Both the position numbers and the translations under genes were made by a program. This document shows, in pieces, positions 1-64,000 of a stretch of 64,000 nt of DNA. Under the pieces are notes generated by a model, which saw only the letters and a list, made by a program, of their open reading frames with translations, was not told the DNA's origin and did not search any database. Source of the DNA: a virus; IMG/VR virus record IMGVR_UViG_3300043539_001111, positions 1-64,000 of that record, one strand, 5' to 3'. Each line of letters opens with the position of its first letter. Positions within the stretch are counted from its first letter, which is position 1.

Positions 1-12
1 AAAGAATATTAA

Positions 13-186
13 ATGGATAATGGGTGGAATCCGGGGTATTATGATAAATGGGAGAATTTTCACCCCTACGAAAAGAAGTGGTATTGTACTAACAACAAGA
101 TAATCCACCAATCAGAAAAAGAAAAAAATAATTGTAAACATTGTATAGAATATGAAAACATACACAAAAGGAAACGTAATAGTTGA
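13..186 (+). CDS. Small Cys/His-containing hypothetical protein
   Basis: Not recognised. A 57-codon frame starts at the first ATG in the window and ends with TGA inside the next gene, a 35-nt overlap in another frame. It holds three cysteines (one in WYCTNN, two in CKHC) and several histidines, so metal binding is possible, but no complete zinc-finger pattern is present. The gene could be a real short early gene or an upstream frame of its neighbour. Confidence 0.4.
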   Translation: MDNGWNPGYYDKWENFHPYEKKWYCTNNKIIHQSEKEKNNCKHCIEYENIHKRKRNS

Positions 187-409
187 GGAGATTAAAGTTG
201 GTGATATTCATTATGAATATGAGTTGGGTGTTGGTATTAAATGTGAGGTAACAACATTACCAACATTAAATGAAACCGGTCAATACATTTGGGAAAGTAA
301 GAATCTGAAGACGGGTAATATTATCCAATATTTGGTTGACCCAAAATATTCACATTACTCAGCGAATCTATATGATTACGAAGCGTATAAAGTTAATACC
401 TATATATAA
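152..409 (+). CDS. Hypothetical protein, 85 aa
   Basis: Not recognised. A compact soluble protein, acidic to neutral, rich in aromatic residues and beta-branched residues, with no signal peptide or membrane segment. It is followed after 1 nt by another small gene, so the two are probably co-transcribed. The ATG at 152 is the only good start. Small genes packed end to end like this are typical of phage early regions. Confidence 0.6.
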   Translation: MKTYTKGNVIVEEIKVGDIHYEYELGVGIKCEVTTLPTLNETGQYIWESKNLKTGNIIQYLVDPKYSHYSANLYDYEAYKVNTYI

Positions 410-410
410 G

Positions 411-584
411 ATGCAAAACACATTTACAATTGATGAAATTAGAAAGTATATCCTATCACAGGATAGCTTGGGGGATGTCCTATACAATTTAAGTGTCTCA
501 AAAATACTTGAGGCAAATGAACCGGAAGAGGAGGAAGAAGATGAGGATGATGAAGACGATTTTAATTTTGAAATAAGAATATGA
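411..584 (+). CDS. Small acidic-tailed hypothetical protein
   Basis: Not recognised. A 57-aa protein whose last third is an almost unbroken run of Glu and Asp, preceded by a helical segment around IDEIRKYILSQDSLGD. The frame stays open upstream to an ATG at 336, but that region lies inside the preceding gene. The ATG at 411, one base after the previous stop, is the better start. The stop overlaps the next gene by 4 nt (ATGA), indicating translational coupling. Confidence 0.55.
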   Translation: MQNTFTIDEIRKYILSQDSLGDVLYNLSVSKILEANEPEEEEEDEDDEDDFNFEIRI

Positions 585-1147
585 AAGTAATATTTTTGGA
601 TAACGATGGTGTTATCTGTTTGGCGAATAATTGGGGGAGTCGTGCTAATAAACGAAAAAAAGATAAAATATCTTTGGTGATGAATGACCCTGATGTTGAG
701 GTGAAATATCGTTTTGATTATTTTGACAAAAAGGCAATCAAGGTATTGAATCAGGTATTAGAAGAAACCGGAGCAGAAATCGTTGTGTCTTCCGATTGGA
801 GATTATATGCCAATTTAGAAGAACTTGGTGAATATTACCTTTCAGAAGGAATCGTCAAAAAACCAATCGGTGTTACCAAACGTTATTTTGATTGTGATAG
901 TCCTGACGAATACGAATGGAATCGAAATGCAAAATATGAACAACAAAGATGTTTAGAGGTTAAACAATATTTAACCGACCACCCTGAAATTACACATTGG
1001 GTTTGTATTGATGATTTAACATTAGGTTTGGAATCAAATGGTTTGGAACAAAAGTGGGGTTTATCTAACTTTGTTCATACACCAAGAGATAATGAAGGAA
1101 TCAAACAATCAGGTGTTAAAGAAAAATTGTTGGAATACTTAAAATAA
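581..1147 (+). CDS. HAD-superfamily phosphatase (SAK-type HAD domain)
   Basis: Predicted HAD phosphohydrolase of the small 'Swiss army knife' HAD family linked to RNA repair. Motif I is FLDNDGV with D7 and D9 as nucleophile and acid/base. Motif II is VVSSDWR near residue 70, and a late acidic motif is CIDDLT near residue 143. At 188 aa it is the full length of a stand-alone domain. It overlaps the preceding small gene by 4 nt. A kinase, an RNA ligase and a cREC protein lie 29-34 kb into the window, so a role as 2',3'-cyclic phosphate or 3'-phosphatase in tRNA repair is possible but inferred. Substrate unknown. Confidence 0.75.
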   Translation: MKVIFLDNDGVICLANNWGSRANKRKKDKISLVMNDPDVEVKYRFDYFDKKAIKVLNQVLEETGAEIVVSSDWRLYANLEELGEYYLSEGIVKKPIGVTKRYFDCDSPDEYEWNRNAKYEQQRCLEVKQYLTDHPEITHWVCIDDLTLGLESNGLEQKWGLSNFVHTPRDNEGIKQSGVKEKLLEYLK

Positions 1148-1160
1148 AGTAATAATTTAT

Positions 1161-1191
1161 TTGGTTGGTATTATATTAATGATTACTTTTG
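1161..1191 (+). promoter_or_regulatory. Bacteroidota-type promoter
   Basis: TTG at 1161-1163, a 20-nt spacer, then TACTTTTG at 1184-1191, matching the Bacteroidota TTG-N19/20-TAnnTTTG promoter. It would start transcription about 10 nt before the ATG at 1208. Confidence 0.6.
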
Positions 1192-1207
1192 TATAAAATA
1201 ATTAGAT

Positions 1208-1444
1208 ATGAAAAAAGAAGCTTTAACGATGTTCAAAAAAATATTTAGACCAAAATTATACGATAAGGAAATGCGTGAAAAATTATTGGAGTTATTTGAT
1301 GAGTTATTTGATGATGATAGTGAAATCAATGAGCGAATTGAAGTAATTAATGAATATAATGTTGATGATTTATTAGACAAAATAAATAAGTCCGGTGTAA
1401 AATCATTAACTACCGATGAATTAGATTTCCTTAATAATCAATAA
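1208..1444 (+). CDS. Small protein with rhomboid-tail-like motif
   Basis: A 78-aa charged helical protein. Its end (DKINKSGVKSLTTDELDFL) resembles the C-terminal tail found after rhomboid proteases and in related Bacteroidota proteins (DUF6576-like: DILDKI.KSG..SLT.EE..FL). No membrane helices or catalytic residues are present, so this is only the tail. It has its own host-type promoter and is followed by a bidirectional terminator, so it is a monocistronic unit. A second in-frame ATG at 1229 is possible. Function unknown; a mimic of the host tail is one speculation. Confidence 0.6.
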   Translation: MKKEALTMFKKIFRPKLYDKEMREKLLELFDELFDDDSEINERIEVINEYNVDDLLDKINKSGVKSLTTDELDFLNNQ

Positions 1445-1445
1445 A

Positions 1446-1475
1446 AAACCCCCTCGTTAAAGGGGGGTAATTTTT
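1446..1475. terminator. Bidirectional intrinsic terminator
   Basis: Stem ACCCCCT/AGGGGGGT with a 5-7 nt loop, flanked by A6 on one side and T5 on the other. It lies between convergent genes and can serve both strands. Confidence 0.8.
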
Positions 1476-1746
1476 ACTCTTGACTTGTAGCGTCTTTAAC
1501 TTTTTTCTTTGTTGCAGTGAATTTATCTACTGAAGATAATCCTAAACAACCAAAAGCTAATAATGCAACCGCGTCTACTAAATAAGGTGCCGGTGCAACG
1601 TCAACTGTTGAGAAACTATTGTGATACATAGTAATACAAAGTGTTATTGCACATAGAATACCAACAAATCTTTTTGATGATACTACACCATGTTCGTCAG
1701 TGAACAATCCTTTAATTCCCCCATAAATGCTTGAGAAAAAACCCAT
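1474..1746 (-). CDS. Two-helix membrane protein, holin-like
   Basis: 90 aa with an N-terminal amphipathic segment, then VVSSKRFVGILCAITLCIT and a second hydrophobic stretch (YLVDAVALLAFGCLGLSS), followed by a Lys-rich tail. Two membrane helices, a short hairpin and a charged C-terminus are typical of holins and other small phage membrane proteins. Similar small proteins with 'SSKR..G' before the first helix are common in Bacteroidota phages. No endolysin is adjacent, so the holin call is inference from topology only. Confidence 0.6.
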   Translation of the reverse strand: MGFFSSIYGGIKGLFTDEHGVVSSKRFVGILCAITLCITMYHNSFSTVDVAPAPYLVDAVALLAFGCLGLSSVDKFTATKKKVKDATSQE

Positions 1747-1775
1747 AATTTTTAGTTTTAATAATTTATGGTAAA

Positions 1776-1910
1776 TTAACGTCCTTGACCCCTGTAGTTC
1801 TTTTCAGACCTGTCGTGTTTGTTTCTTGATTTTCTGTGTTTACCGGAAACTTTTTTCTTGTTAAAAGAAATTTTAGTACTTGAAGATGAACCTGATTTAG
1901 GTTTAGTCAT
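1776..1910 (-). CDS. Small basic protein, 44 aa
   Basis: An ATG on the minus strand opens a 44-codon frame with a Ser-rich start and a strongly basic body (KKKVSGKHRKSRNKHDRS) ending in YRGQGR. High Lys/Arg and low complexity suggest nucleic-acid binding. The end motif is of a type seen on tiny basic proteins of Bacteroidota and their phages. It sits 29 nt upstream of the holin-like gene on the same strand. The function is not known. Confidence 0.55.
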   Translation of the reverse strand: MTKPKSGSSSSTKISFNKKKVSGKHRKSRNKHDRSEKNYRGQGR

Positions 1911-1954
1911 TTTGTTAAGGTTTTAATCGTTTATTTACTCAATTATAAATATCT

Positions 1955-1993
1955 GAAAAAATAAAAAAGGGGATGATAGCGAATCTCCCCTTT
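1955..1993 (-). terminator. Terminator of the 2047-2559 minus-strand gene
   Basis: On the minus strand AAAGGGGA and TCCCCTTT form an 8-bp stem with a 12-nt loop, followed by a T-rich run. Confidence 0.65.
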
Positions 1994-2046
1994 AATTTGT
2001 TACCATCACTGATAACGGTCCTAAACGTCCCCAATGACGGGGTATA

Positions 2047-2559
2047 TTATTTCTCCTTAACTAATACCAAACATCTTTTCAGATATTCTTTCGCTCTTGG
2101 AGATGGGTCTTTGTGCGCCAACACTTTTTCAATGTCTTTAACTAAATCTTCCCCGTGTTCGTTCTCTTTATAAAGTTCAATTACTTTATCCATGGCTTTA
2201 ATACAACCATTATTTGTTTCGTCGTGGAAATTTTTATTTCTAAATTTGTTTAAGTGATTCATTAAATTATAAGATAAATGTTCACCATTATCTTTAATGT
2301 TTGAATGTAAACGTAATGTTCTTAACATATCTAATGTATCAACCATTCCGTTAATACCACCATCACGTTTTAAAACACCTGATGCGTAATCACTAAAGTT
2401 ATCAGAAGGACCAACAAGTTCGTCTAGTGGCATTACATTTCCAGCAACACATCTTTGTTTTTCTTCTCTATTATCTTTTGCTCCGGTTTCAGATTGTTCC
2501 AACAAATGTTTTCTAACTGATTTACGAAGTTCGTTTTCGTTTATTTGTATTTTTTTCAT
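2047..2559 (-). CDS. Putative packaged virion protein with capsid-targeting leader
   Basis: 170 aa. The first 22 residues are a basic amphipathic leader ending HLLEQ, fitting the [LI]xE cleavage site of T4-type prohead proteases. The body is soluble and mostly helical, with no domain I recognise. The same kind of leader occurs on many other proteins in this window, so the protein is probably an internal virion protein cut by the gp21-like protease at 57 kb (inference). A TATTTATA motif lies just upstream on the minus strand, as for other virion genes. It is followed by its own terminator. Confidence 0.6.
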   Translation of the reverse strand: MKKIQINENELRKSVRKHLLEQSETGAKDNREEKQRCVAGNVMPLDELVGPSDNFSDYASGVLKRDGGINGMVDTLDMLRTLRLHSNIKDNGEHLSYNLMNHLNKFRNKNFHDETNNGCIKAMDKVIELYKENEHGEDLVKDIEKVLAHKDPSPRAKEYLKRCLVLVKEK

Positions 2560-2595
2560 AACAGAAATGTTTTTATACTATAAATATAAGGATAA

Positions 2596-2745
2596 CTATA
2601 ATTCTTCATCCTTTAATTCTATTATTTTTCGTTTAACTAACTCTAATGTTGAGTAAGCGACTAATTGTGATATTTCAAAATCGCCATCAGGGAACTTATT
2701 TTGTTCTTCCTCAACCCATTCTAATAATTTTTCGTAACATTCCAT
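2596..2745 (-). CDS. Small hypothetical protein, 49 aa
   Basis: Minus-strand ATG at 2745 opens a 49-codon acidic, helical protein (starts MECYEKLLEWVEEEQ). It begins 4 nt after the stop of the thioesterase gene on the same strand, so both are probably one transcript. No domain recognised. It may be a small partner or an independent early protein. Confidence 0.5.
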   Translation of the reverse strand: MECYEKLLEWVEEEQNKFPDGDFEISQLVAYSTLELVKRKIIELKDEEL

Positions 2746-2749
2746 ATGA

Positions 2750-3154
2750 TTAAATTTTAGAGTCAATTAAGGTTTGTATTTTTTTTCTACCCTTATCACC
2801 AATTGGAATTGGGTTTCCCCCTTCATCAATCATAACAAATTTTATATTTGTTCTTAAAACAATAACCTGATTACCGGTATAAACATTATGTGCTCTGGCT
2901 TCCATATATAAAGTAACAGATGTTGTTCCTATTAAAGATGGTTCACCATAGATTTTAATTAATTGACCTTCTCTTGCAGGTTTTTCAAAAAAACATTTAT
3001 CAATAGCTACTGTGACCATTCTTGGTGTGTCACATAATTGCATTGAATATCCCGCAGCGGCAGCGTCAATCCACGCGAGTAATTTCCCACCAAAAAGATT
3101 TCCGTGAAATCCCAAGTCGGATTTTTTAATTGGGTGTGTGTTTAATAATTCCAT
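2750..3154 (-). CDS. Acyl-CoA thioesterase, hotdog fold
   Basis: Predicted acyl-CoA hydrolase of the YciA/BACH type. The N-terminus carries FHGNLFGGKLLAWIDAAAAG, the family signature in which Asn, Gly-Gly and Asp line the active site. PAREGQLIKIYGE and TNIKFVMID fit the later strands of the fold. The length of 134 aa is normal for one complete hotdog domain. The enzyme would release free fatty acids from CoA in the cytoplasm. It is rare in phages, and no other lipid gene is near, so the role (membrane or precursor remodelling, or CoA recycling) is open. It is the first gene of a two-gene minus-strand unit. Confidence 0.8.
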   Translation of the reverse strand: MELLNTHPIKKSDLGFHGNLFGGKLLAWIDAAAAGYSMQLCDTPRMVTVAIDKCFFEKPAREGQLIKIYGEPSLIGTTSVTLYMEARAHNVYTGNQVIVLRTNIKFVMIDEGGNPIPIGDKGRKKIQTLIDSKI

Positions 3155-3219
3155 ATTTGAAATATAAGTAAAATTATAAACAAAAAAAACATTAATTGAT
3201 TATTAAAGTATTTATAGAT

Positions 3220-4179
3220 ATGTTAACAGAAAAACAACTAAATAGAATTAATAAACTATTATCAACCCGAACATTTAAGTTTAAAGGTCAAATAATTAAT
3301 GATTTACCGGAATCAATGAATTCGGATATAGATTATAAATTTAAAATTAATGGTTATAAAAAAATGACTAGCGTTGGTGAGGAGTATGATTACGCTTTAT
3401 TAAATGTTGTTATCACAGGACTAAATGATAGATTTAGTCAATTACTATTTACACCTGAAGACAATGAACAAGGTAAAATGATTGCTAAAAGTTTTGAAAA
3501 TAGATTATATAAATTCTATTCAGAATTAAATTTGGCGATGACTAATTTTTTACGTATCTTTGATGGAGATATTAGAACAACAATTGATAGTTTAACATTT
3601 GATGTTCCAAAACCAATAAATGAATCAAGAATGAGTAGATTAGCCATTAGAACTGTTGTAAGAGATATTGTTAATGTTTTAAAAAATACTAAAGCTGGTG
3701 ATTTTAGATTACCCGATGTTGAAGATGGTTCAGAATATCAATTTATTAATTTACCTTTTGGGTTTAATGTAGATTTATTTGTTAAAATTGATAATGACGC
3801 TCCAAAATATAAAATGAATGGACAAACCACAGATAATGATGTGATTCAAATTTTAGTAATAATCAACCCTAAAACATTAAAGAATGATTTTTATAATATA
3901 ATTGGTGAGTTGAATGAAATAGTCGCTCACGAATTAGAACACTTATATCAGGATTATAGAGGGGAACGTAAAACTAAAACTCCAACAAAAAATTCTTTTA
4001 AATATTATACTCAACCACGCGAAATAAAAGCTCAAAGAGCCGGTTTTAGACGTATCGCAAAATTAAGAAAATTACCATTTAATGATGTGGTTAGAGATTG
4101 GTTTGAAGACCATAAAGAAATTCACCAAATGAATGACAATGAAGTGGATAAAGTGATACAAATAATTATTAATGGCTAA
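3220..4179 (+). CDS. Predicted zincin metalloprotease
   Basis: 319 aa with AHELEHLYQDYRG near residue 243, an HExxH zinc site. A further Glu or His downstream (for example EIKAQRAGF, where Glu follows about 30 residues later) could be the third ligand, as in gluzincins. The N-terminal two thirds are not recognised. The frame is open upstream to a TTG at 3196, but the ATG at 3220 sits 5 nt after a TATTTATA motif, the arrangement seen at other phage genes. Its last 8 nt overlap the next gene. A virion-associated or cell-lysis protease is plausible; target unknown. Confidence 0.65.
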   Translation: MLTEKQLNRINKLLSTRTFKFKGQIINDLPESMNSDIDYKFKINGYKKMTSVGEEYDYALLNVVITGLNDRFSQLLFTPEDNEQGKMIAKSFENRLYKFYSELNLAMTNFLRIFDGDIRTTIDSLTFDVPKPINESRMSRLAIRTVVRDIVNVLKNTKAGDFRLPDVEDGSEYQFINLPFGFNVDLFVKIDNDAPKYKMNGQTTDNDVIQILVIINPKTLKNDFYNIIGELNEIVAHELEHLYQDYRGERKTKTPTKNSFKYYTQPREIKAQRAGFRRIAKLRKLPFNDVVRDWFEDHKEIHQMNDNEVDKVIQIIING

Positions 4180-4954
4180 TAATACTCAAATAAAAGGTGT
4201 TATATCATATCTAATCCGATTAACTCATACCTCTGGTGCGTTTAGATTTAAATTTGTTAATGTTGATGTTTTTAAAAAAATTAAAGGGCAACAATCTTAC
4301 CCTGAAATCCATTATGACTTAGAAATTACCTCAAAACAATCGGACATACCTTATTTGTGGGATTTTTTCCATTGTAAATCAACACACATAGTACAAGATG
4401 GGTGTGAAATGGTTGGTCTTGATTGGAAAGATTTTTTTAATAAAGTTAAGGACATTTATTATAATGGTGAAAAAATAAATAGATACGGTGGAGATATCCC
4501 TCAGTCATTTATTAAGAAAGTATCAAAAGATATTGAAGAAAATACTCCAAAACAAATATCTACACACTTCTTCTGTGAAGGGAAAAGAAAAGAATTAAAA
4601 TTAAATATTAATGTTGAAGTTTCCGACATGTATATTGATGATGGTATTACCACAAATGTTTCCGTATATTGTAATCAAGTATTAGTTGATAATAAACCAT
4701 TAGAGAATATACCTAAAGACCTTGCAGAAACTATTGTTGGTTATATAAGTGAAGATGATAATCTTAGAAGTCCGTTAGATGGGATTGTTTGGGATGAAAT
4801 CACTCAGTATATGGATTTAGCCGATTGTGAGATATGGACCCATACCTACGCAAACATTAGAAACATCGGTGATACAGAAATTGAAGATTTTAACTATACC
4901 AATCATTCAACATTTTCAAGTAAATTATGTGATTTTATTTCCGGAGATTATTAA
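4172..4954 (+). CDS. Hypothetical protein, 260 aa
   Basis: Not recognised. A soluble protein with a mixed alpha/beta pattern, six cysteines and no signal or membrane segment. It overlaps the zincin gene by 8 nt and is probably translated with it. It converges on the minus-strand membrane protein gene, with a 4-nt overlap at the stops. It could be a partner or inhibitor of the protease, but only position suggests this. Confidence 0.6.
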   Translation: MANNTQIKGVISYLIRLTHTSGAFRFKFVNVDVFKKIKGQQSYPEIHYDLEITSKQSDIPYLWDFFHCKSTHIVQDGCEMVGLDWKDFFNKVKDIYYNGEKINRYGGDIPQSFIKKVSKDIEENTPKQISTHFFCEGKRKELKLNINVEVSDMYIDDGITTNVSVYCNQVLVDNKPLENIPKDLAETIVGYISEDDNLRSPLDGIVWDEITQYMDLADCEIWTHTYANIRNIGDTEIEDFNYTNHSTFSSKLCDFISGDY

Positions 4955-5580
4955 TCTTTAAATCTTTTAATAAGTTTTGTTATTAAATCTCTTACAACAA
5001 TTCCTGATAAACTAACGATACCGCTACCAACAATTCTCAATGCGATTTCTTTTGCGTCAGAAACATTTATTTCATGACTTTTAACCATATTGAATAACAT
5101 AAGTAAAATTGGTACGATAAATGCGTATGACATCATTTTTGATACTTTAAAGAATGTGATGTTTAAACTTTCTAAAAATTTAAACAAAGTATCTTTTAAT
5201 TCGTTTGATTTTTTTAACCCAAGTTTAAATGCGTCGGATAAACCATCCTCTTTAATTTTTTGTAATATTTTTTCAATCTCTTTTTTGTTGTCCAAATAAT
5301 GTATCGAAATAATACCTGTTAATATTAAACTTAATTCAACCTCAGATATTTCAGGGTATCTACCTTGAATAAACTCCCCAATAGGTGCGATGAATCCTCC
5401 AATACTAGCACCCCAAGTTATAAGAAACTCAAGATTAAGTCCATAATCTTTCTTTACATCAGACAATACTTTTGCAGTGTATTCGTATCCTTCCTCAATG
5501 GATTTTCTAATATTGTCAACAATAGATTCTTTAAGAATTATTCTTTTTTGACTTTCATTTATTAATAATGTGGTTTTCAT
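4951..5580 (-). CDS. Membrane protein with capsid-targeting-like leader
   Basis: 209 aa. The N-terminus (LINESQKRIILKES) resembles the [LI]xE-ending leader of other putative packaged proteins. Downstream are hydrophobic segments near residues 50-70, 80-95, 145-165 and 185-200, so it could insert in membranes with about four helices. A TATTTATT motif lies 7 nt upstream of the ATG on the minus strand. If packaged, it could be injected and act at the inner membrane (inference). No family recognised. Confidence 0.55.
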   Translation of the reverse strand: MKTTLLINESQKRIILKESIVDNIRKSIEEGYEYTAKVLSDVKKDYGLNLEFLITWGASIGGFIAPIGEFIQGRYPEISEVELSLILTGIISIHYLDNKKEIEKILQKIKEDGLSDAFKLGLKKSNELKDTLFKFLESLNITFFKVSKMMSYAFIVPILLMLFNMVKSHEINVSDAKEIALRIVGSGIVSLSGIVVRDLITKLIKRFKD

Positions 5581-5630
5581 ACAATAATAAATACTTTAAA
5601 TATATTTATTGTTAAATAATTTTATTAAAT

Positions 5631-6212
5631 ATGATTAATCCGGAATTAAAAAAAGGTGATAGAATAATTTTATTACATATGTCAGGAGAAAGTTCTGTAC
5701 CTGATGGTACTCACGGGACGGTATATAGTGTTGATAAGGTATTCGGTGACGTACAATATGGTGTTGAATGGGATAATGGTAGTAAATTAGCGTTATTGTC
5801 TGACACAGATATGTGGGATAAAGAAGAAAGATTTAAAGTTAAGAAAAAAATCACTGAAGATAGAGATAAATTTATTATGGACAATATTGATTTGTTCAAA
5901 TATTTTAACATTAAATTTTTAAAAAAATACCTATTAATGGTTAGAGCTTCCGGTATAACAAATATGTATGGTGCCGGTCCATACCTATATATGGGTAGTG
6001 ATAGAATTAAACACGAATTTAAATACAAAGATGTTCCTAATGAAGACGCGTTTGAAGAAATGTTGGAACACTCTGACCAAGCTCAAGCAGAAATGATTAA
6101 CGGGGTTATAAACTATTTAAATGATAAGGGGATTGAAGAAGATATGTCTAGTATAAACAGATACCTACAGAGGTTATCAACCAAGATTATTCAAACATAT
6201 ACCCTTTTATAA
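5631..6212 (+). CDS. DUF4314-like protein
   Basis: 193 aa. Residues 5-65 fit the DUF4314 beta-barrel type: LKKGDRIILLHMSGE, a turn of the type VPDGTHGTV, and VEWDNGSKLALL. This small SH3-like domain is common in phage proteins of unknown role. The C-terminal 120 residues are mostly helical and unrecognised, with YGAGPYLYMGSD as a conspicuous motif. TATTTATT lies about 20 nt upstream of the start. Confidence 0.6.
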   Translation: MINPELKKGDRIILLHMSGESSVPDGTHGTVYSVDKVFGDVQYGVEWDNGSKLALLSDTDMWDKEERFKVKKKITEDRDKFIMDNIDLFKYFNIKFLKKYLLMVRASGITNMYGAGPYLYMGSDRIKHEFKYKDVPNEDAFEEMLEHSDQAQAEMINGVINYLNDKGIEEDMSSINRYLQRLSTKIIQTYTLL

Positions 6213-6247
6213 TACATAAACATATTTATATATAAAAACAAATTAAT

Positions 6248-6775
6248 ATGAAAAATTTATTTAATGATATTTCTCAAGATGAGAAAAATAGAATTTTAGA
6301 GATGCACTCAGCTAAAAAGAATATAATTTCTGAACAAAATCCACTATTAGGTGGAACACGTCGAACACCTACTCCAACACGACCAAATAGACCATCACAA
6401 AACCAAAGGGTAGCACCACCACAACCTATTAAAGAACTTAAAGTTGGTACAATAATTAATATCTATGATGACCCAACATTAACATCTCAACCGGTTGTTA
6501 GTGGTCCTGTTGAAAAAATGAGTAATAATGGTGTAAAGGGTGTTCGAATCGAATTATCAGATAGAATGGGTGTAGTTACATTTAAATGTGGGCAACCGTT
6601 CCTTGAGTTTTTTATTGAAGATAAACTTTCTGAAACAGATAAATTTTTTAATCCTGAATTGGTCCAAACATTAACTACACAATTTTGTACTAAAAATTCA
6701 AGTGGTATTATGGTACCAAAAGCGGCTTTTGCAATGAATAATCAATCAACAGATACTACAACAGGTATTGCTTAA
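6248..6775 (+). CDS. Packaged virion protein, MKNLF-leader family
   Basis: 175 aa. Residues 1-30 are a leader (DEKNRILEMHS, then NIISEQ) almost identical, in DNA too, to the start of the gene at 41,492 and similar to that at 61,672, while the rest of each protein is unrelated. The leader ends with ISE|Q, a T4-type prohead protease site. A Pro/Thr/Arg-rich linker (residues 36-60) is followed by a beta-rich domain with no recognised family. It is probably an internal or decoration protein targeted to the prohead. A TATTTATA motif precedes it by 17 nt. Confidence 0.6.
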   Translation: MKNLFNDISQDEKNRILEMHSAKKNIISEQNPLLGGTRRTPTPTRPNRPSQNQRVAPPQPIKELKVGTIINIYDDPTLTSQPVVSGPVEKMSNNGVKGVRIELSDRMGVVTFKCGQPFLEFFIEDKLSETDKFFNPELVQTLTTQFCTKNSSGIMVPKAAFAMNNQSTDTTTGIA

Positions 6776-6790
6776 TACAAAACAAACAAT

Positions 6791-7363
6791 ATGAACTCAT
6801 ATTTTTTTAAAATGACAAACGAGGAAAAAAATAACATCCTTGACCAACATAAAGAAGTTTATGATGGATACTTAACAAGTTATATTAAACCGTCAAATGA
6901 ACAACCATTATACACTCAAGACTTCGCTAACGATAAAGAAGGTCTTACAGTTAATAATAAAGGTGTTGTAACCGCTTATAAGAACATGAACATCAATGAG
7001 ATGAAACATGATGGTAAAAGTACCGGATTATTCTCTGATGAAGAAGAAGAGTATAATGAAGGGTATATTTCTGCTGGTACTGAATACGCACCGGAAGAAA
7101 GTTTTGAAGAAGTGGAAGAACAATTGGATATGATTGGTGATGGTGAATATGATTTACCTAATGGTACGGTAGATGTTGACGATGAATATGTATCCGATGA
7201 TGAATTTGAAATGTGTGAAGATGATGAATTTGAAATGAATCTTGACGATTTAATGGATTTAGGTGATGAGGAAAATGAAATCGAAGAAGAAGAAAAAGAA
7301 GAGATAATTAACAAGATTAATGAATCTTTAGATATGTTCAAAAGATTAAAAAAATATAATTAA
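6791..7363 (+). CDS. Acidic protein with diverged leader
   Basis: 190 aa. The start (MTNEEKNNILDQHKE) is a diverged copy of the DEKNRILEMH leader of the preceding gene. The C-terminal half is extremely acidic (long Glu/Asp runs) and resembles the acidic part of the scaffold protein at 58 kb. It may be a core-like or DNA-mimicking internal protein. Start at the ATG 15 nt after the previous stop; the same transcript is likely. No clear [LI]xE site directly follows the leader. Confidence 0.5.
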   Translation: MNSYFFKMTNEEKNNILDQHKEVYDGYLTSYIKPSNEQPLYTQDFANDKEGLTVNNKGVVTAYKNMNINEMKHDGKSTGLFSDEEEEYNEGYISAGTEYAPEESFEEVEEQLDMIGDGEYDLPNGTVDVDDEYVSDDEFEMCEDDEFEMNLDDLMDLGDEENEIEEEEKEEIINKINESLDMFKRLKKYN

Positions 7364-7425
7364 TTCTGGACTTTTAGAAAAATTGTGATATTTCTTTGTA
7401 ATAAACAATGTTAAATTAAACGATA

Positions 7426-7737
7426 ATGGAAATTAAAGAATTAGTATCTTATTACATAAATGAAACATCACACATGTTGGAAGTCACATTCCGAATTCTA
7501 ACGGATAATGATGATGAAATAAGAACAGACCAAATAGTTCTTGAAGAAATAGAAACTTTTGGTTATAATATATCAAACAATTTTAAAGAAGATTTTTATG
7601 ACGATGATGATGAAGAATTTGAAGATATGTTCGATGATTTTGAAGAAGAAGAATTAGATGAGGACGAGATTGTATCATTTTTAAATGAGTATTACTTAAT
7701 CTATCCAAAAAAATTACCTGAAGCTCAATTATTTTAA
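7426..7737 (+). CDS. Acidic hypothetical protein, 103 aa
   Basis: Not recognised. A 103-aa soluble protein with a central Asp/Glu block and an aromatic C-terminus (EYYLIYPKKLPEAQ). It is the last gene before a strong terminator. A weak TTTCTTTG box lies about 25 nt upstream, so it may have its own promoter. It may regulate or bind a basic protein, but that is a guess. Confidence 0.5.
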   Translation: MEIKELVSYYINETSHMLEVTFRILTDNDDEIRTDQIVLEEIETFGYNISNNFKEDFYDDDDEEFEDMFDDFEEEELDEDEIVSFLNEYYLIYPKKLPEAQLF

Positions 7738-7742
7738 AACAC

Positions 7743-7768
7743 AAACCCACCAATTAGGTGGGTTTTTT
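7743..7768 (+). terminator. Intrinsic terminator
   Basis: AAACCCACC and GGTGGGTTT form a 9-bp stem with a 5-nt loop, followed by T6. Confidence 0.85.
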
Positions 7769-7769
7769 A

Positions 7770-8282
7770 TTATGGTCCAACTCGTGTTAGATGTAAGGTT
7801 ATGTTTGTGTTAGGACCATATGGTCCGTCAGGCCATTGTCCGGTGGTTCTAAGAGTCAAACTCTCCATAGAGTCATTGACAATTTTAAACATCCTTTTTG
7901 TCCCGTTATTCAATTCAAATTCAATATATCCTAAATCAGTATAATACCAATCATTATATATGTGATAAAAATATTGATATTGCCATAACACCTGACCATT
8001 GTTTAACCCAATTGGGCTAAATGAGATTACACTATAATCAAAATGCCATCTTGTTGCTCCAACAACAATCATATCCATTGGAAATGATTCGGTATTACTA
8101 ATAAAGGTGTCACCCGGTTGATAGACAACCAATTGTTGTGTTCCTGACGTATTTTCCGTTGATGTACGGGTAATTCTGTCTATAATGTATTCTCCACTTA
8201 AACTCAAGGTTTTTGGTTGGTCATAGACCTCACAGGACACTAATGTTAGTAATAATACTACAATTAAAATTATTTTTTTCAT
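7770..8282 (-). CDS. Lipoprotein, 170 aa
   Basis: The N-terminus MKKIILIVVLLLTLVSCEVY is a lipoprotein signal with lipobox LVSC. The mature protein would be anchored at Cys18 in the cell envelope. The body has a beta-rich lipocalin-like pattern (LSGEYIIDRITR, then TLRTTGQWPDG) resembling small Bacteroidota envelope lipoproteins. It faces the neighbouring genes in the opposite direction. In a phage, a membrane-anchored lipoprotein could block superinfection or alter the envelope; this is inference. Confidence 0.65.
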   Translation of the reverse strand: MKKIILIVVLLLTLVSCEVYDQPKTLSLSGEYIIDRITRTSTENTSGTQQLVVYQPGDTFISNTESFPMDMIVVGATRWHFDYSVISFSPIGLNNGQVLWQYQYFYHIYNDWYYTDLGYIEFELNNGTKRMFKIVNDSMESLTLRTTGQWPDGPYGPNTNITLHLTRVGP

Positions 8283-8345
8283 ATATTATGGTTTTATTTT
8301 ACAAATATACAACTTTTTTCCAAAACAAAAAATATTTATCAACAT

Positions 8346-8603
8346 ATGAGAACAGATATTGACCACATAATTAGTTTAATGAAGAGATATACAACGAGTG
8401 ATTCAAATGAAGAACTTGGTGAACAAGAAGAATCTCCTGCCGCTGCGGCACCCGCTGCTGGTGGAGGTGGTGGTGGAACAACTACAAACACCGGTAGAAA
8501 GTGGGAAACCGGATTAACAAGAGGTAAAGCCAATAAATTAGGTTTAGCCGGTGAAAAATGGGAGACAGGTCTTACAAGAGGTCACGCAAATCCGGTACCT
8601 TAA
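8346..8603 (+). CDS. Leader plus short repeat protein
   Basis: 85 aa. The first 27 residues form a leader ending ELGEQ ([LI]xE-Q). An Ala/Gly-rich linker is followed by two tandem copies of a roughly 19-residue unit, each with KWETGLTRG.AN. It has no recognised family. The repeats look like short binding modules. The start is preceded by a TATTTATC motif. It is the first gene of a seven-gene run of putative packaged proteins. Confidence 0.55.
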   Translation: MRTDIDHIISLMKRYTTSDSNEELGEQEESPAAAAPAAGGGGGGTTTNTGRKWETGLTRGKANKLGLAGEKWETGLTRGHANPVP

Positions 8604-8634
8604 AAAAAAAATAATTCACCGATATTTATTAACT

Positions 8635-9816
8635 ATGAATTCAACTTATACTATAACCGAAGGGAATGATGCTTTAAATAGAGTACTTCTTATGATGCGT
8701 TATGATTCGACAAAAACATTATCGGAACAGAAAAAATTTACAGACCAAGATATTAAAAAACTTAAAAATGATGAGTTTGAAAATAATACTCGTAAATATG
8801 TAGATAAAACAGCGGTTTCATTTAGAGGTCCGGATGGTAAAAAAATATCAACAGCCACGTTTCCAAAAATGACTAAAAAAATAGATTCTAAAACATTTTC
8901 AGAATGGTTGTTAGAAGTACGTGAATTTTTTTTCACACCTGAAGGAGCAACATTACAAGTTGTGTTATCTATTGCGGGTGCCGAAATCGGTGCACCAATA
9001 TTGTTTATGATTTTAGATGGTGCAATTATTATTAATGACGCTTATATGATGGTGAGAGATTGGGATAATAATGGGCCTAAAATGCCTGAGTACCCGGTCA
9101 CAATGATTCCAAATCCTTCGATTACTGGATTATATAGTAAACAATTATGGGAATGGTTTAAGTTTCATTTTACAACAAATATTGGGTTTCAAAATCTTAT
9201 TGTAGACATTGGAGCTATTTTATTGGGGCAAGGAATTTTTAAATTAGGTAAAGCCACTCTTAAATCCGCTAGTAAAATGTTTAAATTATTGATAGAAAAA
9301 TTCGGCCCTAATTTTATGAAAAAATTTGTATCTTTTCTTGAAAAATTTAAACCAAAAACTGATGGATTACCTAAAGAATTAGGAAGTTGGGTTGATAAAA
9401 AATATTCTGAAATAACCAAAGCAATTGAGTTGTGGAAAACCCCAAGTAAAGCGGTTAAAACTGTTGTAAACCCACTAAGACTATCATTAGCGGGAGTCTC
9501 AGGTGCTGGAACATATAAATTAGTGAAATGGTTTGAATCAAAAAGTGATGCTATTGCTAAATTTTTTGAAAGTAATCCAGAAAAAGATTCAGCATTAGTA
9601 TCAAGTGATTTGGAAAATTTTACAGATAAAGATTTACTTAACACCATATTAGATGAAAACCCTAAATTGTTTAAGTCTGCTTTTAAACCAAAAACGTTTA
9701 AAATTATTATGGTTAAAAAAAATAACAAAATGTATCCTCAGTATTATATAATTGATGGTGTTAAGTATTCCCCTGTGGACTTAACTAAAGGTTTGGAAGT
9801 TAAAATGATAAAATAA
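8635..9816 (+). CDS. Putative packaged protein with hydrophobic core
   Basis: 393 aa. The leader (residues 1-32, with NRVLLMMRYDS and then TLSEQ) is homologous to that of the gene at 13,584 and ends in LSE|Q. The central region has two long hydrophobic stretches (around VVLSIAGAEIGAPILFMILDG and VDIGAILLGQGIFKLG), typical of proteins that enter membranes. The frame is open upstream, but the ATG at 8635 is 5 nt after TATTTATT and the leader begins there. It could be an injected pore or ejection protein. No family recognised. Confidence 0.55.
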   Translation: MNSTYTITEGNDALNRVLLMMRYDSTKTLSEQKKFTDQDIKKLKNDEFENNTRKYVDKTAVSFRGPDGKKISTATFPKMTKKIDSKTFSEWLLEVREFFFTPEGATLQVVLSIAGAEIGAPILFMILDGAIIINDAYMMVRDWDNNGPKMPEYPVTMIPNPSITGLYSKQLWEWFKFHFTTNIGFQNLIVDIGAILLGQGIFKLGKATLKSASKMFKLLIEKFGPNFMKKFVSFLEKFKPKTDGLPKELGSWVDKKYSEITKAIELWKTPSKAVKTVVNPLRLSLAGVSGAGTYKLVKWFESKSDAIAKFFESNPEKDSALVSSDLENFTDKDLLNTILDENPKLFKSAFKPKTFKIIMVKKNNKMYPQYYIIDGVKYSPVDLTKGLEVKMIK

Positions 9817-9822
9817 ATAAAA

Positions 9823-11499
9823 ATGGAAAATAAATTAATATTAGAAATTAATCAAATAAGAAGTAATATGGGTTTACCTGTAATTACTGAAGAAGTTAAT
9901 ATACTTTTAGAAGGTCCAACAAATGAAACTATTGCTACAATATTTAACGCACTCGTTAGGGGTTCGTTAAAAGCAGTAACTACAGAAGAAAGAGCGTTAA
10001 TTAGACGATTTATCAAGGGGGAAATTGATGACGCATCGGACAATGCAATTAAATTAAAATTTTCAAATTTTATAAAAACACCAAACGGTGTTAAAACAAT
10101 TGCGGAACTTGAACGAGCAATAAAAGCCGCAAAAACAAGAAGAAATAATCCAATTGATGCACAAACAGAAGGTTATATGAACGCAGTTCTTAATAAAATG
10201 AGAAGAGCTGGTACTAAATGGGCTAAAACTAAAAAAGCATTAGATAAAACATTTACAGAATTAGGAGGAATTACATCTAATCAGGTTAAATGGTTGGAAA
10301 AGGTTCATGGTAAAAATTGGGCAAAACCTTTTTATAGTTTTTTTGATTCAGTTAAAAGTATGTTTAAATCTGAAGAAACATTATTAAATGAAACTTTGGA
10401 ATTAATTAAACAACTTAGTATTGATACTGGTTCTACAAATATTGCAAATTATAAAAAACAAATTTCATTAAATTTTGAAAAATTAACAAAAATGAGAAGG
10501 GATAATTTTGATAAAATAAATGATTGGATATCAAAAAATGTACCTCCTAGCGTTAAAAAAAGATTAGATAAAGAAAATTTAAATGGATATGGTAGAGCCA
10601 AAAAATTAGCAACCGGTGCCTTTGAAAAGGAATTTCAGAAAGAGTATGGGACTTTTAATGATAGAATAAGTAAATTTTGGTCACAAATGAAAGACATCAC
10701 TTACGCAAATAAAAAAAGGGTTGAAAAGAAATACGGTAGTAAATCAGAAATGTGGGGTGATTTAGTAAGGCTTAAAAATATGGATTTAAAGGGTGACCAT
10801 TCTACTAAGTTTGGTGAATTAAAGGCTGATTTTTGGTATGGGTCGACATTAGTCCCATCAGCTTGGGGTGAATATATTAAAAAAGCGGGAAAAAGTGCCG
10901 CGGCAAAAAAATATATTGCAGAATACGCAACGGTATATGTTAGAATAAACTTAATAATTGCTGGTTTAGAATTGGCTGTTGATGTTTTTGCTAAAATTGT
11001 TGAAGATTGGTATTTTTTTGAAGATTTGGGGTGGGTACAAACTTTATCAAAAAATTATAATAAAAATTATTATAAGGCACTTGGTTTAGAGACAGATGAA
11101 CAAATTAACGAATATAAGAAAAAATACAAAGATGCTAAAGTAGAGTTAGAAACCGTTTTAAAAGTTTATTTACAATACGCTTACGAACAATTCAATACTT
11201 GGGAAAGTCTTATACCTGGATTTGCGGATAATGTTATTGTTGGAATTAAAGATATGATATTATGGTTAGCAAATCCTGAAACAAAACTAGATAAAGAAGA
11301 TGGTGAAGAAGTAATTAAAAAAGTTAAACCAATTATAGATGATTCTAAACAAAAGTTAGATTCTTTAAAAAATAAATTAGACGAGGATTTCAAAAGAAAA
11401 GTGGATTCTCTTGAAAATTTACCAATACCGGCTCCGGTCGATAATGATACAATTATAACTCCGGAAAAAATAAAAACAGCTGACGAATCAGGATTTTAA
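9823..11499 (+). CDS. Large putative packaged virion protein
   Basis: 558 aa. The leader ends NILLEG ([LI]xE). The rest is Lys-rich, largely helical with coiled-coil stretches, and has one hydrophobic segment near residues 370-395 (YVRINLIIAGLELAVDVFAK). It starts 6 nt after the previous stop and ends 2 nt before the next start, so it is in one operon. Basic charge is suitable for co-packaging with DNA. No domain recognised; an ejection-protein-like role is inferred. Confidence 0.55.
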   Translation: MENKLILEINQIRSNMGLPVITEEVNILLEGPTNETIATIFNALVRGSLKAVTTEERALIRRFIKGEIDDASDNAIKLKFSNFIKTPNGVKTIAELERAIKAAKTRRNNPIDAQTEGYMNAVLNKMRRAGTKWAKTKKALDKTFTELGGITSNQVKWLEKVHGKNWAKPFYSFFDSVKSMFKSEETLLNETLELIKQLSIDTGSTNIANYKKQISLNFEKLTKMRRDNFDKINDWISKNVPPSVKKRLDKENLNGYGRAKKLATGAFEKEFQKEYGTFNDRISKFWSQMKDITYANKKRVEKKYGSKSEMWGDLVRLKNMDLKGDHSTKFGELKADFWYGSTLVPSAWGEYIKKAGKSAAAKKYIAEYATVYVRINLIIAGLELAVDVFAKIVEDWYFFEDLGWVQTLSKNYNKNYYKALGLETDEQINEYKKKYKDAKVELETVLKVYLQYAYEQFNTWESLIPGFADNVIVGIKDMILWLANPETKLDKEDGEEVIKKVKPIIDDSKQKLDSLKNKLDEDFKRKVDSLENLPIPAPVDNDTIITPEKIKTADESGF

Positions 11500-11501
11500 T
11501 T

Positions 11502-12806
11502 ATGGCTTTAGATAGAGAACAATTATATATAAAAATGAAAGCAAAGGCTAAGTCTTTAGGAAAGTTAGACGTGTTTAACAACGCTTATCCTAATTTAAAG
11601 ACTTGGGTTAAAATACGATTTCAAGATGAATCTCAAACTAATGAAACGTTTAAAAGAGCTAAAACAAATAATATTATTTCATCAGATTGGACAATTAAAT
11701 CATTTTATCAAACATACGCGTGTGATTTAGGTTGGGCTAAAAATTTATCATATTGTAGTAGTAATAGTACAACGGGTAACGACCCCCAACCAACAACTGA
11801 ATTACCTTCTTGGACTCCGGATTGTGTAAAAAATGGAGTTAAAAGTTTAAGTGGTACTACAGACCCAAACAAAGTTGTTTATATCAATGATAAAGGTGAT
11901 AAATGGTATTTCTCTAAAAATGGAGACTTTCTTTATATTTTTAAAAGTGGTAAACGTATTAGTGGTGATTATGTTTGTGATGATAATGATGTTGTAATAA
12001 CAACTGAGGATGGTGAAGTTTATCGTGGAAAAAATAAAAAATGGTTAAAAAAAGTAACCGATAGTGAATTACAGAAAAAATTAAAAGACAAAGACGATAC
12101 TAGTTTTTGGGAAGACATTAAAATTGGTGTTCCATCATTAATTAATAAAGCCGGTGAATGGTTTCACGACATTGGTGAGGACGCCAAAAAATGGTGGAAT
12201 GATTGGAGAAAAGAGGAAAACAATGGAAATTCAAATTCTTCTTGTAATACTAATGGTTGGTTAAAAGACCCAACAGGTAGTAAAAAATACGTATTTAAGG
12301 TTATAGAATGTAAATGGTATACCAAGAATGTTAGTACTTGTAAAGAGTTTAATATTAATGATAATCTAAAATATAAAAGGTCTGTTGATATATTAAATAA
12401 AGAATACCCTAATGAATTAAAAAATTGTAATAAAAATCAATCATCTGTTAACGAACCTTCTTGGGTTAAAGATTACCCTTGTATTCGTGGGTTTGGTGAG
12501 GCTTTACCAAAAAATTCGGATAGTAAAGTTTCATTTAAGTCATCAAACGGTTTAGATATTTTAAACTTTTATAAAAATTCAAAATTTAGTTATGAACATG
12601 AAAGTGGAGAAATTATGAATGGTACTTGGAAATGTGAAAACAATGTAATAATTATTGATACTGATGATAAGGCTCGTTTTATTTCAGGTAAAGGATGGGA
12701 TTATAGTAAGGTAATTAAGAAAGACCAAGAAATAATTAAAAAAGATTATGAAATTTCACCTGATGATGAAATTATTTATAAACAAGTTGATAAAGACGAA
12801 TTTTAG
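11502..12806 (+). CDS. Protein with duplicated beta domain, 434 aa
   Basis: Two copies of one domain are visible, at about residues 104-185 and 325-410. Both start PSW, carry a Cys after 5-6 residues, then a run of strands with ISGDYVCDDNDVVI or MNGTWKCENNVIII and a Gly-Lys-Gly/Asn-Lys-Lys-Trp end. Between them is a Trp-rich segment. No clear [LI]xE leader is present. The tandem duplication and central place in the cassette suggest a structural or binding role, but no known family is evident. Confidence 0.55.
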   Translation: MALDREQLYIKMKAKAKSLGKLDVFNNAYPNLKTWVKIRFQDESQTNETFKRAKTNNIISSDWTIKSFYQTYACDLGWAKNLSYCSSNSTTGNDPQPTTELPSWTPDCVKNGVKSLSGTTDPNKVVYINDKGDKWYFSKNGDFLYIFKSGKRISGDYVCDDNDVVITTEDGEVYRGKNKKWLKKVTDSELQKKLKDKDDTSFWEDIKIGVPSLINKAGEWFHDIGEDAKKWWNDWRKEENNGNSNSSCNTNGWLKDPTGSKKYVFKVIECKWYTKNVSTCKEFNINDNLKYKRSVDILNKEYPNELKNCNKNQSSVNEPSWVKDYPCIRGFGEALPKNSDSKVSFKSSNGLDILNFYKNSKFSYEHESGEIMNGTWKCENNVIIIDTDDKARFISGKGWDYSKVIKKDQEIIKKDYEISPDDEIIYKQVDKDEF

Positions 12807-12808
12807 TA

Positions 12809-13582
12809 ATGAAAAATATAAATATGAGAAGATTAATTTTAGAGGACTATACACCAACTAATACCGATAAATACCCAATCAAACAAATTAAGGGTGAAGT
12901 TGACCCTGATACTAAAAAACAACCCATTTATCAAATTGGGTTAAGTGATAATTTGTTGGTTTTTAAAAGAATGGATGAAGATGGGAAATTTAGTGGTGAA
13001 TGGTTAAAGTTTGCTAGCCCAGCAATTGTTAAGAAATTAAAAAAGGAACATTATAATCTTGTAGATGAAGAAGGAAATGTTATAAGTATTTTTGATGATA
13101 CTCCTGAAAAAAGAGAGTCTTCAAGTAAAACTAACGTAAAAACTAACGAAAAGTGTTTACCATTAAAAACTCCACCAGCAGGTCTTACATTAAATATTAA
13201 AAACCCTGGTGATAAAAACTATATTTATGGTAAAGTTGGCGAGGAATGGTTTGCTCAAAACGTTAAGAATAAAAAAATATTTAATTTAACTAAATGTAAT
13301 TATACAACATCAATTGCCAAATTAGAAAAGTTAAAACCGGGTAGTGCAAATGCAAGTGTTGAACAATTACAGAGTCAAAGTAAAGAAATTCAACAAAGTG
13401 CGGGATTACCTGAAACAGGTTCTTTTGATATTCAATCGTTAGAAAAATTAATAAAATTATTAAGTGATGAGGAACAACCAAAAGTACAATCGGTAAATCA
13501 ATTAAAACTAGCAGGAATTCAAACCCCTAATGCCGAAGAACAATTAAAACAAATTGCGTCACAACAAACAATAAGACAATAA
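12809..13582 (+). CDS. Putative packaged virion protein, 257 aa
   Basis: The leader is short: MKNINMRRLILED, with ILE|D fitting the protease motif. The next 100 residues carry a beta-rich segment with GEWLKFASPAIVKKL. A second part (GLTLNIKNPGDKNYIYGKVG) resembles a small strand domain, and the C-terminal third is Gln-rich and helical. The start is 2 nt after the upstream stop. No family recognised. Position and leader argue for an internal virion protein. Confidence 0.5.
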   Translation: MKNINMRRLILEDYTPTNTDKYPIKQIKGEVDPDTKKQPIYQIGLSDNLLVFKRMDEDGKFSGEWLKFASPAIVKKLKKEHYNLVDEEGNVISIFDDTPEKRESSSKTNVKTNEKCLPLKTPPAGLTLNIKNPGDKNYIYGKVGEEWFAQNVKNKKIFNLTKCNYTTSIAKLEKLKPGSANASVEQLQSQSKEIQQSAGLPETGSFDIQSLEKLIKLLSDEEQPKVQSVNQLKLAGIQTPNAEEQLKQIASQQTIRQ

Positions 13583-13583
13583 G

Positions 13584-14195
13584 ATGGAAAAATATAGTTT
13601 AAATGAGGGTAATGAATCTTTGAAGAGAATTCTTCTTATGATGAATTATGATAATAAGAAAACACTTGAAGAAAATACTAAAGTTATTTTTGAACAAGAA
13701 GAGGCCGGCGATTTGATAAATAAATATGGTAAAAAAATGGGTGTAACCTTACCATCGGATTTAGCAACACAGGCAACAGCGGCTCCGACAACAGCGGCTC
13801 CGGCAACATCGGCTCCGGCAACAGCGGCTCCGGCAACAGCGGCTCCGGCAACAGCTGCTACGGCAACACCTGAAGTTTCTTTAAGTTATGAAGATACTGT
13901 TAAGAAATTACAAAATTTATTAATAACAAAATATAAGGCCAAACTAGGTTCATCAGGGCCTAATAAAGATGGTGCTGATGGTAAAATAGGAAAATTAACT
14001 TTAGACGCTATTGGAGATGCAATTAGAACTAAATTTGCTAAACAACCTCCAACACCGACTGATGGTGAGAATAAATCAATAACTCCAAAAACTAAAGATG
14101 ATGAAACTATAACTCCGGAAGATAAACCTGAAACTACAATAACACCTGATACAACTCCGGCAGTTAATCCGGGGTCTGTAGACGATTGGAAATAA
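13584..14195 (+). CDS. Packaged protein with peptidoglycan-binding-like domain
   Basis: 203 aa. The leader (NESLKRILLMMNYD, then KVIFEQ) is homologous to the gene at 8635. It is followed by an Ala-Pro-Thr repeat linker (several copies of TAAPA), then residues about 100-150 with VKKLQNLLITKY, DGADGKIGKLTLDAIG, the pattern of a PG_binding_1 domain (repeat with a DGKxGxxT core). The C-terminus is Thr/Pro-rich. A protein that reaches the cell wall on infection or lysis is likely; packaging is inferred from the leader. Confidence 0.6.
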   Translation: MEKYSLNEGNESLKRILLMMNYDNKKTLEENTKVIFEQEEAGDLINKYGKKMGVTLPSDLATQATAAPTTAAPATSAPATAAPATAAPATAATATPEVSLSYEDTVKKLQNLLITKYKAKLGSSGPNKDGADGKIGKLTLDAIGDAIRTKFAKQPPTPTDGENKSITPKTKDDETITPEDKPETTITPDTTPAVNPGSVDDWK

Positions 14196-14213
14196 TATAA
14201 AAACACAGTTAAA

Positions 14214-15797
14214 ATGAAACTTAATAGAATTTTAAAAGAACAAGCAACACAACCTACCAACAATGATAGAGATAAGTTGTATAAAGCATTACAAGCCGGA
14301 TGTTTTCCACAATGGTTAAGTAATGGTCAATTTGGTAAAATTGCCGGTAAGAGCATTTATTATGGAAAAAATAGTAAAGGTGAAGATATTGTGTTTTATG
14401 CTGACATGACGGCACAAAACATGAAAACTAAAGAAAAAAGATATTGGGTGTGTGAGGCAATCACTAATAATCCATTATTATCAACATTTGGTATTGACTC
14501 AAAATTAGATAAAGAAACATTGACGAAAACACTAAAAAATGTAACGGCTAACTTACAATCTTATGTTGATAAAGGTGCCGTGTCAAATATTTTTAAACAA
14601 TGGAATGATTTATTAACATCTACTTATCCTGATGTGACAAAACTAGTTATAACTGATGAGAATTCATTACCTGATAATGATATTTTAACAACTCAATTTT
14701 CACAAGTCCCTGCATTAGACAGAGATAAAGGATGGAAAAATGTAATGATATATTTACCAAAAGGTAAAACTAAAGATTTACAAGCGGGTGTTGTCGGAGG
14801 AATTAAATTAGATGCTGAAGGTTGTAGAACAATTTTAGGTCAATATCTTGGAGCGGCGTTACAATATAACGCTCAAGTTGAAACAACACCAATTCCACAA
14901 TTAAGAGAGTTTAGACAACAATTAGTTAAATGTGATGGTTCAGGTCAATTTGATAGTTTCCAAGGTTTTACAGAAGGAGAAACGGCATCAGTAAAAAGTA
15001 AATTGTCACCTTACGGATTTTTAAATAAGAAAATTAATAAAAGACAAGTGTTTAGAATTTTAGCGGGTAAAACTAAATATCTTAAAGCGCCTAGTCCATA
15101 TATTATAGGTCTTAATGAATCAACTGATTTAACTATTAAAAATGTTATTAAAGAAAATTTAAATAAAGTTAAAAATGAAAAATTAAGAACGTATTCTGCG
15201 GAATCAAAAATCATTAAAAATAGAGCGTCAATCATAGTTGAATCACCTATTATAAACACAAAACCACAGCAAAAAAGATTATTTAATGATATCTTGACAG
15301 AATCAATTTATTTAAATTCTCAAGGGTTTAGTAAACACATTATCCAAGAACAATTTTTTGATACGTTAAAAGGGTTCTTTGATAAAGAAGACCACGATTC
15401 TATATTCGACACGTTCAAAGAATATATGGGTGAATGGTTAGTATCTAAATTAACCCCATTACATCCTGATGGATGGATGAGTAAATCTATCATAAGTTCA
15501 ATTGACGATATTAAAATAAATGATATTGAGAAATTATTAGATTGTAGTTATTTAACAAAATCTATTTCAAAATCAATCATTGATGGAAGTGTTGGAAAAT
15601 TAGAAAAAGACAATGATTTAGATGGTGGATTATATGATATGGTAAGAAACAATCTATTTGATTATGTTAATGGAAATGACTTTTTAAACAAACTTGAAAG
15701 TGATATCACAAAAATATTATGTCCATTGTTAAATGGCATAACTGAAAAATTAGAAAATGCTCACGATGAGATTCGTGAAAAAGCTATGTCTAATTAA
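14214..15797 (+). CDS. Large putative packaged protein, 527 aa
   Basis: Last gene of the cassette. The leader MKLNRILKEQ (LKE|Q) is one of the shortest. Residues 10-250 form a mixed domain with CFPQWLSNGQFGKIAG and YWVCEAITN. The C-terminal half is helical and contains further [LI]xE-type sites (IIVESP, DILTESI, HIIQEQ), so it may be cut into several pieces. No family recognised. It is followed by a small hairpin and a strong terminator. Confidence 0.55.
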   Translation: MKLNRILKEQATQPTNNDRDKLYKALQAGCFPQWLSNGQFGKIAGKSIYYGKNSKGEDIVFYADMTAQNMKTKEKRYWVCEAITNNPLLSTFGIDSKLDKETLTKTLKNVTANLQSYVDKGAVSNIFKQWNDLLTSTYPDVTKLVITDENSLPDNDILTTQFSQVPALDRDKGWKNVMIYLPKGKTKDLQAGVVGGIKLDAEGCRTILGQYLGAALQYNAQVETTPIPQLREFRQQLVKCDGSGQFDSFQGFTEGETASVKSKLSPYGFLNKKINKRQVFRILAGKTKYLKAPSPYIIGLNESTDLTIKNVIKENLNKVKNEKLRTYSAESKIIKNRASIIVESPIINTKPQQKRLFNDILTESIYLNSQGFSKHIIQEQFFDTLKGFFDKEDHDSIFDTFKEYMGEWLVSKLTPLHPDGWMSKSIISSIDDIKINDIEKLLDCSYLTKSISKSIIDGSVGKLEKDNDLDGGLYDMVRNNLFDYVNGNDFLNKLESDITKILCPLLNGITEKLENAHDEIREKAMSN

Positions 15798-15865
15798 AGC
15801 ACCTTCGGAGTAGAATCCGAATGGGATTAACCAACTAAAAGAAAGGGGAAAATTCCAAATCTAGC

Positions 15866-15896
15866 AAAAAGATGTCGTGAGACATCTTTTTGTTTT
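15866..15896. terminator. Terminator between convergent operons
   Basis: AAAAAGATGTC and GACATCTTTTT form an 11-bp perfect stem with a GTGA loop and T-rich flank. A smaller hairpin TTCGGA/TCCGAA lies 45 nt upstream. It serves the plus-strand cassette and probably the minus-strand glycosyltransferase operon. Confidence 0.85.
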
Positions 15897-16481
15897 TTAG
15901 TTATGTACGAATAATACTTTGTCTATTTTAAAAATACTTGGGGATAATTTTAAAACTTCAGTAAAGTAAATCCAGTCAGCATTAAATGCCACGGAATTAA
16001 AACCTACTTTTTTAGCCAATTCACTTTTAATAACAACATTACCCATATCAACTTTAGAACTAACTAATTGACTATTCATTAATCCGTAAGTAGAACCATT
16101 ACTATTAAATGGTGTTTTATGAGAATGAATTAAATCAAAATATATTAAATCTTCAGTTCTTTTACTTACTTCTTCAATCATATTTGGTGTATAGTAATTA
16201 TCACCATTAGTTAATAATACATATTCATTTTTAATTACATTTTCTAATGACCATTTACGTAATAAATGACCATAATTTTCGGTTCTTACCGGATGTTCAA
16301 TAAAACTAATTCTATTTGAACTTAAATAACCATTATCTCTAAGGTCTTTACGTAATATTGGATTTGGGCCATCATGAATAATAACTAATCTCCAATTATT
16401 ACTCGTTTGTGCTCTAATTGAATTTATGAAACATTTTAATATTTCATTTTGACCGTATGTTACCGCGATTATATCAACCAT
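15897..16481 (-). CDS. Family 2-type glycosyltransferase
   Basis: 194 aa GT-A fold transferase. It starts with VDIIAVTYGQNEILKCFINSI, the nucleotide-binding start of GT2 enzymes. HDGPN is in the acceptor loop, and LLTNGDNYY supplies the metal-binding acidic site in place of DxD. It is shorter than usual (about 250 aa), with a reduced C-terminal region. It is the last gene of a five-gene minus-strand operon, overlapping the next upstream gene by 13 nt. It probably adds a sugar from a nucleotide donor to a phage or host surface glycan. Confidence 0.75.
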   Translation of the reverse strand: MVDIIAVTYGQNEILKCFINSIRAQTSNNWRLVIIHDGPNPILRKDLRDNGYLSSNRISFIEHPVRTENYGHLLRKWSLENVIKNEYVLLTNGDNYYTPNMIEEVSKRTEDLIYFDLIHSHKTPFNSNGSTYGLMNSQLVSSKVDMGNVVIKSELAKKVGFNSVAFNADWIYFTEVLKLSPSIFKIDKVLFVHN

Positions 16482-17173
16482 TTTCTTGGATGTTTAATTT
16501 TTGGATTTAAATATTTATTTGAATAAATTGATGAACCAACCGGTATTGGTTTTATATCTATACCTGATTTCCAAGATGAGTAAACTTGAGATAATTGGTC
16601 TCTAGCACTAAAGTTTTTTACTTCACTCCACCAAATATCATTAAATTCGTTAACTACTTTATTATATTTTCTAATAGTGAATCCACTATCAAATAAACCA
16701 TAATTACGAGGAAATCCCTCAATTCTATATCTAGACATTTGAGAATTAACAATATTATCATAATCTAATCTTTGTTGTTTAACTTCTTCGGATTCTGAAT
16801 ATATACATTGTCTAACATCGTGTTTATATGACATAATGTTATTGTTGAAAAAACCAATTTCTTTTAAAAATTCTTCGGCGTTATTAAATTTAGGTTTATA
16901 ACAATGGTCCACCCATATACTAATATCGTGATTAGGTAAAACTAAATGTGGGTTTATTTTAATATATCTGGCCTTTCTTCTATTGTCTAACTTACTATCA
17001 ACAAAGTCGATGTGGTTAATTTCCCAAACATCGGATTTGAAATACTTATTATCCGTAAATAAAATATATCTAATGTTTGGGTCATACACATCAGGAGACC
17101 TTAATTCATCATATCCTCCGGTGTTAACACTATAAACAATTATTTTAGGTTTCTTATACTCTAAATTATCCAT
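16469..17173 (-). CDS. DUF616/TOD1-like glycosyltransferase
   Basis: 234 aa. It matches the DUF616 (TOD1/MUCI70) pattern: VYSVNTGGYDELRSP at the start, RYILFTD, then RKARYIKINPHLVLP and ISIWVDH, where Asp of WVDH stands at the DxD site. The C-terminal FPRNYGLFDSGF fits the acceptor region. Such enzymes are often found in capsule and surface polysaccharide clusters. It overlaps both neighbours by 8-13 nt. Confidence 0.7.
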   Translation of the reverse strand: MDNLEYKKPKIIVYSVNTGGYDELRSPDVYDPNIRYILFTDNKYFKSDVWEINHIDFVDSKLDNRRKARYIKINPHLVLPNHDISIWVDHCYKPKFNNAEEFLKEIGFFNNNIMSYKHDVRQCIYSESEEVKQQRLDYDNIVNSQMSRYRIEGFPRNYGLFDSGFTIRKYNKVVNEFNDIWWSEVKNFSARDQLSQVYSSWKSGIDIKPIPVGSSIYSNKYLNPKIKHPRKWLI

Positions 17174-17945
17174 TATTATAAAAATCTTCGATTATTTGTA
17201 TTTTTTCTTTAATCATTTTACTTAAAGTTGGTTCAAGTTCCTTAAACTCATTAGAGTTTCTAAATTCAAACCATTGGTTTTTCCAATTTGGCATACCCCA
17301 ATTCATAGTACCTGTAGGATTTCTATTTGGAGATACGTGAATACCGTGAACAGGTCTATATGTATTTTCCATATTAAAATTAGGATAACGTTTTTTAACT
17401 AATTCATATAAAAATACTTCATCATGTTGTAACAACCCTCTTTGGCATAAATCATCGTAATTTGGTATTGGATAGTAACTATCATAAGTTGTGAAATGTA
17501 GCCCACTTAATCTACGATGAGGGTGGGATTGGTCTTTAACTGGTCTAACAATATTTGAGTATGGTAAATTTAATTTTTCCATATCATTTATGTGAATGTC
17601 AGTTAATTCTTTCTGAAGACAAATAATGTCAATATCTGATATGTAAACGTATTTACTTTTGTTTTTAGGCGGCGTAAAAAATCTAATGGTATTAGGTATT
17701 GAACTGTATTTTTGGTTATTAACTTTAATTGGTCCAAAATCAATTACGTGAATACTAAATTTATCAGGATAGAATTTATTTAACACTTGTAAACTTTTTA
17801 AAATTTCGGGTTTTAACATTGTATCAACACCTATTTCAACGAAACAATCTTCATTGTAGTATAAATGTGATAATATGAAAAGAGGTATAAATTCTTTATA
17901 TATCCCATTACAGGCGGTAAAAAAATTAGTTTTAATCATTTTCAA
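17166..17945 (-). CDS. Glycosyltransferase-like protein
   Basis: 259 aa. The pattern is that of a GT-A enzyme of the GT8 kind: an N-terminal strand with FFTACNGIYKEFIPLFILS, then KYVYISDIDIICLQ, where DIDI is the DxD metal site, and a late HGIHVSPN with His residues. Overlaps of 8 and 14 nt with neighbouring transferase genes support a shared pathway. The exact family is uncertain because several loops differ from standard GT8 members. Confidence 0.6.
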   Translation of the reverse strand: MKMIKTNFFTACNGIYKEFIPLFILSHLYYNEDCFVEIGVDTMLKPEILKSLQVLNKFYPDKFSIHVIDFGPIKVNNQKYSSIPNTIRFFTPPKNKSKYVYISDIDIICLQKELTDIHINDMEKLNLPYSNIVRPVKDQSHPHRRLSGLHFTTYDSYYPIPNYDDLCQRGLLQHDEVFLYELVKKRYPNFNMENTYRPVHGIHVSPNRNPTGTMNWGMPNWKNQWFEFRNSNEFKELEPTLSKMIKEKIQIIEDFYNNG

Positions 17946-18672
17946 TAATTTTTGTTTTATGTTGTCTTATATAATCAAACCCTTTATCCGACCATTGTGC
18001 TCTACCTAACGGATTTTTTAAAAAATGTTTGATTAATGTTGGGATATAATCATAATGCCCCATTGCGATATGTTTAGTTAAATAATCATATTTTTCATCG
18101 GCATTTTTTTCCATTATAACAAAAACTTTATTTGATAATAATGGAGTTAATCTTATCCAATCAAATTCTTGAGAACTATCGTGAGTATTAACCAATAAAA
18201 CTATTTTACTATTATTAATTAATTTCCACAAATCAGCACCAACAACAGGAGGTGATGTATGAAGAATAACTTTATTTGGTACTGATATTTTATCTAATAT
18301 TTCTTTTCGTCTAGGACTTAATACTCCGTAAAAAAGTACATCAATTTCTTTAGATTCTTCATATTCAACTCTATAGTTATTTGAATAACGAATTTCAAAA
18401 TTTTTAGAATAATCTAAAACTTTTGTTGCGTTTTCACACATTATTTTGTATTCCGGATATCGATTAAAGGTTCTTTCAAGGGGTTCTGTTTGAACTACAA
18501 TATAATCACCTTTAATTGCTTTGTAAAATCCTGATAAGAATGATGTAAAGAATAAAACCCAAGTACCCGTTTCGTTTGGGTTTGATGTGTGTTTACAAGG
18601 TTCACCTAAAACCTCCTCAACCATTTTTGAGATTGAATTAAAGTAACCTCCTTGTTTATGAATTAAATACAT
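17932..18672 (-). CDS. Glycosyltransferase-like protein, GT-B type
   Basis: 246 aa. It lacks a DxD start. Instead it shows VLFYGVLSPRRKEILDKI, the beginning of a second Rossmann domain in GT-B (GT4-like) proteins, and ends with RLTPLLSNKVFVIME, a region where GT-B enzymes bind the nucleotide. The protein is short, so the N-terminal domain is reduced. It overlaps its neighbours by 1 and 14 nt. The assignment is by overall pattern and context. Confidence 0.5.
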   Translation of the reverse strand: MYLIHKQGGYFNSISKMVEEVLGEPCKHTSNPNETGTWVLFFTSFLSGFYKAIKGDYIVVQTEPLERTFNRYPEYKIMCENATKVLDYSKNFEIRYSNNYRVEYEESKEIDVLFYGVLSPRRKEILDKISVPNKVILHTSPPVVGADLWKLINNSKIVLLVNTHDSSQEFDWIRLTPLLSNKVFVIMEKNADEKYDYLTKHIAMGHYDYIPTLIKHFLKNPLGRAQWSDKGFDYIRQHKTKIIEND

Positions 18673-19241
18673 TATAGTAAGTGTTGTTTATTTTCTTTTA
18701 TTCCTCCACGATACCAATGTTGAACATATATTCCTTTCATTAATCCAACTTTCTCATTAATTAATCTAATTTTTCTGTGAATATCGTTATCAATAGTTAA
18801 CATTTTATCTTCTTTAAAACCACCAACTTTTTCCCATACAGATTTTTTGATTGCAATAAAAACGCCACTTAATTCCATATTTTTTGTTACATCCATAACT
18901 TGATTTCCATATAATTCCCAAATACGGTCACCAAAATTTCTATGATATTCTTGGTCGTTTGTTTTAACGTCAACATTAGGTGCAATTTGGTATTGGCAAT
19001 TAACTCTATTGGTTACACAGGTAAATAAAGAATATTCAGGGTTAGAATCAATAACCTCTTCGATTCGTTTACCAAAAAAATGAGATGTATGAACCGCATC
19101 TCCGTCTAAGAAACAAATCCAATCATTAGTTTTAACCATTGACATTAATTCATTATATGATTTACCAATATTTTTATCAGAATTCCAAGGAATCATATGA
19201 AAAACTCTTCCTTTAGGTTTAATAAATGTAATTTCAGACAT
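18672..19241 (-). CDS. Family 2-type glycosyltransferase, N-terminally reduced
   Basis: 189 aa. It contains WICFLDGDAVHT, the DxD-bearing strand of GT2 enzymes, then SGVFIAIKKSVWEKVGGF and a metal or base site near ENDIHRKIR (here IDNDIHRKI). The first Rossmann strand of GT2 is missing, so the protein starts late compared with the family. It is the first gene of the minus-strand operon. It may need a partner or have lost the donor-binding half. Confidence 0.65.
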   Translation of the reverse strand: MSEITFIKPKGRVFHMIPWNSDKNIGKSYNELMSMVKTNDWICFLDGDAVHTSHFFGKRIEEVIDSNPEYSLFTCVTNRVNCQYQIAPNVDVKTNDQEYHRNFGDRIWELYGNQVMDVTKNMELSGVFIAIKKSVWEKVGGFKEDKMLTIDNDIHRKIRLINEKVGLMKGIYVQHWYRGGIKENKQHLL

Positions 19242-19307
19242 ATTATTTAGTATATAGTATTAAAATAGTGTATTTGATGTATTTATAAATATTGAACCTT
19301 TCTTTTT

Positions 19308-20453
19308 ATGAAATTAATTATTGTATCCACCTTTTGGAATTCTGAAAAATATGTAGCAGACTGTATTAAGTCAATAAAAAATCAATATTATAGTGAGTTT
19401 GTTGCTTATATAGTTGATGATGTTTCGACCGACAATTCTTATGAAGTTGCCCTTGAGGCGATTGATGGTGATGAAAGATTTATATTAATTAAAAACACCG
19501 AAAAAAAATATAAAACAAAAAATTTTATTGATGTCATCAATAATAATCCGGATATTGATTGGGATGATGTTATTATTGAAATTGATGGTGATGACCAACT
19601 AAGTGATAACTTTGTTTTAGGTTTAATTAATAAAATTTATACAAATGAAAACATATGGATTTGTGGTTCAAAATGGATGGATAAAAATGGTGTTGTAGGG
19701 AATTATGGTAAATTTAATGCTGATAAAGCAAGAATTAAATCATGGAATTTCTCACACATGAGAACCTATCGAGCATTTTTATTTAGAATGATAAAAGAAG
19801 AACATTTAATGTTTGAAGGTGAATATTTTAAAGCCGGATGTGATATTGGTGCCGGAATCCCTATGTTAGAAATGGCCGGAAATGAACATTTTTATTATTT
19901 GGACCAAGTTACTTATATCTACACATGGCATGATAACCAATCATATTCAAGTACAAATTCATTTGGTGATAAAACTTTGCAAAGTAAAGTTGCGGGATAT
20001 GTTTATAAATTACCAAAATATGAAAAAGTAATAATAGTTAATGAAGATGGTGTAACATACACACCTAATTATGGTAAACCAAAAGAAAGTGTTGAATTAA
20101 TATCTCGATTAACCGCTCCAAAACCAAGATTATCTAAAAAACCTGTGGTTGTTCAACCTACCATTGTTGAAAAACCGGTTGTTGTTGACAAAACAAAGAG
20201 TATAAATTTAATTAATTCTTTATTGAATAAAAAAGAACCAACTGATAATGTTGATTATAGTGTTATTAATAAAATAATACAAAATAAATCCATTTATATA
20301 CCACCTAAAAAAGATAGTAAACCCCTTAAAGAACTTGTTCCAAACTATCGTAATCAGTTAACCGAACTTAAAAAAGATTCTATGACTAATCAAAGAAAAC
20401 AATTTGACGAAGTTTATATGAAAAAAAGAAAAAAAGGTGGATTATATTTTTGA
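19308..20453 (+). CDS. Glycosyltransferase family 2 with C-terminal extension
   Basis: 381 aa. A complete GT2 domain fills residues 1-230: LIIVSTFWNSEKYVADCIKSI, DDVSTDNS, and IIEIDGDDQLSD with the DxD site. The next 150 residues form a Pro/Lys-rich tail (VVVQPTIVEKPVVVDK and further basic helices), unusual for the family and possibly a virion anchor. It is divergent from the five-gene transferase operon, 66 nt away, and preceded by TATTTATA. A late-expressed glycosylation step of a virion protein is plausible. Confidence 0.75.
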   Translation: MKLIIVSTFWNSEKYVADCIKSIKNQYYSEFVAYIVDDVSTDNSYEVALEAIDGDERFILIKNTEKKYKTKNFIDVINNNPDIDWDDVIIEIDGDDQLSDNFVLGLINKIYTNENIWICGSKWMDKNGVVGNYGKFNADKARIKSWNFSHMRTYRAFLFRMIKEEHLMFEGEYFKAGCDIGAGIPMLEMAGNEHFYYLDQVTYIYTWHDNQSYSSTNSFGDKTLQSKVAGYVYKLPKYEKVIIVNEDGVTYTPNYGKPKESVELISRLTAPKPRLSKKPVVVQPTIVEKPVVVDKTKSINLINSLLNKKEPTDNVDYSVINKIIQNKSIYIPPKKDSKPLKELVPNYRNQLTELKKDSMTNQRKQFDEVYMKKRKKGGLYF

Positions 20454-20479
20454 TAATTAAATAATTTGTATTACTTTTG
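20450..20479 (+). promoter_or_regulatory. Bacteroidota-type promoter, leaderless arrangement
   Basis: TTG at 20450-20452, 19-nt spacer, TACTTTTG at 20472-20479. The ATG of the next gene is exactly 4 nt downstream, so the transcript probably starts at or next to the AUG. Confidence 0.7.
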
Positions 20480-20483
20480 TCCA

Positions 20484-20747
20484 ATGAAAACATTTGATGA
20501 TTTAGTATTTAAACCGCACCCATTAGGTAGAGGTTGTGTTATGGCCAGATTAGATTTAGGAAACGATATTGAAGTTTCCGTGGTTGGAGGTCCGGGGTTA
20601 TATGGAAATGGAAAAACTTCATTTGAAGTCGCAGCATTCTACAAAACTCTTGGTAAATTTGTACCATTTGAAGATGGTGAAGATGTTTCAGGTTGGAACT
20701 CAAAAGTTTCCGTAACAAAAATTATTAACAGATTAGAAAATTTATAA
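20484..20747 (+). CDS. Hypothetical protein, 87 aa
   Basis: Not recognised. It is a compact beta-rich protein with PLGRGCVMARLDLGN and VVGGPGLYGNGKTSFEVA. The ATG at 20484 is chosen because a promoter box ends 4 nt before it; a frame start 18 nt upstream would lie inside the promoter. It is followed after 3 nt by another small gene. Probably early. Confidence 0.65.
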   Translation: MKTFDDLVFKPHPLGRGCVMARLDLGNDIEVSVVGGPGLYGNGKTSFEVAAFYKTLGKFVPFEDGEDVSGWNSKVSVTKIINRLENL

Positions 20748-20750
20748 ATT

Positions 20751-21008
20751 ATGCCAGATTTTAGCACCTATGTTGACATTGACCCGAGTGAATACGTTGA
20801 TAATTGTTCACCTAGAGAAATTACAGAATTAATTAATATCCTTGTTGATGAAGGGTATTTAGATGGTGAGCCAGTTACATCCCCTAATCACCACAATCTA
20901 TTAGACGAGGAGTGGGCAAATATTATTAGTAAGATAATGAAGTCCCGATTACTCTTATCTAGCGAGGATGAAAATACAATAATTGAGATTGCAAAAAGAT
21001 TAATATAA
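20751..21008 (+). CDS. Hypothetical protein, 85 aa
   Basis: Not recognised. An acidic helical protein with SPREITELINILVDEGYL and a His-Asn-rich middle. It looks like the phage-typical small proteins with a 'two-helix plus charged tail' layout. It is co-transcribed with the gene upstream (3-nt gap) and is the last gene before the first attenuator-like unit. Confidence 0.55.
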   Translation: MPDFSTYVDIDPSEYVDNCSPREITELINILVDEGYLDGEPVTSPNHHNLLDEEWANIISKIMKSRLLLSSEDENTIIEIAKRLI

Positions 21009-21025
21009 AAAAAATAAAAAAATAT

Positions 21026-21055
21026 TTGACTTTTGATAAACTTTTTGTAAGTTTG
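21026..21055 (+). promoter_or_regulatory. Bacteroidota-type promoter
   Basis: TTG at 21026-21028, 19-nt spacer, TAAGTTTG at 21048-21055. It drives the short leader unit that ends at the terminator near 21,280. Confidence 0.75.
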
Positions 21056-21101
21056 TAATAGTTATTAAGAACAAGGTAGAAATACCACAAAAAAAAGAAA
21101 A

Positions 21102-21224
21102 ATGAAAAACACTAATAAACATATGAATGTCTCGATTTGGAACCAACAATTTAGTAATTGTTCGTATCCGCGTATCTCGCATACAAGTTCAGCTGATTTA
21201 TTAAGTGATTTAATTTTATACTAA
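21102..21224 (+). CDS. Leader peptide of an attenuator-like unit, 40 aa
   Basis: A 40-codon frame (begins MKNTNKHMNVSIWNQQF) lies between its own promoter and an intrinsic terminator. Within the frame, AGTTCAG at 21186-21192 can pair with CTGAACT, the 5' arm of the terminator at 21254-21260, so translation position could decide whether the terminator forms. That is the layout of a transcription attenuator. Whether the peptide itself matters is unknown. Downstream is the promoter of the first tRNA operon. Confidence 0.5.
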   Translation: MKNTNKHMNVSIWNQQFSNCSYPRISHTSSADLLSDLILY

Positions 21225-21250
21225 AGATTAAACCAATAATATAAGATAAA

Positions 21251-21283
21251 ATCCTGAACTCAAAAAGTTCAGGATTTTTTTTT
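21251..21283 (+). terminator. Intrinsic terminator of the leader unit
   Basis: ATCCTGAACT and AGTTCAGGAT form a 10-bp stem with a CAAAA loop, then T9. The 5' arm can alternatively pair with AGTTCAG inside the leader ORF. Confidence 0.9.
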
Positions 21284-21292
21284 GTCAAAAAA

Positions 21293-21322
21293 TTGGAAGT
21301 TAAAAAAAAAGGATTACCTTTG
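21293..21322 (+). promoter_or_regulatory. Promoter of tRNA operon 1
   Basis: TTG at 21293-21295, 19-nt spacer, TACCTTTG at 21315-21322. The 5' leader that follows contains TTGAAATATTGGTAA, also found after the promoter of tRNA operon 2 (25,69x), so both pre-tRNAs share a leader motif. Confidence 0.8.
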
Positions 21323-21369
21323 TCCCGTCAAAATAAAGGATAAGTTATTTGAAATATTGGTAAGAAAAT

Positions 21370-21451
21370 GGAAGAGTGGACAGTTGGTTGTCGAGCGGTC
21401 TTGAAAACCGTCGCTCGTAATGGGTTGCAGGTTCGAATCCTGTCTCTTCCG
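21370..21451 (+). tRNA. tRNA-Ser(TGA)
   Basis: Acceptor GGAAGAG/CTCTTCC, anticodon loop CTTGAAA with anticodon TGA, long variable arm as expected for Ser, T-loop TTCGAAT. CCA is not encoded. Confidence 0.92.
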
Positions 21452-21552
21452 CGGGTTAGTTAAATAGTTTAATCCACACCCAAAAAAGAATGTCCGGAGA
21501 GAGTCCGGGGCGAACGTAATTGTGGTAATCGTTCTTTAACTAAAAAATATTT
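21452..21552 (+). other. Structured spacer RNA
   Basis: Between two tRNAs. TTAGTTAAA near its start can pair with TTTAACTAA at its end. Inside are hairpins with TCCGG..CCGG and GAACG/CGTTC. Not a tRNA. It could be a processing element or a separate small RNA. Confidence 0.4.
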
Positions 21553-21624
21553 TGCCCCTTCGTATATCGGTTAGTACACATGGTTTTGGTCCATGCGGGG
21601 GGAGTTCGATTCTCTCAGGGGTAA
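21553..21624 (+). tRNA. tRNA-Gln(TTG)
   Basis: Acceptor TGCCCCT/AGGGGTA with one G-U, anticodon stem CATGG/CCATG, loop TTTTGGT with anticodon TTG, T-loop TTCGATT. Confidence 0.9.
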
Positions 21625-21631
21625 CAAAAAT

Positions 21632-21703
21632 GGTGATATGGTCGATTGGTTTAGGCACTGGATTGCAAACTCAGTTAGGTGGGTTCGATTCCTACTATCA
21701 CCT
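21632..21703 (+). tRNA. tRNA-Cys(GCA)
   Basis: Acceptor GGTGATA/TATCACC, anticodon loop TTGCAAA with anticodon GCA, T-loop TTCGATT. The anticodon stem has one mismatch. Confidence 0.88.
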
Positions 21704-21710
21704 CAACGGG

Positions 21711-21753
21711 TTCGGTGGAAACCCAAAAATAGATGATGAATCTATGTCCACCA
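21711..21753 (+). other. Nested hairpin
   Basis: CGGTGGA and TCCACC enclose a second hairpin TAGAT-GATGA-ATCTA. It lies between tRNA-Cys and a CAT-anticodon tRNA and is not itself a tRNA. Confidence 0.4.
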
Positions 21754-21757
21754 AAAT

Positions 21758-21826
21758 GCCGAGGGGTCAGGTGACCGGAGATGGCTCATATCTATTTCTA
21801 GAATGGCTCGATACCATTTCTCGGTA
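21758..21826 (+). tRNA. tRNA with CAT anticodon, short D-arm
   Basis: Acceptor GCCGAG/CTCGGT, anticodon loop CTCATAT with anticodon CAT, T-stem AATGG/CCATT with loop CTCGATA. The D-arm is cut to GGTC-AGGT-GACC, so the RNA is only 69 nt. It could decode Met, or Ile if lysidine-modified. Confidence 0.55.
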
Positions 21827-21842
21827 CGAACAGCACTCAGTT

Positions 21843-21877
21843 TATATGTTTGAGGGTGGGAGGAATCTAAACATATA
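21843..21877 (+). other. Long A/T hairpin
   Basis: ATATGTTT and AAACATAT form an 8-bp stem around a 17-nt purine-rich loop just before tRNA-Val. Probably a processing signal or small RNA. Confidence 0.4.
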
Positions 21878-21880
21878 TTT

Positions 21881-21951
21881 GCCTCGATGGCGTAATGGGA
21901 GCGTATTTGTCTTACATACAAATGGTGGGGGTTCAATTCCCTCTCGAGGTA
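21881..21951 (+). tRNA. tRNA-Val(TAC)
   Basis: Acceptor GCCTCGA/TCGAGGT, anticodon stem TTTGT/ACAAA, loop CTTACAT with anticodon TAC, T-loop TTCAATT. Confidence 0.9.
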
Positions 21952-22007
21952 CAAAAATCTAAAATTTGAGCAGTAAAATGTCTTAAATTTGAGCAATACA
22001 AAAAATT

Positions 22008-22088
22008 GGGTAGTAAAAGTCGTTCGGATACGGCAGCCAGACTGTAAATCTGGTCCTTTTGGGAGTGGTTCGAGTCCACTACTGCCCA
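22008..22088 (+). tRNA. tRNA-Tyr(GTA)
   Basis: Acceptor GGGTAGT/ACTGCCC, anticodon stem CCAGA/TCTGG, loop CTGTAAA with anticodon GTA, long variable arm as normal for bacterial Tyr, T-loop TTCGAGT. It is preceded by a direct repeat of AAATTTGAGCARTA. Confidence 0.92.
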
Positions 22089-22089
22089 C

Positions 22090-22230
22090 AATGATAATGG
22101 TCTTCTCTATCTCTCGGATGTCGACAATCCAAGATAGGTCAAAGAATTCACACACCCCCTGCCGGTGCACCGTAAAACTACGAATAAGCAGTTAAGATTG
22201 GAGCGAGATGGGTACTCCAACATTATCATT
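22090..22230 (+). ncRNA. Structured RNA between tRNA-Tyr and tRNA-Phe
   Basis: AATGATAATG (22090-22099) pairs perfectly with CATTATCATT (22221-22230) and closes a 120-nt domain. Inside are a bipartite hairpin CTATCT..GGAT/ATCC..AGATAG (22107-22137), a palindrome CGGTGCACCG, and TTGGA/TCCAA (22198-22220). It has no tRNA features and no ORF with support. I do not recognise the family. Confidence 0.55.
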
Positions 22231-22234
22231 ACTT

Positions 22235-22307
22235 GGTTCTCTTGTGTAAGTGGTCTGCACGCAAGACTGAAAATCTTGAGGATAGAGTTCGATTCTCTGG
22301 GGAACCA
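22235..22307 (+). tRNA. tRNA-Phe(GAA)
   Basis: Acceptor GGTTCTC/GGGAACC, anticodon stem CAAGA/TCTTG, loop CTGAAAA with anticodon GAA, T-loop TTCGATT. Confidence 0.9.
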
Positions 22308-22330
22308 CGGAGTCCTGAAATAACAGGAAA

Positions 22331-22379
22331 CCCCCACTCCCATATGGCAGCCGGTCCATTAACCCGGTGAAGTGGGGTA
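22331..22379 (+). other. Mini tRNA-like hairpin
   Basis: CCCCACT and AGTGGGG form a 7-bp stem; inside is a CCATATGG palindrome and a second stem GCCGG/CCGGT with a CCATTAA-type loop. It looks like a tRNA without D- and T-arms, or a decayed copy. A smaller hairpin TCCTG/CAGGA lies just upstream. Confidence 0.35.
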
Positions 22380-22384
22380 AATAT

Positions 22385-22470
22385 TGACGGGTTGCCGTAG
22401 TTGGTCGAACGGTCCGGACTGTTAATCCGGTGAAAATATTCCATCGTGGGTTCGAATCCCACCCCGTCAG
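22385..22470 (+). tRNA. tRNA-Asn(GTT), long variable region
   Basis: Acceptor TGACGGG/CCCGTCA, anticodon stem CCGGA/TCCGG, loop CTGTTAA with anticodon GTT, T-stem GTGGG/CCCAC. The variable region is about 16 nt, where bacterial tRNA-Asn normally has 5. Confidence 0.85.
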
Positions 22471-22521
22471 CGAATTTTTTCGAAAATTAACATATTTATT
22501 ATTAACAAAAAAAGTTAATTT

Positions 22522-23061
22522 ATGGAAAGGTATTCGGAACAAATAATTTCTTTAAGAAATGAAGGTAAATCGTATAAAGAAATTAAAAAAATTTTAGGTT
22601 GTGCTTTATCAACTATCTCATATCATTGTACTAAAAATAAAGTTGGTGGTTTTTCAGATAGATTATCGGATGATGATAAGAAAAAATTACAAGAACTATA
22701 TGATGAATTAGGTTCAGTTAAAAAAGTTAGAAAAATGACAGGTAGGTCGGTTGAAACAATATTAAAATATGTTGTAACTAAAAAACCTACAAAAAAAATA
22801 ACATCATCTGAATCAGTTATAAATTGGAGAAAAAGAACTAAACAAAAGTTAATTCAATATAAAGGGGGTTCTTGTGAATTATGTGGATATTATAAATGTG
22901 AACGGGCACTTGAATTTCATCATATTAACCCTGAAGAGAAAGATTTTAGTATTAGTGGTAAAAGTTTATCGTTTGATAAATTAAAAGATGAGGTTGATAA
23001 GTGTATGTTAGTTTGTTCTAATTGTCATTGTGAAATACACGACGGACTTATTAACTTATAA
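22522..23061 (+). CDS. HNH homing-type endonuclease
   Basis: 179 aa. The N-terminal third has two helix-turn-helix-like units (GKSYKEIKKILGCALSTISYH and GSVKKVRKMTGRSVETILKY). The C-terminal third is an HNH domain with CELCGYYKC, LEFHHINPEEKDF and CSNCHCEIHDG, with two Cys pairs for zinc. DNA-binding repeats plus HNH is the make-up of phage homing endonucleases. It stands alone inside a tRNA operon, which fits an inserted selfish gene. A TATTTATT motif lies upstream. Confidence 0.85.
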   Translation: MERYSEQIISLRNEGKSYKEIKKILGCALSTISYHCTKNKVGGFSDRLSDDDKKKLQELYDELGSVKKVRKMTGRSVETILKYVVTKKPTKKITSSESVINWRKRTKQKLIQYKGGSCELCGYYKCERALEFHHINPEEKDFSISGKSLSFDKLKDEVDKCMLVCSNCHCEIHDGLINL

Positions 23062-23068
23062 AATATAT

Positions 23069-23141
23069 GGTGGCTATAGTGTAACGGTTAACACGATAGA
23101 TTGTGGTTCTGTAAATGGGAGTTCGATTCTCCTTAGTCACC
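23069..23141 (+). tRNA. tRNA-His(GTG)
   Basis: Acceptor GTGGCTA/TAGTCAC preceded by G-1 at 23069 and followed by discriminator C, both His features. Anticodon loop TTGTGGT with anticodon GTG. Confidence 0.9.
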
Positions 23142-23148
23142 CAAAAAT

Positions 23149-23220
23149 GTCTCCATAGTTCAACGGATAGAACGTCAGGCTACGGACTTGAAGATGTGGG
23201 CTCGAATCCTGCTGGAGACA
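23149..23220 (+). tRNA. tRNA-Arg(ACG)
   Basis: Acceptor GTCTCCA/TGGAGAC, anticodon stem TCAGG/CTTGA, loop CTACGGA with anticodon ACG, T-loop CTCGAAT. Reading of CGN would need A-to-I editing by the host TadA. Confidence 0.88.
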
Positions 23221-23228
23221 CAAAAAAA

Positions 23229-23290
23229 TCGCTGATAGTAATATCGAAGGTGTGTAATGATATCAACATCGTAGGTTAAGCGATATCCTA
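23229..23290 (+). other. Hairpin with alternative folds
   Basis: ATCGCT/AGCGAT encloses about 50 nt, and GTAGG/CCTAC overlaps it, so two folds compete. Located between tRNA-Arg and tRNA-Ser. Confidence 0.35.
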
Positions 23291-23296
23291 CAAAAT

Positions 23297-23382
23297 GGAG
23301 AGTAAAACAATCAGGGTATTGTCACCTCCTGCTAAGAGAGTGGTTCGGTAAAATGGATGGATTTCGAGTATTCTGCTCTCCG
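23297..23382 (+). tRNA. tRNA-Ser(GCT)
   Basis: Acceptor GGAGAGT/GCTCTCC, anticodon loop CTGCTAA with anticodon GCT, long variable arm, T-loop TTCGAGT. The anticodon stem needs a bulge, so folding is weaker than in the other Ser tRNA. Confidence 0.75.
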
Positions 23383-23398
23383 CAGAAAAATAATAACA

Positions 23399-23473
23399 CT
23401 AGATGTAGAGGAGCCCGGAGTCCTCGCCGTCCTTGGAAGACGGAGACCGCAAGTTCAAATCTTGCCATCTAGA
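23399..23473 (+). tRNA. tRNA-Pro(TGG)
   Basis: Acceptor CTAGATG/CATCTAG, anticodon stem CCGTC/GACGG, loop CTTGGAA with anticodon TGG, T-loop TTCAAAT. Confidence 0.9.
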
Positions 23474-23478
23474 CGACC

Positions 23479-23552
23479 CGGTACTTAGCTCAATTGGTTA
23501 GAGCACTCGCCTGATACGTGAGAGGTTATAGGTTCGATTCCTATAGTACCGA
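23479..23552 (+). tRNA. tRNA-Ile(GAT)
   Basis: Acceptor CGGTACT/AGTACCG, standard D-arm, anticodon loop CTGATAC with anticodon GAT, T-loop TTCGATT. Confidence 0.93.
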
Positions 23553-23581
23553 CAAATGTGGCTCACAAACTTTGATTATTA

Positions 23582-23607
23582 AGTTCAAATTATGTATAAT
23601 TTGAGCC
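23582..23607 (+). other. Hairpin spacer
   Basis: CAAATTA and TAATTTG form a stem in the spacer before tRNA-Lys, with GGCTCA/TGAGCC-type pairing around it. Confidence 0.35.
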
Positions 23608-23635
23608 CAATGTTAAAGTAAAATGAGCTCAATAA

Positions 23636-23707
23636 TCCCCCGTAGCAAACCGGTGTAGGCAACTGGCTTTTAACCAGTGGGGTCAGGTTCAACTCCTGAC
23701 GGGGGAA
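23636..23707 (+). tRNA. tRNA-Lys(TTT)
   Basis: Acceptor TCCCCCG/CGGGGGA, anticodon stem ACTGG/CCAGT, loop CTTTTAA with anticodon TTT, T-loop TTCAACT. Confidence 0.92.
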
Positions 23708-23740
23708 CAAAAAGAATGTTTAACTAATAAATCAAAAGTT

Positions 23741-23980
23741 GTGAGTAGTGTTACTTGGTCAGTATTTAGTGCTGAATATTTTAGTGAAGTAAAAAAAGAA
23801 TCAATGTGGAGAAAACAAACTTTTCTTTATATGGGAGATTTATCCAACGTAGATATGACAACAGATTGGAGATTTAGTGATGTTGAAGGAAAAAGAAGAA
23901 AGTGTGAATTTTTAGGGTTAATAGATAATCCGGAATTTCCACTAAAAGAACCAATAGAAACATATAGAAATAATGAGTAA
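23741..23980 (+). CDS. Hypothetical protein, 79 aa
   Basis: Not recognised. The frame starts with GTG at 23741 (no ATG before it); an in-frame ATG at 23804 would give 58 aa. It is Trp-rich (four Trp) with a charged end, and its stop overlaps the start of the HNH gene by 8 nt, so it is probably translated ahead of it. Confidence 0.5.
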   Translation: MSSVTWSVFSAEYFSEVKKESMWRKQTFLYMGDLSNVDMTTDWRFSDVEGKRRKCEFLGLIDNPEFPLKEPIETYRNNE

Positions 23981-24479
23981 GTACGGAAAAACATTGGTTT
24001 TGGATTCAAGTTATATGCCAAGGTCTATCATAAACACTGAAAGGGCTTTTGTCATAACTTATAAGGGTAATGCAAGTGTTATTGCCGAACATCCGGAATC
24101 ATTCAGTTTGATTAATCCTGAATTGGATATCAAAAAACCCTCAATTATTAGGGTTTACAAATATGTGAATCAACCGATTCATAAAGTTCCTTTAAGTAGG
24201 GAGAATGTTTATAGAAGAGATGGTTATGCCTGTGTATATTGTGGATGTGACAATCGTAAAACTTTAACATTAGACCACGTAATACCCCAATCTAAGGGAG
24301 GTAAAGATGCGTGGGACAACTTGGTAACTGCTTGTAAAAGATGTAATAGTGAGAAATCAAACTTGACATTGGAAGAATATGGTAAAGAAATACCTCAACC
24401 AAGACGACCACATTATTTGATGATGATAAAACAAGTTCATTATATTCCTGAAGAATGGAATGATTATTTATTTTTCTAA
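23973..24479 (+). CDS. HNH endonuclease
   Basis: 168 aa. The N-terminus (LVLDSSYMPRSIINTERAFV) and the C-terminal HNH domain are those of a widespread bacterial and phage family. Motifs: CVYCGCDNRKTLTLDHVIP, then DNLVTACKRCNSEKSN, giving two CxxC zinc pairs and the catalytic His of LDHV. The whole family length is present. It probably nicks or cuts DNA. In a tRNA array it may be a free-standing homing enzyme or act in packaging or host DNA breakdown. Confidence 0.88.
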   Translation: MSKYGKTLVLDSSYMPRSIINTERAFVITYKGNASVIAEHPESFSLINPELDIKKPSIIRVYKYVNQPIHKVPLSRENVYRRDGYACVYCGCDNRKTLTLDHVIPQSKGGKDAWDNLVTACKRCNSEKSNLTLEEYGKEIPQPRRPHYLMMIKQVHYIPEEWNDYLFF

Positions 24480-24484
24480 AAATT

Positions 24485-24514
24485 TTGGCAGAATAAAAAA
24501 TAGTTGTATCTTTG
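24485..24514 (+). promoter_or_regulatory. Bacteroidota-type promoter
   Basis: TTG at 24485-24487, 19-nt spacer, TATCTTTG at 24507-24514. It transcribes the 47-aa gene, tRNA-Trp and the structured RNA after it. Confidence 0.8.
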
Positions 24515-24536
24515 TTGAAATAAAAACGGAGAAACT

Positions 24537-24680
24537 ATGTCATTAGAAAAAGAAATTTTGGGATTTACAAATTGGTTATACGCTAACAATTGGAAACTAA
24601 TTGGTGATGGGATGTGTTTAAATCTTGAAACAAAGTCGATTGGTTATATTAACGAACTGATGGTTGAATATAATAAATAA
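24537..24680 (+). CDS. Small hypothetical protein, 47 aa
   Basis: Not recognised. A 47-codon gene with a clear promoter and AT-rich leader ending GGAGAAACT before the ATG, a rare purine-rich ribosome-binding-like stretch. The protein has an amphipathic helix (LEKEILGFTNWLYANNWKL) and a hydrophobic end. It is the first gene of a unit that continues into tRNA-Trp. Confidence 0.6.
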   Translation: MSLEKEILGFTNWLYANNWKLIGDGMCLNLETKSIGYINELMVEYNK

Positions 24681-24752
24681 AACACCCGCTACGTAACGAA
24701 AGCGCTACGACACGTACTATCTGGCAGGTCAGGTCGGGTGTTTATTGAAAAT

Positions 24753-24823
24753 GCAGGTCACAGACAAGGTGTCGGTACAGTCTCCAAAACTGTTACGGGT
24801 AGGTTCGATTCCTACGGTCTGCG
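24753..24823 (+). tRNA. tRNA-Trp(CCA)
   Basis: Acceptor GCAGGTC/GGTCTGC with G-U pairs, anticodon stem CAGT/ACTG, loop CTCCAAA with anticodon CCA, T-loop TTCGATT. It is preceded by a long-range inverted repeat AACACCCG/CGGGTGTT (24681-24743). Confidence 0.85.
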
Positions 24824-24831
24824 CAGAAGAC

Positions 24832-24883
24832 GGAGAGTGAGTCAAGGGTAATTCCGTTATGGTTATCCCTCGAGGGTCTCTCC
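24832..24883 (+). other. Nested hairpin RNA
   Basis: GGAGAG/CTCTCC outside and AGGGTAA/TTATCCCT inside (one bulge) form a 52-nt hairpin directly after tRNA-Trp. Confidence 0.45.
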
Positions 24884-24893
24884 TGAAGAATTG

Positions 24894-25091
24894 AAAAGTT
24901 TAACAACCGGGGTGTCCATACTCTAAAAAACTAATGGACTAGTCGTGTTGATAGGGGTGACCTCCCAACAGTAGCACCGTAGTAATACGGTAAAGGATAG
25001 ATAAGGACTGGTACGCCGGTGAGGAACACGACCAATTCCGGAATTCCCATTGTAGCCCGCTACGACCCGAGGGCGGGGTTGTTAAACTTTT
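24894..25091 (+). ncRNA. Novel structured RNA closed by a 15-bp helix
   Basis: The first and last 15 nt pair perfectly (AAAAGTTTAACAACC with GGTTGTTAAACTTTT) and are followed by a T-run, so the closing helix can also act as the terminator. Inside are GTCCAT/ATGGAC, TCGTGTT/AACACGA (7 bp), ACCGTA-GTAA-TACGGT with a GNRA loop, CCTC/GAGG stacked on the second helix, the palindrome AATTCCGGAATT, and GCCC/GGGC. No ORF fits. I do not recognise the class. It lies downstream of tRNA-Trp on one transcript. Confidence 0.65.
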
Positions 25092-25113
25092 TTTAATAAT
25101 AAATCTTACCAAT

Positions 25114-25431
25114 ATGAAAAATACAATAGATAGAAGAATGTTGGATGTGGATATCACACCAATAACTTTATCAAAAATTAAATCTCAGGGATTAACACCA
25201 TATTATTATGATGAAAATACTGATATTGTTGAATTAACAGGACCAATTAAAGGGAAGACATATAATACAAAACCAAAAGAAGTGTTTTTATTAACTCCGG
25301 ATGAGTATGATAAAATTAAAAAATTATCAGACAATATTAAGGAAATGATTGAACTTAAATTAAAACAAATTAAGTTATACAAACAATATATTCCAGCGGT
25401 TATGGGAGAAATTATAAAAAAAAATAATTAA
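25114..25431 (+). CDS. Hypothetical protein, 105 aa
   Basis: Not recognised. A basic soluble protein ending in a long amphipathic helix (EMIELKLKQIKLYKQYIP). The middle has a LTGPIKGKTYNTKPKEVFLL strand region. It begins 22 nt after the structured RNA. No promoter box directly upstream; it may be read through from the tRNA-Trp unit. Confidence 0.6.
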   Translation: MKNTIDRRMLDVDITPITLSKIKSQGLTPYYYDENTDIVELTGPIKGKTYNTKPKEVFLLTPDEYDKIKKLSDNIKEMIELKLKQIKLYKQYIPAVMGEIIKKNN

Positions 25432-25434
25432 TAC

Positions 25435-25464
25435 TTGACACTTTTTAAAAAAGGACTATATTTA
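25435..25464 (+). promoter_or_regulatory. Near-consensus promoter of second leader unit
   Basis: TTG at 25435-25437, 19-nt spacer, TATATTTA (one mismatch to TAnnTTTG) at 25457-25464. Confidence 0.5.
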
Positions 25465-25488
25465 TTAGAAATTACAATAACACAGAAA

Positions 25489-25563
25489 ATGCAAACTTTA
25501 AATACATTATTACTTACAATAGGCGCGGAGGGTAGAGATACAACTCGGTCGGAGATGGTATGA
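25489..25563 (+). CDS. Leader peptide of second attenuator-like unit, 24 aa
   Basis: A 24-codon frame (MQTLNTLLLTIGAEGRD...) between a promoter and a terminator. Its last codons contain GGAGATGG (25551-25558), which can pair with CCATCTCC, the 5' arm of the terminator, exactly the antiterminator layout seen at 21,1xx. The RNA between is G-rich. Downstream is the promoter of tRNA operon 2. Confidence 0.45.
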   Translation: MQTLNTLLLTIGAEGRDTTRSEMV

Positions 25564-25599
25564 TGTATTGTTAAGTAACATAATAATAATAGATTAAGT

Positions 25600-25630
25600 C
25601 CATCTCCAAAAGAGATGGATTTTTTTTTAT
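25600..25630 (+). terminator. Intrinsic terminator of second leader unit
   Basis: TCCATCTC and GAGATGGA form an 8-bp stem with a CAAAA loop and T9. The loop is the same as in the first leader unit. Confidence 0.88.
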
Positions 25631-25638
25631 AAAAAAGT

Positions 25639-25668
25639 TTGGTATAATGAAATAAAGTATTATCTTTG
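25639..25668 (+). promoter_or_regulatory. Promoter of tRNA operon 2
   Basis: TTG at 25639-25641, 19-nt spacer, TATCTTTG at 25661-25668. The leader contains TTGAAATATTGGTAA as in operon 1. Confidence 0.85.
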
Positions 25669-25715
25669 TACCATCAAAAAGAAACAAGTTAATTGAAATA
25701 TTGGTAATATAAAAC

Positions 25716-25787
25716 GGCCCTATCGTCTATCGGTTAGGACATTTGGTTTTCATCCAAAAAAGTCGGGTTCGACTCCCGGTGGGGCTA
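25716..25787 (+). tRNA. tRNA-Glu(TTC)
   Basis: Acceptor GGCCCTA/TGGGGCT with G-U pairs, anticodon stem TTTGG/CCAAA, loop TTTTCAT with anticodon TTC, T-loop TTCGACT. Confidence 0.9.
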
Positions 25788-25792
25788 CAATT

Positions 25793-25864
25793 GGGGATAT
25801 AGTATAACGGCTATTACAATGGTTTTGCAAATCGTAAATTAGGGTTCGATTCCCTATATCTCCA
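25793..25864 (+). tRNA. tRNA-Ala(TGC)
   Basis: Acceptor GGGGATA/TATCTCC, anticodon loop TTTGCAA with anticodon TGC, T-loop TTCGATT. The usual G3-U70 Ala identity pair is absent; a G-U is at position 4. Confidence 0.82.
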
Positions 25865-25868
25865 CAAA

Positions 25869-25940
25869 GGTCTATTCGTTCAACGGCTAGGATGCTACCC
25901 TGTCACGGTAGAGATGAGAGTTCGATTCTCTCATAGACCG
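25869..25940 (+). tRNA. tRNA-Asp(GTC)
   Basis: Acceptor GGTCTAT/ATAGACC, anticodon stem CTACC/GGTAG, loop CTGTCAC with anticodon GTC, T-loop TTCGATT, discriminator G. Confidence 0.92.
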
Positions 25941-25944
25941 CAAA

Positions 25945-25988
25945 CCATAGGATTAATTACCCTATGACTGTCAGGTTCGAAACTGACG
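25945..25988 (+). other. Hairpin plus isolated T-arm-like hairpin
   Basis: CATAGG/CCTATG hairpin followed by GTCAG-GTTCGAAA-CTGAC, which has the sequence of a tRNA T-arm with no tRNA around it. Confidence 0.4.
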
Positions 25989-25990
25989 AT

Positions 25991-26102
25991 TGATTATGGT
26001 GTAATGGTGCACAGAGGAACGGAGTAGGAATACGAAAAGCATTGGGCTTTCGTCGGTTCTGAAAGGGGACTCAGGATTAAGGTTCGAGTCCTTATTAATC
26101 AG
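25991..26102 (+). ncRNA. tRNA-like RNA with large insert in place of anticodon arm
   Basis: 112 nt. The ends form an acceptor-like stem TGATTA/TAATCA. There is a tRNA D-arm (GGTGTAATGGTGCAC) and a T-arm (TAAGG-TTCGAGT-CCTTA). Where the anticodon arm should be, there is a 40-50 nt insert with AGGAAC..GTTCT enclosing CGAAA(A)GC/GCTTTCG. No normal 7-nt anticodon loop is evident. It could be an intron-bearing tRNA or a tRNA mimic. Confidence 0.45.
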
Positions 26103-26109
26103 CAACATC

Positions 26110-26180
26110 GCGAGGGGGAGGTATAGTATCTCATTGGTCTCATAAGCCAATCAAAGCAGGAGCGTTACCTGCCCTACGCT
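26110..26180 (+). tRNA. tRNA-Met(CAT)
   Basis: Acceptor GCGAGGG/CCTACGC with one A-A mismatch, D-stem GAG/CTC, anticodon stem TTGGT/GCCAA, loop CTCATAA with anticodon CAT. T-stem GCAGG/CCTGC has an unusual AGCGTTA loop. Confidence 0.75.
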
Positions 26181-26203
26181 ACTAATTTAATAACTAAATC
26201 CGT

Positions 26204-26374
26204 ATGGCTACAGCAGCAAAAAGGTCAAGACAATCAAGAGCACTTGATATGTTACAGAACCAATTGAAAAGTGGTGTGAAAACACAAAAGGGTACAAGGG
26301 ACGTAAAAGTTCCATTAACAGATTCTGACAAGAAAAGAATCGAAAAAGAGATGGGGATTCTCCAATCTAGATAA
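26204..26374 (+). CDS. Small basic protein, 56 aa
   Basis: Not recognised by function. A 56-codon gene within the tRNA operon; basic N-terminus (MATAAKRSRQSRALDMLQNQ), a Thr/Lys middle and a helical end (SDKKRIEKEMGILQSR). Its codon use is like other genes here. It looks like a small nucleic-acid-binding protein and is read from the operon promoter. Confidence 0.65.
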   Translation: MATAAKRSRQSRALDMLQNQLKSGVKTQKGTRDVKVPLTDSDKKRIEKEMGILQSR

Positions 26375-26456
26375 TGAAAAAGTGTCTCGGTACGCTCTGA
26401 CGAAAGTTAACGACGAGGTCCCGGTAGACAGAACGCGTCTGATTCTACCCAAATCT
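26375..26456 (+). other. Structured spacer
   Basis: GGTAGA/TCTACC with an inner AGAC/GTCT, in the spacer before tRNA-Gly. Confidence 0.35.
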
Positions 26457-26528
26457 GCGAATATCGTATAGTGGTTATTACTCCATCCTTCCAAGTTGGA
26501 GACGAGAGTTCGATTCTCTCTATTCGCT
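26457..26528 (+). tRNA. tRNA-Gly(TCC)
   Basis: Acceptor GCGAATA/TATTCGC, anticodon loop CTTCCAA with anticodon TCC, T-loop TTCGATT. One mismatch in the anticodon stem. Confidence 0.87.
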
Positions 26529-26535
26529 CAAAATT

Positions 26536-26607
26536 GCCTTCATAGTTCAAGGGATAGAATAAGACACTTCTAATGTTTTGATATAGGTTCGAGTCCTATT
26601 GAGGGTA
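26536..26607 (+). tRNA. tRNA-Arg(TCT)
   Basis: Acceptor GCCTTCA/TGAGGGT, anticodon stem AGACA/TGTTT, loop CTTCTAA with anticodon TCT, T-loop TTCGAGT. Confidence 0.88.
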
Positions 26608-26615
26608 CAACAATT

Positions 26616-26688
26616 GCTCTAGTGGTGGAACGGTATACACACTTGTCTTAGGAACAAGGTTTTGAGGGTTCGAATCCCTCCTTGAGTA
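26616..26688 (+). tRNA. tRNA-Leu(TAG), short variable loop
   Basis: Acceptor GCTCTAG/CTTGAGT, Leu-type D-arm, anticodon stem CTTGT/ACAAG, loop CTTAGGA with anticodon TAG, T-loop TTCGAAT. Only about 5 nt of variable region; bacterial Leu tRNAs have a long arm. Confidence 0.82.
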
Positions 26689-26695
26689 CAATACA

Positions 26696-26797
26696 TTATC
26701 ATAACTCGGTGTGATACACCGCCAACTACCTCCTTAAACAACGTGGGAACTGCGGTTCTCCCAATGTGGCCGAAGTGATGATGTTAAAAAATGATAA
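26696..26797 (+). other. Structured spacer competing with next tRNA-like RNA
   Basis: TTATCAT (26696-26702) can pair with ATGATAA (26791-26797), which is also the 5' acceptor strand of the next element. Inside are CGGTGT/ACACCG and TGGGA/TCCCA hairpins. Confidence 0.4.
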
Positions 26798-26947
26798 CTG
26801 TGGTGGAATTGGTATACACGGGGGTCTAGTCCAATATGATTGGTTGAGAGTGAACTTCTCAATCTCTTGCTCACGGACGGAAACTGCCGGAGAAAACACA
26901 GCAAGAAGTGTTATATCCTTACAGGTTCGAGTCCTGTTGGTTATCAG
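26792..26947 (+). ncRNA. tRNA-like RNA with about 85-nt structured insert
   Basis: 156 nt. Acceptor TGATAAC/GTTATCA (7 bp), a Leu-type D-arm (GTGGTGGAATTGGTATACACG) and T-arm ACAGG-TTCGAGT-CCTGT are intact. Between them are hairpins CCAAT/ATTGG, TTGAGA/TCTCAA and TCTTGC/GCAAGA (enclosing CGG/CCG) instead of a plain anticodon arm. TATACAC/GTGTTATA may close the insert. It is too short for a group I intron. It could be a tRNA-Leu with an unknown intron or a tRNA-like regulatory RNA. Confidence 0.5.
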
Positions 26948-26998
26948 TAGTTTAAGAGACAGAGTTGACTTCTACTTAAAAAAAATACTCTGCGACAG

Positions 26999-27081
26999 GC
27001 TGGTGTCGCATAGAGGTTGATTGCACCTGATTTGTAATCAGGAACCGAAAGGTCACGTTGGTTCGAATCCAATCACCAGCT
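26999..27081 (+). tRNA. tRNA-Thr(TGT), with extra variable hairpin
   Basis: Acceptor GCTGGTG/CACCAGC, anticodon stem CCTGA/TCAGG, loop TTTGTAA with anticodon TGT, T-stem GTTGG/CCAAT. The variable region holds a hairpin ACC-GAAA-GGT, not normal for tRNA-Thr. Confidence 0.85.
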
Positions 27082-27306
27082 CAGGTCATCCACTTTCGTT
27101 CTCTCCGTATGAGGGTATGGGTTCTTGGATGTAAAATGTAGAACTCGGACGGTTGAAATAGACCAAACGATAATACGGCCTTTTTACAAATTTTTGTGCG
27201 GACAAAAAATACGGGTTCTTCGGTGGGCACCGGGTTATTTCTCTTAAAATAACACAACTACTAAAAGTATGGACACATATGGGGAAACCGAACCCGTGTC
27301 CTATAT
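27082..27306 (+). ncRNA. Multi-helix structured RNA between tRNAs
   Basis: No ORF with support. TTTTTGT-GCGG-ACAAAAA hairpin (27191-27208), then a domain closed by ACGGGTTC (27211-27218) and GAACCCGT (27290-27297), with internal CGGT-GGGC-ACCG and GTTATTT/AAATAAC. GGACAC/GTGTCC is an alternative. Upstream CATCC/GGATG closes a smaller domain. Family not recognised. Confidence 0.5.
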
Positions 27307-27386
27307 AGTCGGGTGGCGGAATTGGATAGACGCGGCCCCGTCGAGGGGTTTAACCGGAATTACAGGTTCGAGTCCTGTCCTGACTA
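27307..27386 (+). tRNA. tRNA-like, Leu-type body, unclear anticodon
   Basis: Acceptor AGTCGGG/CCTGACT, Leu-like D-arm (GTGGCGGAATTGGATAGACGC), T-arm ACAGG-TTCGAGT-CCTGT. The anticodon arm CCCC-GTCGA-GGGG has a 5-nt loop; if opened, TCG sits in the loop but U33 is missing. A tRNA with a damaged or noncanonical anticodon arm. Confidence 0.5.
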
Positions 27387-27389
27387 CAA

Positions 27390-27600
27390 TTGAGTGAGAG
27401 ATACTCAATAGATTTGGCATCGTTTCTTAAACAATGATGTAGCTGACGCCTCAAACGGTTTTACAGAGGGGGTCTGTCGGAATAAAGGGAACTGACAACA
27501 TTCCCTCCGAGTAGTTGTTGACTTTTAAGCGGTAAGACGCGATGGGTTTTGAATAGGAAAACTGTGGACATCTACACCAAAATAATCTCATTGGTGGAAA
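27390..27600 (+). ncRNA. Structured RNA region before tRNA-Leu
   Basis: Hairpins TTGAGT/ACTCAA, CATCGTTT/AAAC(A)ATG within GGC/GCC, GGGA/TCCC within TCGGA/TCCGA, GTTTT/AAAAC within GATG/CATC, and CACC/GGTG follow one another. No supported ORF. Confidence 0.4.
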
Positions 27601-27603
27601 CAC

Positions 27604-27676
27604 ATCCTCGTGGTGAAACGGTAAACACAACAAGTTTAAGCCTTGTAAGCTGCAGGTTCGACTCCTGTCGGGGATA
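27604..27676 (+). tRNA. tRNA-Leu(TAA), short variable loop
   Basis: Acceptor ATCCTCG/CGGGGAT, anticodon stem ACAAG/CTTGT, loop TTTAAGC with anticodon TAA, T-loop TTCGACT. The variable region is about 5 nt, lacking the usual Leu long arm. Confidence 0.85.
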
Positions 27677-27742
27677 CTAATATTTACTAATATGAAAAAC
27701 CAACAACCAAACTCCACATAGTTTTAGCAGTTAGCTAAGATT

Positions 27743-27973
27743 ATGACTCAGAAATTGAGAATTTGGAGAGTAGTTCCCGTTTATAACGGTGTTCAGGCTC
27801 CCACTTTTTTCGTAGAAACTACGGAAGAGGGACGTGAGAAGGCAGAGGAATCTGCAATTAAACAAGCACGAATGAAATCGGGCTTAGGAAAGTTCAAACA
27901 ATGGAACTTTAGATTGGAGAAACTCTCTGTGAGGGTTGATAAATTTGGTAGGTATGTGAAACACCACCAATAG
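27743..27973 (+). CDS. Hypothetical protein, 76 aa
   Basis: Not recognised. A basic alpha/beta protein (starts MTQKLRIWRVVPVYNG; middle TTEEGREKAEESAIKQA) between two tRNAs. The strand-helix-strand plan resembles small phage proteins. It is transcribed with the tRNA operon. A hairpin ATGGGT/ACCCAT separates it from the next tRNA. Confidence 0.6.
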   Translation: MTQKLRIWRVVPVYNGVQAPTFFVETTEEGREKAEESAIKQARMKSGLGKFKQWNFRLEKLSVRVDKFGRYVKHHQ

Positions 27974-28012
27974 TTATTCAAGTGTTTATGGGTACACTAA
28001 AAACCCATAATT

Positions 28013-28087
28013 GGCCTCTTAACTCAGTCCGGTAAGAGTAGCTCGCTCATAACGAGAAGGTCACAGGTTCAAATCCTGTAGGGGCCA
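28013..28087 (+). tRNA. tRNA-Ile2(CAT), lysidine type
   Basis: Acceptor GGCCTCT/AGGGGCC, anticodon loop CTCATAA with anticodon CAT, T-stem ACAGG/CCTGT. The acceptor and D-arm resemble bacterial tRNA-Ile2, whose C34 is changed to lysidine; tRNA-Met is the alternative. Confidence 0.82.
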
Positions 28088-28088
28088 C

Positions 28089-28119
28089 AACAACCTTCAA
28101 GGAAACTTGGGGGTTTTTT
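28089..28119 (+). terminator. Terminator of tRNA operon 2
   Basis: AACC..CAAG-GAAA-CTTG..GGTT stem followed by T6. Confidence 0.75.
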
Positions 28120-28259
28120 ATTTACAACAAAACAAATCATCCTTATATTTATTAATGAAACCTTGTTGCTGAGGTTCTCGTGTCCACAGAGGCATTTGAG
28201 TTGGAATTGATACCAACGAAGAGAAGTTCAATAAACATAAAAAATAAAATAAGGAAATT

Positions 28260-29132
28260 ATGTATTACCAAACAAAAACAGGTATGCCTTGTGCGTACAT
28301 CACAAAAGACAAAAAACGTCTTAAACAATTTGGACAAACTGTCTATCTTAAAAATGGGGATGAATTCGAACTAGAATTATTTAACCCAACATCAAACACA
28401 ATATTAGCAAAAATAAAACTTGACGGAAATTATATTGCCGGAGGAGGAATTGTACTTAAACCAGGACAACGTGTATATCTTGAGAGATATCTTAATGAAG
28501 CTCGTAAGTTTAAGTTTGAAACTTATGAGGTTGACGGAACATCAAACGAGGTATTGGACGCCATCGCCGGAAATGGGGATGTTGTTATTGACTTCTTTGA
28601 TGAATATAAACAACCGGTGTGGAATAACCCAATAACGTATTATGGTGGTTCATTTGGGGGCCCAAATTATGTTTCAGGGAATCCGTCATTTACTACTAAC
28701 ACAAATTATGTAAATGGTATTACAACAACCACAAATGGTAATGTATCATTTACATCATCAAGTAATACTGCGGGAGTTAATTTTAATACTACTTCAATAA
28801 GTAATACCTTTGCAGGACCAAACTTAAGAAGTGCGACTTCAAGATTAAAAAAATCTAAACCTAATTCTCGTAGTGAGGTTACTATGGATATGTTATCTAT
28901 GGACTCTATTGAAACCGGTAGAGTTGAAAAGGGGGGTTCATCTGACCAATCATTTCAAACAGTGAATAAAACTTTTAATCATCACACTTGTGCAAGTTCT
29001 GTATGGAAGATTCTACCTATGTCACAAAAGGTATATGAAAAACAAGACTTAAAAGTGTATTGTACTAACTGTGGAAAAAAAAGAAAAAAGGATTCCGATA
29101 AATTTTGTTCTTCTTGTGGGAACAAATTCTAA
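28260..29132 (+). CDS. Zinc-ribbon protein with beta N-terminal domain
   Basis: 290 aa. The C-terminus is a zinc ribbon: YCTNCGKKRKK then KFCSSCGNKF, two CxxC knuckles. The first 110 residues are beta-rich with LELFNPTSNTILAKIKLDG and LKPGQRVYLERYL, followed by a Gly/Asn/Thr-rich linker. The mix of a beta sandwich, low-complexity linker and zinc ribbon suggests a virion or adaptor protein. The roughly 120-nt leader holds only a TATTTATT motif. No exact family recognised. Confidence 0.65.
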   Translation: MYYQTKTGMPCAYITKDKKRLKQFGQTVYLKNGDEFELELFNPTSNTILAKIKLDGNYIAGGGIVLKPGQRVYLERYLNEARKFKFETYEVDGTSNEVLDAIAGNGDVVIDFFDEYKQPVWNNPITYYGGSFGGPNYVSGNPSFTTNTNYVNGITTTTNGNVSFTSSSNTAGVNFNTTSISNTFAGPNLRSATSRLKKSKPNSRSEVTMDMLSMDSIETGRVEKGGSSDQSFQTVNKTFNHHTCASSVWKILPMSQKVYEKQDLKVYCTNCGKKRKKDSDKFCSSCGNKF

Positions 29133-29161
29133 AAAATAAACAAATAACAAGGTTTCAAATT

Positions 29162-29194
29162 AAATCCATCATTTTTTCGTGATGGATTTTTTTA
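29162..29194 (+). terminator. Intrinsic terminator
   Basis: AATCCATCA and TGATGGATT form a 9-bp stem with a T-rich loop, then T7. Confidence 0.85.
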
Positions 29195-29209
29195 TATTAA
29201 AAATTTGAC

Positions 29210-29217
29210 TATCTTTG
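29210..29217 (+). promoter_or_regulatory. -7 box TATCTTTG
   Basis: TATCTTTG before the deoxyribonucleotidase gene. The -33 position reads TTT instead of TTG. Confidence 0.5.
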
Positions 29218-29235
29218 TAAAAAAATATATAAAGT

Positions 29236-29709
29236 ATGAAAAGGATTTTTATTGATATGGATGGTGTGTTGGTCGATTTAGGTGCGGAATTCGATAAATG
29301 GTTCGATGAACATCCAAATTTAGTTCACAAGTATAAACATAGTCCAGACCATATTCCGGGTATTTTTAGAGACCCTAAACCATATGATGGTGCTATTGAA
29401 GCAATCAATAAGTTGGTTGAGAGTGGTAAGTATGAATTATTAATTGCTACTGCATCACCTTGGGGTAACCCATATGCCTCAACAGATAAGAGGTATTGGA
29501 TTGAAAAATATTTTGGTAGGTTGTTTCATAAGAAAATGGTAATAACTCACCGAAAAGATTTATTACTTGGTGATTATTTAATTGATGACAGAACGGCAAA
29601 TGGTGCCGGAGAGTTTACCGGTGAATTAATTCATTTCGGTTGGAATTATGAGAAAAAAGTTTGGAATGAATATCCTGATTGGGATAGTGTATTAAAAAAA
29701 TTATTATAA
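29236..29709 (+). CDS. 5'(3')-deoxyribonucleotidase (NT5C family)
   Basis: 157 aa HAD-fold enzyme that removes phosphate from deoxynucleoside monophosphates in the cytoplasm. Motif I FIDMDGVL gives D7 and D9; motif II is LIATAS near residue 76; motif IV is YLIDDRTANG near residue 116. The PF06941-type features (DPKPYDGAIEAI, HRKDLLLGDYLIDD) are complete. It is the first gene of a plus-strand operon that continues through RNA repair genes. It would trim dNMP pools during phage DNA synthesis. Confidence 0.88.
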   Translation: MKRIFIDMDGVLVDLGAEFDKWFDEHPNLVHKYKHSPDHIPGIFRDPKPYDGAIEAINKLVESGKYELLIATASPWGNPYASTDKRYWIEKYFGRLFHKKMVITHRKDLLLGDYLIDDRTANGAGEFTGELIHFGWNYEKKVWNEYPDWDSVLKKLL

Positions 29710-29710
29710 A

Positions 29711-30181
29711 ATGGAAAATAATGTAAAACCACCTTACCGTATCTATTTAGATGACGTAAGAACTCCAACGGGAGATAATTGGATTGTTGTAAGAAATTAC
29801 GATGAATTTGTTAGTGAAGTAAATAAAGTTGGGTTAGAAAATATTGATATAATATCTTTGGACCACGATTTGGGTGATACTGCAATGAAAGAGTATTTTG
29901 ATAATGTTTCTCCAAACTATACTTTGGATTATAACAATATTGAAGAAAAAACAGGATATGACGCTGCTAAATTCTTGGTTGCATTATTTCACAATACTAA
30001 TGAAGCTCGTTTTAATATGAGTAGAAGTGATAGAAAGGCGAATAAATTTGTATTTCCAATTGTATATGTTCATTCTGCAAACCCTATTGGGAGTGCGAAC
30101 ATTATGGGATATTTGAACAATTTTTATATGAACGAGGGTCAAGCACAAACTTGTGTTAGAGTCAGAATACCACACGTATAA
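29711..30181 (+). CDS. Cyclic-phosphate-processing receiver (cREC) domain protein
   Basis: 156 aa. It shows the receiver-like cREC pattern: RIYLDDVRTP at the start with D14 and D15, a WIVVRNYDEFV strand-helix, and ISLDHDLGD near residue 52, then TGYDAAKFLV. cREC domains are predicted to bind or process cyclic phosphate ends of damaged RNA. It starts 1 nt after the nucleotidase stop and overlaps the next start by one base. A helix-loop insert near residue 70-85 (VSPNYTLDY) is specific to this copy. Confidence 0.75.
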   Translation: MENNVKPPYRIYLDDVRTPTGDNWIVVRNYDEFVSEVNKVGLENIDIISLDHDLGDTAMKEYFDNVSPNYTLDYNNIEEKTGYDAAKFLVALFHNTNEARFNMSRSDRKANKFVFPIVYVHSANPIGSANIMGYLNNFYMNEGQAQTCVRVRIPHV

Positions 30182-30669
30182 TGAATATATTTTTCTTAGA
30201 TGAGAATCCTATATTGTCGGCACAATACCACGTAGATAAACACGTAGTGAAAATGATATTGGAAACTGCTCAGTTATTATGTTCGGTTCATCACGTAACC
30301 GACCAAGATACCGACCAAGTACCGTACAAGTTGTCACATAAGAATCACCCTTGTGCGGTATGGGCTCGTCAGAGTTTATCAAATTATTTGTACTTGTGTG
30401 AATTGGGATTGGAGTTGGGAAAAGAATATACCCACAGGTATGGTAAAAGACACAAATCAATAGATGTGATTAATTGGTGTATTATTAATAAACCAAACAT
30501 CCCGGACATTGGTTTCACTACTCCGGCGATGGCGATGCCGGATGAGTTTAAGGTAGATTCTGTTGTGGAATCTTATAGAAATTATTACATGGGTGCTAAA
30601 ATTAGTTTGGCGTCTTGGAAAAACAGAGAAAAACCTAAATGGTTTAATTATGAAAAAGAGTTAGTATGA
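30181..30669 (+). CDS. Conserved phage protein (DKHVVKMI...HKNHP family)
   Basis: 162 aa. Conserved blocks: YHVDKHVVKMILETAQLL, YKLSHKNHPCAVW, RYGKRHKS and a C-terminal W..REKPKWF. This family is common in large phages, and some copies are labelled pyrimidine-dimer glycosylase. The sequence is not close to T4 endonuclease V. The many His and the basic patches suggest a nuclease or nucleic-acid enzyme. It sits in the middle of the nucleotide/RNA operon with overlaps on both sides. Confidence 0.6.
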   Translation: MNIFFLDENPILSAQYHVDKHVVKMILETAQLLCSVHHVTDQDTDQVPYKLSHKNHPCAVWARQSLSNYLYLCELGLELGKEYTHRYGKRHKSIDVINWCIINKPNIPDIGFTTPAMAMPDEFKVDSVVESYRNYYMGAKISLASWKNREKPKWFNYEKELV

Positions 30670-31358
30670 AGATTATAGTTTTAGGAGATGGTATATTAGG
30701 TGGTGAAATTATAAAACAAACTGGGTGGGATTATATTTCACGTAAGAAAGATAACATAAACCTTGATGATTTTGACAAATGGATGTTTAAGTTAGACAAA
30801 TATGATGTTATAGTTAATTGTATTGCAAATACTAACACATATTCGGATGATAAAGAATTACATATAAAGATAAATTATCATTTTGTAAAACATTTAGTTA
30901 ACTATTGTAATCAGATGGGTAAAAAGTTAGTTCACATATCTACTGACTATATTTATGCGAATTCTGACAATGAACGAAAAGAAAGTGACGTTCCCGTACA
31001 CCATTCAAGTTGGTATGGGTATAGTAAATTAATTGGTGACGCACATGTCGAATTAGAATGTGATAAATTTTTAATTTGTCGTTTATCTCATAAACCTTTC
31101 CCTTTTCAATATGATAGAGCTTGGACCGATGTTATCACAAATGCCGACTATACCCCTAAAATTGTTGATTTATTAGTTAAATTAATAAACAAAAATGTTG
31201 AAGGGGTTTTTAATATTGGTACAGATAAAAAAACTATATATGAGTTAGCATCACAAACAAAAAAGGTTGAGAAAATATTGTCACCTGAAAAAACACCAAA
31301 AAATGTTACAATGGATTTAAATAAGTTATTAAATTTTGTATATTTGCAGTATGATTAA
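30666..31358 (+). CDS. RmlD-like SDR reductase
   Basis: 230 aa Rossmann-fold SDR enzyme resembling dTDP-4-dehydrorhamnose reductase. The NAD(P)-binding start is IVLGDGILGGEI; the substrate strand is HISTDYIYANS; the catalytic YGYSK (YxxxK) is near residue 118. Shorter than typical RmlD (about 290 aa). It could make a deoxysugar for the phage glycosyltransferases at 16-20 kb. It overlaps the preceding gene by 4 nt, and its last bases hold the -7 box TATATTTG of the next gene. Confidence 0.8.
   Translation: MKIIVLGDGILGGEIIKQTGWDYISRKKDNINLDDFDKWMFKLDKYDVIVNCIANTNTYSDDKELHIKINYHFVKHLVNYCNQMGKKLVHISTDYIYANSDNERKESDVPVHHSSWYGYSKLIGDAHVELECDKFLICRLSHKPFPFQYDRAWTDVITNADYTPKIVDLLVKLINKNVEGVFNIGTDKKTIYELASQTKKVEKILSPEKTPKNVTMDLNKLLNFVYLQYD
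31339..31346 (+). promoter_or_regulatory. -7 box TATATTTG, leaderless arrangement
   Basis: TATATTTG lies 4 nt before the ATG at 31351, inside the preceding coding region. No good TTG at the -33 position. Confidence 0.45.
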
Positions 31359-32013
31359 GATAGATAAAGATAGAAAGGTATGGATAACTTCCGACACACA
31401 CTTTGGACATAAAAATATATGTCGTGGTGTGACTGCGTGGAGATTACCTGATGGGGGTATTCCAATTGCTCAAACTAGAGATTTTGATTCAATTAGTGAG
31501 ATGAATGATATGATTGTAAACAACATTAATAGTGTTGTTGGTCAAGATGATGTTTTGATTCACTTGGGAGATTGGAGTTTTGGGGGATTTGAAAATATCA
31601 AAAATTTTAGAGATAGAATTGTGTGTAAAGAGATTCACCTTATATTAGGTAATCACGACCATCACATTGAAAACAACCGAGAGGATTGTCAGGAAATGTT
31701 TGCAAGTGTTAATCACTACACAAAATTAATGTATAAGTTTGAGACATTGGTTTTAATGCACTATCCAATTGATTCTTGGGATGGGTTAAACAAAGGACAC
31801 ATCCACTTACACGGACACTGTCACTTACCTCAAACAAAAATTTTTGGTAAAGGCCGTAGAATGGATGTAGGAATGGATGGTAGTTTGTTCTTTTCACCAT
31901 ACGATTTAAGTAACGTAATTAAGATTGTTAAGGAAAGAGAGATTCGTTCAAATATGGATGGTGACCACCACACAGATGAGGTAATAACTGAAGATGGTAA
32001 AAAAAGAAAGTGA
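31351..32013 (+). CDS. Calcineurin-like metallophosphoesterase
   Basis: 220 aa. Motifs of the phosphoesterase fold are all present: ITSDTHFGH (DxH), LIHLGDWSFGG (GDxx), ILGNHDHHI (GNHD), LMHYPID and HLHGHCHLP (GHxH). It would use two metals to cleave a phosphodiester or phosphomonoester. The ATG at 31351 gives the DxH motif at normal distance. In this operon it may open 2',3'-cyclic phosphates or act on a nucleotide second messenger (inference). An extended charged tail follows. Confidence 0.85.
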   Translation: MIKIDKDRKVWITSDTHFGHKNICRGVTAWRLPDGGIPIAQTRDFDSISEMNDMIVNNINSVVGQDDVLIHLGDWSFGGFENIKNFRDRIVCKEIHLILGNHDHHIENNREDCQEMFASVNHYTKLMYKFETLVLMHYPIDSWDGLNKGHIHLHGHCHLPQTKIFGKGRRMDVGMDGSLFFSPYDLSNVIKIVKEREIRSNMDGDHHTDEVITEDGKKRK

Positions 32014-32014
32014 T

Positions 32015-32305
32015 ATGAGAGTTAAAGAAACAAAAACAGATTTATTCATATGTTCCTGTCATAGTACAGAACATCAAATGGTTGTATTATATTCTGAAGA
32101 CGAAATTGATGGTATGACATATCCTATGGTTTATATTCACACACATCTTAATAAAAGACCATTTTGGCAAAGAGTTGGTTATGGATTAAGATATATTTTT
32201 GGGAGACAATGTAGATATGGTGCCTTTGATGAATTCATAATTAAATCGGAGGATGTTAAAGGTCTTGAAAAAATTATTAAACATTTAAAAGAATGTGAGG
32301 TATGA
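32015..32305 (+). CDS. Hypothetical protein, 96 aa
   Basis: Not recognised. It has FICSCHSTEHQM near the start and an aromatic basic stretch (FWQRVGYGLRYIFGRQ), with acidic ends. The ATG at 32015, one base after the phosphoesterase stop, is preferred to an earlier in-frame ATG. Such short proteins with a conserved CSCHSxEH-type start occur in phages. It overlaps the next gene by 4 nt. Confidence 0.6.
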   Translation: MRVKETKTDLFICSCHSTEHQMVVLYSEDEIDGMTYPMVYIHTHLNKRPFWQRVGYGLRYIFGRQCRYGAFDEFIIKSEDVKGLEKIIKHLKECEV

Positions 32306-32511
32306 TAAAAAATTTAATAATATTATTTTTATTTTTCACTTTGGTGTCTTGTGAAGCTGAAAAAAGAATTTATGAACATTCATATACTGATGAATGGTAT
32401 TATATTGACACGATGAGATTTCAGGTTTACAAAACCAAATCAGGTAAAAGATATATCCTTGTGTTAAATGAACAACAAACAAAATATAAACGACAATACA
32501 TAAAATTATGA
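32302..32511 (+). CDS. Small lipoprotein, 69 aa
   Basis: A lipoprotein signal with lipobox LVSC (MIKNLIILFLFFTLVSCEAE). The mature part is 52 aa, charged and aromatic. It would be anchored in the envelope. Placement between RNA-repair genes, with 4-nt overlaps on each side, is odd. A superinfection-exclusion role is possible, by analogy with small phage lipoproteins. Confidence 0.65.
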   Translation: MIKNLIILFLFFTLVSCEAEKRIYEHSYTDEWYYIDTMRFQVYKTKSGKRYILVLNEQQTKYKRQYIKL

Positions 32512-32906
32512 AAGAATTATTTTTATTAAGAGGATTACCGGGAAGTGGTAAATCAACATTGGCAAAATCAATCGGTGGTGTTCATTACGAAGCCGATATG
32601 TATTTTATGAAAGATGGTGAGTATCAATTTGACATTACAGGATTAAGAGATGCTCATAGTTGGTGTCAGACACAAGTTAGTAATGCAATGCTTTTAAATT
32701 ACTCGGCAAATATTAATGAACGAATTGTAGTTTCAAACACATTCACACAAGAGTGGGAAATGACACCTTATTTTGAATTAGCGGAAAAATATGGATACAG
32801 AGTTCATTCACTTATCGTAGAAAACAGACACGGAGGTGTTAATGAACACGGGGTTCCGGAAGATAAATTGGGGTTAATGAAAAAACGTTTCGAGGTGAAA
32901 CTTTAA
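32508..32906 (+). CDS. P-loop kinase, polynucleotide-kinase-like
   Basis: 132 aa. Walker A is LRGLPGSGKST at residues 7-17. A conserved Asp follows in YEADMYFMKDGEYQFD and a downstream RDAHSWCQ helix. This is the AAA_33/PNK-type arrangement in which the kinase phosphorylates an RNA 5'-OH. It lacks the 3'-phosphatase domain of T4 Pnk; the separate HAD proteins could fill that role. It is followed after 11 nt by an RNA ligase gene, strongly suggesting joint function in RNA repair. Confidence 0.8.
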   Translation: MKELFLLRGLPGSGKSTLAKSIGGVHYEADMYFMKDGEYQFDITGLRDAHSWCQTQVSNAMLLNYSANINERIVVSNTFTQEWEMTPYFELAEKYGYRVHSLIVENRHGGVNEHGVPEDKLGLMKKRFEVKL

Positions 32907-32917
32907 TTGAAAAAATT

Positions 32918-33943
32918 ATGTTAGAAAAACTAAACAAATATTACGAAGACGGATTACTTTACAAACAAGTACATCCAACACTTCCATTAACCATATGGAA
33001 CTACACTGAAAAAGTTCAGTTCGAGAACCTATGGGATGAGGTGACCCTGATGTGTAGAGGTTTAGTTACCGATAACGAAGGGAATATGGTTGCAATACCA
33101 TTCCAAAAATTCTTTAATATAGAAGAAGGTAAATTTACCCCAACTGAAAACTTTGAAGTATTTGAAAAAATGGATGGTTCATTAGGGATTGTGTTTTGGT
33201 ATCAAGGTCAATGGGTGGTAGCCACTCGTGGTTCATTCACTTCTGACCAAGCAATCAAGGCGACAGAAATCCTTAAAAAATATAACAAAGATATTATGTT
33301 TAGACATTTGACTTTTTGTTTTGAAATTATCTATCCGGAGAACAGAATTGTTTTGGATTATGGTGATGATGAGAAACTAATTCTATTGGGGACATTTGAT
33401 AAGAACGGGAAAGAAACCGATTCTGAGATTTGGTCACAATGGGGGTTTGATGTGGTTAAAAAATATGATGGTATTAAGGATTTTAATCAACTTAAATCCA
33501 TGATTAAAGATGACCAAGAAGGATTTGTGGTAAAGTTCTCTAATGGAGATAGAATCAAAGTTAAAGGGGTTGAATATCTACGTCTTCACAAAATTATGAC
33601 TAATGTTACCACAACCGGTATTTGGGAATATCTTAAAAATGGTGAGGATGTCATGGAACTATTAAAAGATGTTCCGGATGAATTTTACAAAAAAATTCAA
33701 AACTATGTTAAAGATTTGAGATATTCTTACTTCCAAATATCTGAAGATGCAGGTAAAAAGTTTGATTATATGATGTATGGGAAATATAACGACAAAGAAC
33801 CTATCACAGATAGAAAAGAGTTTGCTGAGTGGGTATCAACCCAACCAAAACATTTGTCAGGGATTCTATTTAGAATGTTAGATAAAAAAGATTACTCTGA
33901 AATCATATGGAACCTAATCAGACCTGAATTTAAAAAATTGTAA
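32918..33943 (+). CDS. rnlA: RNA ligase, T4 Rnl1-like
   Basis: 341 aa. The adenylation motif is EKMDGSLG (KxDGS) near residue 84, preceded by LMCRGLVTDN. Later motifs are FCFEIIYPENRIV, EGFVVKFSNGDRIKVK, giving motifs III-V of the nucleotidyltransferase fold. The layout and length are near those of T4 Rnl1 (374 aa). It would seal 5'-phosphate/3'-OH ends of broken tRNA with ATP, undoing anticodon nucleases. It is the last gene of the operon, with the P-loop kinase just upstream. A terminator follows. Confidence 0.88.
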   Translation: MLEKLNKYYEDGLLYKQVHPTLPLTIWNYTEKVQFENLWDEVTLMCRGLVTDNEGNMVAIPFQKFFNIEEGKFTPTENFEVFEKMDGSLGIVFWYQGQWVVATRGSFTSDQAIKATEILKKYNKDIMFRHLTFCFEIIYPENRIVLDYGDDEKLILLGTFDKNGKETDSEIWSQWGFDVVKKYDGIKDFNQLKSMIKDDQEGFVVKFSNGDRIKVKGVEYLRLHKIMTNVTTTGIWEYLKNGEDVMELLKDVPDEFYKKIQNYVKDLRYSYFQISEDAGKKFDYMMYGKYNDKEPITDRKEFAEWVSTQPKHLSGILFRMLDKKDYSEIIWNLIRPEFKKL

Positions 33944-33972
33944 AAAAGTGGGACATTAGTTCCACTTTTTTT
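33942..33972 (+). terminator. Terminator after RNA ligase
   Basis: AAAAAAGTGG and CCACTTTTTTT stem with a 9-nt loop, ending the operon. Confidence 0.8.
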
Positions 33973-34017
33973 ATTTAATTACTATTTATAAGTTATATAA
34001 AACATTAAGTTAAAATT

Positions 34018-34623
34018 ATGAGTGTATCTATAATAGTAGCGTTTATCACGGGGGTTTTAGGTCCTATTCTATTATTATTCATTAAGAATAAATTAGAAAA
34101 AAAAGCAGAAAAACCGGATATGGTATTGGAAACGTTAAAAGTCAGTGAGCTTGTAATGACCAAATTAGACCATATAAAGGAAGAATATAAAGGAGATAGA
34201 GTATGGGTTGCACAATTCCACAATGGAGGTAATTTCTATCCAACCGGAAAATCAATGGCAAAGTTCAGTATTATATATGAATCTGTTGCTCCGTCAGTAT
34301 CATCAATACAAGGAAATTTTCACAATATACCTGTTAATTTATTTAGCCGTTCAATTAATCAATTATTAGAACATGATACAATTGAAATTCCTGATTTTAA
34401 AGATGATACAGTAGCGACTTTTGGTTTAAAATATATTGCAGAAGATACCGGATGTAAATCAGGATATCTTTTTGCGATAAAATGTATTGAAGGTAGATTT
34501 ATTGGAATGTTAGGAATTGATTATACCAAGAAAAAAACAAAATTAAACGAAGAAACTGTAACTCAATTATTGGTTCAGTCAACATCAATTGGTGGTGTGT
34601 TAATGAACCACTTACAACAATAA
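34018..34623 (+). CDS. Membrane-anchored GAF-like protein
   Basis: 201 aa. An N-terminal membrane helix (SIIVAFITGVLGPILLLFI) is followed by a charged linker, then a roughly 140-residue domain with RVWVAQFHNGGNFYPTG and FIGMLGIDYTKKKTK, the strand pattern of a GAF-like sensor. Proteins of this layout (TM plus GAF-like) occur in large phages. It is preceded by TATTTATA and followed 1 nt later by the peptidase gene, so the two are in one late unit. Confidence 0.6.
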   Translation: MSVSIIVAFITGVLGPILLLFIKNKLEKKAEKPDMVLETLKVSELVMTKLDHIKEEYKGDRVWVAQFHNGGNFYPTGKSMAKFSIIYESVAPSVSSIQGNFHNIPVNLFSRSINQLLEHDTIEIPDFKDDTVATFGLKYIAEDTGCKSGYLFAIKCIEGRFIGMLGIDYTKKKTKLNEETVTQLLVQSTSIGGVLMNHLQQ

Positions 34624-34624
34624 T

Positions 34625-35233
34625 ATGAAAAAATTAATACAATTATTAGAAGCGAATATTCAGATATCATCTTTGAGTTGTGGAAACGTTAAAGTAGATA
34701 ATGATAGTTCAAGTGATAAAGTTAATGAAAATTTATTGAAGGATATTTGTAAAGCGGCTAAAAATGCTAATGTTAGGGTTACTATAACTACAGCAATTTC
34801 AGGTCATAGTGCGGAAACGGCATCAGGAAACGCAAGTAGACATCCATCAGGTAATGCTGTCGATATTAGTTTAGTTAATGAAACTCCGGTTAAAACTCCA
34901 TCAAATAGAGGTAATGTTGATAATTTTGTTAATCAATTAGAAATATTAGGATATACTAAAAATTCAGAATCAGGAAATCCTAAATCAGTTTTAACGTTTG
35001 GTTTTCCGGGTCATGATAATCATGTTCATGTCTCAAATACTGAACAAACTTCAACAACATCATCTAGTGGTACAACATCGACTAGTGGGGCTACAGCAAC
35101 AGGAGATAGTCCTGAATCTATAAGTACAAATATTTTAAATAGTTTTATTGGGGATACGTTTGGTAAAGCTTTAGGATTAAAAGAACAACGAGTAAATAAG
35201 GAAATAGATAAAATTAGAAACTTATTAAAATAA
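34625..35233 (+). CDS. M15-like peptidase with capsid-targeting leader
   Basis: 202 aa. SRHPSGNAVDIS and HDNHVHVS supply the zinc and acid residues of M15-type D-Ala-D-Ala peptidases (SxHxxGxAxD and HxH), which cut peptidoglycan stem peptides. The N-terminus MKKLIQLLEANIQ ends with LLE|A, like the T4 internal protein leader. Thr/Ser linker then a basic helical tail. If packaged it would be a virion-borne wall-cutting enzyme delivered during infection. Start at the ATG 1 nt after the previous stop. Confidence 0.75.
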   Translation: MKKLIQLLEANIQISSLSCGNVKVDNDSSSDKVNENLLKDICKAAKNANVRVTITTAISGHSAETASGNASRHPSGNAVDISLVNETPVKTPSNRGNVDNFVNQLEILGYTKNSESGNPKSVLTFGFPGHDNHVHVSNTEQTSTTSSSGTTSTSGATATGDSPESISTNILNSFIGDTFGKALGLKEQRVNKEIDKIRNLLK

Positions 35234-35264
35234 AAAAACCCCTCCGTTAAGAGGGGTTTTTTGT
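35233..35264. terminator. Terminator after peptidase
   Basis: AAACCCCTC and GAGGGGTTT with a 5-nt loop, then T4; can serve both strands. Confidence 0.85.
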
Positions 35265-35270
35265 TTTAGA

Positions 35271-35444
35271 TTACTTCACTTGAGTAGTATCTACTTGTGT
35301 AGTGTCTACGGCTGTTGTATCTACTGATACTGAATCAACCGCTGTTGTATCAACAGATGTTGTTGATTCTTCTGTGTTTACTTGTTTGCAAGATGTTAAT
35401 GATAACGTTGCGATAACTGTAAGAGCTAATAATACTTTTTTCAT
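35271..35444 (-). CDS. Small lipoprotein with VDTT repeats
   Basis: 57 aa on the minus strand. The signal ends LTSCK (lipobox). The mature part is a chain of VDTTAVD/VDTTQVD repeats, with no fold expected. It would be a lipid-anchored, flexible, negatively charged tether on the envelope. It is convergent with the peptidase gene across a shared terminator. Function unknown; surface masking or exclusion is possible. Confidence 0.6.
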   Translation of the reverse strand: MKKVLLALTVIATLSLTSCKQVNTEESTTSVDTTAVDSVSVDTTAVDTTQVDTTQVK

Positions 35445-35578
35445 AATACTTTTGTTTTAATTAAATTTTAAGTTCGTTAAATAAATAGGTTATTAAAACC
35501 ACGAAGTCAAACATTATATTAAAAAAATTCACTTAATCGTTATAGTAAAAAATTTTTAAAAATATTTTTAGATAATGT

Positions 35579-35608
35579 TTGGTGGAAAGAAAAAAAGTAT
35601 TATCTTTG
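35579..35608 (+). promoter_or_regulatory. Bacteroidota-type promoter
   Basis: TTG at 35579-35581, 19-nt spacer, TATCTTTG at 35601-35608. Confidence 0.8.
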
Positions 35609-35629
35609 TACTCACAAAACGGATAAGAT

Positions 35630-35884
35630 ATGACTAAAGAGAAATTGTATAGAAGTGTTAATGGTGAATACCTATATTTGTTTAATTGGATTGGTGGTGG
35701 TTTTAATGATGTGTGGGCTCCAAGTAAAAGAGAGGCGTATGCTCGTGTAATGAGAGAACAAAAGGAACACGAGAAGAAATATCCTACTCACGTTAAGTTG
35801 AGACCTGATTACAAGTCCATGAGAAAATGTACTTATTCTCAGTATCAAGCACAAAACCGAATGGGTTGGATGATGAGTTGTTAA
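35630..35884 (+). CDS. Hypothetical protein, 84 aa
   Basis: Not recognised. Basic and aromatic (starts MTKEKLYRSVNGEYLYLFNW) with a central helix ASKREAYARVMREQ-like and a Cys end. It has its own promoter. Downstream in the +1 frame is a further 50-codon open stretch with coding character, so a frameshift cannot be excluded. Confidence 0.6.
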   Translation: MTKEKLYRSVNGEYLYLFNWIGGGFNDVWAPSKREAYARVMREQKEHEKKYPTHVKLRPDYKSMRKCTYSQYQAQNRMGWMMSC

Positions 35885-35891
35885 AAACTAC

Positions 35892-36041
35892 TTGAGTAAG
35901 TGGGAGTGGTCAATCAACAACCCAAAGAAGTTTCAGGTAAAACTATATTTAAAAGAGGACGGCCGAGCCTATAATAGAGTAAGTAGGAAGTTAGTGTTTT
36001 TTAGGAGGATTGAATCAGTTTTTAACATTAACGAAACATAG
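35892..36041 (+). CDS. Possible 49-aa ORF with TTG start
   Basis: Open frame that begins 8 nt after the previous stop in the +1 frame. The product (KWEWSINNPKKFQVKLYLKE, then basic FFRR) has a coding-like composition but no ATG. Either a TTG-start gene or an extension of the upstream gene by frameshift. It ends where a tRNA-like element begins. Confidence 0.3.
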   Translation: MSKWEWSINNPKKFQVKLYLKEDGRAYNRVSRKLVFFRRIESVFNINET

Positions 36042-36141
36042 TCAGGAGACCATTGGTTGGTATCACCTCCCCAAGGTTGAGTAACGGTAAGGCCGACTCT
36101 TTATGGTAAAGACGGAACAGGTTCGAATCCTGTCCTGACTA
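36040..36141 (+). ncRNA. tRNA-like RNA with 28-nt insertion before the D-arm
   Basis: 102 nt. Acceptor AGTCAGG/CCTGACT and T-arm ACAGG-TTCGAAT-CCTGT are complete. Between the acceptor and a D-arm-like GGTTGAGTAACGGTAAGGCC lies an extra hairpin GGAG/CTCC. The anticodon arm TCTTTA-TGG-TAAAGA has no canonical 7-nt loop. A tRNA mimic or decayed tRNA. Confidence 0.4.
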
Positions 36142-36163
36142 CAAAAAAAAATTAAAAAAAAGT

Positions 36164-36194
36164 TTGACAGATAAAAATAAATGTCTTATCTTTG
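36164..36194 (+). promoter_or_regulatory. Bacteroidota-type promoter
   Basis: TTG at 36164-36166, 20-nt spacer, TATCTTTG at 36187-36194. It drives the permuted tRNA-like element and the one after it. Confidence 0.8.
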
Positions 36195-36231
36195 TACAAG
36201 AAATAAAGTTCATAAAAATATTGAAAGATTA

Positions 36232-36313
36232 GTGTGGGTGTCGTGTCGAGGTTTCAAATCCCTCCGGATTTATCCGTAGCTCAGATGGTAGAGCATACAC
36301 CCACATTTTTTTT
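36232..36313 (+). ncRNA. Circularly permuted tRNA-like RNA
   Basis: Order is T-half first, then D-half. GAGG..CCTC with loop TTTCAAATC (T-arm), then CGGAT-TT-ATCCG (acceptor stem closed by a 2-nt link), then a canonical D-arm GCTC-AGATGGTA-GAGC. The outer ends TGTGGGTGT (36233-36241) and ACACCCACA (36297-36305) pair over 9 bp where the anticodon stem would be, followed by T8. So the molecule has tRNA shape with open ends at the anticodon. There is no room for CCA or a discriminator. Confidence 0.55.
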
Positions 36314-36317
36314 ACAT

Positions 36318-36408
36318 GGTATTGTAGCTCAGTGGAAGATTTATCTTCCTTGGTAGAGCAAGAGTAACGAAAGACTCTGTGCCGCAGGTTCGAACCCCGC
36401 CGATACCA
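36318..36408 (+). ncRNA. tRNA-like RNA with hairpin inserted in the D-loop
   Basis: Acceptor GGTATTG/CGATACC, D-stem GCTC/GAGC, but the D-loop holds a perfect hairpin GGAAGAT-TT-ATCTTCC (36334-36349). Anticodon stem AGAGT/ACTCT has an 8-nt loop AACGAAAG without U33. T-arm GCAGG-TTCGAAC-CCCGC. It keeps tRNA shape but has no clear anticodon. Confidence 0.5.
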
Positions 36409-36446
36409 CAAATAAAAAAAAATTAAAAAAAAGTTTTATAAAGTGC

Positions 36447-36476
36447 TTGACAAATGAAAAAAATCACTTATCTTTG
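36447..36476 (+). promoter_or_regulatory. Promoter of the large ncRNA
   Basis: TTG at 36447-36449, 19-nt spacer, TATCTTTG at 36469-36476. Confidence 0.85.
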
Positions 36477-36482
36477 TAAAAC

Positions 36483-37403
36483 AATTGAGGGAAACCTTAA
36501 ACGTTCTTAGAAATTTTAGATTATCCATTACACACTTCGGTGATGTAAGAAACGATAATGGGTGGTATATCATCCTTAAATAAACCGGGAAACCGGGATA
36601 AAGTGGAATCATTAGTGTTATTGGTTCTGCGGCTTCTGAAAGGGAGCTCGAGTATACAAGTCGGATATCACCTGACCTTCAGTATTGAGGGCAACGCTTT
36701 AGAGAAAGTGGTTGGGTGACCGGGCGATGTGGGTCGTCAGGTTGAGGTGGGAACACCAACAAGAATAACCGATAGGGATTATGTGAGAAATAGGGTCATC
36801 CAACCTTATAATTACGGATTCCAATATCAAAGGGGACTTAAAACCGAAAGGTAAGTTAGAGAACGAGTGGTGTCGCTACTAACCTTACGAAACATCTACC
36901 AAGATGTCAGTTTGAAGTAATCTTAAAATATGAGAGTGGGGACACTCTACCGAGTAGATTAGTATTTTGTTGTTCAAAAGATAACGAAGCTTACGACAGA
37001 CCTCTACTTGGACACATCCACAACACAATTAACTTATAGGACATTTTAAGTAAAACTAAAAAGATACATAAGCAAAAGTGTCTGTCAGGTATCATCGACA
37101 AGGTGACTACATAGTAACGAGCCGTTCGTTGCACAGGATGACCGCAAGTCAGAATGTATTCTTACGAAAAACCTCTACGGAGTCGAATCCGGAGTCAGCC
37201 CGCAAGGTTGAAGAGAGTTGAATAATAAGAGAGTAGATGATATCTCAAGGAGTAATTGGTCTAACCAATTGTCACTGAGGATTACCATTCAAAAGATGGT
37301 GGAAAAGAAGGGAAACAATAATCCTTCCGAAGATTCTTAATAACACGAGTATTCTCATCGTATTAGCCAAAAAGGTGTTACAGAAATGTGACACCTTTTT
37401 TTG
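36483..37403 (+). ncRNA. Large ornate non-coding RNA, about 0.9 kb
   Basis: About 920 nt with its own promoter and terminator and no supported ORF. Many local helices: ATTATC/GATAAT around TTACACAC-TTCG-GTG(A)TGTAA (36520-36559), CCGG-GAAA-CCGG, CCTGAC/GTCAGG, GGTG-GGAA-CACC, GTAAG.TTAG/CTAA.CTTAC, ACATCT/AGATGT, AGAGTG-GGGA-CACTCT, GACAGAC/GTCTGTC (about 80 nt apart), CAGCC/GGTTG, AATTGGT/ACCAATT, ACCATT/GATGGT, GAAGG/CCTTC. Several loops are GNRA or UUCG. Size, position beside tRNAs and phage origin recall the GOLLD and ROOL RNA classes, but I cannot assign it. Confidence 0.7.
37370..37403 (+). terminator. Terminator of the large ncRNA
   Basis: AAAAAGGTGTTAC and GTGACACCTTTTTTT with a 6-nt loop. 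The smpB promoter starts within its T-tract. Confidence 0.88.
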
Positions 37404-37430
37404 TTTATACCAATTTTTATATTATCTTTG
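37401..37430 (+). promoter_or_regulatory. smpB promoter, leaderless arrangement
   Basis: TTG at 37401-37403, 19-nt spacer, TATCTTTG at 37423-37430. The smpB ATG follows after exactly 4 nt. Confidence 0.8.
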
Positions 37431-37434
37431 TCCT

Positions 37435-37872
37435 ATGAAAAAATCAATTAACATAGTCAATAAGAAAGCCAAGTTTGAGTATTCATTCTTAGAAACCCTA
37501 ATTGTGGGAATCAAATTAGTTGGTTCAGAGGTGAAGTCCATCCGTCAAGGAAAGGTCTCCATATCTGAAGGGTATTGTTATTTTAATGATGGGGAATTGT
37601 TTATAAAGGGAATGAACATCTCCGATTATGGTTATGGGTCATTCCATGAAACAGTTAAAGATAGAAAACTATTGGCCAAGAAAAAAGAACTAAATAAGTT
37701 GGAACGTGAGTTAATAAACGGGACAACCATCATTCCTTATCGTGTCTTCATAAATGACACCGGATTGGTTAAGATGGAGATTGCTCTCGCCAAAGGAAAA
37801 AAACTCCACGATAAACGAGATAGTATTAAATCTCGGGATATTGAAAGAGATATGAAAAGGGACTTGAAATAG
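37435..37872 (+). CDS. smpB: SsrA-binding protein SmpB
   Basis: 145 aa. The family pattern is complete: INIVNKKAKFEYSFLETLIVG at the N-terminus, GSEVKSIRQGKVSISEGY, then RKLLAKKKELNKLE, GTTIIPYRVFIND and the tail ALAKGKKLHDKRDSIKSRD. SmpB binds the tRNA-like part of tmRNA and brings it to stalled ribosomes. The ATG at 37435 gives the standard length; the frame's 20-codon upstream part overlaps the promoter. A tmRNA is encoded 0.9 kb downstream on the other strand, so both partners come from the phage. Confidence 0.93.
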   Translation: MKKSINIVNKKAKFEYSFLETLIVGIKLVGSEVKSIRQGKVSISEGYCYFNDGELFIKGMNISDYGYGSFHETVKDRKLLAKKKELNKLERELINGTTIIPYRVFINDTGLVKMEIALAKGKKLHDKRDSIKSRDIERDMKRDLK

Positions 37873-37897
37873 TTCCTTTTTTTATTATAATTAAATT

Positions 37898-38290
37898 ATG
37901 AATTTATTAATACCTACTAAAATAGAAATTAAACCCTCACCAGGAAAAGGAATGGGGGTCTTTGCTATTGACGTTATTCAAAAAGATGAGGTAATTGAAG
38001 AATGTCATTTAGTAAAATTACCCACAAAAAAATGGGAAAAATCAAAACTACTTGATGATTATAGATTTTGTTATCCTCAAGGACCAAATTGGGAAGAATA
38101 TGTGATTCCATTAGGTTATGGGTGTATATATAATCATTCAGATACAAATAATGCTATGTGGAGAAATCATCCAACAAAAAGAGCATTCCAATTTTATGCT
38201 TTACAAACAATCCAACCCGGTGAAGAAATTTGTACAAATTATGGTGATGGTTATTTATGGGGTGGGGGTCACCAAGAAGTTAAAATGTAA
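37898..38290 (+). CDS. SET-domain protein (lysine methyltransferase-like)
   Basis: 130 aa, a minimal SET fold. GKGMGVFAIDVIQKDEVIEE is the start of the fold, GCIYNHSDTNNA the NHS motif and GEEICTNYGDG the pseudo-knot Tyr region. It would transfer methyl from SAM to a protein Lys. Post-SET zinc Cys residues are missing, as usual in bacterial and phage forms. It lies 25 nt after smpB. Its target is unknown; a ribosomal or virion protein is possible. Confidence 0.82.
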   Translation: MNLLIPTKIEIKPSPGKGMGVFAIDVIQKDEVIEECHLVKLPTKKWEKSKLLDDYRFCYPQGPNWEEYVIPLGYGCIYNHSDTNNAMWRNHPTKRAFQFYALQTIQPGEEICTNYGDGYLWGGGHQEVKM

Positions 38291-38335
38291 TAAAATTATC
38301 AGTTCAAATAAACAAATAAATAAAACACAGAAATT

Positions 38336-38668
38336 ATGATTATAGGAATGTTTTTAGGTATGGTTATGGTTCTCGGGATACTGGGGGTTATAGTTGTGGT
38401 TAGGATGTATTCAAACATCAAAAAATTAAAAGGATTGGTTAGAACTCAACAAGAAATAATAAATAATATTTATTTAAGAATAGATGAGGTAGACCAAATG
38501 ATTAACCGTCGTATTGATGGTGAGATTGATAGAACAAATAAATTAAATGAAACAACGAATAGACATATTACGACTCATATTGACGAAATATATAGATTTG
38601 TTGATTCAAGATTAGATAAATTAACGAATAAATTGAATCCAAGTAAAAAGGATTTATTACAAGATTAA
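38336..38668 (+). CDS. Membrane protein with coiled-coil tail
   Basis: 110 aa: one N-terminal membrane helix (MVMVLGILGVIVVVRMY) and a long, mostly helical tail (VRTQQEIINNIYLRIDEVDQ, further Arg/Asp-rich heptads). The layout is that of a spanin- or Rz-like or scaffold-type membrane protein, but no lysis genes are adjacent. It ends just before the terminator shared with the tmRNA gene. Confidence 0.6.
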   Translation: MIIGMFLGMVMVLGILGVIVVVRMYSNIKKLKGLVRTQQEIINNIYLRIDEVDQMINRRIDGEIDRTNKLNETTNRHITTHIDEIYRFVDSRLDKLTNKLNPSKKDLLQD

Positions 38669-38690
38669 AAAATAAACTTTGAACTGATAA

Positions 38691-38719
38691 TAAAAAAACC
38701 CATCATATGATGGGTTTTT
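38691..38719. terminator. Bidirectional terminator
   Basis: AAAAACCCATCA and TGATGGGTTTTT form a near-perfect palindrome. It ends the plus-strand gene and, on the minus strand, the tmRNA. Confidence 0.88.
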
Positions 38720-38723
38720 CTTT

Positions 38724-39119
38724 TGGTGGAGGTAGAGGCTTCGAAGCCTCGTGTTGCTCACCCTAAGTGTTCAGGACTACACGTTTAGGACATTGTTTAA
38801 GCTAACAATCCGAAATTTCACAATTCCCTTATTTTTGAGTGGTTCGGTTTATTGAGAACTAATCCTCCACTTGTACCTTTTCGGATAGGTACCACACCTT
38901 TGTAAAAGCTTCTGTTCCTAGGCGTAATGCTCACCGGCCCGAATGTGTGTTTGCTTACGCTACGTTCACAAGCTCGTCTTGACGTACAAGACCTACTAGA
39001 GCCATTTTGTTTAAAATGTTGCCATTTATAATTTTGTCATCCATAGATTTAAGTGATAGGAAACTTCTCACTACGTGCCCCAAATAAGTAGATATGCCAG
39101 TCAATACCATTTTACCCCC
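38724..39119 (-). ncRNA. ssrA: tmRNA (transfer-messenger RNA)
   Basis: 396 nt on the minus strand. The 5' end GGGGGTA pairs with TACCTCC at the 3' end to form the tRNA acceptor. The 3' end reads ACCA, so discriminator and CCA are encoded. The T-arm is GAGGC-TTCGAA-GCCTC. The 5' end carries the D-loop-like TGGTATTGACTGGC. A tag frame at 38955-39002 starts with Ala GCT and stops with TAA, giving ALVGLVRQDELVNVA. The tag ends in VA rather than the usual LAA. A host-type promoter precedes it and a terminator follows. Confidence 0.85.
38955..39002 (-). CDS. tmRNA proteolysis-tag frame
   Basis: Predicted tag ALVGLVRQDELVNVA followed by TAA, read from the Ala resume codon of the tmRNA. This 15-aa tag is hydrophobic at its end but does not match the common ...ALAA end. 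The exact resume codon is an inference. Confidence 0.55.
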   Translation of the reverse strand, partial: ALVGLVRQDELVNVA

Positions 39120-39133
39120 ATATTTTGATACCA

Positions 39134-39163
39134 CAAAGATAATACATTTTTGGATAAATCCAA
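39134..39163 (-). promoter_or_regulatory. tmRNA promoter
   Basis: On the minus strand TTG (39163-39161), 19-nt spacer, TATCTTTG (39141-39134). Transcription would start about 8 nt before the mature tmRNA 5' end. Confidence 0.85.
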
Positions 39164-39196
39164 ATAAAATTATATTTATTATTAAAATAAATATCA

Positions 39197-40564
39197 ATGC
39201 CTGACACAAAGGATTTTCACGGGATGAAAAATATATTATTAGATAATGAAGATTGGATGGTTGTAGACCCATTGGACTACGATTCCTTTGTTTATTACGC
39301 ACCGGAAAACTATAAAGACAGATGGAATCAATTTAAAGAGGGGGACACTTATTTTATTATAGATAAAAATAAGGAACCAATTCAAACATCAGTTATTCAT
39401 AAAACACAAGATAATAAAATAGAATATTATGGTGGTGAAGCAACCAGACACAGAGAATTAAATAGAAGTGAATTTGAATCCGATTTACCGGATGAGGTTA
39501 AATCCGTTGTTGATAATATTGTGGGTCAATCAGATGTTTACAAATTACTATTGGATGTTAAAAACGGAGAAAAAGTAACGTCTAATCAAATGCAAAGAGC
39601 TGACGACCTTGTTTGGAAGTTCATATATAATGAGAAAAATCCAACTAAAAGTATGGTTAAACTTCAGTTTGATGATATGGAGGATTATTTAAAATTATTT
39701 GATATTGACGAATACGATATTCCTTTTGCGGAATCGGTTTATTCTTATTATGATGGAGCCAATTTTATTGATTATGACCACGGATATAATGAATGGAATG
39801 AAGGATATCTTTTATATCAATTTTCAGATGACAATTTAACTAAATTAAAACAAATACTTCGACTTATTAGTCCATCTACCGCTAAATTAGATACTGATGA
39901 AGACAAAGAACAATCTAGTAAATTATTAGAGAAAATGTTTCCAAATGAGGTTGATTACATTATTACTGATTGGACTGACGAAGAAAATGCTAGTAGAAAT
40001 AATGGTGCCAAAGAATGGATTGAGGGTGACGTGTGTGATTATTTTTCTAATTATGGTTTAATTAGACAAGATTGTTTTAGACAGTATTACACCACTGTGA
40101 GTATATTATTATCTTTATATAACAACGTTGGAGATAAAACATTATCTTTACGAGAAGTGTTAAAAAATATTGGTCATAGAGATAGTAATATTGGCGGATG
40201 GGATGAGAATAGGTGGGAAATTGATAGTGTCAGCTTTGATGAAAAATCATTCAATGAATCTGTGGAAAGACAACTTGATAAAATCTTTGAAAAAATAGAA
40301 GATTCTGATGAATTTATTGATGTTTATGAATACTCTAATATATTCAATAGAATTACTAAAAATTATCATCTTAACAACAGATATGAAACTAAATCAGGTA
40401 GAGAGTTTTTTATTAGAAAAATCGACCCGGCAACAAATAAAATTGTTGTTCAAGTGTTTAAAAAAGATGGTGGTGGATTGGAAGATAGAAGTTACACCGA
40501 AGAAGAATTTAATAACTTTTTAGTTTCTCCCGAGTTATTTGAAGGGTTTATTAGAATAAACTAA
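39197..40564 (+). CDS. Hypothetical protein, 455 aa
   Basis: Not recognised. The N-terminal region (EDWMVVDPLDYDSFVYYAP, then DTYFIIDKNKEPIQTSVIH) weakly resembles a phage domain with VVxPL.. and YxIIDK signatures. The rest is acidic and helical, rich in Asp and Tyr. No membrane segment. TATTTATT lies about 25 nt upstream, as for virion genes, so it is probably late. It is divergent from the tmRNA gene. Confidence 0.6.
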   Translation: MPDTKDFHGMKNILLDNEDWMVVDPLDYDSFVYYAPENYKDRWNQFKEGDTYFIIDKNKEPIQTSVIHKTQDNKIEYYGGEATRHRELNRSEFESDLPDEVKSVVDNIVGQSDVYKLLLDVKNGEKVTSNQMQRADDLVWKFIYNEKNPTKSMVKLQFDDMEDYLKLFDIDEYDIPFAESVYSYYDGANFIDYDHGYNEWNEGYLLYQFSDDNLTKLKQILRLISPSTAKLDTDEDKEQSSKLLEKMFPNEVDYIITDWTDEENASRNNGAKEWIEGDVCDYFSNYGLIRQDCFRQYYTTVSILLSLYNNVGDKTLSLREVLKNIGHRDSNIGGWDENRWEIDSVSFDEKSFNESVERQLDKIFEKIEDSDEFIDVYEYSNIFNRITKNYHLNNRYETKSGREFFIRKIDPATNKIVVQVFKKDGGGLEDRSYTEEEFNNFLVSPELFEGFIRIN

Positions 40565-40594
40565 TAAAATCTTTAATATTGTCATATTTTATAT

Positions 40595-40602
40595 TATCTT
40601 TG
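40595..40602 (+). promoter_or_regulatory. -7 box TATCTTTG, leaderless arrangement
   Basis: TATCTTTG ends 4 nt before the ATG of the peptidase gene. The -33 position reads TTA. Confidence 0.5.
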
Positions 40603-40606
40603 TTGA

Positions 40607-41428
40607 ATGGATAGAGATTATGAATTATTAAAAGAAGTTTTGTCAGTTCCGACAAAAACATATCAAGAAGACCTTATGGTTGAGTTTCTAATCAAATGGT
40701 TAGAAGACAATGGGATTCCATTTAATATGGATGAGCATAATAATATTTATGCGGTTAAACAAACCGATGAATTTATTGAATATTTCCCTTGTGTGATTGC
40801 TCATACCGACACGGTCCACTCTTTGGATAACATTATTATTCGTGAGGAAACATTACCTAACGAACAAAAAGTTTTAAAACCATCCCTAAAAGCGTATAAT
40901 CATTTTGGACACCCAACAGGTATTGGTGGTGACGATAAATGTGGGGTTTTTGCTTGTTTGGAATTATTAAAAGAATTACCAAATTTAAAAGCGGCATTCT
41001 TTGTATCAGAAGAAACCGGATGTCATGGTTCTAAAAAGGCCGACCCAAATTTCTTTTTAAATGTTGGTTATGGTATTCAGTTTGATGCTCCGGGAAATGT
41101 TATGGTTAGTGAATATTGTATGGGAACACAATTGTTTGAAAGAGATAGTGAATTTTTTAAAATTTGTGATGTAGCATTAAACGAAGGGTTTAACGGTAGA
41201 CATGACTATCAATCTCACCCATATACAGATGTTTACGCATTAAAGAATATCTTTGATTTCTCCTGTATCAATTTTGCGATAGGTTATTACAACTATCACA
41301 CCCCAAATGAGTATGTTGTTGTCGAAGATGTTTATAGTGGAATAGAGACCGGTAAAAAGATGATTGAGGGGTTAGGATATAAGAAGTATCCGTTTAAAGT
41401 TGATAGTAAATATTTTAAATTGTTTTAA
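40607..41428 (+). CDS. M20/M28-type metallopeptidase
   Basis: 273 aa. Signature residues: CVIAHTDTVH (H and D of the di-zinc site), GIGGDDKCG (bridging Asp), FFVSEETGCHGS (catalytic EE), and a late YNYHTPNEYV (His). It lacks the dimerisation domain of PepT-type enzymes, so it is a compact aminopeptidase-like form. It would degrade peptides in the cytoplasm. It stands near the tmRNA and the Clp-like gene, so it may finish breakdown of tagged proteins (inference). Confidence 0.82.
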   Translation: MDRDYELLKEVLSVPTKTYQEDLMVEFLIKWLEDNGIPFNMDEHNNIYAVKQTDEFIEYFPCVIAHTDTVHSLDNIIIREETLPNEQKVLKPSLKAYNHFGHPTGIGGDDKCGVFACLELLKELPNLKAAFFVSEETGCHGSKKADPNFFLNVGYGIQFDAPGNVMVSEYCMGTQLFERDSEFFKICDVALNEGFNGRHDYQSHPYTDVYALKNIFDFSCINFAIGYYNYHTPNEYVVVEDVYSGIETGKKMIEGLGYKKYPFKVDSKYFKLF

Positions 41429-41462
41429 TAAAAAAAGAGGACTTAATGTTCTCTTTTTTTTT
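41429..41462 (+). terminator. Terminator after peptidase
   Basis: AAAAAAGAG/CTCTTTTTT stem with 11-nt loop and T9. Confidence 0.8.
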
Positions 41463-41491
41463 CGATATATTTATAATAAAAAGATAACGAT

Positions 41492-41914
41492 ATGAAAAAT
41501 TTATTTAATGACATTTCTCAAGATGAGAAAAATAGAATCCTTGAGATGCACTCAGGTAAAAAAAATGTAATTTCTGAACAGGGAGTACCAACTCCTACTC
41601 CTAAAAAAGAAAAAAAGGTAACACCTCAAATGTTAGACTCAGTTTTGAGAAAACTTAATTATTCGATAGAAACAGGGGGTTCTGAATTAAAATTTATGAA
41701 AAATATACCTGAAAAAAAATTAACGTTATTTGTTACTTTTAATCCTGATTATGCTATTGTTAAAACCAAAAAAGTTAAAGAACCTAGTCAGGTAGGAACT
41801 AAAGATAAAATTCACGGAATGGGATTAGCAATTGAACCTAAAAAGTTTCCTTTATTGTCAAAACCTAATATTTTACAAGAATTTGAAAGGTTTCTTATGA
41901 GTTTTGAAAAATAA
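41492..41914 (+). CDS. Packaged virion protein, MKNLF-leader family
   Basis: 140 aa. Residues 1-30 match the leader of the 6248 gene nearly residue for residue (MKNLFNDISQDEKNRILEMH), and the DNA is nearly identical there, but the remaining 110 residues differ (VTPQMLDSVLRKLNYSIETG and a beta-rich end). ISE|Q would be the cleavage site. This shows the leader moved as a DNA module. It is preceded by TATTTATA and followed by a terminator. Confidence 0.6.
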   Translation: MKNLFNDISQDEKNRILEMHSGKKNVISEQGVPTPTPKKEKKVTPQMLDSVLRKLNYSIETGGSELKFMKNIPEKKLTLFVTFNPDYAIVKTKKVKEPSQVGTKDKIHGMGLAIEPKKFPLLSKPNILQEFERFLMSFEK

Positions 41915-41922
41915 TTTAATAT

Positions 41923-41952
41923 AAAAAAAGAGGACTAATTGTCCTCTTTTTT
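41923..41952. terminator. Bidirectional terminator
   Basis: AAAAAAGAGGAC and GTCCTCTTTTTT, 12-bp perfect stem with a 5-nt loop. The stop codon of the minus-strand Clp-like gene lies inside it. Confidence 0.9.
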
Positions 41953-43980
41953 CTTTCTTGTCTTTTTGGTAGGTTCTGTTTTGACCACCACTTCTTTCTC
42001 TACGGATACAAGGGTGTATGGAACACCCTCCACCATATTTCCTTTGATAATCTCTTCAGATACAAAATCCTCAATCTTATCTTGGATAGCTCTTTTGATT
42101 GGTCTTGCCCCGTAGGTTTCATCAAATCCAACTTCAGAGATTAGTTCTAAAATACTTTCATCAAATGTTATGTTATATTTCAATCCAACCAATCTTTTAG
42201 ATAGTTTGTCCAATTCCAATTTAACGATTTTCTTAACGTCTTCTTTAACCAAAGAGTTAAAGATAACAACCTCATCAATTCTGTTTAAGAATTCCGGAGT
42301 AAAGAATTTCTTAAGTTCTTTTTTAAGTGTCTCACGTTTGTATTCTTCTTCTACATAAGAACTAGCTCCTGTTTTAAAACCAACCCCTGAACCAAAATCT
42401 TGTAATTTTTTAGCTCCAACATTTGATGTCATAATGATGACACAATTTTTGAAGTTAATCTTTCTCCCCATACCATCGGTAAGGTGACCATCGTCTAATA
42501 CTTGAAGAAGTGTTGAAAAGATATCTTTGTTTGCTTTCTCAATTTCATCAAATAGAATTACAGAATAAGGTTTGTTTTTCACTTGTTCGGTTAATTGTCC
42601 ACCTTCATCGTATCCAACGTATCCCGGAGGTGCTCCAATTAATCTTGAAATGGTGTGTTTTTCTTGGTACTCGGACATATCCACACGAATCATATTATCT
42701 TCGCTACCGAACATTTGTTTCGCTAGTTGTTTTGCCAAGTATGTTTTACCAACACCTGTTGAACCTAAAAAGATGAATGAACCGATTGGTTTGTTCGGGT
42801 CTTTAATACCAATTCTGTTTCTACGGATTGATTTTGCAATCTTTGAAACTGCTTCAGATTGTCCAATAACTTTATCAGATAGATTTGTTTCCATCTCTGA
42901 CAATAGTTTGGTTTCATCAGCATTTAATTTGGTAACTGGAATTTTTGTCATATTGGAAACCACTTCATAAACTAAATCCAAAGTGATTTCTTTTTTGTGT
43001 GTAAGAAGTTCTTCTTCAAACTTTTTCTTTTCAGCTTCAAGTTTGGTTAAGATACGTTTTTCTTTATCACGTAGGTTTGCCGCCTCCTCGTATCGTTGTT
43101 GTTTTACTACATCAATTTTTTCTTGTTTAATGTTTGACGCTTGAAGTTTCAATTTTTCAATTGAATCTGGCATTTTCACATCTACCTGACTTCTCGCTCC
43201 AACCTCATCAATAATGTCGAATCCTTTGTCCGGGAATTCTCTATCTGTGATATAACGGTCTGCTAAATCAACACATACAGACAATACTTCATCAGTATAA
43301 GTTACCTTGTGGTAGTTCTCGTATTTGTCTTTTACATTTTTAAGGATGATTAATGTCTCTTCTTTGGTTGCAGCATCCACAACAACTTTTTGGAAACGTC
43401 TTTCTAACGCTCCGTCTTTCTCAAAGTTTTTTCTGTATTCATCCAAAGTGGTTGCCCCAACACATTGAATCTCTCCACGAGCAAGTGCTGGTTTGAAGAT
43501 ATTCGACGCGTCCATTGAACCTGATGAATTACCTGCTCCAACGATTGTGTGGATTTCGTCAATGAATACAATGATGTTTGGTTCGTTTTGAAGTTCTTCG
43601 ATAATGACTTTCATTCTTTCTTCAAATTGTCCACGATATTTTGTTCCCGCAACAATTGATGTCATATCTAATGACACAATTCTTTTGTCCATTAAGTTTC
43701 TTGGACAATCCCCATTATAAATCATAATGGCAAGACCTTCAACAATTGCGGTTTTACCACAACCAGGTTCACCAATAATAATTGGGTTATTTTTCTTTCT
43801 ACGTGAAAGGATTTGTGCAATTCGAGTGATTTCTCTTTCTCTACCAACCACCGGGTCAAGTTTACCCTCTTCGGCAAGTTTTATTAAATCTCTACTAAAA
43901 TTGTCTAATACGGGAGTTGATGAATCAGTTTTAACTGCTTTATTTCCACCGTTACTTCCACCATCCATAGATTCTGTCAT
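41935..43980 (-). CDS. clpC: ClpC-like AAA+ unfoldase without N-domain
   Basis: 681 aa, two AAA+ modules. Walker A1 is GEPGCGKTA near residue 70, Walker B1 VFIDEIH near 140, a UVR motif ([17 protein letters not shown]) near 295, Walker A2 GSTGVGKT near 405, and FDEIEK as second Walker B. Near residue 547, GSGVGFKT carries VGF, the tripeptide loop used by ClpC/ClpA to dock on ClpP. The N-terminal repeat domain is replaced by a 30-residue Gly/Ser tail. It would unfold proteins for the host ClpP and could process tmRNA-tagged proteins. Confidence 0.9.
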
Positions 43981-44092
43981 AATTAATTGTTTTATTTAAG
44001 TATAAGGGTTATTTTCACTTTTTCAAATGATTGGAACAAAAGTAATGCAAATATTTGAATGGACAAAACAAATTTAAATTATATTTATTGAA

Positions 44093-44425
44093 ATGGAACA
44101 TAAAAAACATTGGATGAAATATATTGACACGTTAGGTGTTGATAATGAGTTGTCTCAAACTTATTACAATTTACGTAAGGCGTTTAAACGTGAGGGGTGG
44201 ACCGAAGAAGATTTGAAAAGTCCCCCATATTATCCGACTGATATAATGAGAAATTTTCAAAAATTTTCAGATTTAAGAAATGAAGTGTTTTTTGAAATAA
44301 AAAGTTTTTTCGGTGATGTTGACCATAATGAGTTTAGTGATTATCTTATGGATAAACTAAAAATAATCGACTTAAAAACACCTTTAGATAATGGCGATAA
44401 AAAAAGAAATAATAGACGGGACTAA
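44093..44425 (+). CDS. Hypothetical protein, 110 aa
   Basis: Not recognised. A charged soluble helical protein (starts MEHKKHWMKYIDTLGVDNE; later SDLRNEVFFEIKSFF). The ATG is 3 nt after a TATTTATT motif, the tight arrangement seen for other putative late genes. It overlaps the next gene by 35 nt in another frame. Confidence 0.6.
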   Translation: MEHKKHWMKYIDTLGVDNELSQTYYNLRKAFKREGWTEEDLKSPPYYPTDIMRNFQKFSDLRNEVFFEIKSFFGDVDHNEFSDYLMDKLKIIDLKTPLDNGDKKRNNRRD

Positions 44426-44633
44426 AATCATCAATGAGATTGAGTCAACAAACATCGTAAGAACTGAATACGATACTACTACAAAAAAAATGATTGCTGA
44501 ATTTAAAAATGGGGCTAAATATGAATATGAAGATGTACCTCATAATGTTTATACCAAATTTAGATTGGCGGAATCTCAAGGAAAATACTTCACCACAGAT
44601 ATATCTAAAAAATTCAAATACAAAAAAGTATAA
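44391..44633 (+). CDS. KTSC-domain protein
   Basis: 80 aa, almost all a KTSC domain (predicted to bind Lys-tRNA synthetase-like or ribosome partners; function not settled). Features: ESTNIVRTEYDTTTKKMIAEF, then GAKYEYEDVPHNVYTKF and SQGKYFTTDISKKF. The start lies inside the preceding gene, so coupling is likely. KTSC proteins are common in phages as short stand-alone genes. Confidence 0.75.
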   Translation: MAIKKEIIDGTKIINEIESTNIVRTEYDTTTKKMIAEFKNGAKYEYEDVPHNVYTKFRLAESQGKYFTTDISKKFKYKKV

Positions 44634-44663
44634 CAATTATACTTATTTAAGTATTTATTGTTA

Positions 44664-45443
44664 ATGAGTAATTTAAAAAGTATATTATCTAGCTTTCATC
44701 TACAAGATGAGTTAAATCCTAAAATTTGGGAACTACCTAATGAAAGGTATATGTCCGACCCAAAAGGTCAGGATGAAATCATGGTGCCAAAGGTTAGAGA
44801 ACGTCTACTTCAAATTGCTTACGAATTTATTGACTTTATTGGTGTGGATATGGTTGTGGACGATGTTGTTATGACCGGTTCATTAGCAAACTACAATTGG
44901 TCAAAATATTCTGATATTGACCTACACATTCTTGTTGACTTCAAACAATTCTCGGAAAAAGAATTACCTTTATACGAAGAACTATTCCGATTAAAGAAAA
45001 CATTATATAACGATAAACATAATATTACCATTTTTGGTTATGATGTTGAATTGTATGTTCAGGATACAAGTGAACCTCACACTAGTAGTGGAGAGTATTC
45101 TGTATTGATGGATGAGTGGATAACTAAACCAAAAAAAGAAGATGTTGAGATTGACACAACGTTAATTAAAACTAAATCTGAAGAATGGATGAAAATGATT
45201 GATGATGTAATCAATGATGCTGAAGATGAGGATTCGTTAGAAACTTCTAAAGAAATTATAAATAAATTTAAAGATAAACTTAAAAAATACAGAACACGAG
45301 GTTTAGAAGATGGGGGGGAATTCTCAAATGAAAACTTGGTTTTTAAAGTTTTAAGACGAAATGGTTATATTCAAAAACTATTTGATTTTCAAACAAAACA
45401 CTCAGATAAAAATCTTTCTTTGAAAGAAAGGTATATATATTAA
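44664..45443 (+). CDS. Nucleotidyltransferase-like protein
   Basis: 259 aa. VVMTGSLANYNWSKYSDIDLHILVD near residue 72 contains GS and DxD of the NTP-transferase (pol beta-like) fold. The last third is helical and charged. This is a widespread phage family of uncertain substrate; tRNA, aminoglycoside-like and toxin-antitoxin relatives exist. ATG at 44664 is chosen; it follows a TATTTATT motif by 5 nt. The gene at 45,456 is 12 nt downstream. Confidence 0.7.
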   Translation: MSNLKSILSSFHLQDELNPKIWELPNERYMSDPKGQDEIMVPKVRERLLQIAYEFIDFIGVDMVVDDVVMTGSLANYNWSKYSDIDLHILVDFKQFSEKELPLYEELFRLKKTLYNDKHNITIFGYDVELYVQDTSEPHTSSGEYSVLMDEWITKPKKEDVEIDTTLIKTKSEEWMKMIDDVINDAEDEDSLETSKEIINKFKDKLKKYRTRGLEDGGEFSNENLVFKVLRRNGYIQKLFDFQTKHSDKNLSLKERYIY

Positions 45444-45455
45444 TAAATAAAAATT

Positions 45456-46520
45456 ATGGGAAAAAAAATTATAAAACTAACAGAATCAGAATTATACAAT
45501 TTAGTTAAAAAAGTTCTTCAAGAACAAGAAGAAAAAGAAGAAGAAATTGATGAATCTTTTTATAAATTAGGAAGTGAATTTTATTTTAAAATTAATCAAA
45601 ATTACTTATATTCAATTGTTGATGTTGCTGATGGACAACAGTGGAAATATGTAAATGGTGATTTATATAATTTTAAAGTTAATTATAAAACAAAAGAATT
45701 AGTTTCAGATTATGGTTGGGGTTTAAATTTTGAACTTACTGACAAATATTGGCCTGACCTTTATTCATCTTCGGTAGGTGGTGAGCCTTTAGTACCATTA
45801 CAAAATGCTAATATGGATTATAAATTTGTTGCAATGGCACCAAATGACCGAAGACTCCCATCTCCAACCGACAAATCAAAGGTTGGTTCACCAACACTTT
45901 ACACTGCAAAGATAATAAAACAAGACTTAAGTTTATTAAAGGGTAGATATGAAGAATCTAAAGATGATACAATATCTCCGGTAATGTATGTTAAAAAAGG
46001 AGGATATGGAATTTTAATACAATTGTTTCCTGGTGCTAGTGCTAAATATTTTTCAAATAAACCTACACCTGAAACACCTGAAGACACACCAGAAGATACA
46101 CCATTTGAATTAAATATTGAAAGTCCATTTAGATTTAATGAGACTAATTTAACAGATGAGGCTAAACAAGAATTTAAAGATTTTATCAAATCAATTAAAA
46201 CTAATTATTCTGATGCTACAGGAGATGTAGAAGTAATATCATCAGCATCTATCGATGAAGACCCTGAAGGTAAACTTAAAACAGGTCAAAAAAGAAAAGA
46301 TTATAATATGGATTTATCTAAAAAAAGAGCAGAAACAATTGCTTCACTTCTTAAAAATAGTTTACCGGGAATTAAATTAAATTTTATACCTAAAGGTATT
46401 GGAGAAACTGACCAATTTGCTAAGGGTAAAAAATGGCCTGACGTAACAGATGAAAATCAAACGGCACCTAATAGAAGATTAATTATTAAACTTCCACAAA
46501 TAACTAAAAAAGGGTCTTAA
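45456..46520 (+). CDS. OmpA-like protein with capsid-targeting leader
   Basis: 354 aa. The leader ends KKVLQEQ (LQE|Q). A middle region with aromatic strands and a Thr/Pro/Glu linker follows. The C-terminal 110 residues are an OmpA-like peptidoglycan-binding domain: VEVISSASIDEDPEGK, LSKKRAETIASLLKN and NRRLIIKLP, with the Arg of NRR as usual. If packaged, it would be a wall-binding internal virion protein. A strong terminator follows. Confidence 0.75.
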   Translation: MGKKIIKLTESELYNLVKKVLQEQEEKEEEIDESFYKLGSEFYFKINQNYLYSIVDVADGQQWKYVNGDLYNFKVNYKTKELVSDYGWGLNFELTDKYWPDLYSSSVGGEPLVPLQNANMDYKFVAMAPNDRRLPSPTDKSKVGSPTLYTAKIIKQDLSLLKGRYEESKDDTISPVMYVKKGGYGILIQLFPGASAKYFSNKPTPETPEDTPEDTPFELNIESPFRFNETNLTDEAKQEFKDFIKSIKTNYSDATGDVEVISSASIDEDPEGKLKTGQKRKDYNMDLSKKRAETIASLLKNSLPGIKLNFIPKGIGETDQFAKGKKWPDVTDENQTAPNRRLIIKLPQITKKGS

Positions 46521-46540
46521 AGACCCTTTTTTTTATTAAA
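46506..46540. terminator. Bidirectional terminator
   Basis: AAAAAAGGGTCTT and AAGACCCTTTTTT with nearly no loop bases spare; T8 follows. It ends the OmpA-like gene and the minus-strand gene after it. Confidence 0.88.
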
Positions 46541-46925
46541 ATATTTTAATGGTGATAGTTTTTTTCTCTGTAGTATTATCGTCAAAACAAAAAACCATAA
46601 CGTATTTATTAAGTTTTAATAGATTTTCATTATAATTAAGTGATTTTAATGTAACTACTCCAGTTTTTTTCTCTAAAATATATGTGTATTCTGAATGAGA
46701 GTAATTATGATGTAAATTGTCAGATAACTCAAATTCCCCAAAAAATTTAACAGCGGATAATTTAGTGATATCTAATTTGTAGGTATCCATTAATAATTTA
46801 ACTGATATGGAATCTCGTGTAAACACTTTATCTAATTCATAATATTTACCGGCTTTTATTGCATGTTGACCAAAAGATAAACTTGAAATAAAAATAAAAA
46901 GAATAATGGTGATTAATTTTTTCAT
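46536..46925 (-). CDS. Secreted hypothetical protein, 129 aa
   Basis: A signal peptide MKKLITIILFIFISSLSFGQ is cut after Q20 or nearby (GQ-type, typical for Bacteroidota). The mature domain is beta-rich, with YTYILEKKTGVVTLKSL. It would act in the periplasm. A TATCTTTG box lies upstream on the minus strand (early-type). Role unknown; lysis control or exclusion are options. Confidence 0.6.
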   Translation of the reverse strand: MKKLITIILFIFISSLSFGQHAIKAGKYYELDKVFTRDSISVKLLMDTYKLDITKLSAVKFFGEFELSDNLHHNYSHSEYTYILEKKTGVVTLKSLNYNENLLKLNKYVMVFCFDDNTTEKKTITIKIF

Positions 46926-47119
46926 ATCTGTTGATGTTTTAATATTTATACAAAGATAATATTTTTTTTTTAATTCACAACTATTTATAAATAAAATTCG
47001 TTGATATAAATCTTTTTTAAATAAAAAATAGGTATTATCAATAATAAACCTGTCGGGATTACAACATTTTTGATTCCGAATATATTTATATATAAAATAA
47101 TTTTATAAAAAATTAACAA

Positions 47120-48469
47120 ATGGGAAATAATTTAAAACCGATTGGTAGCGAAAAATTACAAGGTATGGAGAAAATTCAACGTATCATGGAAATCGCAAAA
47201 TACAATGAAAACATACCTACACCGATAAATGAGAACACATCAGTTGACTATAATAGAACATTAGCCGACGGTAGAAATTATCAAATTATTAAAGAAAAAA
47301 ATGGTTATATCATTAAAAGAAGTTTGACTGAATCTACTGATGAAGTGGATTATTTAGAGCCAATGAAAAATAGAAAGTATTATTCATCTTATTCTCAAGC
47401 GTTCAAAAGGCTTAACTTAATTGCAAAAGAAGTAAATGTTAATGAAGGTCAAGAGGCTAACGTTAATTTATTTTATGAAAATGATGCTACCAAGTATATT
47501 TTAAAAATGAAAGGTGGAGAAACAGAAGAACAAGCACCGGCACCGGCTCCAGCTCCCGCTCCGGCACCTGCTCCGGCTCCCGCTCCGGCTCCCGCTCCGG
47601 CTCCCGCTCCGGCACCTGCTCCGGCACCTGAAGACGAATTTGATATTGATGATACAGAAGAACTTGATTTAGGTGATGACGAAATGGATACTGAAGATGA
47701 CGAAATTGTTACGTTAAAAGTTATTCAAAAGTTAACCGGTAAATTGGCTCAAAAATTAAGAGCGTTTGAAGATGCTCAAGAAGACGAACCAATGACTTCT
47801 AAAGACATTAAGTATGTTATTAACTCAATCTTATCAGCTTTAGATTTAGCATCTTTAGATGAGGAAGATAAAGAAGAAATAATGAATAAATTTGAAGATA
47901 TTGAAGCTGACGATTATTTAGGTGGTGACGATATGGATGGTGAAGATTTAACTGATGATAGTGAAGTTGAAGATATCCAAGCTGATATGGATGTAGAACC
48001 TGAAATGGCCGAAGGATTTATGTATGATGACGTTGACGAAGATAATCCTGATGATTTTGAATTTGATTTTGAAGTAGAAGACGAATTACCTTCTCACCCA
48101 AGACATAGAAGATTAAGACCTCATTCAATGAAAGACAGCCACGCTGACCGTTTAGAAGGTATGTTTGAAGGTATGTTCACAGAATCAAAAGTTGATGAAG
48201 TATTAAGAGGTTATTTTAAAATAGACCAAAAAGAAAAACAATTAATTGAAAATAAAAAACAAAAAGTTAATTTAATTAAAGAAGATAGAAAAAATAAGAT
48301 TTCTAAAATCAAACAAATTTCTGAAAGTATTTCTCAAGAAGTTGCTTCTACAAAATTAATAACAAAATATCCGGGAGCGAAATTAGTTGGTAAAACTAAC
48401 AAACATAACTTGGTATTTGAAATGAATAATAAACAACTTAGAGTAAACACTAAAGGTGAGATACTATGA
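47120..48469 (+). CDS. Acidic Ala-Pro-repeat protein, virion-associated
   Basis: 449 aa. Residues about 140-170 are a run of Ala-Pro pairs, followed by a long Asp/Glu-rich region and a coiled-coil C-terminus (KQLIENKKQKVNLIKED, further Lys/Ile heptads). The first 45 residues contain EKIQRIMEIAKYNENIPT, a leader-like helix. The composition is that of a prohead core or scaffold. It starts the head gene run and may have been cut by the protease at several [LI]xE sites. Preceded by TATTTATA. Confidence 0.6.
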   Translation: MGNNLKPIGSEKLQGMEKIQRIMEIAKYNENIPTPINENTSVDYNRTLADGRNYQIIKEKNGYIIKRSLTESTDEVDYLEPMKNRKYYSSYSQAFKRLNLIAKEVNVNEGQEANVNLFYENDATKYILKMKGGETEEQAPAPAPAPAPAPAPAPAPAPAPAPAPAPAPAPEDEFDIDDTEELDLGDDEMDTEDDEIVTLKVIQKLTGKLAQKLRAFEDAQEDEPMTSKDIKYVINSILSALDLASLDEEDKEEIMNKFEDIEADDYLGGDDMDGEDLTDDSEVEDIQADMDVEPEMAEGFMYDDVDEDNPDDFEFDFEVEDELPSHPRHRRLRPHSMKDSHADRLEGMFEGMFTESKVDEVLRGYFKIDQKEKQLIENKKQKVNLIKEDRKNKISKIKQISESISQEVASTKLITKYPGAKLVGKTNKHNLVFEMNNKQLRVNTKGEIL

Positions 48470-48876
48470 GTTATTTAATATATGTTAACGAATTAGGACC
48501 AAATTATAAAGGGGATAACATATATGAATTTATTTTCTCGGATAGTTTGGAAAACATTTGGGGTGAAAACTGGGATGCTAAACCATCCAACAGATACCCA
48601 CTCCCACCTGATTTAGAACACATAAAAAAAGTAGGAGTTTTGAAGAATGATATGATAACCATGTCAGTAATTCAAAACTCTGATTATTTTTCGATGATTG
48701 ATTCTATGGATGGGATAATTGCTTTGGGGTATGAAAATGAAAGTGATGACGTTGATTTTGATAGACAAACTAGATTAGTATTTTCGTTTGGTGAAACAGA
48801 AGAATCAGTAAAAAATAAATTATATGAACGAGACATCGTTTTAGAATTTGAAAAAAAAGTTGTATATGAACACTAA
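48466..48876 (+). CDS. Conserved T4-type phage hypothetical protein
   Basis: 136 aa with LIYVNELGPNYKGDNIYEFIF, NIWGENWDAKPSNRYP and YERDIVLEFEKK. A family with the NYKG.N.YEF..SD and GE.WD signatures is found in T4-like myoviruses of several hosts. The function is unknown; it may be a neck or chaperone-type accessory. It overlaps the preceding stop by 4 nt and the next gene by 11 nt, showing coupling. Confidence 0.65.
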   Translation: MSYLIYVNELGPNYKGDNIYEFIFSDSLENIWGENWDAKPSNRYPLPPDLEHIKKVGVLKNDMITMSVIQNSDYFSMIDSMDGIIALGYENESDDVDFDRQTRLVFSFGETEESVKNKLYERDIVLEFEKKVVYEH

Positions 48877-49879
48877 TCAAAAAAAATTGAAACTTATTAA
48901 AGAAGGATTTAAAGCTTCAACATTACAATATTTGTCGGATAAACAAATTAACGCATTATTCAATAGATTACAAGAACAAGTTAGTGCTGTAACAGAACCT
49001 GCCAAAAAAGGGTATAAAATTGGTGAAAAAGGTGGTAACTTACCTGCGGCGCCTAAAGGTTATAATATTAATAAAAATACTGATGGTAGTATAACTGCGA
49101 TACCTAATGAACAAAAAGATTTAGGTGAAGATACTGAAGTAGATAAAGATGACGAAGATAAAGGTGAAGTAAGTCAAGACCCTGTACAAGTACAAGGACC
49201 TGATGGAATGGATGATGATTCGGATAACCAACTTCAAGAAAAATTTGAATCTAAAAGTCAACAAAAATATTTCTTTGCAAGATGTAATGATAAAACACAA
49301 TCTAAAAAAATTAGAGATAAGTGGTGTAGAATGGCTGATGAGTTTGCTAAAGATACCAAATTTAATAAATTACCTGAAAAGAAAAAAGAACCAAAAGAAA
49401 ATTTTAGTTTTGACGATTATACTAAAAAAGTAGGTGCGGCATTGGCAGGTGGAATGAAAAATAATTTGACTAAAATATCTCCAAGTGTTAATATTGGTGA
49501 AAACGAAATAGAAAAACAAATTATGAGATTAGTTGAAAAACATATAACACCTAAAATGTCTAAAAAAGATTTTTTAAGTTTAATTGGTGAGGACACAAAA
49601 ACTGCTCCGGCAAAACCAAAAGTTAAACCGGGGACAAAACCGGGAACAGATTCACCATACAAACCTAAACCGGGTGTTAAACCAGCTCCTAAAGCTAAAA
49701 AAGAAATTGACGAAGATACTAAAACGGCGCCTGTAAAACCAAAAGTTAAACCAGGTACAAGACCGGGAACAGATTCTCCTTACAAACCTAAACCGGGTGC
49801 TAAACCGGCACCTAAAGCTATTAAAAAAGAATTACCTACTTGGTTATCGTTTGATAGTATAGGTCTTAAAATTGATTAA
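48866..49879 (+). CDS. Leader-bearing protein with KP-rich repeats
   Basis: 337 aa from the ATG at 48866. Residues 1-45 make a leader-like helix that ends FNRLQEQ (LQE|Q). The middle contains KSQQKYFFARCND, resembling a short helical segment repeated in other virion proteins. The C-terminal region has two copies of KPKVKPGTKPGTDSPYKPKP-like Pro/Lys-rich units, each followed by a Lys/Glu helix. Probably an internal virion protein with a flexible basic tail. Confidence 0.6.
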   Translation: MNTNQKKLKLIKEGFKASTLQYLSDKQINALFNRLQEQVSAVTEPAKKGYKIGEKGGNLPAAPKGYNINKNTDGSITAIPNEQKDLGEDTEVDKDDEDKGEVSQDPVQVQGPDGMDDDSDNQLQEKFESKSQQKYFFARCNDKTQSKKIRDKWCRMADEFAKDTKFNKLPEKKKEPKENFSFDDYTKKVGAALAGGMKNNLTKISPSVNIGENEIEKQIMRLVEKHITPKMSKKDFLSLIGEDTKTAPAKPKVKPGTKPGTDSPYKPKPGVKPAPKAKKEIDEDTKTAPVKPKVKPGTRPGTDSPYKPKPGAKPAPKAIKKELPTWLSFDSIGLKID

Positions 49880-49881
49880 TC

Positions 49882-51240
49882 ATGAGTTTAAATATAAAAA
49901 TAGAAGAGATTTTAAAAGCTAAAACAAAATTAGAAAGAAAATTATCTGAAGGTACAATTACTAAAAATGAACGTTCATTACTTAAAGAAATTAAAAGTAG
50001 TTTAGTTGAAGCACCAATTGATTATGAAGGTCCTGAAAGAATGGAACCGGGTATCGAAAGAAAAATTACTTCAAAACAAACTCCATTTAATCAAAATCCA
50101 GCTTTACCAAAAGATGGTGATAAAGATTATATTGAAGTAATCTCCTCTAAACGTTTTAAGGATTCTGTAGACAAAGTAAGAAGATATTTGGGGGATACTA
50201 CCGCAATTCAAGGAAACAATCCAATGATGGGTCTAATGTCGACAGTAATGAATGGTTTGCAAAGAATTGTACAGGTTGAATCTCAAAATAAAGAATATCT
50301 TGAAAGATTAGCAGTTAATTTAGTTGTTAAAGAACTTGGTATTCCTGAAGGGTCATTACAATTCGATGCTCAATTAGTTCACGGACCTATGGCTGCGGCT
50401 CAAGGAATGCAGACAGAACCTCAACAACCTAGTGATGAAGAAGTTAAAGACGCATTTAAAAAGGCGGAAGACCATTCTGAAGAATTAGAGGATTTTGCTG
50501 ATGAATTTGAAAAATTTAATTTAGAAAAATCAAAAAGAAGATTAATTAACTCGTTAATACAAGGAGCGGCTTTTAAAGGTGGTCATATGTATGTGTTAGT
50601 TAGTGATGAATTAAGTAGATTAGACCCTAACTTACTTAATCATTATGGTGTTACACAAGCCCTTATGGAACACTTATATTGGTTATACCCGGATATGGAA
50701 GGTATGGCAGGTTCAGGTGGTGGACAAATGGGTCAAAGTGAAGTGGATGATGAAACAGACCCACCAACAGTTAAGGCAAGAGCTATGACGTTTCCATTAT
50801 TAGTTCACGAATTAGTGAAAGGTGTTTATGAAGTATTTGGAACACATGGTTTACCTGATGACCCAAAACAAGCCGAAATGGTTTTAGGGGCGGAAGATAC
50901 ATTACCTGCCGAAATATGGGATTCTAGATTAGGTCCAATATTTTGGGAAAAATTTTTAGAGGCGTATCCTGATAAATTGTTTGATGATGATATGAAACAC
51001 ATCCAACATTATTTATTTGTGAGATTCTCGAAACTATCAGCACAAGAGTTTTTAAGAGTAGCTAAACTAATATTAGAAGGAAACCCACAAGGTGCTCAAT
51101 TTATTCAAAGAATGGTTGACGAAATCGTTAATGATTTGAAAAAAGATGAGTATGATGAAAAAATGGGTGACGATAATGATGATGACGACTACGGTGACGA
51201 CGACTTGGATGATTTTGATTTGTCGGCACTTGGGTTCTAA
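49882..51240 (+). CDS. Head-module protein upstream of terminase, 452 aa
   Basis: Not recognised. The first 50 residues are a charged helix ending SSLVEAPID, with LVE|A, a fit to the prohead protease site. The body is helical, with GAAFKGGHMYVLVSDELSRL and a Trp-containing LEHLYWLYPDMEGM. The end is a run of Asp and Gly residues. It sits 15 nt before the terminase gene and is probably co-transcribed. Candidate head vertex or neck protein. Confidence 0.6.
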   Translation: MSLNIKIEEILKAKTKLERKLSEGTITKNERSLLKEIKSSLVEAPIDYEGPERMEPGIERKITSKQTPFNQNPALPKDGDKDYIEVISSKRFKDSVDKVRRYLGDTTAIQGNNPMMGLMSTVMNGLQRIVQVESQNKEYLERLAVNLVVKELGIPEGSLQFDAQLVHGPMAAAQGMQTEPQQPSDEEVKDAFKKAEDHSEELEDFADEFEKFNLEKSKRRLINSLIQGAAFKGGHMYVLVSDELSRLDPNLLNHYGVTQALMEHLYWLYPDMEGMAGSGGGQMGQSEVDDETDPPTVKARAMTFPLLVHELVKGVYEVFGTHGLPDDPKQAEMVLGAEDTLPAEIWDSRLGPIFWEKFLEAYPDKLFDDDMKHIQHYLFVRFSKLSAQEFLRVAKLILEGNPQGAQFIQRMVDEIVNDLKKDEYDEKMGDDNDDDDYGDDDLDDFDLSALGF

Positions 51241-51255
51241 AAACCAAACCGACTT

Positions 51256-53025
51256 ATGTCAAATTTAACAAAAGAACAAGTATTAATTGAATACGTAAAA
51301 TGTAATCGAGATGTTGAATACGCACTTAGAACGTATTTAGAAACATATGATAATACGGTTAAAAAATATGTTCCATTAGAACTTTTTCCTGACCAATTAT
51401 CTTTATTAGAAGATTACGAAGAATACAATGAAAACATTGCATTAAAGTACAGACAGGCCGGGGTATCAACAGTTACCGCGGCTTGGATGTCACGAAAGTT
51501 AGTATTCGCAAGAAAAGAAACCCCCGAAAAAATATTGATTATCGCCAATAAGTTGGATACTTCACTGGAGATGGCTAATAAAATAAAAGCGTTCGTTGCT
51601 CAATGGCCGTCTTGGACAGGTGTAGATTTTGATAAAGCAAAAAATTCCCAAAAACATTATAAATTAACAAATGGTTGTGAGGTTAAAGCCGTTGCGACAT
51701 CGAAAGATGCCTTGCGTGGGTTTACACCAACAATACTTGTATTTGACGAGGCGGCGTTTATCGAAGCTGACAGTGACTTTTGGGCTGCTTGTATGGCGTC
51801 CCTATCTACGGGGGGTAAAGTAATTGTTGTTTCAACTCCAAACGGATACGACCCAATTTACTACGAAATATATGACCAAGCATTACGTAATATGAATGAC
51901 TTCAAAATTACCGAGATGTTTTGGTATCGTGACCCACGTTATACTAAAGATTTATTCTTGGTAAAAACTGATGATATAATTCATTTCCTATTGAATAAAG
52001 AAGATTATAAACCAGATGAATTTCTTGATTGGTCTAAAATACCTTATGAAAATAGAAATTATAAAGAGTTAAGAATTATTATGGATGCCGGGTATAAACC
52101 TTGTTCATCTTGGTTTGAGGCGATGGTTAAGAAATTAAAATACGATAAACGTAAAGTATCCCAAGAGTTAGAATGTAACTTCTTAGGTTCGGGGGATAAC
52201 GTATTTGATTCTCTTATGATGCAAAAGATTCGTGAAAATATGATTCTTGAACCTATATCAAAGTTAATGGGGAATGCTCTTTGGATTTGGAAAGAACCTG
52301 TGATTGGACATAAATACATTATGGGTGTCGACGTTTCTCGTGGGGATTCTGAAGATTTTAGTTCATTCCAAATTGTCGATTTTGATACTCAAGAACAAGT
52401 CGCTGAGTATGTGGGTAAATTACCTCCGGACACTATGGCGGAAATTTGTCACAAATGGGCGACAAACTATTCTTGTTTTGTGGTAATAGATATCACTGGA
52501 GGTATGGGTGTTTCAACATCAAGAAAACTTCAAGAAATGAATTATAAAGATTTATATGTTGATGGTGTTGACACGGCAAACAAATGGAAATACGACCCAA
52601 AAGCTGCGGAGAAAATTCCGGGAATAAACTTTAATAATAAAAGAGTTCAAATTATTGCTTCGTTTGAAGAAGTAATGAGACATGGATTTAGAATTTATAG
52701 TTCTCGTTTGTATAATGAAATGAATACATTTATTTATATGAATGGTAGACCTGACCACCAAAAAGGTCATCACGACGATTTAATCATGTCTATTGCGATG
52801 GCAACCTACGTTGCTGAATCATCGTTTAGTAAATTAACTAAAGTTACTGAACATACTAAAGCGATGATTGATTCTTGGGCGGTCACTAATAATGACAATG
52901 TAAGTGAATCATTAGCGTTTAACCCCGTAATACCAAATACTCGAGAAAGAATTGGTCAATTTAGTAATGGAAATATAAGTCGAGACGATTATATGAAATA
53001 TGGCTGGTTATTTGGTACAAGATAA
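51256..53025 (+). CDS. Terminase large subunit, gp17-like
   Basis: 589 aa packaging motor. The ATPase has a Walker A-like KYRQAGVSTV (residues 64-73) and Walker B LVFDEAAFIE (161-170) with the catalytic Glu. The C-terminal nuclease carries IMGVDVSRGD near 356, VVIDITGGMG near 407 and HHDDLIMS near 505, giving the RNase H-like acidic triad. It cuts concatemers and pumps DNA into the prohead at the portal. No small-terminase gene is recognised next to it. No intein or frameshift is present. Confidence 0.95.
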   Translation: MSNLTKEQVLIEYVKCNRDVEYALRTYLETYDNTVKKYVPLELFPDQLSLLEDYEEYNENIALKYRQAGVSTVTAAWMSRKLVFARKETPEKILIIANKLDTSLEMANKIKAFVAQWPSWTGVDFDKAKNSQKHYKLTNGCEVKAVATSKDALRGFTPTILVFDEAAFIEADSDFWAACMASLSTGGKVIVVSTPNGYDPIYYEIYDQALRNMNDFKITEMFWYRDPRYTKDLFLVKTDDIIHFLLNKEDYKPDEFLDWSKIPYENRNYKELRIIMDAGYKPCSSWFEAMVKKLKYDKRKVSQELECNFLGSGDNVFDSLMMQKIRENMILEPISKLMGNALWIWKEPVIGHKYIMGVDVSRGDSEDFSSFQIVDFDTQEQVAEYVGKLPPDTMAEICHKWATNYSCFVVIDITGGMGVSTSRKLQEMNYKDLYVDGVDTANKWKYDPKAAEKIPGINFNNKRVQIIASFEEVMRHGFRIYSSRLYNEMNTFIYMNGRPDHQKGHHDDLIMSIAMATYVAESSFSKLTKVTEHTKAMIDSWAVTNNDNVSESLAFNPVIPNTRERIGQFSNGNISRDDYMKYGWLFGTR

Positions 53026-53045
53026 TATTTATCAAATAAACATAA

Positions 53046-53549
53046 ATGGGTATTACCGATAGAAAAACTTCTACTTTAAATAATAGTATAACATTTGATG
53101 CAAATGCAGATTTGTATGCTAATGCAACTCTTAATTTGGGTGTCGGTAAATCAGGTGGTTTTGTAAATCGAAAAAAATCAGGTAAAATTTTCGCAGGGTC
53201 TAGAATGGTTGTTCCTGGTCAAGATATTTTAAGTGTTAAAGTATTTGAACCTGATTTTAATAGACCTAGAACTATTGACACATTTAGTGGAGCTCTTCCA
53301 CCAACACCAACGGCAGAACCAACACCTACTCCAACACCTACACCACCACCAACGGGTACGCCAACACCTACGCCAACACCTACAATGACACCTTCACCAA
53401 TTGTTGAGATTTGTTACTTAGCGACTGAGGACTTTATCCGTATTATAGCAGAAAATGGTGATAACTTAATTGTTGATTGTGACCCGTTCCCAATACCTGT
53501 ACCACCGGTTAATTATCCAACGCCAACCCCCACACCAACAATCCCATGA
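53046..53549 (+). CDS. Thr-Pro-repeat structural protein
   Basis: 167 aa. The N-terminal 80 residues are beta-rich (ADLYANATLNLGVGKSGGF). Residues about 85-120 and the C-terminus are Thr-Pro repeats (PTPTPTPTPPP type). It lies between terminase and portal, where T4 has tail sheath and tube genes. The composition suggests a surface or decoration protein with a stiff linker. It is preceded by TATTTATC. Confidence 0.55.
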   Translation: MGITDRKTSTLNNSITFDANADLYANATLNLGVGKSGGFVNRKKSGKIFAGSRMVVPGQDILSVKVFEPDFNRPRTIDTFSGALPPTPTAEPTPTPTPTPPPTGTPTPTPTPTMTPSPIVEICYLATEDFIRIIAENGDNLIVDCDPFPIPVPPVNYPTPTPTPTIP

Positions 53550-53606
53550 TGATATTTGGTTAATCTAAACTATTTATTAAAATAAAAAAATATTTAAATT
53601 TTTCAT

Positions 53607-55475
53607 ATGGAAAACAATCAAAATAATGATTTAACAGTTTGGCAAAGGTTATCCAAAGCATTTGGACCAAATTCGTTATTGAATCAAGATTATCCCGTAT
53701 ATCAGTTAGATAAGAAGGAATTATTAAAAACCACGTCTAAAGCCGAATACGAGAGAGAAAAATTACAGGCACAACAAACTTATTATCTAGCCAATCAATG
53801 GACTAAAATTGAAAGTAATTTATATACTCAAGCGGTATATTATGAACCAACTCGTTTAGCTTCATTTTATGATTATGAATCGATGGAGTATACTCCTGAA
53901 ATTTCTGCCGCTTTGGATATCTATGGTGAAGAATCAACAACTGTTGACCAAAATGGATATATGTTACAGATTTATTCTGAATCAAAAAGAATTAAAGGAA
54001 TCTTAACTGACTTATTTAACAACGTATTAGATTTAAATACTAATTTACCTATGTGGACAAGAAATACTTGTAAATATGGAGATAACTTCGTGTATCTAAA
54101 ATTGGATGCGGAAAAAGGCATTGTTGGGTGTATGCAATTACCAAACATTGAAATAGAACGTTTGGAGAGAGGTATGGCTGCGAAATCAGCAAATGTTGAA
54201 GAACCTGCGGATAGTAAAGGATTACGTTTCAAATGGAAAATTAAAGACATGGAATTCAATTCATGGGAGATTGCCCATTTTAGATTATTAGGTGATGATA
54301 GAAAACTTCCTTATGGTACTTCTATGTTGGAGAAAGCGAGACGTATTTGGAAACAATTATTACTTTCAGAAGATGCGATGTTGATTTATAGAACTTCAAG
54401 AGCTCCTGAAAGACGTGTATTTAAAGTTTATGTTGGTAATATGGACGATAAAGATGTTGAACCATATGTACAACGTGTGGCTAACAAATTTAAAAGAAGT
54501 CAAGTGGTTGATTCTCAAACAGGGAATGTAGATATGAGATTTAATCAAATGGCTGTTGACCAAGATTACTTTATTCCTGTTCGTGACCCTGCGGCACCAA
54601 GTCCAATTGATACCTTACCGGGAGCACAAAATTTGGCGGAGATTGCCGATATTGAATATATCCAAAAGAAATTATTAACAGCACTTCGTGTTCCTAAAGC
54701 GTTTTTAGGTTTTGAGGAAGTAACGGGTGATGGTAAAAATTTATCTTTAATGGATATTCGTTTCGCAAGAACAATTAATAGAATTCAAAAATCTATGATT
54801 GCCGAATTAAATAAAGTTGCAATTATTCATTTATTCTTATTAGGATTTGAGGATGAATTGTCAAACTTTACATTGGCTCTTACAAACCCATCATCTCAAG
54901 CAGATTTATTAAAAATTGATATTTGGAAAGAGAAAATTTTATTGTATAAAGATGCTGTTGCGGCTATCGAAGGTATCGCTCCGGTATCTGTTACATGGGC
55001 TAAGAAACACGTATTAGGATTCTCTGATGAAGAAATTAAATTAGATTTACAACAACAACGTATTGAAAAAGCGGTTGGTGCGGAATTAACTAATACCGCA
55101 ACCATAATTACTCATACGGGTGTATTTGATACTATAGATAAATTATACGCGAGTAAATCCGGAACTACGGCCGTTGGAGCGGCTGCTCCTGCCCCACCAC
55201 CTGGTGGAGGAGGTGGAGGAGGTCTTGAATCTGACTTAGGTGGAGGACTTGACTTAGGTGGAGAACCTGAACCGGGTGGAGCACCTGAACCGGGTGGAGC
55301 ACCGGCACCGGGTGGTGAAGCTGAAATAACTCCTGAATCAGTCAAACGAGATAATTTGAATATCTTATTGGAAAGTGGTAATCTAACTGAAGACGATTCT
55401 TACATTGATTTATCTCGAGCAAGAAATTCTTTAGGTGATATGGAAAAAGAATTGGATAAAATCTTAAATGATTGA
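53607..55475 (+). CDS. Portal protein, gp20-like
   Basis: 622 aa. Recognised by the conserved block of T4-type portals: DYFIPVRDPAAPSPIDTLPGAQN, EIADIEYIQKKLLTALRVPKAFLGF. The N-terminal wing and crown regions are also in place (YESMEYTPEISAALDIYGEE). The C-terminal 100 residues form an unusual Gly/Pro/Glu linker (LGGEPEPGGAPEPGG) followed by a short helical end. As in T4, it forms the ring through which DNA is packed, docking with the terminase. Preceded by TATTTATT. Confidence 0.95.
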   Translation: MENNQNNDLTVWQRLSKAFGPNSLLNQDYPVYQLDKKELLKTTSKAEYEREKLQAQQTYYLANQWTKIESNLYTQAVYYEPTRLASFYDYESMEYTPEISAALDIYGEESTTVDQNGYMLQIYSESKRIKGILTDLFNNVLDLNTNLPMWTRNTCKYGDNFVYLKLDAEKGIVGCMQLPNIEIERLERGMAAKSANVEEPADSKGLRFKWKIKDMEFNSWEIAHFRLLGDDRKLPYGTSMLEKARRIWKQLLLSEDAMLIYRTSRAPERRVFKVYVGNMDDKDVEPYVQRVANKFKRSQVVDSQTGNVDMRFNQMAVDQDYFIPVRDPAAPSPIDTLPGAQNLAEIADIEYIQKKLLTALRVPKAFLGFEEVTGDGKNLSLMDIRFARTINRIQKSMIAELNKVAIIHLFLLGFEDELSNFTLALTNPSSQADLLKIDIWKEKILLYKDAVAAIEGIAPVSVTWAKKHVLGFSDEEIKLDLQQQRIEKAVGAELTNTATIITHTGVFDTIDKLYASKSGTTAVGAAAPAPPPGGGGGGGLESDLGGGLDLGGEPEPGGAPEPGGAPAPGGEAEITPESVKRDNLNILLESGNLTEDDSYIDLSRARNSLGDMEKELDKILND

Positions 55476-55496
55476 TATTTATAATTAAAAAAGAAA

Positions 55497-56216
55497 ATGA
55501 CAAAGTTTGGTATATTAAAATCGAAGATAGAAAACGTATTACTTGAGTCGTATAAAAACGACACATTTAAAGACGAATTAAAAACATTTAAAAAACTTGT
55601 ATTAGAGAATAAAAATGTTAGTAAGATTTTCTATATGTATGATGAGTTAAACTCTAAAAAAGGTTTGAGTGAATCATATTCAAGAGAATACATCCACGAA
55701 TGTATTACTCTATATGAAAATGCTGTGAATAAAATTTTACCGGCAGATTTGAAAAAATTAAATATGTGGGTTAGAAATACTAAATCTAATAACTCATACG
55801 AAAATATCGATAACTTATTTTCAACAGATGTTTTAACCATTGAATCAAGAATTAAAAGTAAAAATTTAATTATTGAGAATTTGAAAAAACTTCCAATTAC
55901 AGAATCCAAAGGTATTGAACTTCCATTATCAACTATGGTTAGTGTTGCAAATAAAACTATTAAGAATTATATTGATACTTTAAGTGAATCTGACAAAGCT
56001 GAAATAGTTAAATTGTTATCTGAAGATGATGGTGAATTATCCGTGAAATATAACACCCTTAAAGAAAATGTAGTTGATAAATTAAAAGCAATGAAGAATT
56101 CGTCCGAAGATAATTCAGTGAAAACTAGAATTGATGAAACACTTACAAAAGTGTTATCAGAGAAGTACGACAAATTAACGTATTTTAAACTTAAAAGTTT
56201 AAACGAGAATCTTTAA
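55497..56216 (+). CDS. Putative prohead core-like protein
   Basis: 239 aa, helical, with many Lys/Glu/Asn. The N-terminus ends KIENVLLESYK (LLE|S), a likely protease site. Position between portal and prohead protease is that of the small core proteins gp67 and gp68 of T4, though no sequence match is evident. A core or scaffold role is inferred from context. It overlaps the stop of bS21 on the other strand by 4 nt. Confidence 0.5.
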   Translation: MTKFGILKSKIENVLLESYKNDTFKDELKTFKKLVLENKNVSKIFYMYDELNSKKGLSESYSREYIHECITLYENAVNKILPADLKKLNMWVRNTKSNNSYENIDNLFSTDVLTIESRIKSKNLIIENLKKLPITESKGIELPLSTMVSVANKTIKNYIDTLSESDKAEIVKLLSEDDGELSVKYNTLKENVVDKLKAMKNSSEDNSVKTRIDETLTKVLSEKYDKLTYFKLKSLNENL

Positions 56217-56407
56217 TCGTTATCCGAATAATATTTTAATTGAACGTGTTTAGCCTTAGCTAACACGTTTCTTTTTTTTACGGAAGGTTTGATAAATTCT
56301 TTTCGCTTATTAAGTTCAGAACTTTGACGTGTCTTGATAACTTTACTTTTATAGAGTTTCAGTGCTTTCTCTATTGGTGTATTTTTATCTAATTTAACTA
56401 TTAACAT
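56213..56407 (-). CDS. rpsU: Ribosomal protein bS21, phage copy
   Basis: 64 aa on the minus strand, inside the head module. The bS21 pattern is clear: MLIVKLDKNTPIEKALKLYK, ELNKRKEFIKPSVKKR, then a basic helix with AKAKHV. The host-type start MLIV.. fits; in-frame starts further upstream (TTG at 56425) are less likely. bS21 sits at the 30S platform near the anti-Shine-Dalgarno end of 16S rRNA, so a phage copy could change start-site choice. Its orientation, opposite to all neighbours, is notable. Confidence 0.85.
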   Translation of the reverse strand: MLIVKLDKNTPIEKALKLYKSKVIKTRQSSELNKRKEFIKPSVKKRNVLAKAKHVQLKYYSDND

Positions 56408-56499
56408 ATATAACATATATATCAAAATAACAAAAAATTTGACCTGACCCCTTATTTTACCTATCTTTTTTAAAAATAAAAGGAAAAATATGAAAATTA

Positions 56500-56970
56500 A
56501 TGAAAAAGGGGAAAACCTCTCAACTAACAGGTTTCAAAACCGCGAAAGTTGTTTATGGGACAGTTGATTCTGTAAACTTGAAATCACTTTACTTAAACGT
56601 ACAAACATGGGTTGAACCAATCTATGAATCCGATAATTGGTCGAGAACAGTTTTAAATTTAAGTAGGGGTATTAAACACTCGGTTTACGAGTCGTTAAAT
56701 AATAAAATTTTTGATACAAAATTTATTGTAGATTTAGATTTAAGGTCAAGTGGATTAAATTTGGGTAAAAAATCATTTATGAATTTAGAAGTTAATTTCT
56801 ATGTTATAGAAGAAAACCTCGATTTTAAATCAAAACAAATTAAAGATACATTATTAAAAATTACAAATAAAATCTACAACGATAACTTTTATGACAACAA
56901 TTATTTTAAGTTTTATCTAACTAAAAAAATCAAATCCGTTAAAGATACGTTACAAACCGAAAATGTTTAA
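56500..56970 (+). CDS. Hypothetical head-module protein, 156 aa
   Basis: Not recognised. A basic, beta-rich protein (AKVVYGTVDSVNLKSLYLN, then DLDLRSSGLNLGKKS). It lies directly upstream of the protease gene (23 nt) and is probably an accessory head protein. Start at the ATG at 56500; a nearby in-frame alternative is absent. Confidence 0.6.
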   Translation: MKKGKTSQLTGFKTAKVVYGTVDSVNLKSLYLNVQTWVEPIYESDNWSRTVLNLSRGIKHSVYESLNNKIFDTKFIVDLDLRSSGLNLGKKSFMNLEVNFYVIEENLDFKSKQIKDTLLKITNKIYNDNFYDNNYFKFYLTKKIKSVKDTLQTENV

Positions 56971-56993
56971 TATTTATTATTAAAACATTTAAA

Positions 56994-57719
56994 ATGAGTT
57001 TAAGAATATTACAACCGAACGAATCAGGAAAAGGTATATTAGTTGAATACGATGCCGGATATATTAATCCAAAGGATAATCGTAACGAAACATTAATAAG
57101 AGAATCTAATGAAATGTTAGACCACTCAAAACCATTTGAATTTTATGCTGTATTACAAAAATATGATACACCAAATAGAAATGGTCGATTATACCCTGAA
57201 CGTATATTAAAAAGAGAAGCTGATAATTATAAAAAAATGATTAAAAAGGGTACAGCTCTTTCAGAGTTAAATCACCCGGAATCATCTTTAATTGATTTAG
57301 ATAGAGTTTCTCACGCAATCACCGAAGTATGGTGGGAAGGTAATGTCCTAATGGGAAAGATTAAATTATTGACATCACCGGGATACCACGAAAGAGGTAT
57401 TTGTTCAACCAAAGGAGATTTGGCAGCAAATTACTTAAGACAAGGTGTTACTTTAGGTATATCGTCAAGAGGTGTAGGTTCTCTTAAAAAGATTGGTGAA
57501 CAAAATGAAGTACAAGACGATTTTGAATTAATTTGTTTTGACTTGGTGTCCTCACCTTCAACTCCGGGAGCGTATCTATTCTTAAATAAAGATGACAAAC
57601 ATCTGTATGACGAGAACTTAGAAGAAGAGAAAAAAATGAGTATTGAAAGACATGTTGGTGATTCAGGAAATAAATCACTTGACTTAATGAAAAAATTAAA
57701 CGATTATTTAGGATATTAA
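56994..57719 (+). CDS. Prohead maturation protease, gp21-like
   Basis: 241 aa. A T4 gp21-type (S77) serine protease. The catalytic His is in TALSELNHPESS near residue 92 and the Ser in LGISSRGVG near 156; a Glu or Asp in AITEVWW-type positions may complete the triad. In T4 the enzyme cuts after [LI]xE, the motif seen on the leaders of many proteins here and on the major capsid protein. It is followed by a small gene and the core protein. Late, with TATTTATT upstream. Confidence 0.92.
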   Translation: MSLRILQPNESGKGILVEYDAGYINPKDNRNETLIRESNEMLDHSKPFEFYAVLQKYDTPNRNGRLYPERILKREADNYKKMIKKGTALSELNHPESSLIDLDRVSHAITEVWWEGNVLMGKIKLLTSPGYHERGICSTKGDLAANYLRQGVTLGISSRGVGSLKKIGEQNEVQDDFELICFDLVSSPSTPGAYLFLNKDDKHLYDENLEEEKKMSIERHVGDSGNKSLDLMKKLNDYLGY

Positions 57720-57736
57720 ACTAAATAGAAAAAATT

Positions 57737-57946
57737 ATGGACGAAAAGTATTTCATTGCAAAAATTACATTGGACTCAGTTGATGAGGCATCAGGTAAGA
57801 TTAAAAAATTAAGAGAAGAAAAATTAGTGAGTGGTTACAACCCAACTGACGTAGAGGCTAAAGTAACAAAAGTATTTGAGCATTATACAATGGAATGGAG
57901 AATCACAGCAATTGTTGAAAGTAAAATTGATGAAGTGATAGAATAA
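57737..57946 (+). CDS. Small DUF4494-like protein
   Basis: 69 aa. The pattern ITLDSVDEASGKIKKLREE and LVSGYNPTDVEAKVTKVF with WRITAIVESK resembles the DUF4494 small beta-alpha-beta domain common in Bacteroidota. In this position (between protease and core) T4 has nothing, so it is an extra gene. Its function is unknown. Confidence 0.5.
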   Translation: MDEKYFIAKITLDSVDEASGKIKKLREEKLVSGYNPTDVEAKVTKVFEHYTMEWRITAIVESKIDEVIE

Positions 57947-57969
57947 GAATTTATATTCAATAATTAATT

Positions 57970-57997
57970 AAGGAGACAGAAATGTCTCCTTTTTTTA
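57970..57997 (+). terminator. Intrinsic terminator
   Basis: AGGAGACA and TGTCTCCT, 8-bp stem with a GAAA loop, then T7. Confidence 0.85.
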
Positions 57998-58112
57998 TGC
58001 TTTTATTTTTTTGGTAATATTTATTAATATAAAAAACTCATTATCAAATTAGCAAAAATAATGCTTTTTTGATAATGGGAGATATTTATATATTAAAATA
58101 ACTTAAACACAA

Positions 58113-59639
58113 ATGGCAAAAGAAAAATCTTTAGTTGAAGAAGCTATCATCCAAATGAAAAATTTGGAAGAGGCGGTAGCGGAAAATGCAAAAGGAATAC
58201 TTGCTTCGACAATGTCGCAAGAAATCAAAGAACTAGTAAAAGAATCTCTTACAGAACAAGATGATGAGGAGATTGACACTGAGGTTGACATGGATGACAT
58301 GGATATGGATACAGATATGGACGATACAGAAATGGACGACGTAGATGTTGATATGGATATGGAAGATGACATGGATACCGATAATATGGATATGGATATG
58401 GATGATGAAGACACCATAGACCTTACTGACGTAGAAGATGATGAAGAAATCTTACGTGTATTCCAATTGATGGGACCTGAAGATAATATTGTTGTTACTA
58501 AAGATGATTCTGGTAACATCAGTTTAAAAGACGAAGAGAACAACAAAGAATATATGATTGTTGGTGAAGGTGAAGATGAATTAGAAATGTTCGAAGAATT
58601 TGACGACGAAGAAGAAGATATGGACTTCGATGACGAAGAAGAGGACATGGATTCTGAAGGTATCGAAGATATTATCTCTAGAGTATTTGATAATGACGAC
58701 GAAGATTCTGAATTTGGAGAAAGTGATGAAATGATGTTTGACGAAGAAGAAGATATGGACGATGAAGAAATCGTTTATGAAATTTCTTTTGATGACGAAG
58801 ATGATTCAGAGTTAGAAGAGCAAGACGACATGGACATGGAAATAGAAGAACAAGACGATATGGATATGGATGATGACACAATGATGGAATCTAAAATGTC
58901 TGTAAAACCAAAAGGAACCGGAATGGGTAATCCTAGTAAATTTAAATATGATGCAAAACCAAACCAAAATGGTGGATTTAAAACTGTGAAAAAATCAGTT
59001 AATCCAACAATGGGAACAGGTAAAGCTAAATTTGAATATAAAGAAGGTGAAAATCTTGAAGGAAAAATGAAATCTGTTAAAAAAACAGAAACAAAAGAGC
59101 AAACAACTAAAATTGCTAATACAACTAAAAAAGTTGAACCTAAAGAGGCTTCTCGTACATTAGGTAATGGAAGTAATTTCAGAAGAGGTGGGTTACCAAA
59201 ACCAAGAGCTCACTCATCTTTTAATACCGCAATTAAAGAGAACCAAAACACAAGTGAATTAAAAGTTTTAAGAGAAAAGAATGAAGAATACAGAAAAGCT
59301 CTTAACGTATTTAGAAATAAATTGAATGAGGTTGCAGTGTTTAATTCAAACTTAGCTTACGCTACTCGTTTGTTCACAGAACATTCAACATCAAAACAAG
59401 AAAAAATAAATATCTTAAGAAGATTTGACGGTGTTGAAAACATTAAAGAATCTAAAAACTTATACAAAGTCATTAAAGATGAACTTACAGGGACTGCATC
59501 TCAACCTATGAATGAATCATTAGAAAGAACAATTGCTAAAGCACCTTCAACAGGGTCGGCAGTTAACTTAATTGAATCTAAAACATATGAGAATCCACAG
59601 TTCTTGAGAATGAAAGATTTAATGTCAAAATTAAAATAA
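58113..59639 (+). CDS. Prohead core/scaffold protein, gp22-like
   Basis: 508 aa. The first half is extremely acidic with Met-Asp repeats (VDMDDMDMDTDMDD). The second half is basic and Lys-rich, with a helical C-terminus (LREKNEEYRKALNVFRNKLNE, heptads). It contains [LI]xE-type sites (for example LTEQ) where the protease could cut it, as happens to T4 gp22. It lies directly before the capsid gene. The size is larger than T4 gp22 (269 aa), mainly from the acidic repeats. Two TATTTAT motifs are upstream. Confidence 0.75.
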   Translation: MAKEKSLVEEAIIQMKNLEEAVAENAKGILASTMSQEIKELVKESLTEQDDEEIDTEVDMDDMDMDTDMDDTEMDDVDVDMDMEDDMDTDNMDMDMDDEDTIDLTDVEDDEEILRVFQLMGPEDNIVVTKDDSGNISLKDEENNKEYMIVGEGEDELEMFEEFDDEEEDMDFDDEEEDMDSEGIEDIISRVFDNDDEDSEFGESDEMMFDEEEDMDDEEIVYEISFDDEDDSELEEQDDMDMEIEEQDDMDMDDDTMMESKMSVKPKGTGMGNPSKFKYDAKPNQNGGFKTVKKSVNPTMGTGKAKFEYKEGENLEGKMKSVKKTETKEQTTKIANTTKKVEPKEASRTLGNGSNFRRGGLPKPRAHSSFNTAIKENQNTSELKVLREKNEEYRKALNVFRNKLNEVAVFNSNLAYATRLFTEHSTSKQEKINILRRFDGVENIKESKNLYKVIKDELTGTASQPMNESLERTIAKAPSTGSAVNLIESKTYENPQFLRMKDLMSKLK

Positions 59640-59672
59640 AAATAAACTAAAAAATTAATAAAAACCAAAAAA

Positions 59673-61589
59673 ATGGGAGCATTATTAGAATCAGGTCTAG
59701 TTGGTAACATCGGGTTAAAACACCTTAAAGTTATTAAAGAGGACACAATTAATAAATGGGACAAATTAGGATTTCTAGAAGGTCTTAAAGGTCACTTAAG
59801 AGAAAACGTAGCTCAGTTATATGAGAACCAAGCGTCTTTCTTAATAAACGAAGCAACTTCTGACGGGTCTTCAGGTTCATTCGAAACTGTTGTATTTCCT
59901 ATCGTAAGAAGAGTATTCTCTAAATTATTAGCGAATGACATCGTTTCTGTACAAGCTATGAACTTACCAATCGGTAAATTATTCTACTTTGTACCAAAAA
60001 TCCAAGGATATAAAGATGGTATTGCAGGACAATATTCAGGTGAGCACTATGCACCTGTTGGAGCTCCGGGTAACTACAATGATGGTACATTACCTTCACC
60101 TAACGGTACAGGTGGTAATCCAAATGCAGGTTACACTACAGGTTCAGGAACTTATAACCCTGTATACGAAAAAAATCTTTATGATTTATTCTATGAAGGA
60201 AATGAGGCTCAATTAGACCCTCCAGGATTATTTGATTATTCTAAAGGTCGTTGGTCAGCAATCACTGCTACTACAACTATCCAAAAATGGACAGGTGGAG
60301 TTTTAGTTGATGCTAACATTTCAGGAACAACTGATGGAGCAGCAGTTATTGCTTCAGGTAACACAAGAAAAGTTATCATTAAAATGTGTGGTTTTGCTGA
60401 TACAGGTGCAGGAAAATTAATCGGACCTGATGGTAACGAAATGGATACTGAATCATTCTTATCTGACTTAATCGTTTACACAGGAAATGGTTTAACTGTT
60501 TCTTCAACTTCACCATGTACAGTTAGTACAGGTTCTTTATTATTTAGAGTTGTGACTCAAATCTATGGTAGAGGTATTGTGAAATATGGTAATACTACTC
60601 AAACTTACTTCCCTTCAGGTAACCCAGCGGGTACAGCATCTAATACAGGTAACGGTGGTTCATTCAAAAATGTTTGTGACGCTGATGGATGTATTTGGTT
60701 AGAAGTTGATTTATCTTGTCCGGTATGTGCTGATTGTGATTCTACATCTTTAGATGGTTACACAGGTACTACTATCGAAACTGCGGTATCAGGAACTTCA
60801 TTCGCAGCGGCTTTCAGACGTTACGAAGAGTTAGAATTTGAAGATAAAATCGGTGAGGTTTCTTTCGATTTAGATTCAGTTACTGTATCTGTTACAGAAA
60901 GAAAATTAAGAGCACAATGGTCTCCTGAGTTAGCTCAAGACGTTGCGGCTTTCCACAACATCGATGCTGAAGCTGAATTAACAGCTTTATTATCTGAACA
61001 AGTTGCGGCTGAAATCGACCGTGAAATCTTAAGAGATTTACGTAAAGGTGCAGCATGGAACTTACGTTGGGATTACAATGGTTGGAGAAGAATTTCTCAA
61101 ACAACTTCTTATACTCAAAAAGATTGGAACCAAACATTAATTACAGCAATCAACCAATTGTCTGCACAAATCCACAAATCTACATTAAGAGGTGGAGCAA
61201 ACTGGATTGTTGTTTCTTCTGAAGTTTCAGCTATCTTTGATGATTTAGAGTACTTCCACGTATCTAATGCGTCTCCTGAGCAAGACCAATACAACATGGG
61301 TATTGAAAGAGTAGGTACATTAGCAGGTCGTTACCAAGTTTACCGTGACCCTTACTTCCCAGCTAACCAAGTGTTAATTGGACACAAAGGAACATCATTG
61401 TTAGACACAGGATACATTTACGCTCCGTATGTACCATTACAATTAACACCTACAATGTACAACCCATTCAACTTTACACCGATTAAAGGTATAATGACTC
61501 GTTACGCGAAAAAGATGGTAAATAACCGTTTTTACGGAAGAATTACCGTTGATGGTGTTAGAACATTTGACTTAAGAGAATTGAGATAA
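59673..61589 (+). CDS. Major capsid protein, gp23-like
   Basis: 638 aa, larger than T4 gp23 (521 aa). The region after about residue 55 reads ENQASFLINEATSDG, aligned to FLTEAE of T4; cleavage is predicted after E60 (INE|A). VQAMNLPIGKLFYFVPKIQG follows as in gp23. Near residues 140-300 is an extra Gly/Thr-rich insertion. A Cys-rich loop (CDADGCIWLEVDLSCPVCADC) may bind metal or form disulfides. The C-terminal fold parts are complete. A strong terminator follows. Confidence 0.95.
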   Translation: MGALLESGLVGNIGLKHLKVIKEDTINKWDKLGFLEGLKGHLRENVAQLYENQASFLINEATSDGSSGSFETVVFPIVRRVFSKLLANDIVSVQAMNLPIGKLFYFVPKIQGYKDGIAGQYSGEHYAPVGAPGNYNDGTLPSPNGTGGNPNAGYTTGSGTYNPVYEKNLYDLFYEGNEAQLDPPGLFDYSKGRWSAITATTTIQKWTGGVLVDANISGTTDGAAVIASGNTRKVIIKMCGFADTGAGKLIGPDGNEMDTESFLSDLIVYTGNGLTVSSTSPCTVSTGSLLFRVVTQIYGRGIVKYGNTTQTYFPSGNPAGTASNTGNGGSFKNVCDADGCIWLEVDLSCPVCADCDSTSLDGYTGTTIETAVSGTSFAAAFRRYEELEFEDKIGEVSFDLDSVTVSVTERKLRAQWSPELAQDVAAFHNIDAEAELTALLSEQVAAEIDREILRDLRKGAAWNLRWDYNGWRRISQTTSYTQKDWNQTLITAINQLSAQIHKSTLRGGANWIVVSSEVSAIFDDLEYFHVSNASPEQDQYNMGIERVGTLAGRYQVYRDPYFPANQVLIGHKGTSLLDTGYIYAPYVPLQLTPTMYNPFNFTPIKGIMTRYAKKMVNNRFYGRITVDGVRTFDLRELR

Positions 61590-61608
61590 TCAATATCTTA
61601 TGATATAC

Positions 61609-61641
61609 CAAAAAGAGGACAAATATTTGTCCTCTTTTTTT
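61609..61641 (+). terminator. Terminator after the capsid gene
   Basis: AAAAAGAGGACAAA and TTTGTCCTCTTTTT, 14-bp stem with a short loop and T9. Confidence 0.9.
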
Positions 61642-61671
61642 TTATCTTATATTTATATTAAAAGAAAAATT

Positions 61672-62802
61672 ATGAAAAATTTATTTGAAATTTCAAGTGA
61701 AGAAAAAAATAGAATTTTAGGACTTCATGAAAGTGCTACTAAAAAACTTTATTTAATTAAAGAAGATATTACAGAACCTATAAAATTTAATATTTCAAAT
61801 TCGTTTCCTAGTGGTGAATATGAGTTAAATAATACTACTGAAATTGATAATGCAATAAAACAAATTAATGATTATTTAAAATCCGGTAAAGGTTCATTTA
61901 ACACTATCGTGATTAATTCATCAGAATCGAAAGTTCCAAATGAAGGTGTAGGGTTAAACTCAGGAGATTTATCCAAATTAAGAGCTTCGGAAGTTGAAAA
62001 ATATATAAAATCAAAATTAGGTGATAAAATATCTATTAAAATTAATAATTTAGGAGCTCAAGGTCCTGAGTGGGATGAAACCAAAGGTTCTAAACACCCT
62101 GACTATACAAAATATCAATATGTAACTTTAAATTTATCCGCAGAAAAATCTACTGAGAAGTGTAACTTTAACATTGACTATGAAGGAGTTCAAGGTTCTA
62201 AATCGAATAATTATATTGCAATTTTACCTTCAAAATATCAAAATGACTTAAATGATAAAGGTAAATTGAGTTTTGATACGGGAACAATGCCTGATAGATT
62301 AATTGTTACTGATACTCAAAAACAAATAACATTAGACACCGGATATGTATCTACAGAATTATATTTGGATGATATAATAAATTATATACCTGCGTGGGTT
62401 GATAGTTTAACTAAAATATATAACCAAAAATCCCCTGCAGTTAGTGGTAGTAAAATAATTACTAAAAATGTTTCATCAATAGATGAATTAGTTTCATTGA
62501 TTTTTAAAAACGAAAAATTAAAAAATATTTCATTAGATTTAATTAACAAAAATGATTTGAAAAAATTAAAGTCAATATTACAAGCTAATACAGGTACTGG
62601 TGAAGTTTCTTTAGGATTCGTTAATTTATTAGAGCAATATAATAATGGTGTTAGAGAGTTCGTACTTTATGAAAAAAGAACTACACCATATGAATTAGTA
62701 TATGATACTAGTAAAGGTAATAATTTATTTTTTGTTTATGCACCTATTGGGGGTCCTGGAATGGGGTCAACAGGATTTAAAATAGAGGGAGGTTGTATTT
62801 AA
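61672..62802 (+). CDS. OmpA-like packaged protein, MKNLF-leader family
   Basis: 376 aa. The leader MKNLFEISSEEKNRILGLH, then YLIKED (IKE|D), is a diverged copy of that of the genes at 6248 and 41,492. The next domain has TIVINSSESKVPNEG, LSKLRASEVEKYIKSKL and a Lys-Tyr/beta end, an OmpA-type repeat. The ATG at 61672 is chosen because the leader begins there, although the frame is open upstream to an earlier ATG. A second, unidentified part forms the C-terminal half. TATTTATA lies upstream. Confidence 0.65.
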   Translation: MKNLFEISSEEKNRILGLHESATKKLYLIKEDITEPIKFNISNSFPSGEYELNNTTEIDNAIKQINDYLKSGKGSFNTIVINSSESKVPNEGVGLNSGDLSKLRASEVEKYIKSKLGDKISIKINNLGAQGPEWDETKGSKHPDYTKYQYVTLNLSAEKSTEKCNFNIDYEGVQGSKSNNYIAILPSKYQNDLNDKGKLSFDTGTMPDRLIVTDTQKQITLDTGYVSTELYLDDIINYIPAWVDSLTKIYNQKSPAVSGSKIITKNVSSIDELVSLIFKNEKLKNISLDLINKNDLKKLKSILQANTGTGEVSLGFVNLLEQYNNGVREFVLYEKRTTPYELVYDTSKGNNLFFVYAPIGGPGMGSTGFKIEGGCI

Positions 62803-62812
62803 TCACCCTTTT

Positions 62813-63067
62813 TTAATTAATTTTAATTCTTTTAGTTTCTTTATCGTGGACATTTCCTGATTTGTCTTCATAAACAATTCCTTCAACATAAACATCGTTA
62901 TGGGTTATTTTATATGAGCCAATAACTTTTACTTTATAAACTTTAGATAAGGAGTCCATTTTTTGAGTAACGGTTTGGTCTATTTTTTTGGTTGAAACTT
63001 TTTTCTTTTCTTGAGAAAACGACAAACCACTAACTAATAATAACAAGATAATTAATAATTTTTTCAT
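62813..63067 (-). CDS. Secreted hypothetical protein, 84 aa
   Basis: A signal peptide (MKKLLIILLLLVSGLSFSQ) is followed by a Lys-rich mature part with VYKVKVIGSYKITHNDV and VYEDKSGNVHD. It would act in the periplasm. A TACATTTG box lies upstream on the minus strand. Unknown function; it faces the next minus-strand gene across 37 nt. Confidence 0.6.
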   Translation of the reverse strand: MKKLLIILLLLVSGLSFSQEKKKVSTKKIDQTVTQKMDSLSKVYKVKVIGSYKITHNDVYVEGIVYEDKSGNVHDKETKRIKIN

Positions 63068-63103
63068 AATATAAATATTTTTTACAAATGTAATTATTAT
63101 TTT

Positions 63104-63334
63104 TTACTCTACAACATTTTTTTCAACTTTATTTAAAGTTCTAATTGATTTTGAGATGATTTCAGATTCCCCCAATGAAAATATCCCTGAATGAAATGCA
63201 AAACTAACTGCTTGTGTTAGGATATAGATTGATTGTTCTTTATCCATTGTTGATAGTAGGACATCTAAATGGTCTTCGTTGTACAATGGGATTGTATTAA
63301 ATAATTTTCCGAATAGTTCTTGTTGTTGTTCCAT
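63104..63334 (-). CDS. Hypothetical protein, 76 aa
   Basis: Not recognised. A soluble helical protein (starts MEQQQELFGKLFNTI) with a central stretch DKEQSIYILTQAVSFAF. It is divergent from the partial gene at the right edge; the two share a 28-nt spacer with a TATTTATA motif. Confidence 0.55.
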   Translation of the reverse strand: MEQQQELFGKLFNTIPLYNEDHLDVLLSTMDKEQSIYILTQAVSFAFHSGIFSLGESEIISKSIRTLNKVEKNVVE

Positions 63335-63362
63335 AATTAAAATTTTGTATATTTATAAGTAT

Positions 63363-64000
63363 ATGAATAAAAATAACAAAAATCAAATTAAAGAGGCAAC
63401 CGGTCATCGTGGCTCGGGACAAGTAAGAGTTCCTTTGAGCCCGGGAGTTAGATTGTTCAATAAAGAGCAACTACAACCATTTACTGTACCTACATCAAAA
63501 TATGATAGTGCTGAATTAGCGTTTGATAGTTATGATGGTGAGATGAGTACTCCAAAATCTAAAATATCTAAAATAGAGAAAGAATCAAGAAAAATTGCCA
63601 AATACGTAAAAAAACATCCGGAGCAGAATGATGAAGAAGGTGGGGTATTAAATCAAACTCCTGGTAAAGGTAAGAAAATTGTTCCTATTGATGAAAATAC
63701 AACGACCGTTAGTGCCGGAGAATACAATGGTCCTATTGAATTAGGTTTGAGAAAATGGATTAAATCTGAATTAGACCCATTTGTAAATACCCTTGAATCT
63801 GAATTTAATAATAAGAGTAAAAGTAAAACATTAAAAGGTAATAGAGACACCGTTGTTGGTATGTGGGAAAAAGGTGTGGATGGTACATACCACATTGATA
63901 CATACGATGTAAATACGGTTAATGAATGGGTTGAGATAACCAAAGACACCCTTATAGAAGATGTTGTCCCAAATGGACTAAAAACCCCTTCAAAAAATGA
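63363..64000 (+). CDS. Partial gene at right edge, virion-like
   Basis: At least 212 codons, open to the end of the window. The product starts MNKNNKNQIKEATGHRGSGQ and is basic and Lys/Ser-rich, with VNTVNEWVEITKDTLIED near the end. TATTTATA lies 12 nt before the ATG, so it is probably a late virion gene. No domain recognised; the C-terminus is missing. Confidence 0.55.
   Translation, partial: MNKNNKNQIKEATGHRGSGQVRVPLSPGVRLFNKEQLQPFTVPTSKYDSAELAFDSYDGEMSTPKSKISKIEKESRKIAKYVKKHPEQNDEEGGVLNQTPGKGKKIVPIDENTTTVSAGEYNGPIELGLRKWIKSELDPFVNTLESEFNNKSKSKTLKGNRDTVVGMWEKGVDGTYHIDTYDVNTVNEWVEITKDTLIEDVVPNGLKTPSKN

Follow-up and report, generated by a model that had tools for sequence, protein, structure and literature searches.

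A predicted TE6-like acyl-CoA thioesterase as a mobile accessory gene of large phages

What would a phage do with an acyl-CoA thioesterase, and where would it have acquired one? The question is raised by a 64,000-nucleotide stretch of DNA (the window), comprising bases 1–64,000 of a 74,464-base IMG/VR virus record. At positions 2750–3154, on the minus strand, it carries an intact, ATG-initiated open reading frame of 134 residues with Pfam and PDB sequence and fold matches that point to an acyl-CoA thioesterase (hotdog, 4HBT; TE6/ACOT-type). That the gene resides in a phage was confirmed: a PHROG search of this IMG/VR virus record found a portal and a major head protein encoded in it, and the record is therefore assigned to a phage. 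The portal and head proteins are related to those of other phages, which we take to be T4-like. Our best reading of the whole, to which we give a probability of roughly 0.7, is a host-derived accessory thioesterase of TE6-like type that frees CoA from acyl-CoA.

The protein matched Pfam family PF03061 (4HBT) with an E-value of 4.6e-14 and a score of 52.9 bits against a cut-off of 20.6, which places it in the 4HBT superfamily. It also matched PHROG 18230 (6.3e-23), listed as being of unknown function, for which a likely function can now be suggested. At E ≤ 0.001, 25 distinct PDB sequences matched the window protein, or 27 when a profile was used; most are acyl-CoA hydrolases or thioesterases by name, and a few are unnamed, hypothetical or labelled “putative hydrolase”. 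An AlphaFold monomer model calculated with 46 alignment rows had a pLDDT of 95.0 and a pTM of 0.88, with a helix (residues 23–41) among strands. The model gave 296 PDB matches at a Foldseek E ≤ 0.001, the best of them HI0827/YciA chains (TMq 0.85–0.90), and only two matches at E ≤ 0.001 in a viral fold library, one of which is named a PaaI-like phage thioesterase.

The original prediction had described a complete hotdog thioesterase of the YciA type. The Pfam, PDB and fold matches uphold the hotdog acyl-CoA thioesterase, but not YciA proper: the protein scored 28.4 bits with the NCBIfam YciA equivalog model (NF007970), whose cut-off is 162, which rules out a YciA ortholog. The score with the TIGR00369 domain was 17.5, against a cut-off of 36.6. 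YciA/HI0827 of Haemophilus influenzae (PDB 1YLI, 3BJK; TE6) has the same fold and a catalytic Asp that is probably equivalent, but it differs from the window protein in sequence (25–26% identity). Because the score falls below the NCBI cut-off, we regard the protein as a TE6/ACOT-type relative rather than as YciA; from sequence and model, it is probably complete, with a hotdog fold and TE6-like character, and belongs with the acyl-CoA thioesterases of the YciA/ACOT kind. The family scores, the fold, purifying selection (see below) and the existence of hundreds of relatives rule out a chance reading frame.

The codon of the probable catalytic residue, Asp30, lies at 3065–3067 (minus strand); conservation and alignment indicate that it is probably equivalent to D44 of YciA. 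In a profile search, Asp30 also lined up with the Asp on the helix of Cj0915 and with that of the second ACOT7 domain; the counterpart of Asn19 (codon at 3098–3100, minus strand) was the GN-GG motif Asn of the first ACOT7 domain. Asp44 of YciA and Asp213 and Asn24 of ACOT7 are reported to be catalytic (PMC10560148, PMC2698920). We compared these positions in distinct sequences, leaving out duplicates and those shorter than 105 residues, in the window's own subgroup (A1), an immuto-like subgroup (A2), an XacN1-like group (B) and a “cell” set of eight that includes the gene from the bacterial contig MED-G21. Asp30 is present in 61 of 61 A1, 64 of 64 A2 and 52 of 52 B sequences, i.e., in all 177 phage sequences, as well as in all eight of the “cell” set. 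Asn19 is found in 61/61 A1, 63/64 A2 and 8/8 “cell” sequences and in a single group B sequence (1/52), the other 51 having Thr or Ser at this position. The GG loop is invariant among the compared sequences of both phage groups. Alignment and conservation thus reveal the feature that defines TE6, a single Asp that follows the GG loop and sits on the central helix, and catalysis is predicted on this basis.

The PDB includes Asp-to-Ala mutants of related enzymes, whose mutant status we took from their titles; each was compared with other chains of its own protein. When the window protein was the query, mutants 3bjk, 5egk and 5t02 scored 3.4, 3.5–3.6 and 2.8 bits below 1yli, 4ncp/5egj and 4ien, respectively; with the profile, the drops were 4.8, 4.9 (2.4 against 5egj) and 4.4 bits. 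We consider this support rather than proof of the assignment, since 5szy, a variant other than these Asp mutants, also scored lower with the profile (60.4 vs. 62.7 for 4ien, or 2.3 bits).

Purifying selection acts on the reading frame. The median dN/dS of sequence pairs was 0.054 for A1 (300 pairs), 0.075 for A2 (300 pairs) and 0.055 for B (285 pairs), calculated from pairs with ≥75% protein identity, ≤97% DNA identity and dS between 0.1 and 2.5; these values are rough, since dS was near saturation (median 1.3–1.8). No sign of inactivation was seen among the active-site residues, and, judged by these residues and by selection, the enzyme is probably active. A non-enzymatic or repurposed hotdog protein, serving a structural role or acting as a regulator that binds CoA or nucleotides, appears highly improbable, given the invariance of the Asp and the GG loop in the compared sequences of both groups, even if GDP-mediated regulation figures in the titles (we refer to the titles only) of the relatives 5szu, 5szv, 5szy and 5szz and IMPDH-family genes are located near some other phage copies.

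The preferred reading, then, is of a TE6-like enzyme of the YciA/ACOT kind that hydrolyses acyl-CoA in the cytosol. Solved relatives suggest that six identical hotdog subunits probably assemble into a hexamer and that the active site lies where two of them form a dimer; the structures listed in PMC2698920 are hexamers, or trimers of double hotdogs, with their active sites at this interface. There, Asp30 together with the GN-LFGG loop would activate a water molecule, and acyl-CoA would be hydrolysed to free acid and CoA, as judged from the same relatives. The likeliest role of the enzyme during infection, alongside the products of other metabolic genes, would be to split acyl-CoA and so release CoA together with acids of small or medium size. 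Family, fold, the conserved catalytic residue and purifying selection were established by computation; substrate, benefit and expression in infection we infer. Altered CoA pools, one of two effects that had been proposed, remain the plain biochemical reading of the predicted enzyme.

A 49-residue ORF (2596–2745, minus strand, counted from its ATG) starts 4 nt past the thioesterase stop, and the two are possibly on one transcript. As a conserved downstream partner this ORF was rejected: among 260 loci, tblastn (E ≤ 1e-4) gave a match only in the window. Further downstream on the same strand are a 170-residue protein with no assigned function (2047–2559), matched in 28 of the 260 loci including the window, all of subgroup A1, and a 90-residue putative membrane protein (1474–1746), so named from a hydrophobic stretch recognised by eye, which had matches in 15 loci including the window and no Pfam or PHROG match. 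The divergent neighbour on the plus strand (3196–4179; 327 residues) was not assigned a function from the ORF list and the Pfam and PHROG searches; its listed start is TTG, and a later ATG is possible. It matched in 36 of the 260 loci including the window, and its start is often 30–90 bases from that of the thioesterase. A HAD phosphatase (HAD_SAK_2; Pfam PF18143, 2.7e-21) is encoded at 581–1147 on the plus strand, and its cluster occurs near phage thioesterases in 26 of 194 non-redundant loci (17 in group B and nine in A1), the window included. A sigma-70 scan found fewer promoter-like sites in the sequence than in shuffles (16 vs. 29), and terminator-like sites numbered eight, vs. 1.6 in shuffles, four of the eight being one overlapping stem at 1448–1468. 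Elsewhere, the window contains 23 tRNA genes for many amino acids (21370–28088 and 36318–36409), 22 of them in one stretch, and a gene for a 681-residue protein (41935–43980, minus strand) that matches PHROG 4871, an ATP-dependent protease family, very strongly (1.8e-241).

How widespread is the thioesterase among phages? A tblastn search of 50,697 phage records found eight that match the window protein: two of immuto (68% identity), a 642-kb uncultured phage (62%), XacN1 (39%), CM1 and RAS14 (both 36%), and two more at 32% and 28%. Four of these records, from three phages (immuto, XacN1 and RAS14), have the protein annotated as a thioesterase or thioester hydrolase; the other four are without any annotation. 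In IMG/VR, the single window protein found relatives in 227 of 248 candidate stretches, an alignment query in at least 571 and the immuto protein in at least 585 (each of 599 candidates listed); these three sets overlap. The XacN1 protein, which represents the second type, found relatives in 75 of 82 stretches. The original prediction had considered such a gene unusual for a phage, a view that does not survive the 571 or more IMG/VR stretches with relatives and the existing annotations in immuto, XacN1 and RAS14.

Among the named relatives, the “hydrolase/thioesterase” immuto26A_50 of Flavobacterium phage vB_FspM_immuto_2-6A (QQO91729.1) belongs to the same tree group as the window gene and is 68% identical to it over 93% of the query. 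XacN1 ORF409, annotated “acyl-CoA thioesterase”, and its homologs in Stenotrophomonas phages RAS14 and CM1 are also jumbo-phage thioesterases (36–39% identity), but they form the separate group B, which, unlike the window protein, mostly has Thr or Ser in place of Asn19. One 39-kb contig, IMGVR_UViG_3300026483_000880, encodes two thioesterases in opposite orientation (L361 and L364; 87% and 85% identity to immuto), representing either paralogs or a mis-assembly. Among the matches listed in our literature search, we found no description of such an acyl-CoA thioesterase from a phage. The publication on XacN1 (PMC5852040) uses neither “thioesterase” nor “acyl-CoA” in its main text, and a jumbo-phage survey (PMC7824862) contains none of “thioesterase”, “hotdog” and “hot dog”; an E. 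coli prophage is mentioned as having an acyl-CoA thioesterase in one sentence of PMC6379469. Large phages thus commonly carry this strongly conserved metabolic gene, which we did not find described in the literature searched.

Comparison with the capsid genes showed that the thioesterase is a mobile accessory gene of large phages. A 373-kb phage encodes a thioesterase 89% identical to that of the window, and its best capsid match is 21% identical over ≈165 residues; another phage has a capsid protein 90% identical to the window's and a thioesterase with 77% identity. Identities to the window of the two proteins were uncorrelated (rho = −0.21, p = 0.53) in 11 records, which remained of the 22 with a capsid match (53 searched) once near-copies, fragments, weak matches and the remote W03–W05 had been removed. 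Since the capsid genes of the carriers are so distant, the thioesterase has moved between phages. The exchange between the window and the 373-kb phage was not recent, since only 56% of third codon positions are alike.

Of the best 80 capsid relatives listed, 26 are 25 kb or longer; none of these carries the thioesterase, and a search of 12 of the 26 for Pfam 4HBT gave no match, whereas five known carriers were positive in the same search. Because of this absence we consider the gene accessory and its benefit not general. An inactive enzyme, or loss in close relatives, had been named beforehand as grounds for abandoning the original prediction; absence from the sampled capsid relatives bears out the second in part and does not imply the first. 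The major capsid protein of the window itself (59673–61589, plus strand; 638 residues) is matched by the immuto and G504 capsid proteins only at approximately residues 25–139 and 392–632, and query coverage was 48–57% in the 25 best phage records listed. This suggests an insertion of ≈250 residues in the window capsid protein that is common to its near relatives.

Relatives of the thioesterase are also found in cells. When the alignment query was used on one genome per species (84,980 species), at least nine loci were found, all titled Bacteroidota and sharing 53–70% identity with the window protein; more may exist, as the query patterns were strict, and one of the nine (L088) resembles a phage contig in its gene content. 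The gene is patchy among hosts. Close homologs (E ≤ 1e-20) were present in six of 296 genomes of the phylum and five of 196 of the order of genome G002, which is itself in both counts, while queries with host proteins (E ≤ 1e-22) matched 10 of 87 genomes in the order of G004 and one of 123 in that of G288.

We calculated a tree from 106 rows and 136 columns, in which 40 of the 102 inner branches were left open and one row (L087) was entered twice. A branch that was not starred (87/99) set subgroups A1 and A2, together with the MED-G21 gene and L088, apart from the rest, and this side adjoins two sets of Bacteroidota genes. The phylogeny, which had been proposed as a check on host origin, thus places the window's group beside Bacteroidota genes. 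Thioesterases that follow cysDN or metZ/hom in Bacteroidota constitute one of these two nearest cellular sets and are 53–57% identical to the window protein. Judging from the sequences, the window gene is most likely of host (Bacteroidota) origin, with the direction of transfer deduced from this arrangement, and is a candidate auxiliary metabolic gene of the phage. By analogy with the immuto phage and the sister genes, Bacteroidota would also be the host of the present phage.

Group B is far from A and includes one cellular row. A single phage origin for A and B was rejected (p-AU = 4e-6), which supports two acquisitions by phages. The MED-G21 thioesterase lies within the phage group on a starred branch, and its host may possibly have captured it from a phage; a grouping of A held without MED-G21 was not rejected (p-AU = 0.27), and for this reason we claim no direction of transfer. 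The MED-G21 locus L438 (4431–5225) also contains a cellular group B thioesterase, which starts 30 bases past the end of a methylmalonyl-CoA epimerase gene.

The most useful new lead to the substrate comes from the gene context in hosts, on the assumption that host and phage enzymes share a substrate. In the cellular sister group, a run of sulfur amino acid genes lies directly upstream of the thioesterase in eight of 10 readable genomes (with an intervening gene in one). The run holds at least one of homoserine dehydrogenase, an O-succinylhomoserine-sulfhydrylase-like (MetZ-like) enzyme, CysH, CysD and CysN; CysD, CysN, CysH and homoserine dehydrogenase scored above their NCBIfam cut-offs, and the MetZ- and MetX-like proteins scored just under them. 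The two genomes lacking this context are L448 (G615, with an in-frame TAA in the gene) and L455. G005 was left out of the count, as its contig begins 93 bases upstream, and in four loci the automatic marker missed the thioesterase, which is present in three of them according to the cluster table. In the second cellular group, a MetZ-cluster gene and homoserine dehydrogenase are upstream in one of nine genomes.

This context raises the possibility of a role in methionine and cysteine synthesis, in which the substrate would be a small thioester and the phage would tune or clean the pathway. Candidates are acetyl- or succinyl-CoA, with which homoserine is acylated, and thioesters formed in error, for instance an S-acyl thiol or homocysteine thiolactone. 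However, the sulfur amino acid context of the Bacteroidota sister genes was not found in phages: none of seven such host proteins matched in the flanks of 252 phage loci (tblastn, E ≤ 1e-5), where phages with sulfur-assimilation genes beside the thioesterase were accordingly not found, and a PAPS-reductase-family match was present in only one of 52 phage records (48 carriers and four non-carriers). The host context itself is absent from two of 10 sister genomes and eight of nine in the second group, and the window protein shares only 53–57% identity with the sister proteins. We therefore consider such a role unlikely.

In other phages, nucleotide genes form the context that was found. The 194 non-redundant loci (186 phage and eight “cell”) had a thyA cluster within ≈5 kb in 36 cases and an IMPDH-family cluster in 25, where cluster identities were taken from representatives and the IMPDH-family protein scored below equivalog cut-offs. 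A thyA gene was found in 33 of 48 carrier records and lies within 3 kb of the thioesterase in 11 of these 33, vs. 1.4 expected from random placement; an IMPDH-family gene (over the Pfam cut-off) was found in 13 of 48 and is equally close in seven of the 13, vs. 0.5 expected. This test ignores kinship between the records and used coordinates entered by hand. Within 1 kb, the excess of thyA was weak (four vs. 0.65 expected, with random draws reaching six in 20,000). All of the cases within 3 kb are in group A, the window's group; where group B records have thyA, it is never that close to the thioesterase. The immuto gene is two small genes away from thymidylate synthase and has queD and queE within 5 kb, but the window differs in this respect: no relative of thyA or of the IMPDH family was found anywhere in its 64 kb with queries that were positive in control loci.

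The second effect that had been proposed, a change in host membrane lipids, found no support in these contexts: sulfur amino acid genes accompany the sister gene in hosts, and nucleotide genes the copies in other phages. According to PMC10560148, TE6 enzymes act on C4–C18 acyl-CoAs, so that long-chain substrates are possible, and the fold matches are to acyl-CoA thioesterases; hydrolysis of long-chain fatty acyl-CoA (or acyl-ACP) might then remodel or starve phospholipid synthesis in the host. However, inspection by eye of the 39 most frequent neighbour clusters turned up no lipid gene (a family library was used to name three of the genes next to phage copies), and the host sister gene is downstream of sulfur amino acid genes. 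Bacterial phospholipid synthesis mainly uses acyl-ACP and acyl-phosphate, a further point against this explanation, which we judge improbable.

A bolder proposal would join the two kinds of context. A thioesterase clade with almost only phage genes among its sampled members may have been retained under strong selection and exchanged among large phages with unrelated capsids, and a second clade captured separately, for one reason: control of a small CoA thioester on which the supply of sulfur amino acids and of one-carbon units and nucleotides, rather than fatty acids, depends. If true, this would constitute an unrecognised general step in the metabolic takeover by large phages; for the present, we regard it as doubtful. 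Any part that CoA thioesters play in infection is directly testable, since the cultured phage immuto (Flavobacterium sp. LMO8) carries a relative from the same group as the window gene. In one of the records surveyed for thyA (G465, the record of L002), the gene at 48722–50707 matched Pfam in two pieces separated by ≈835 bases within one 679-residue frame, a possible case of interruption by an intein or other insertion.
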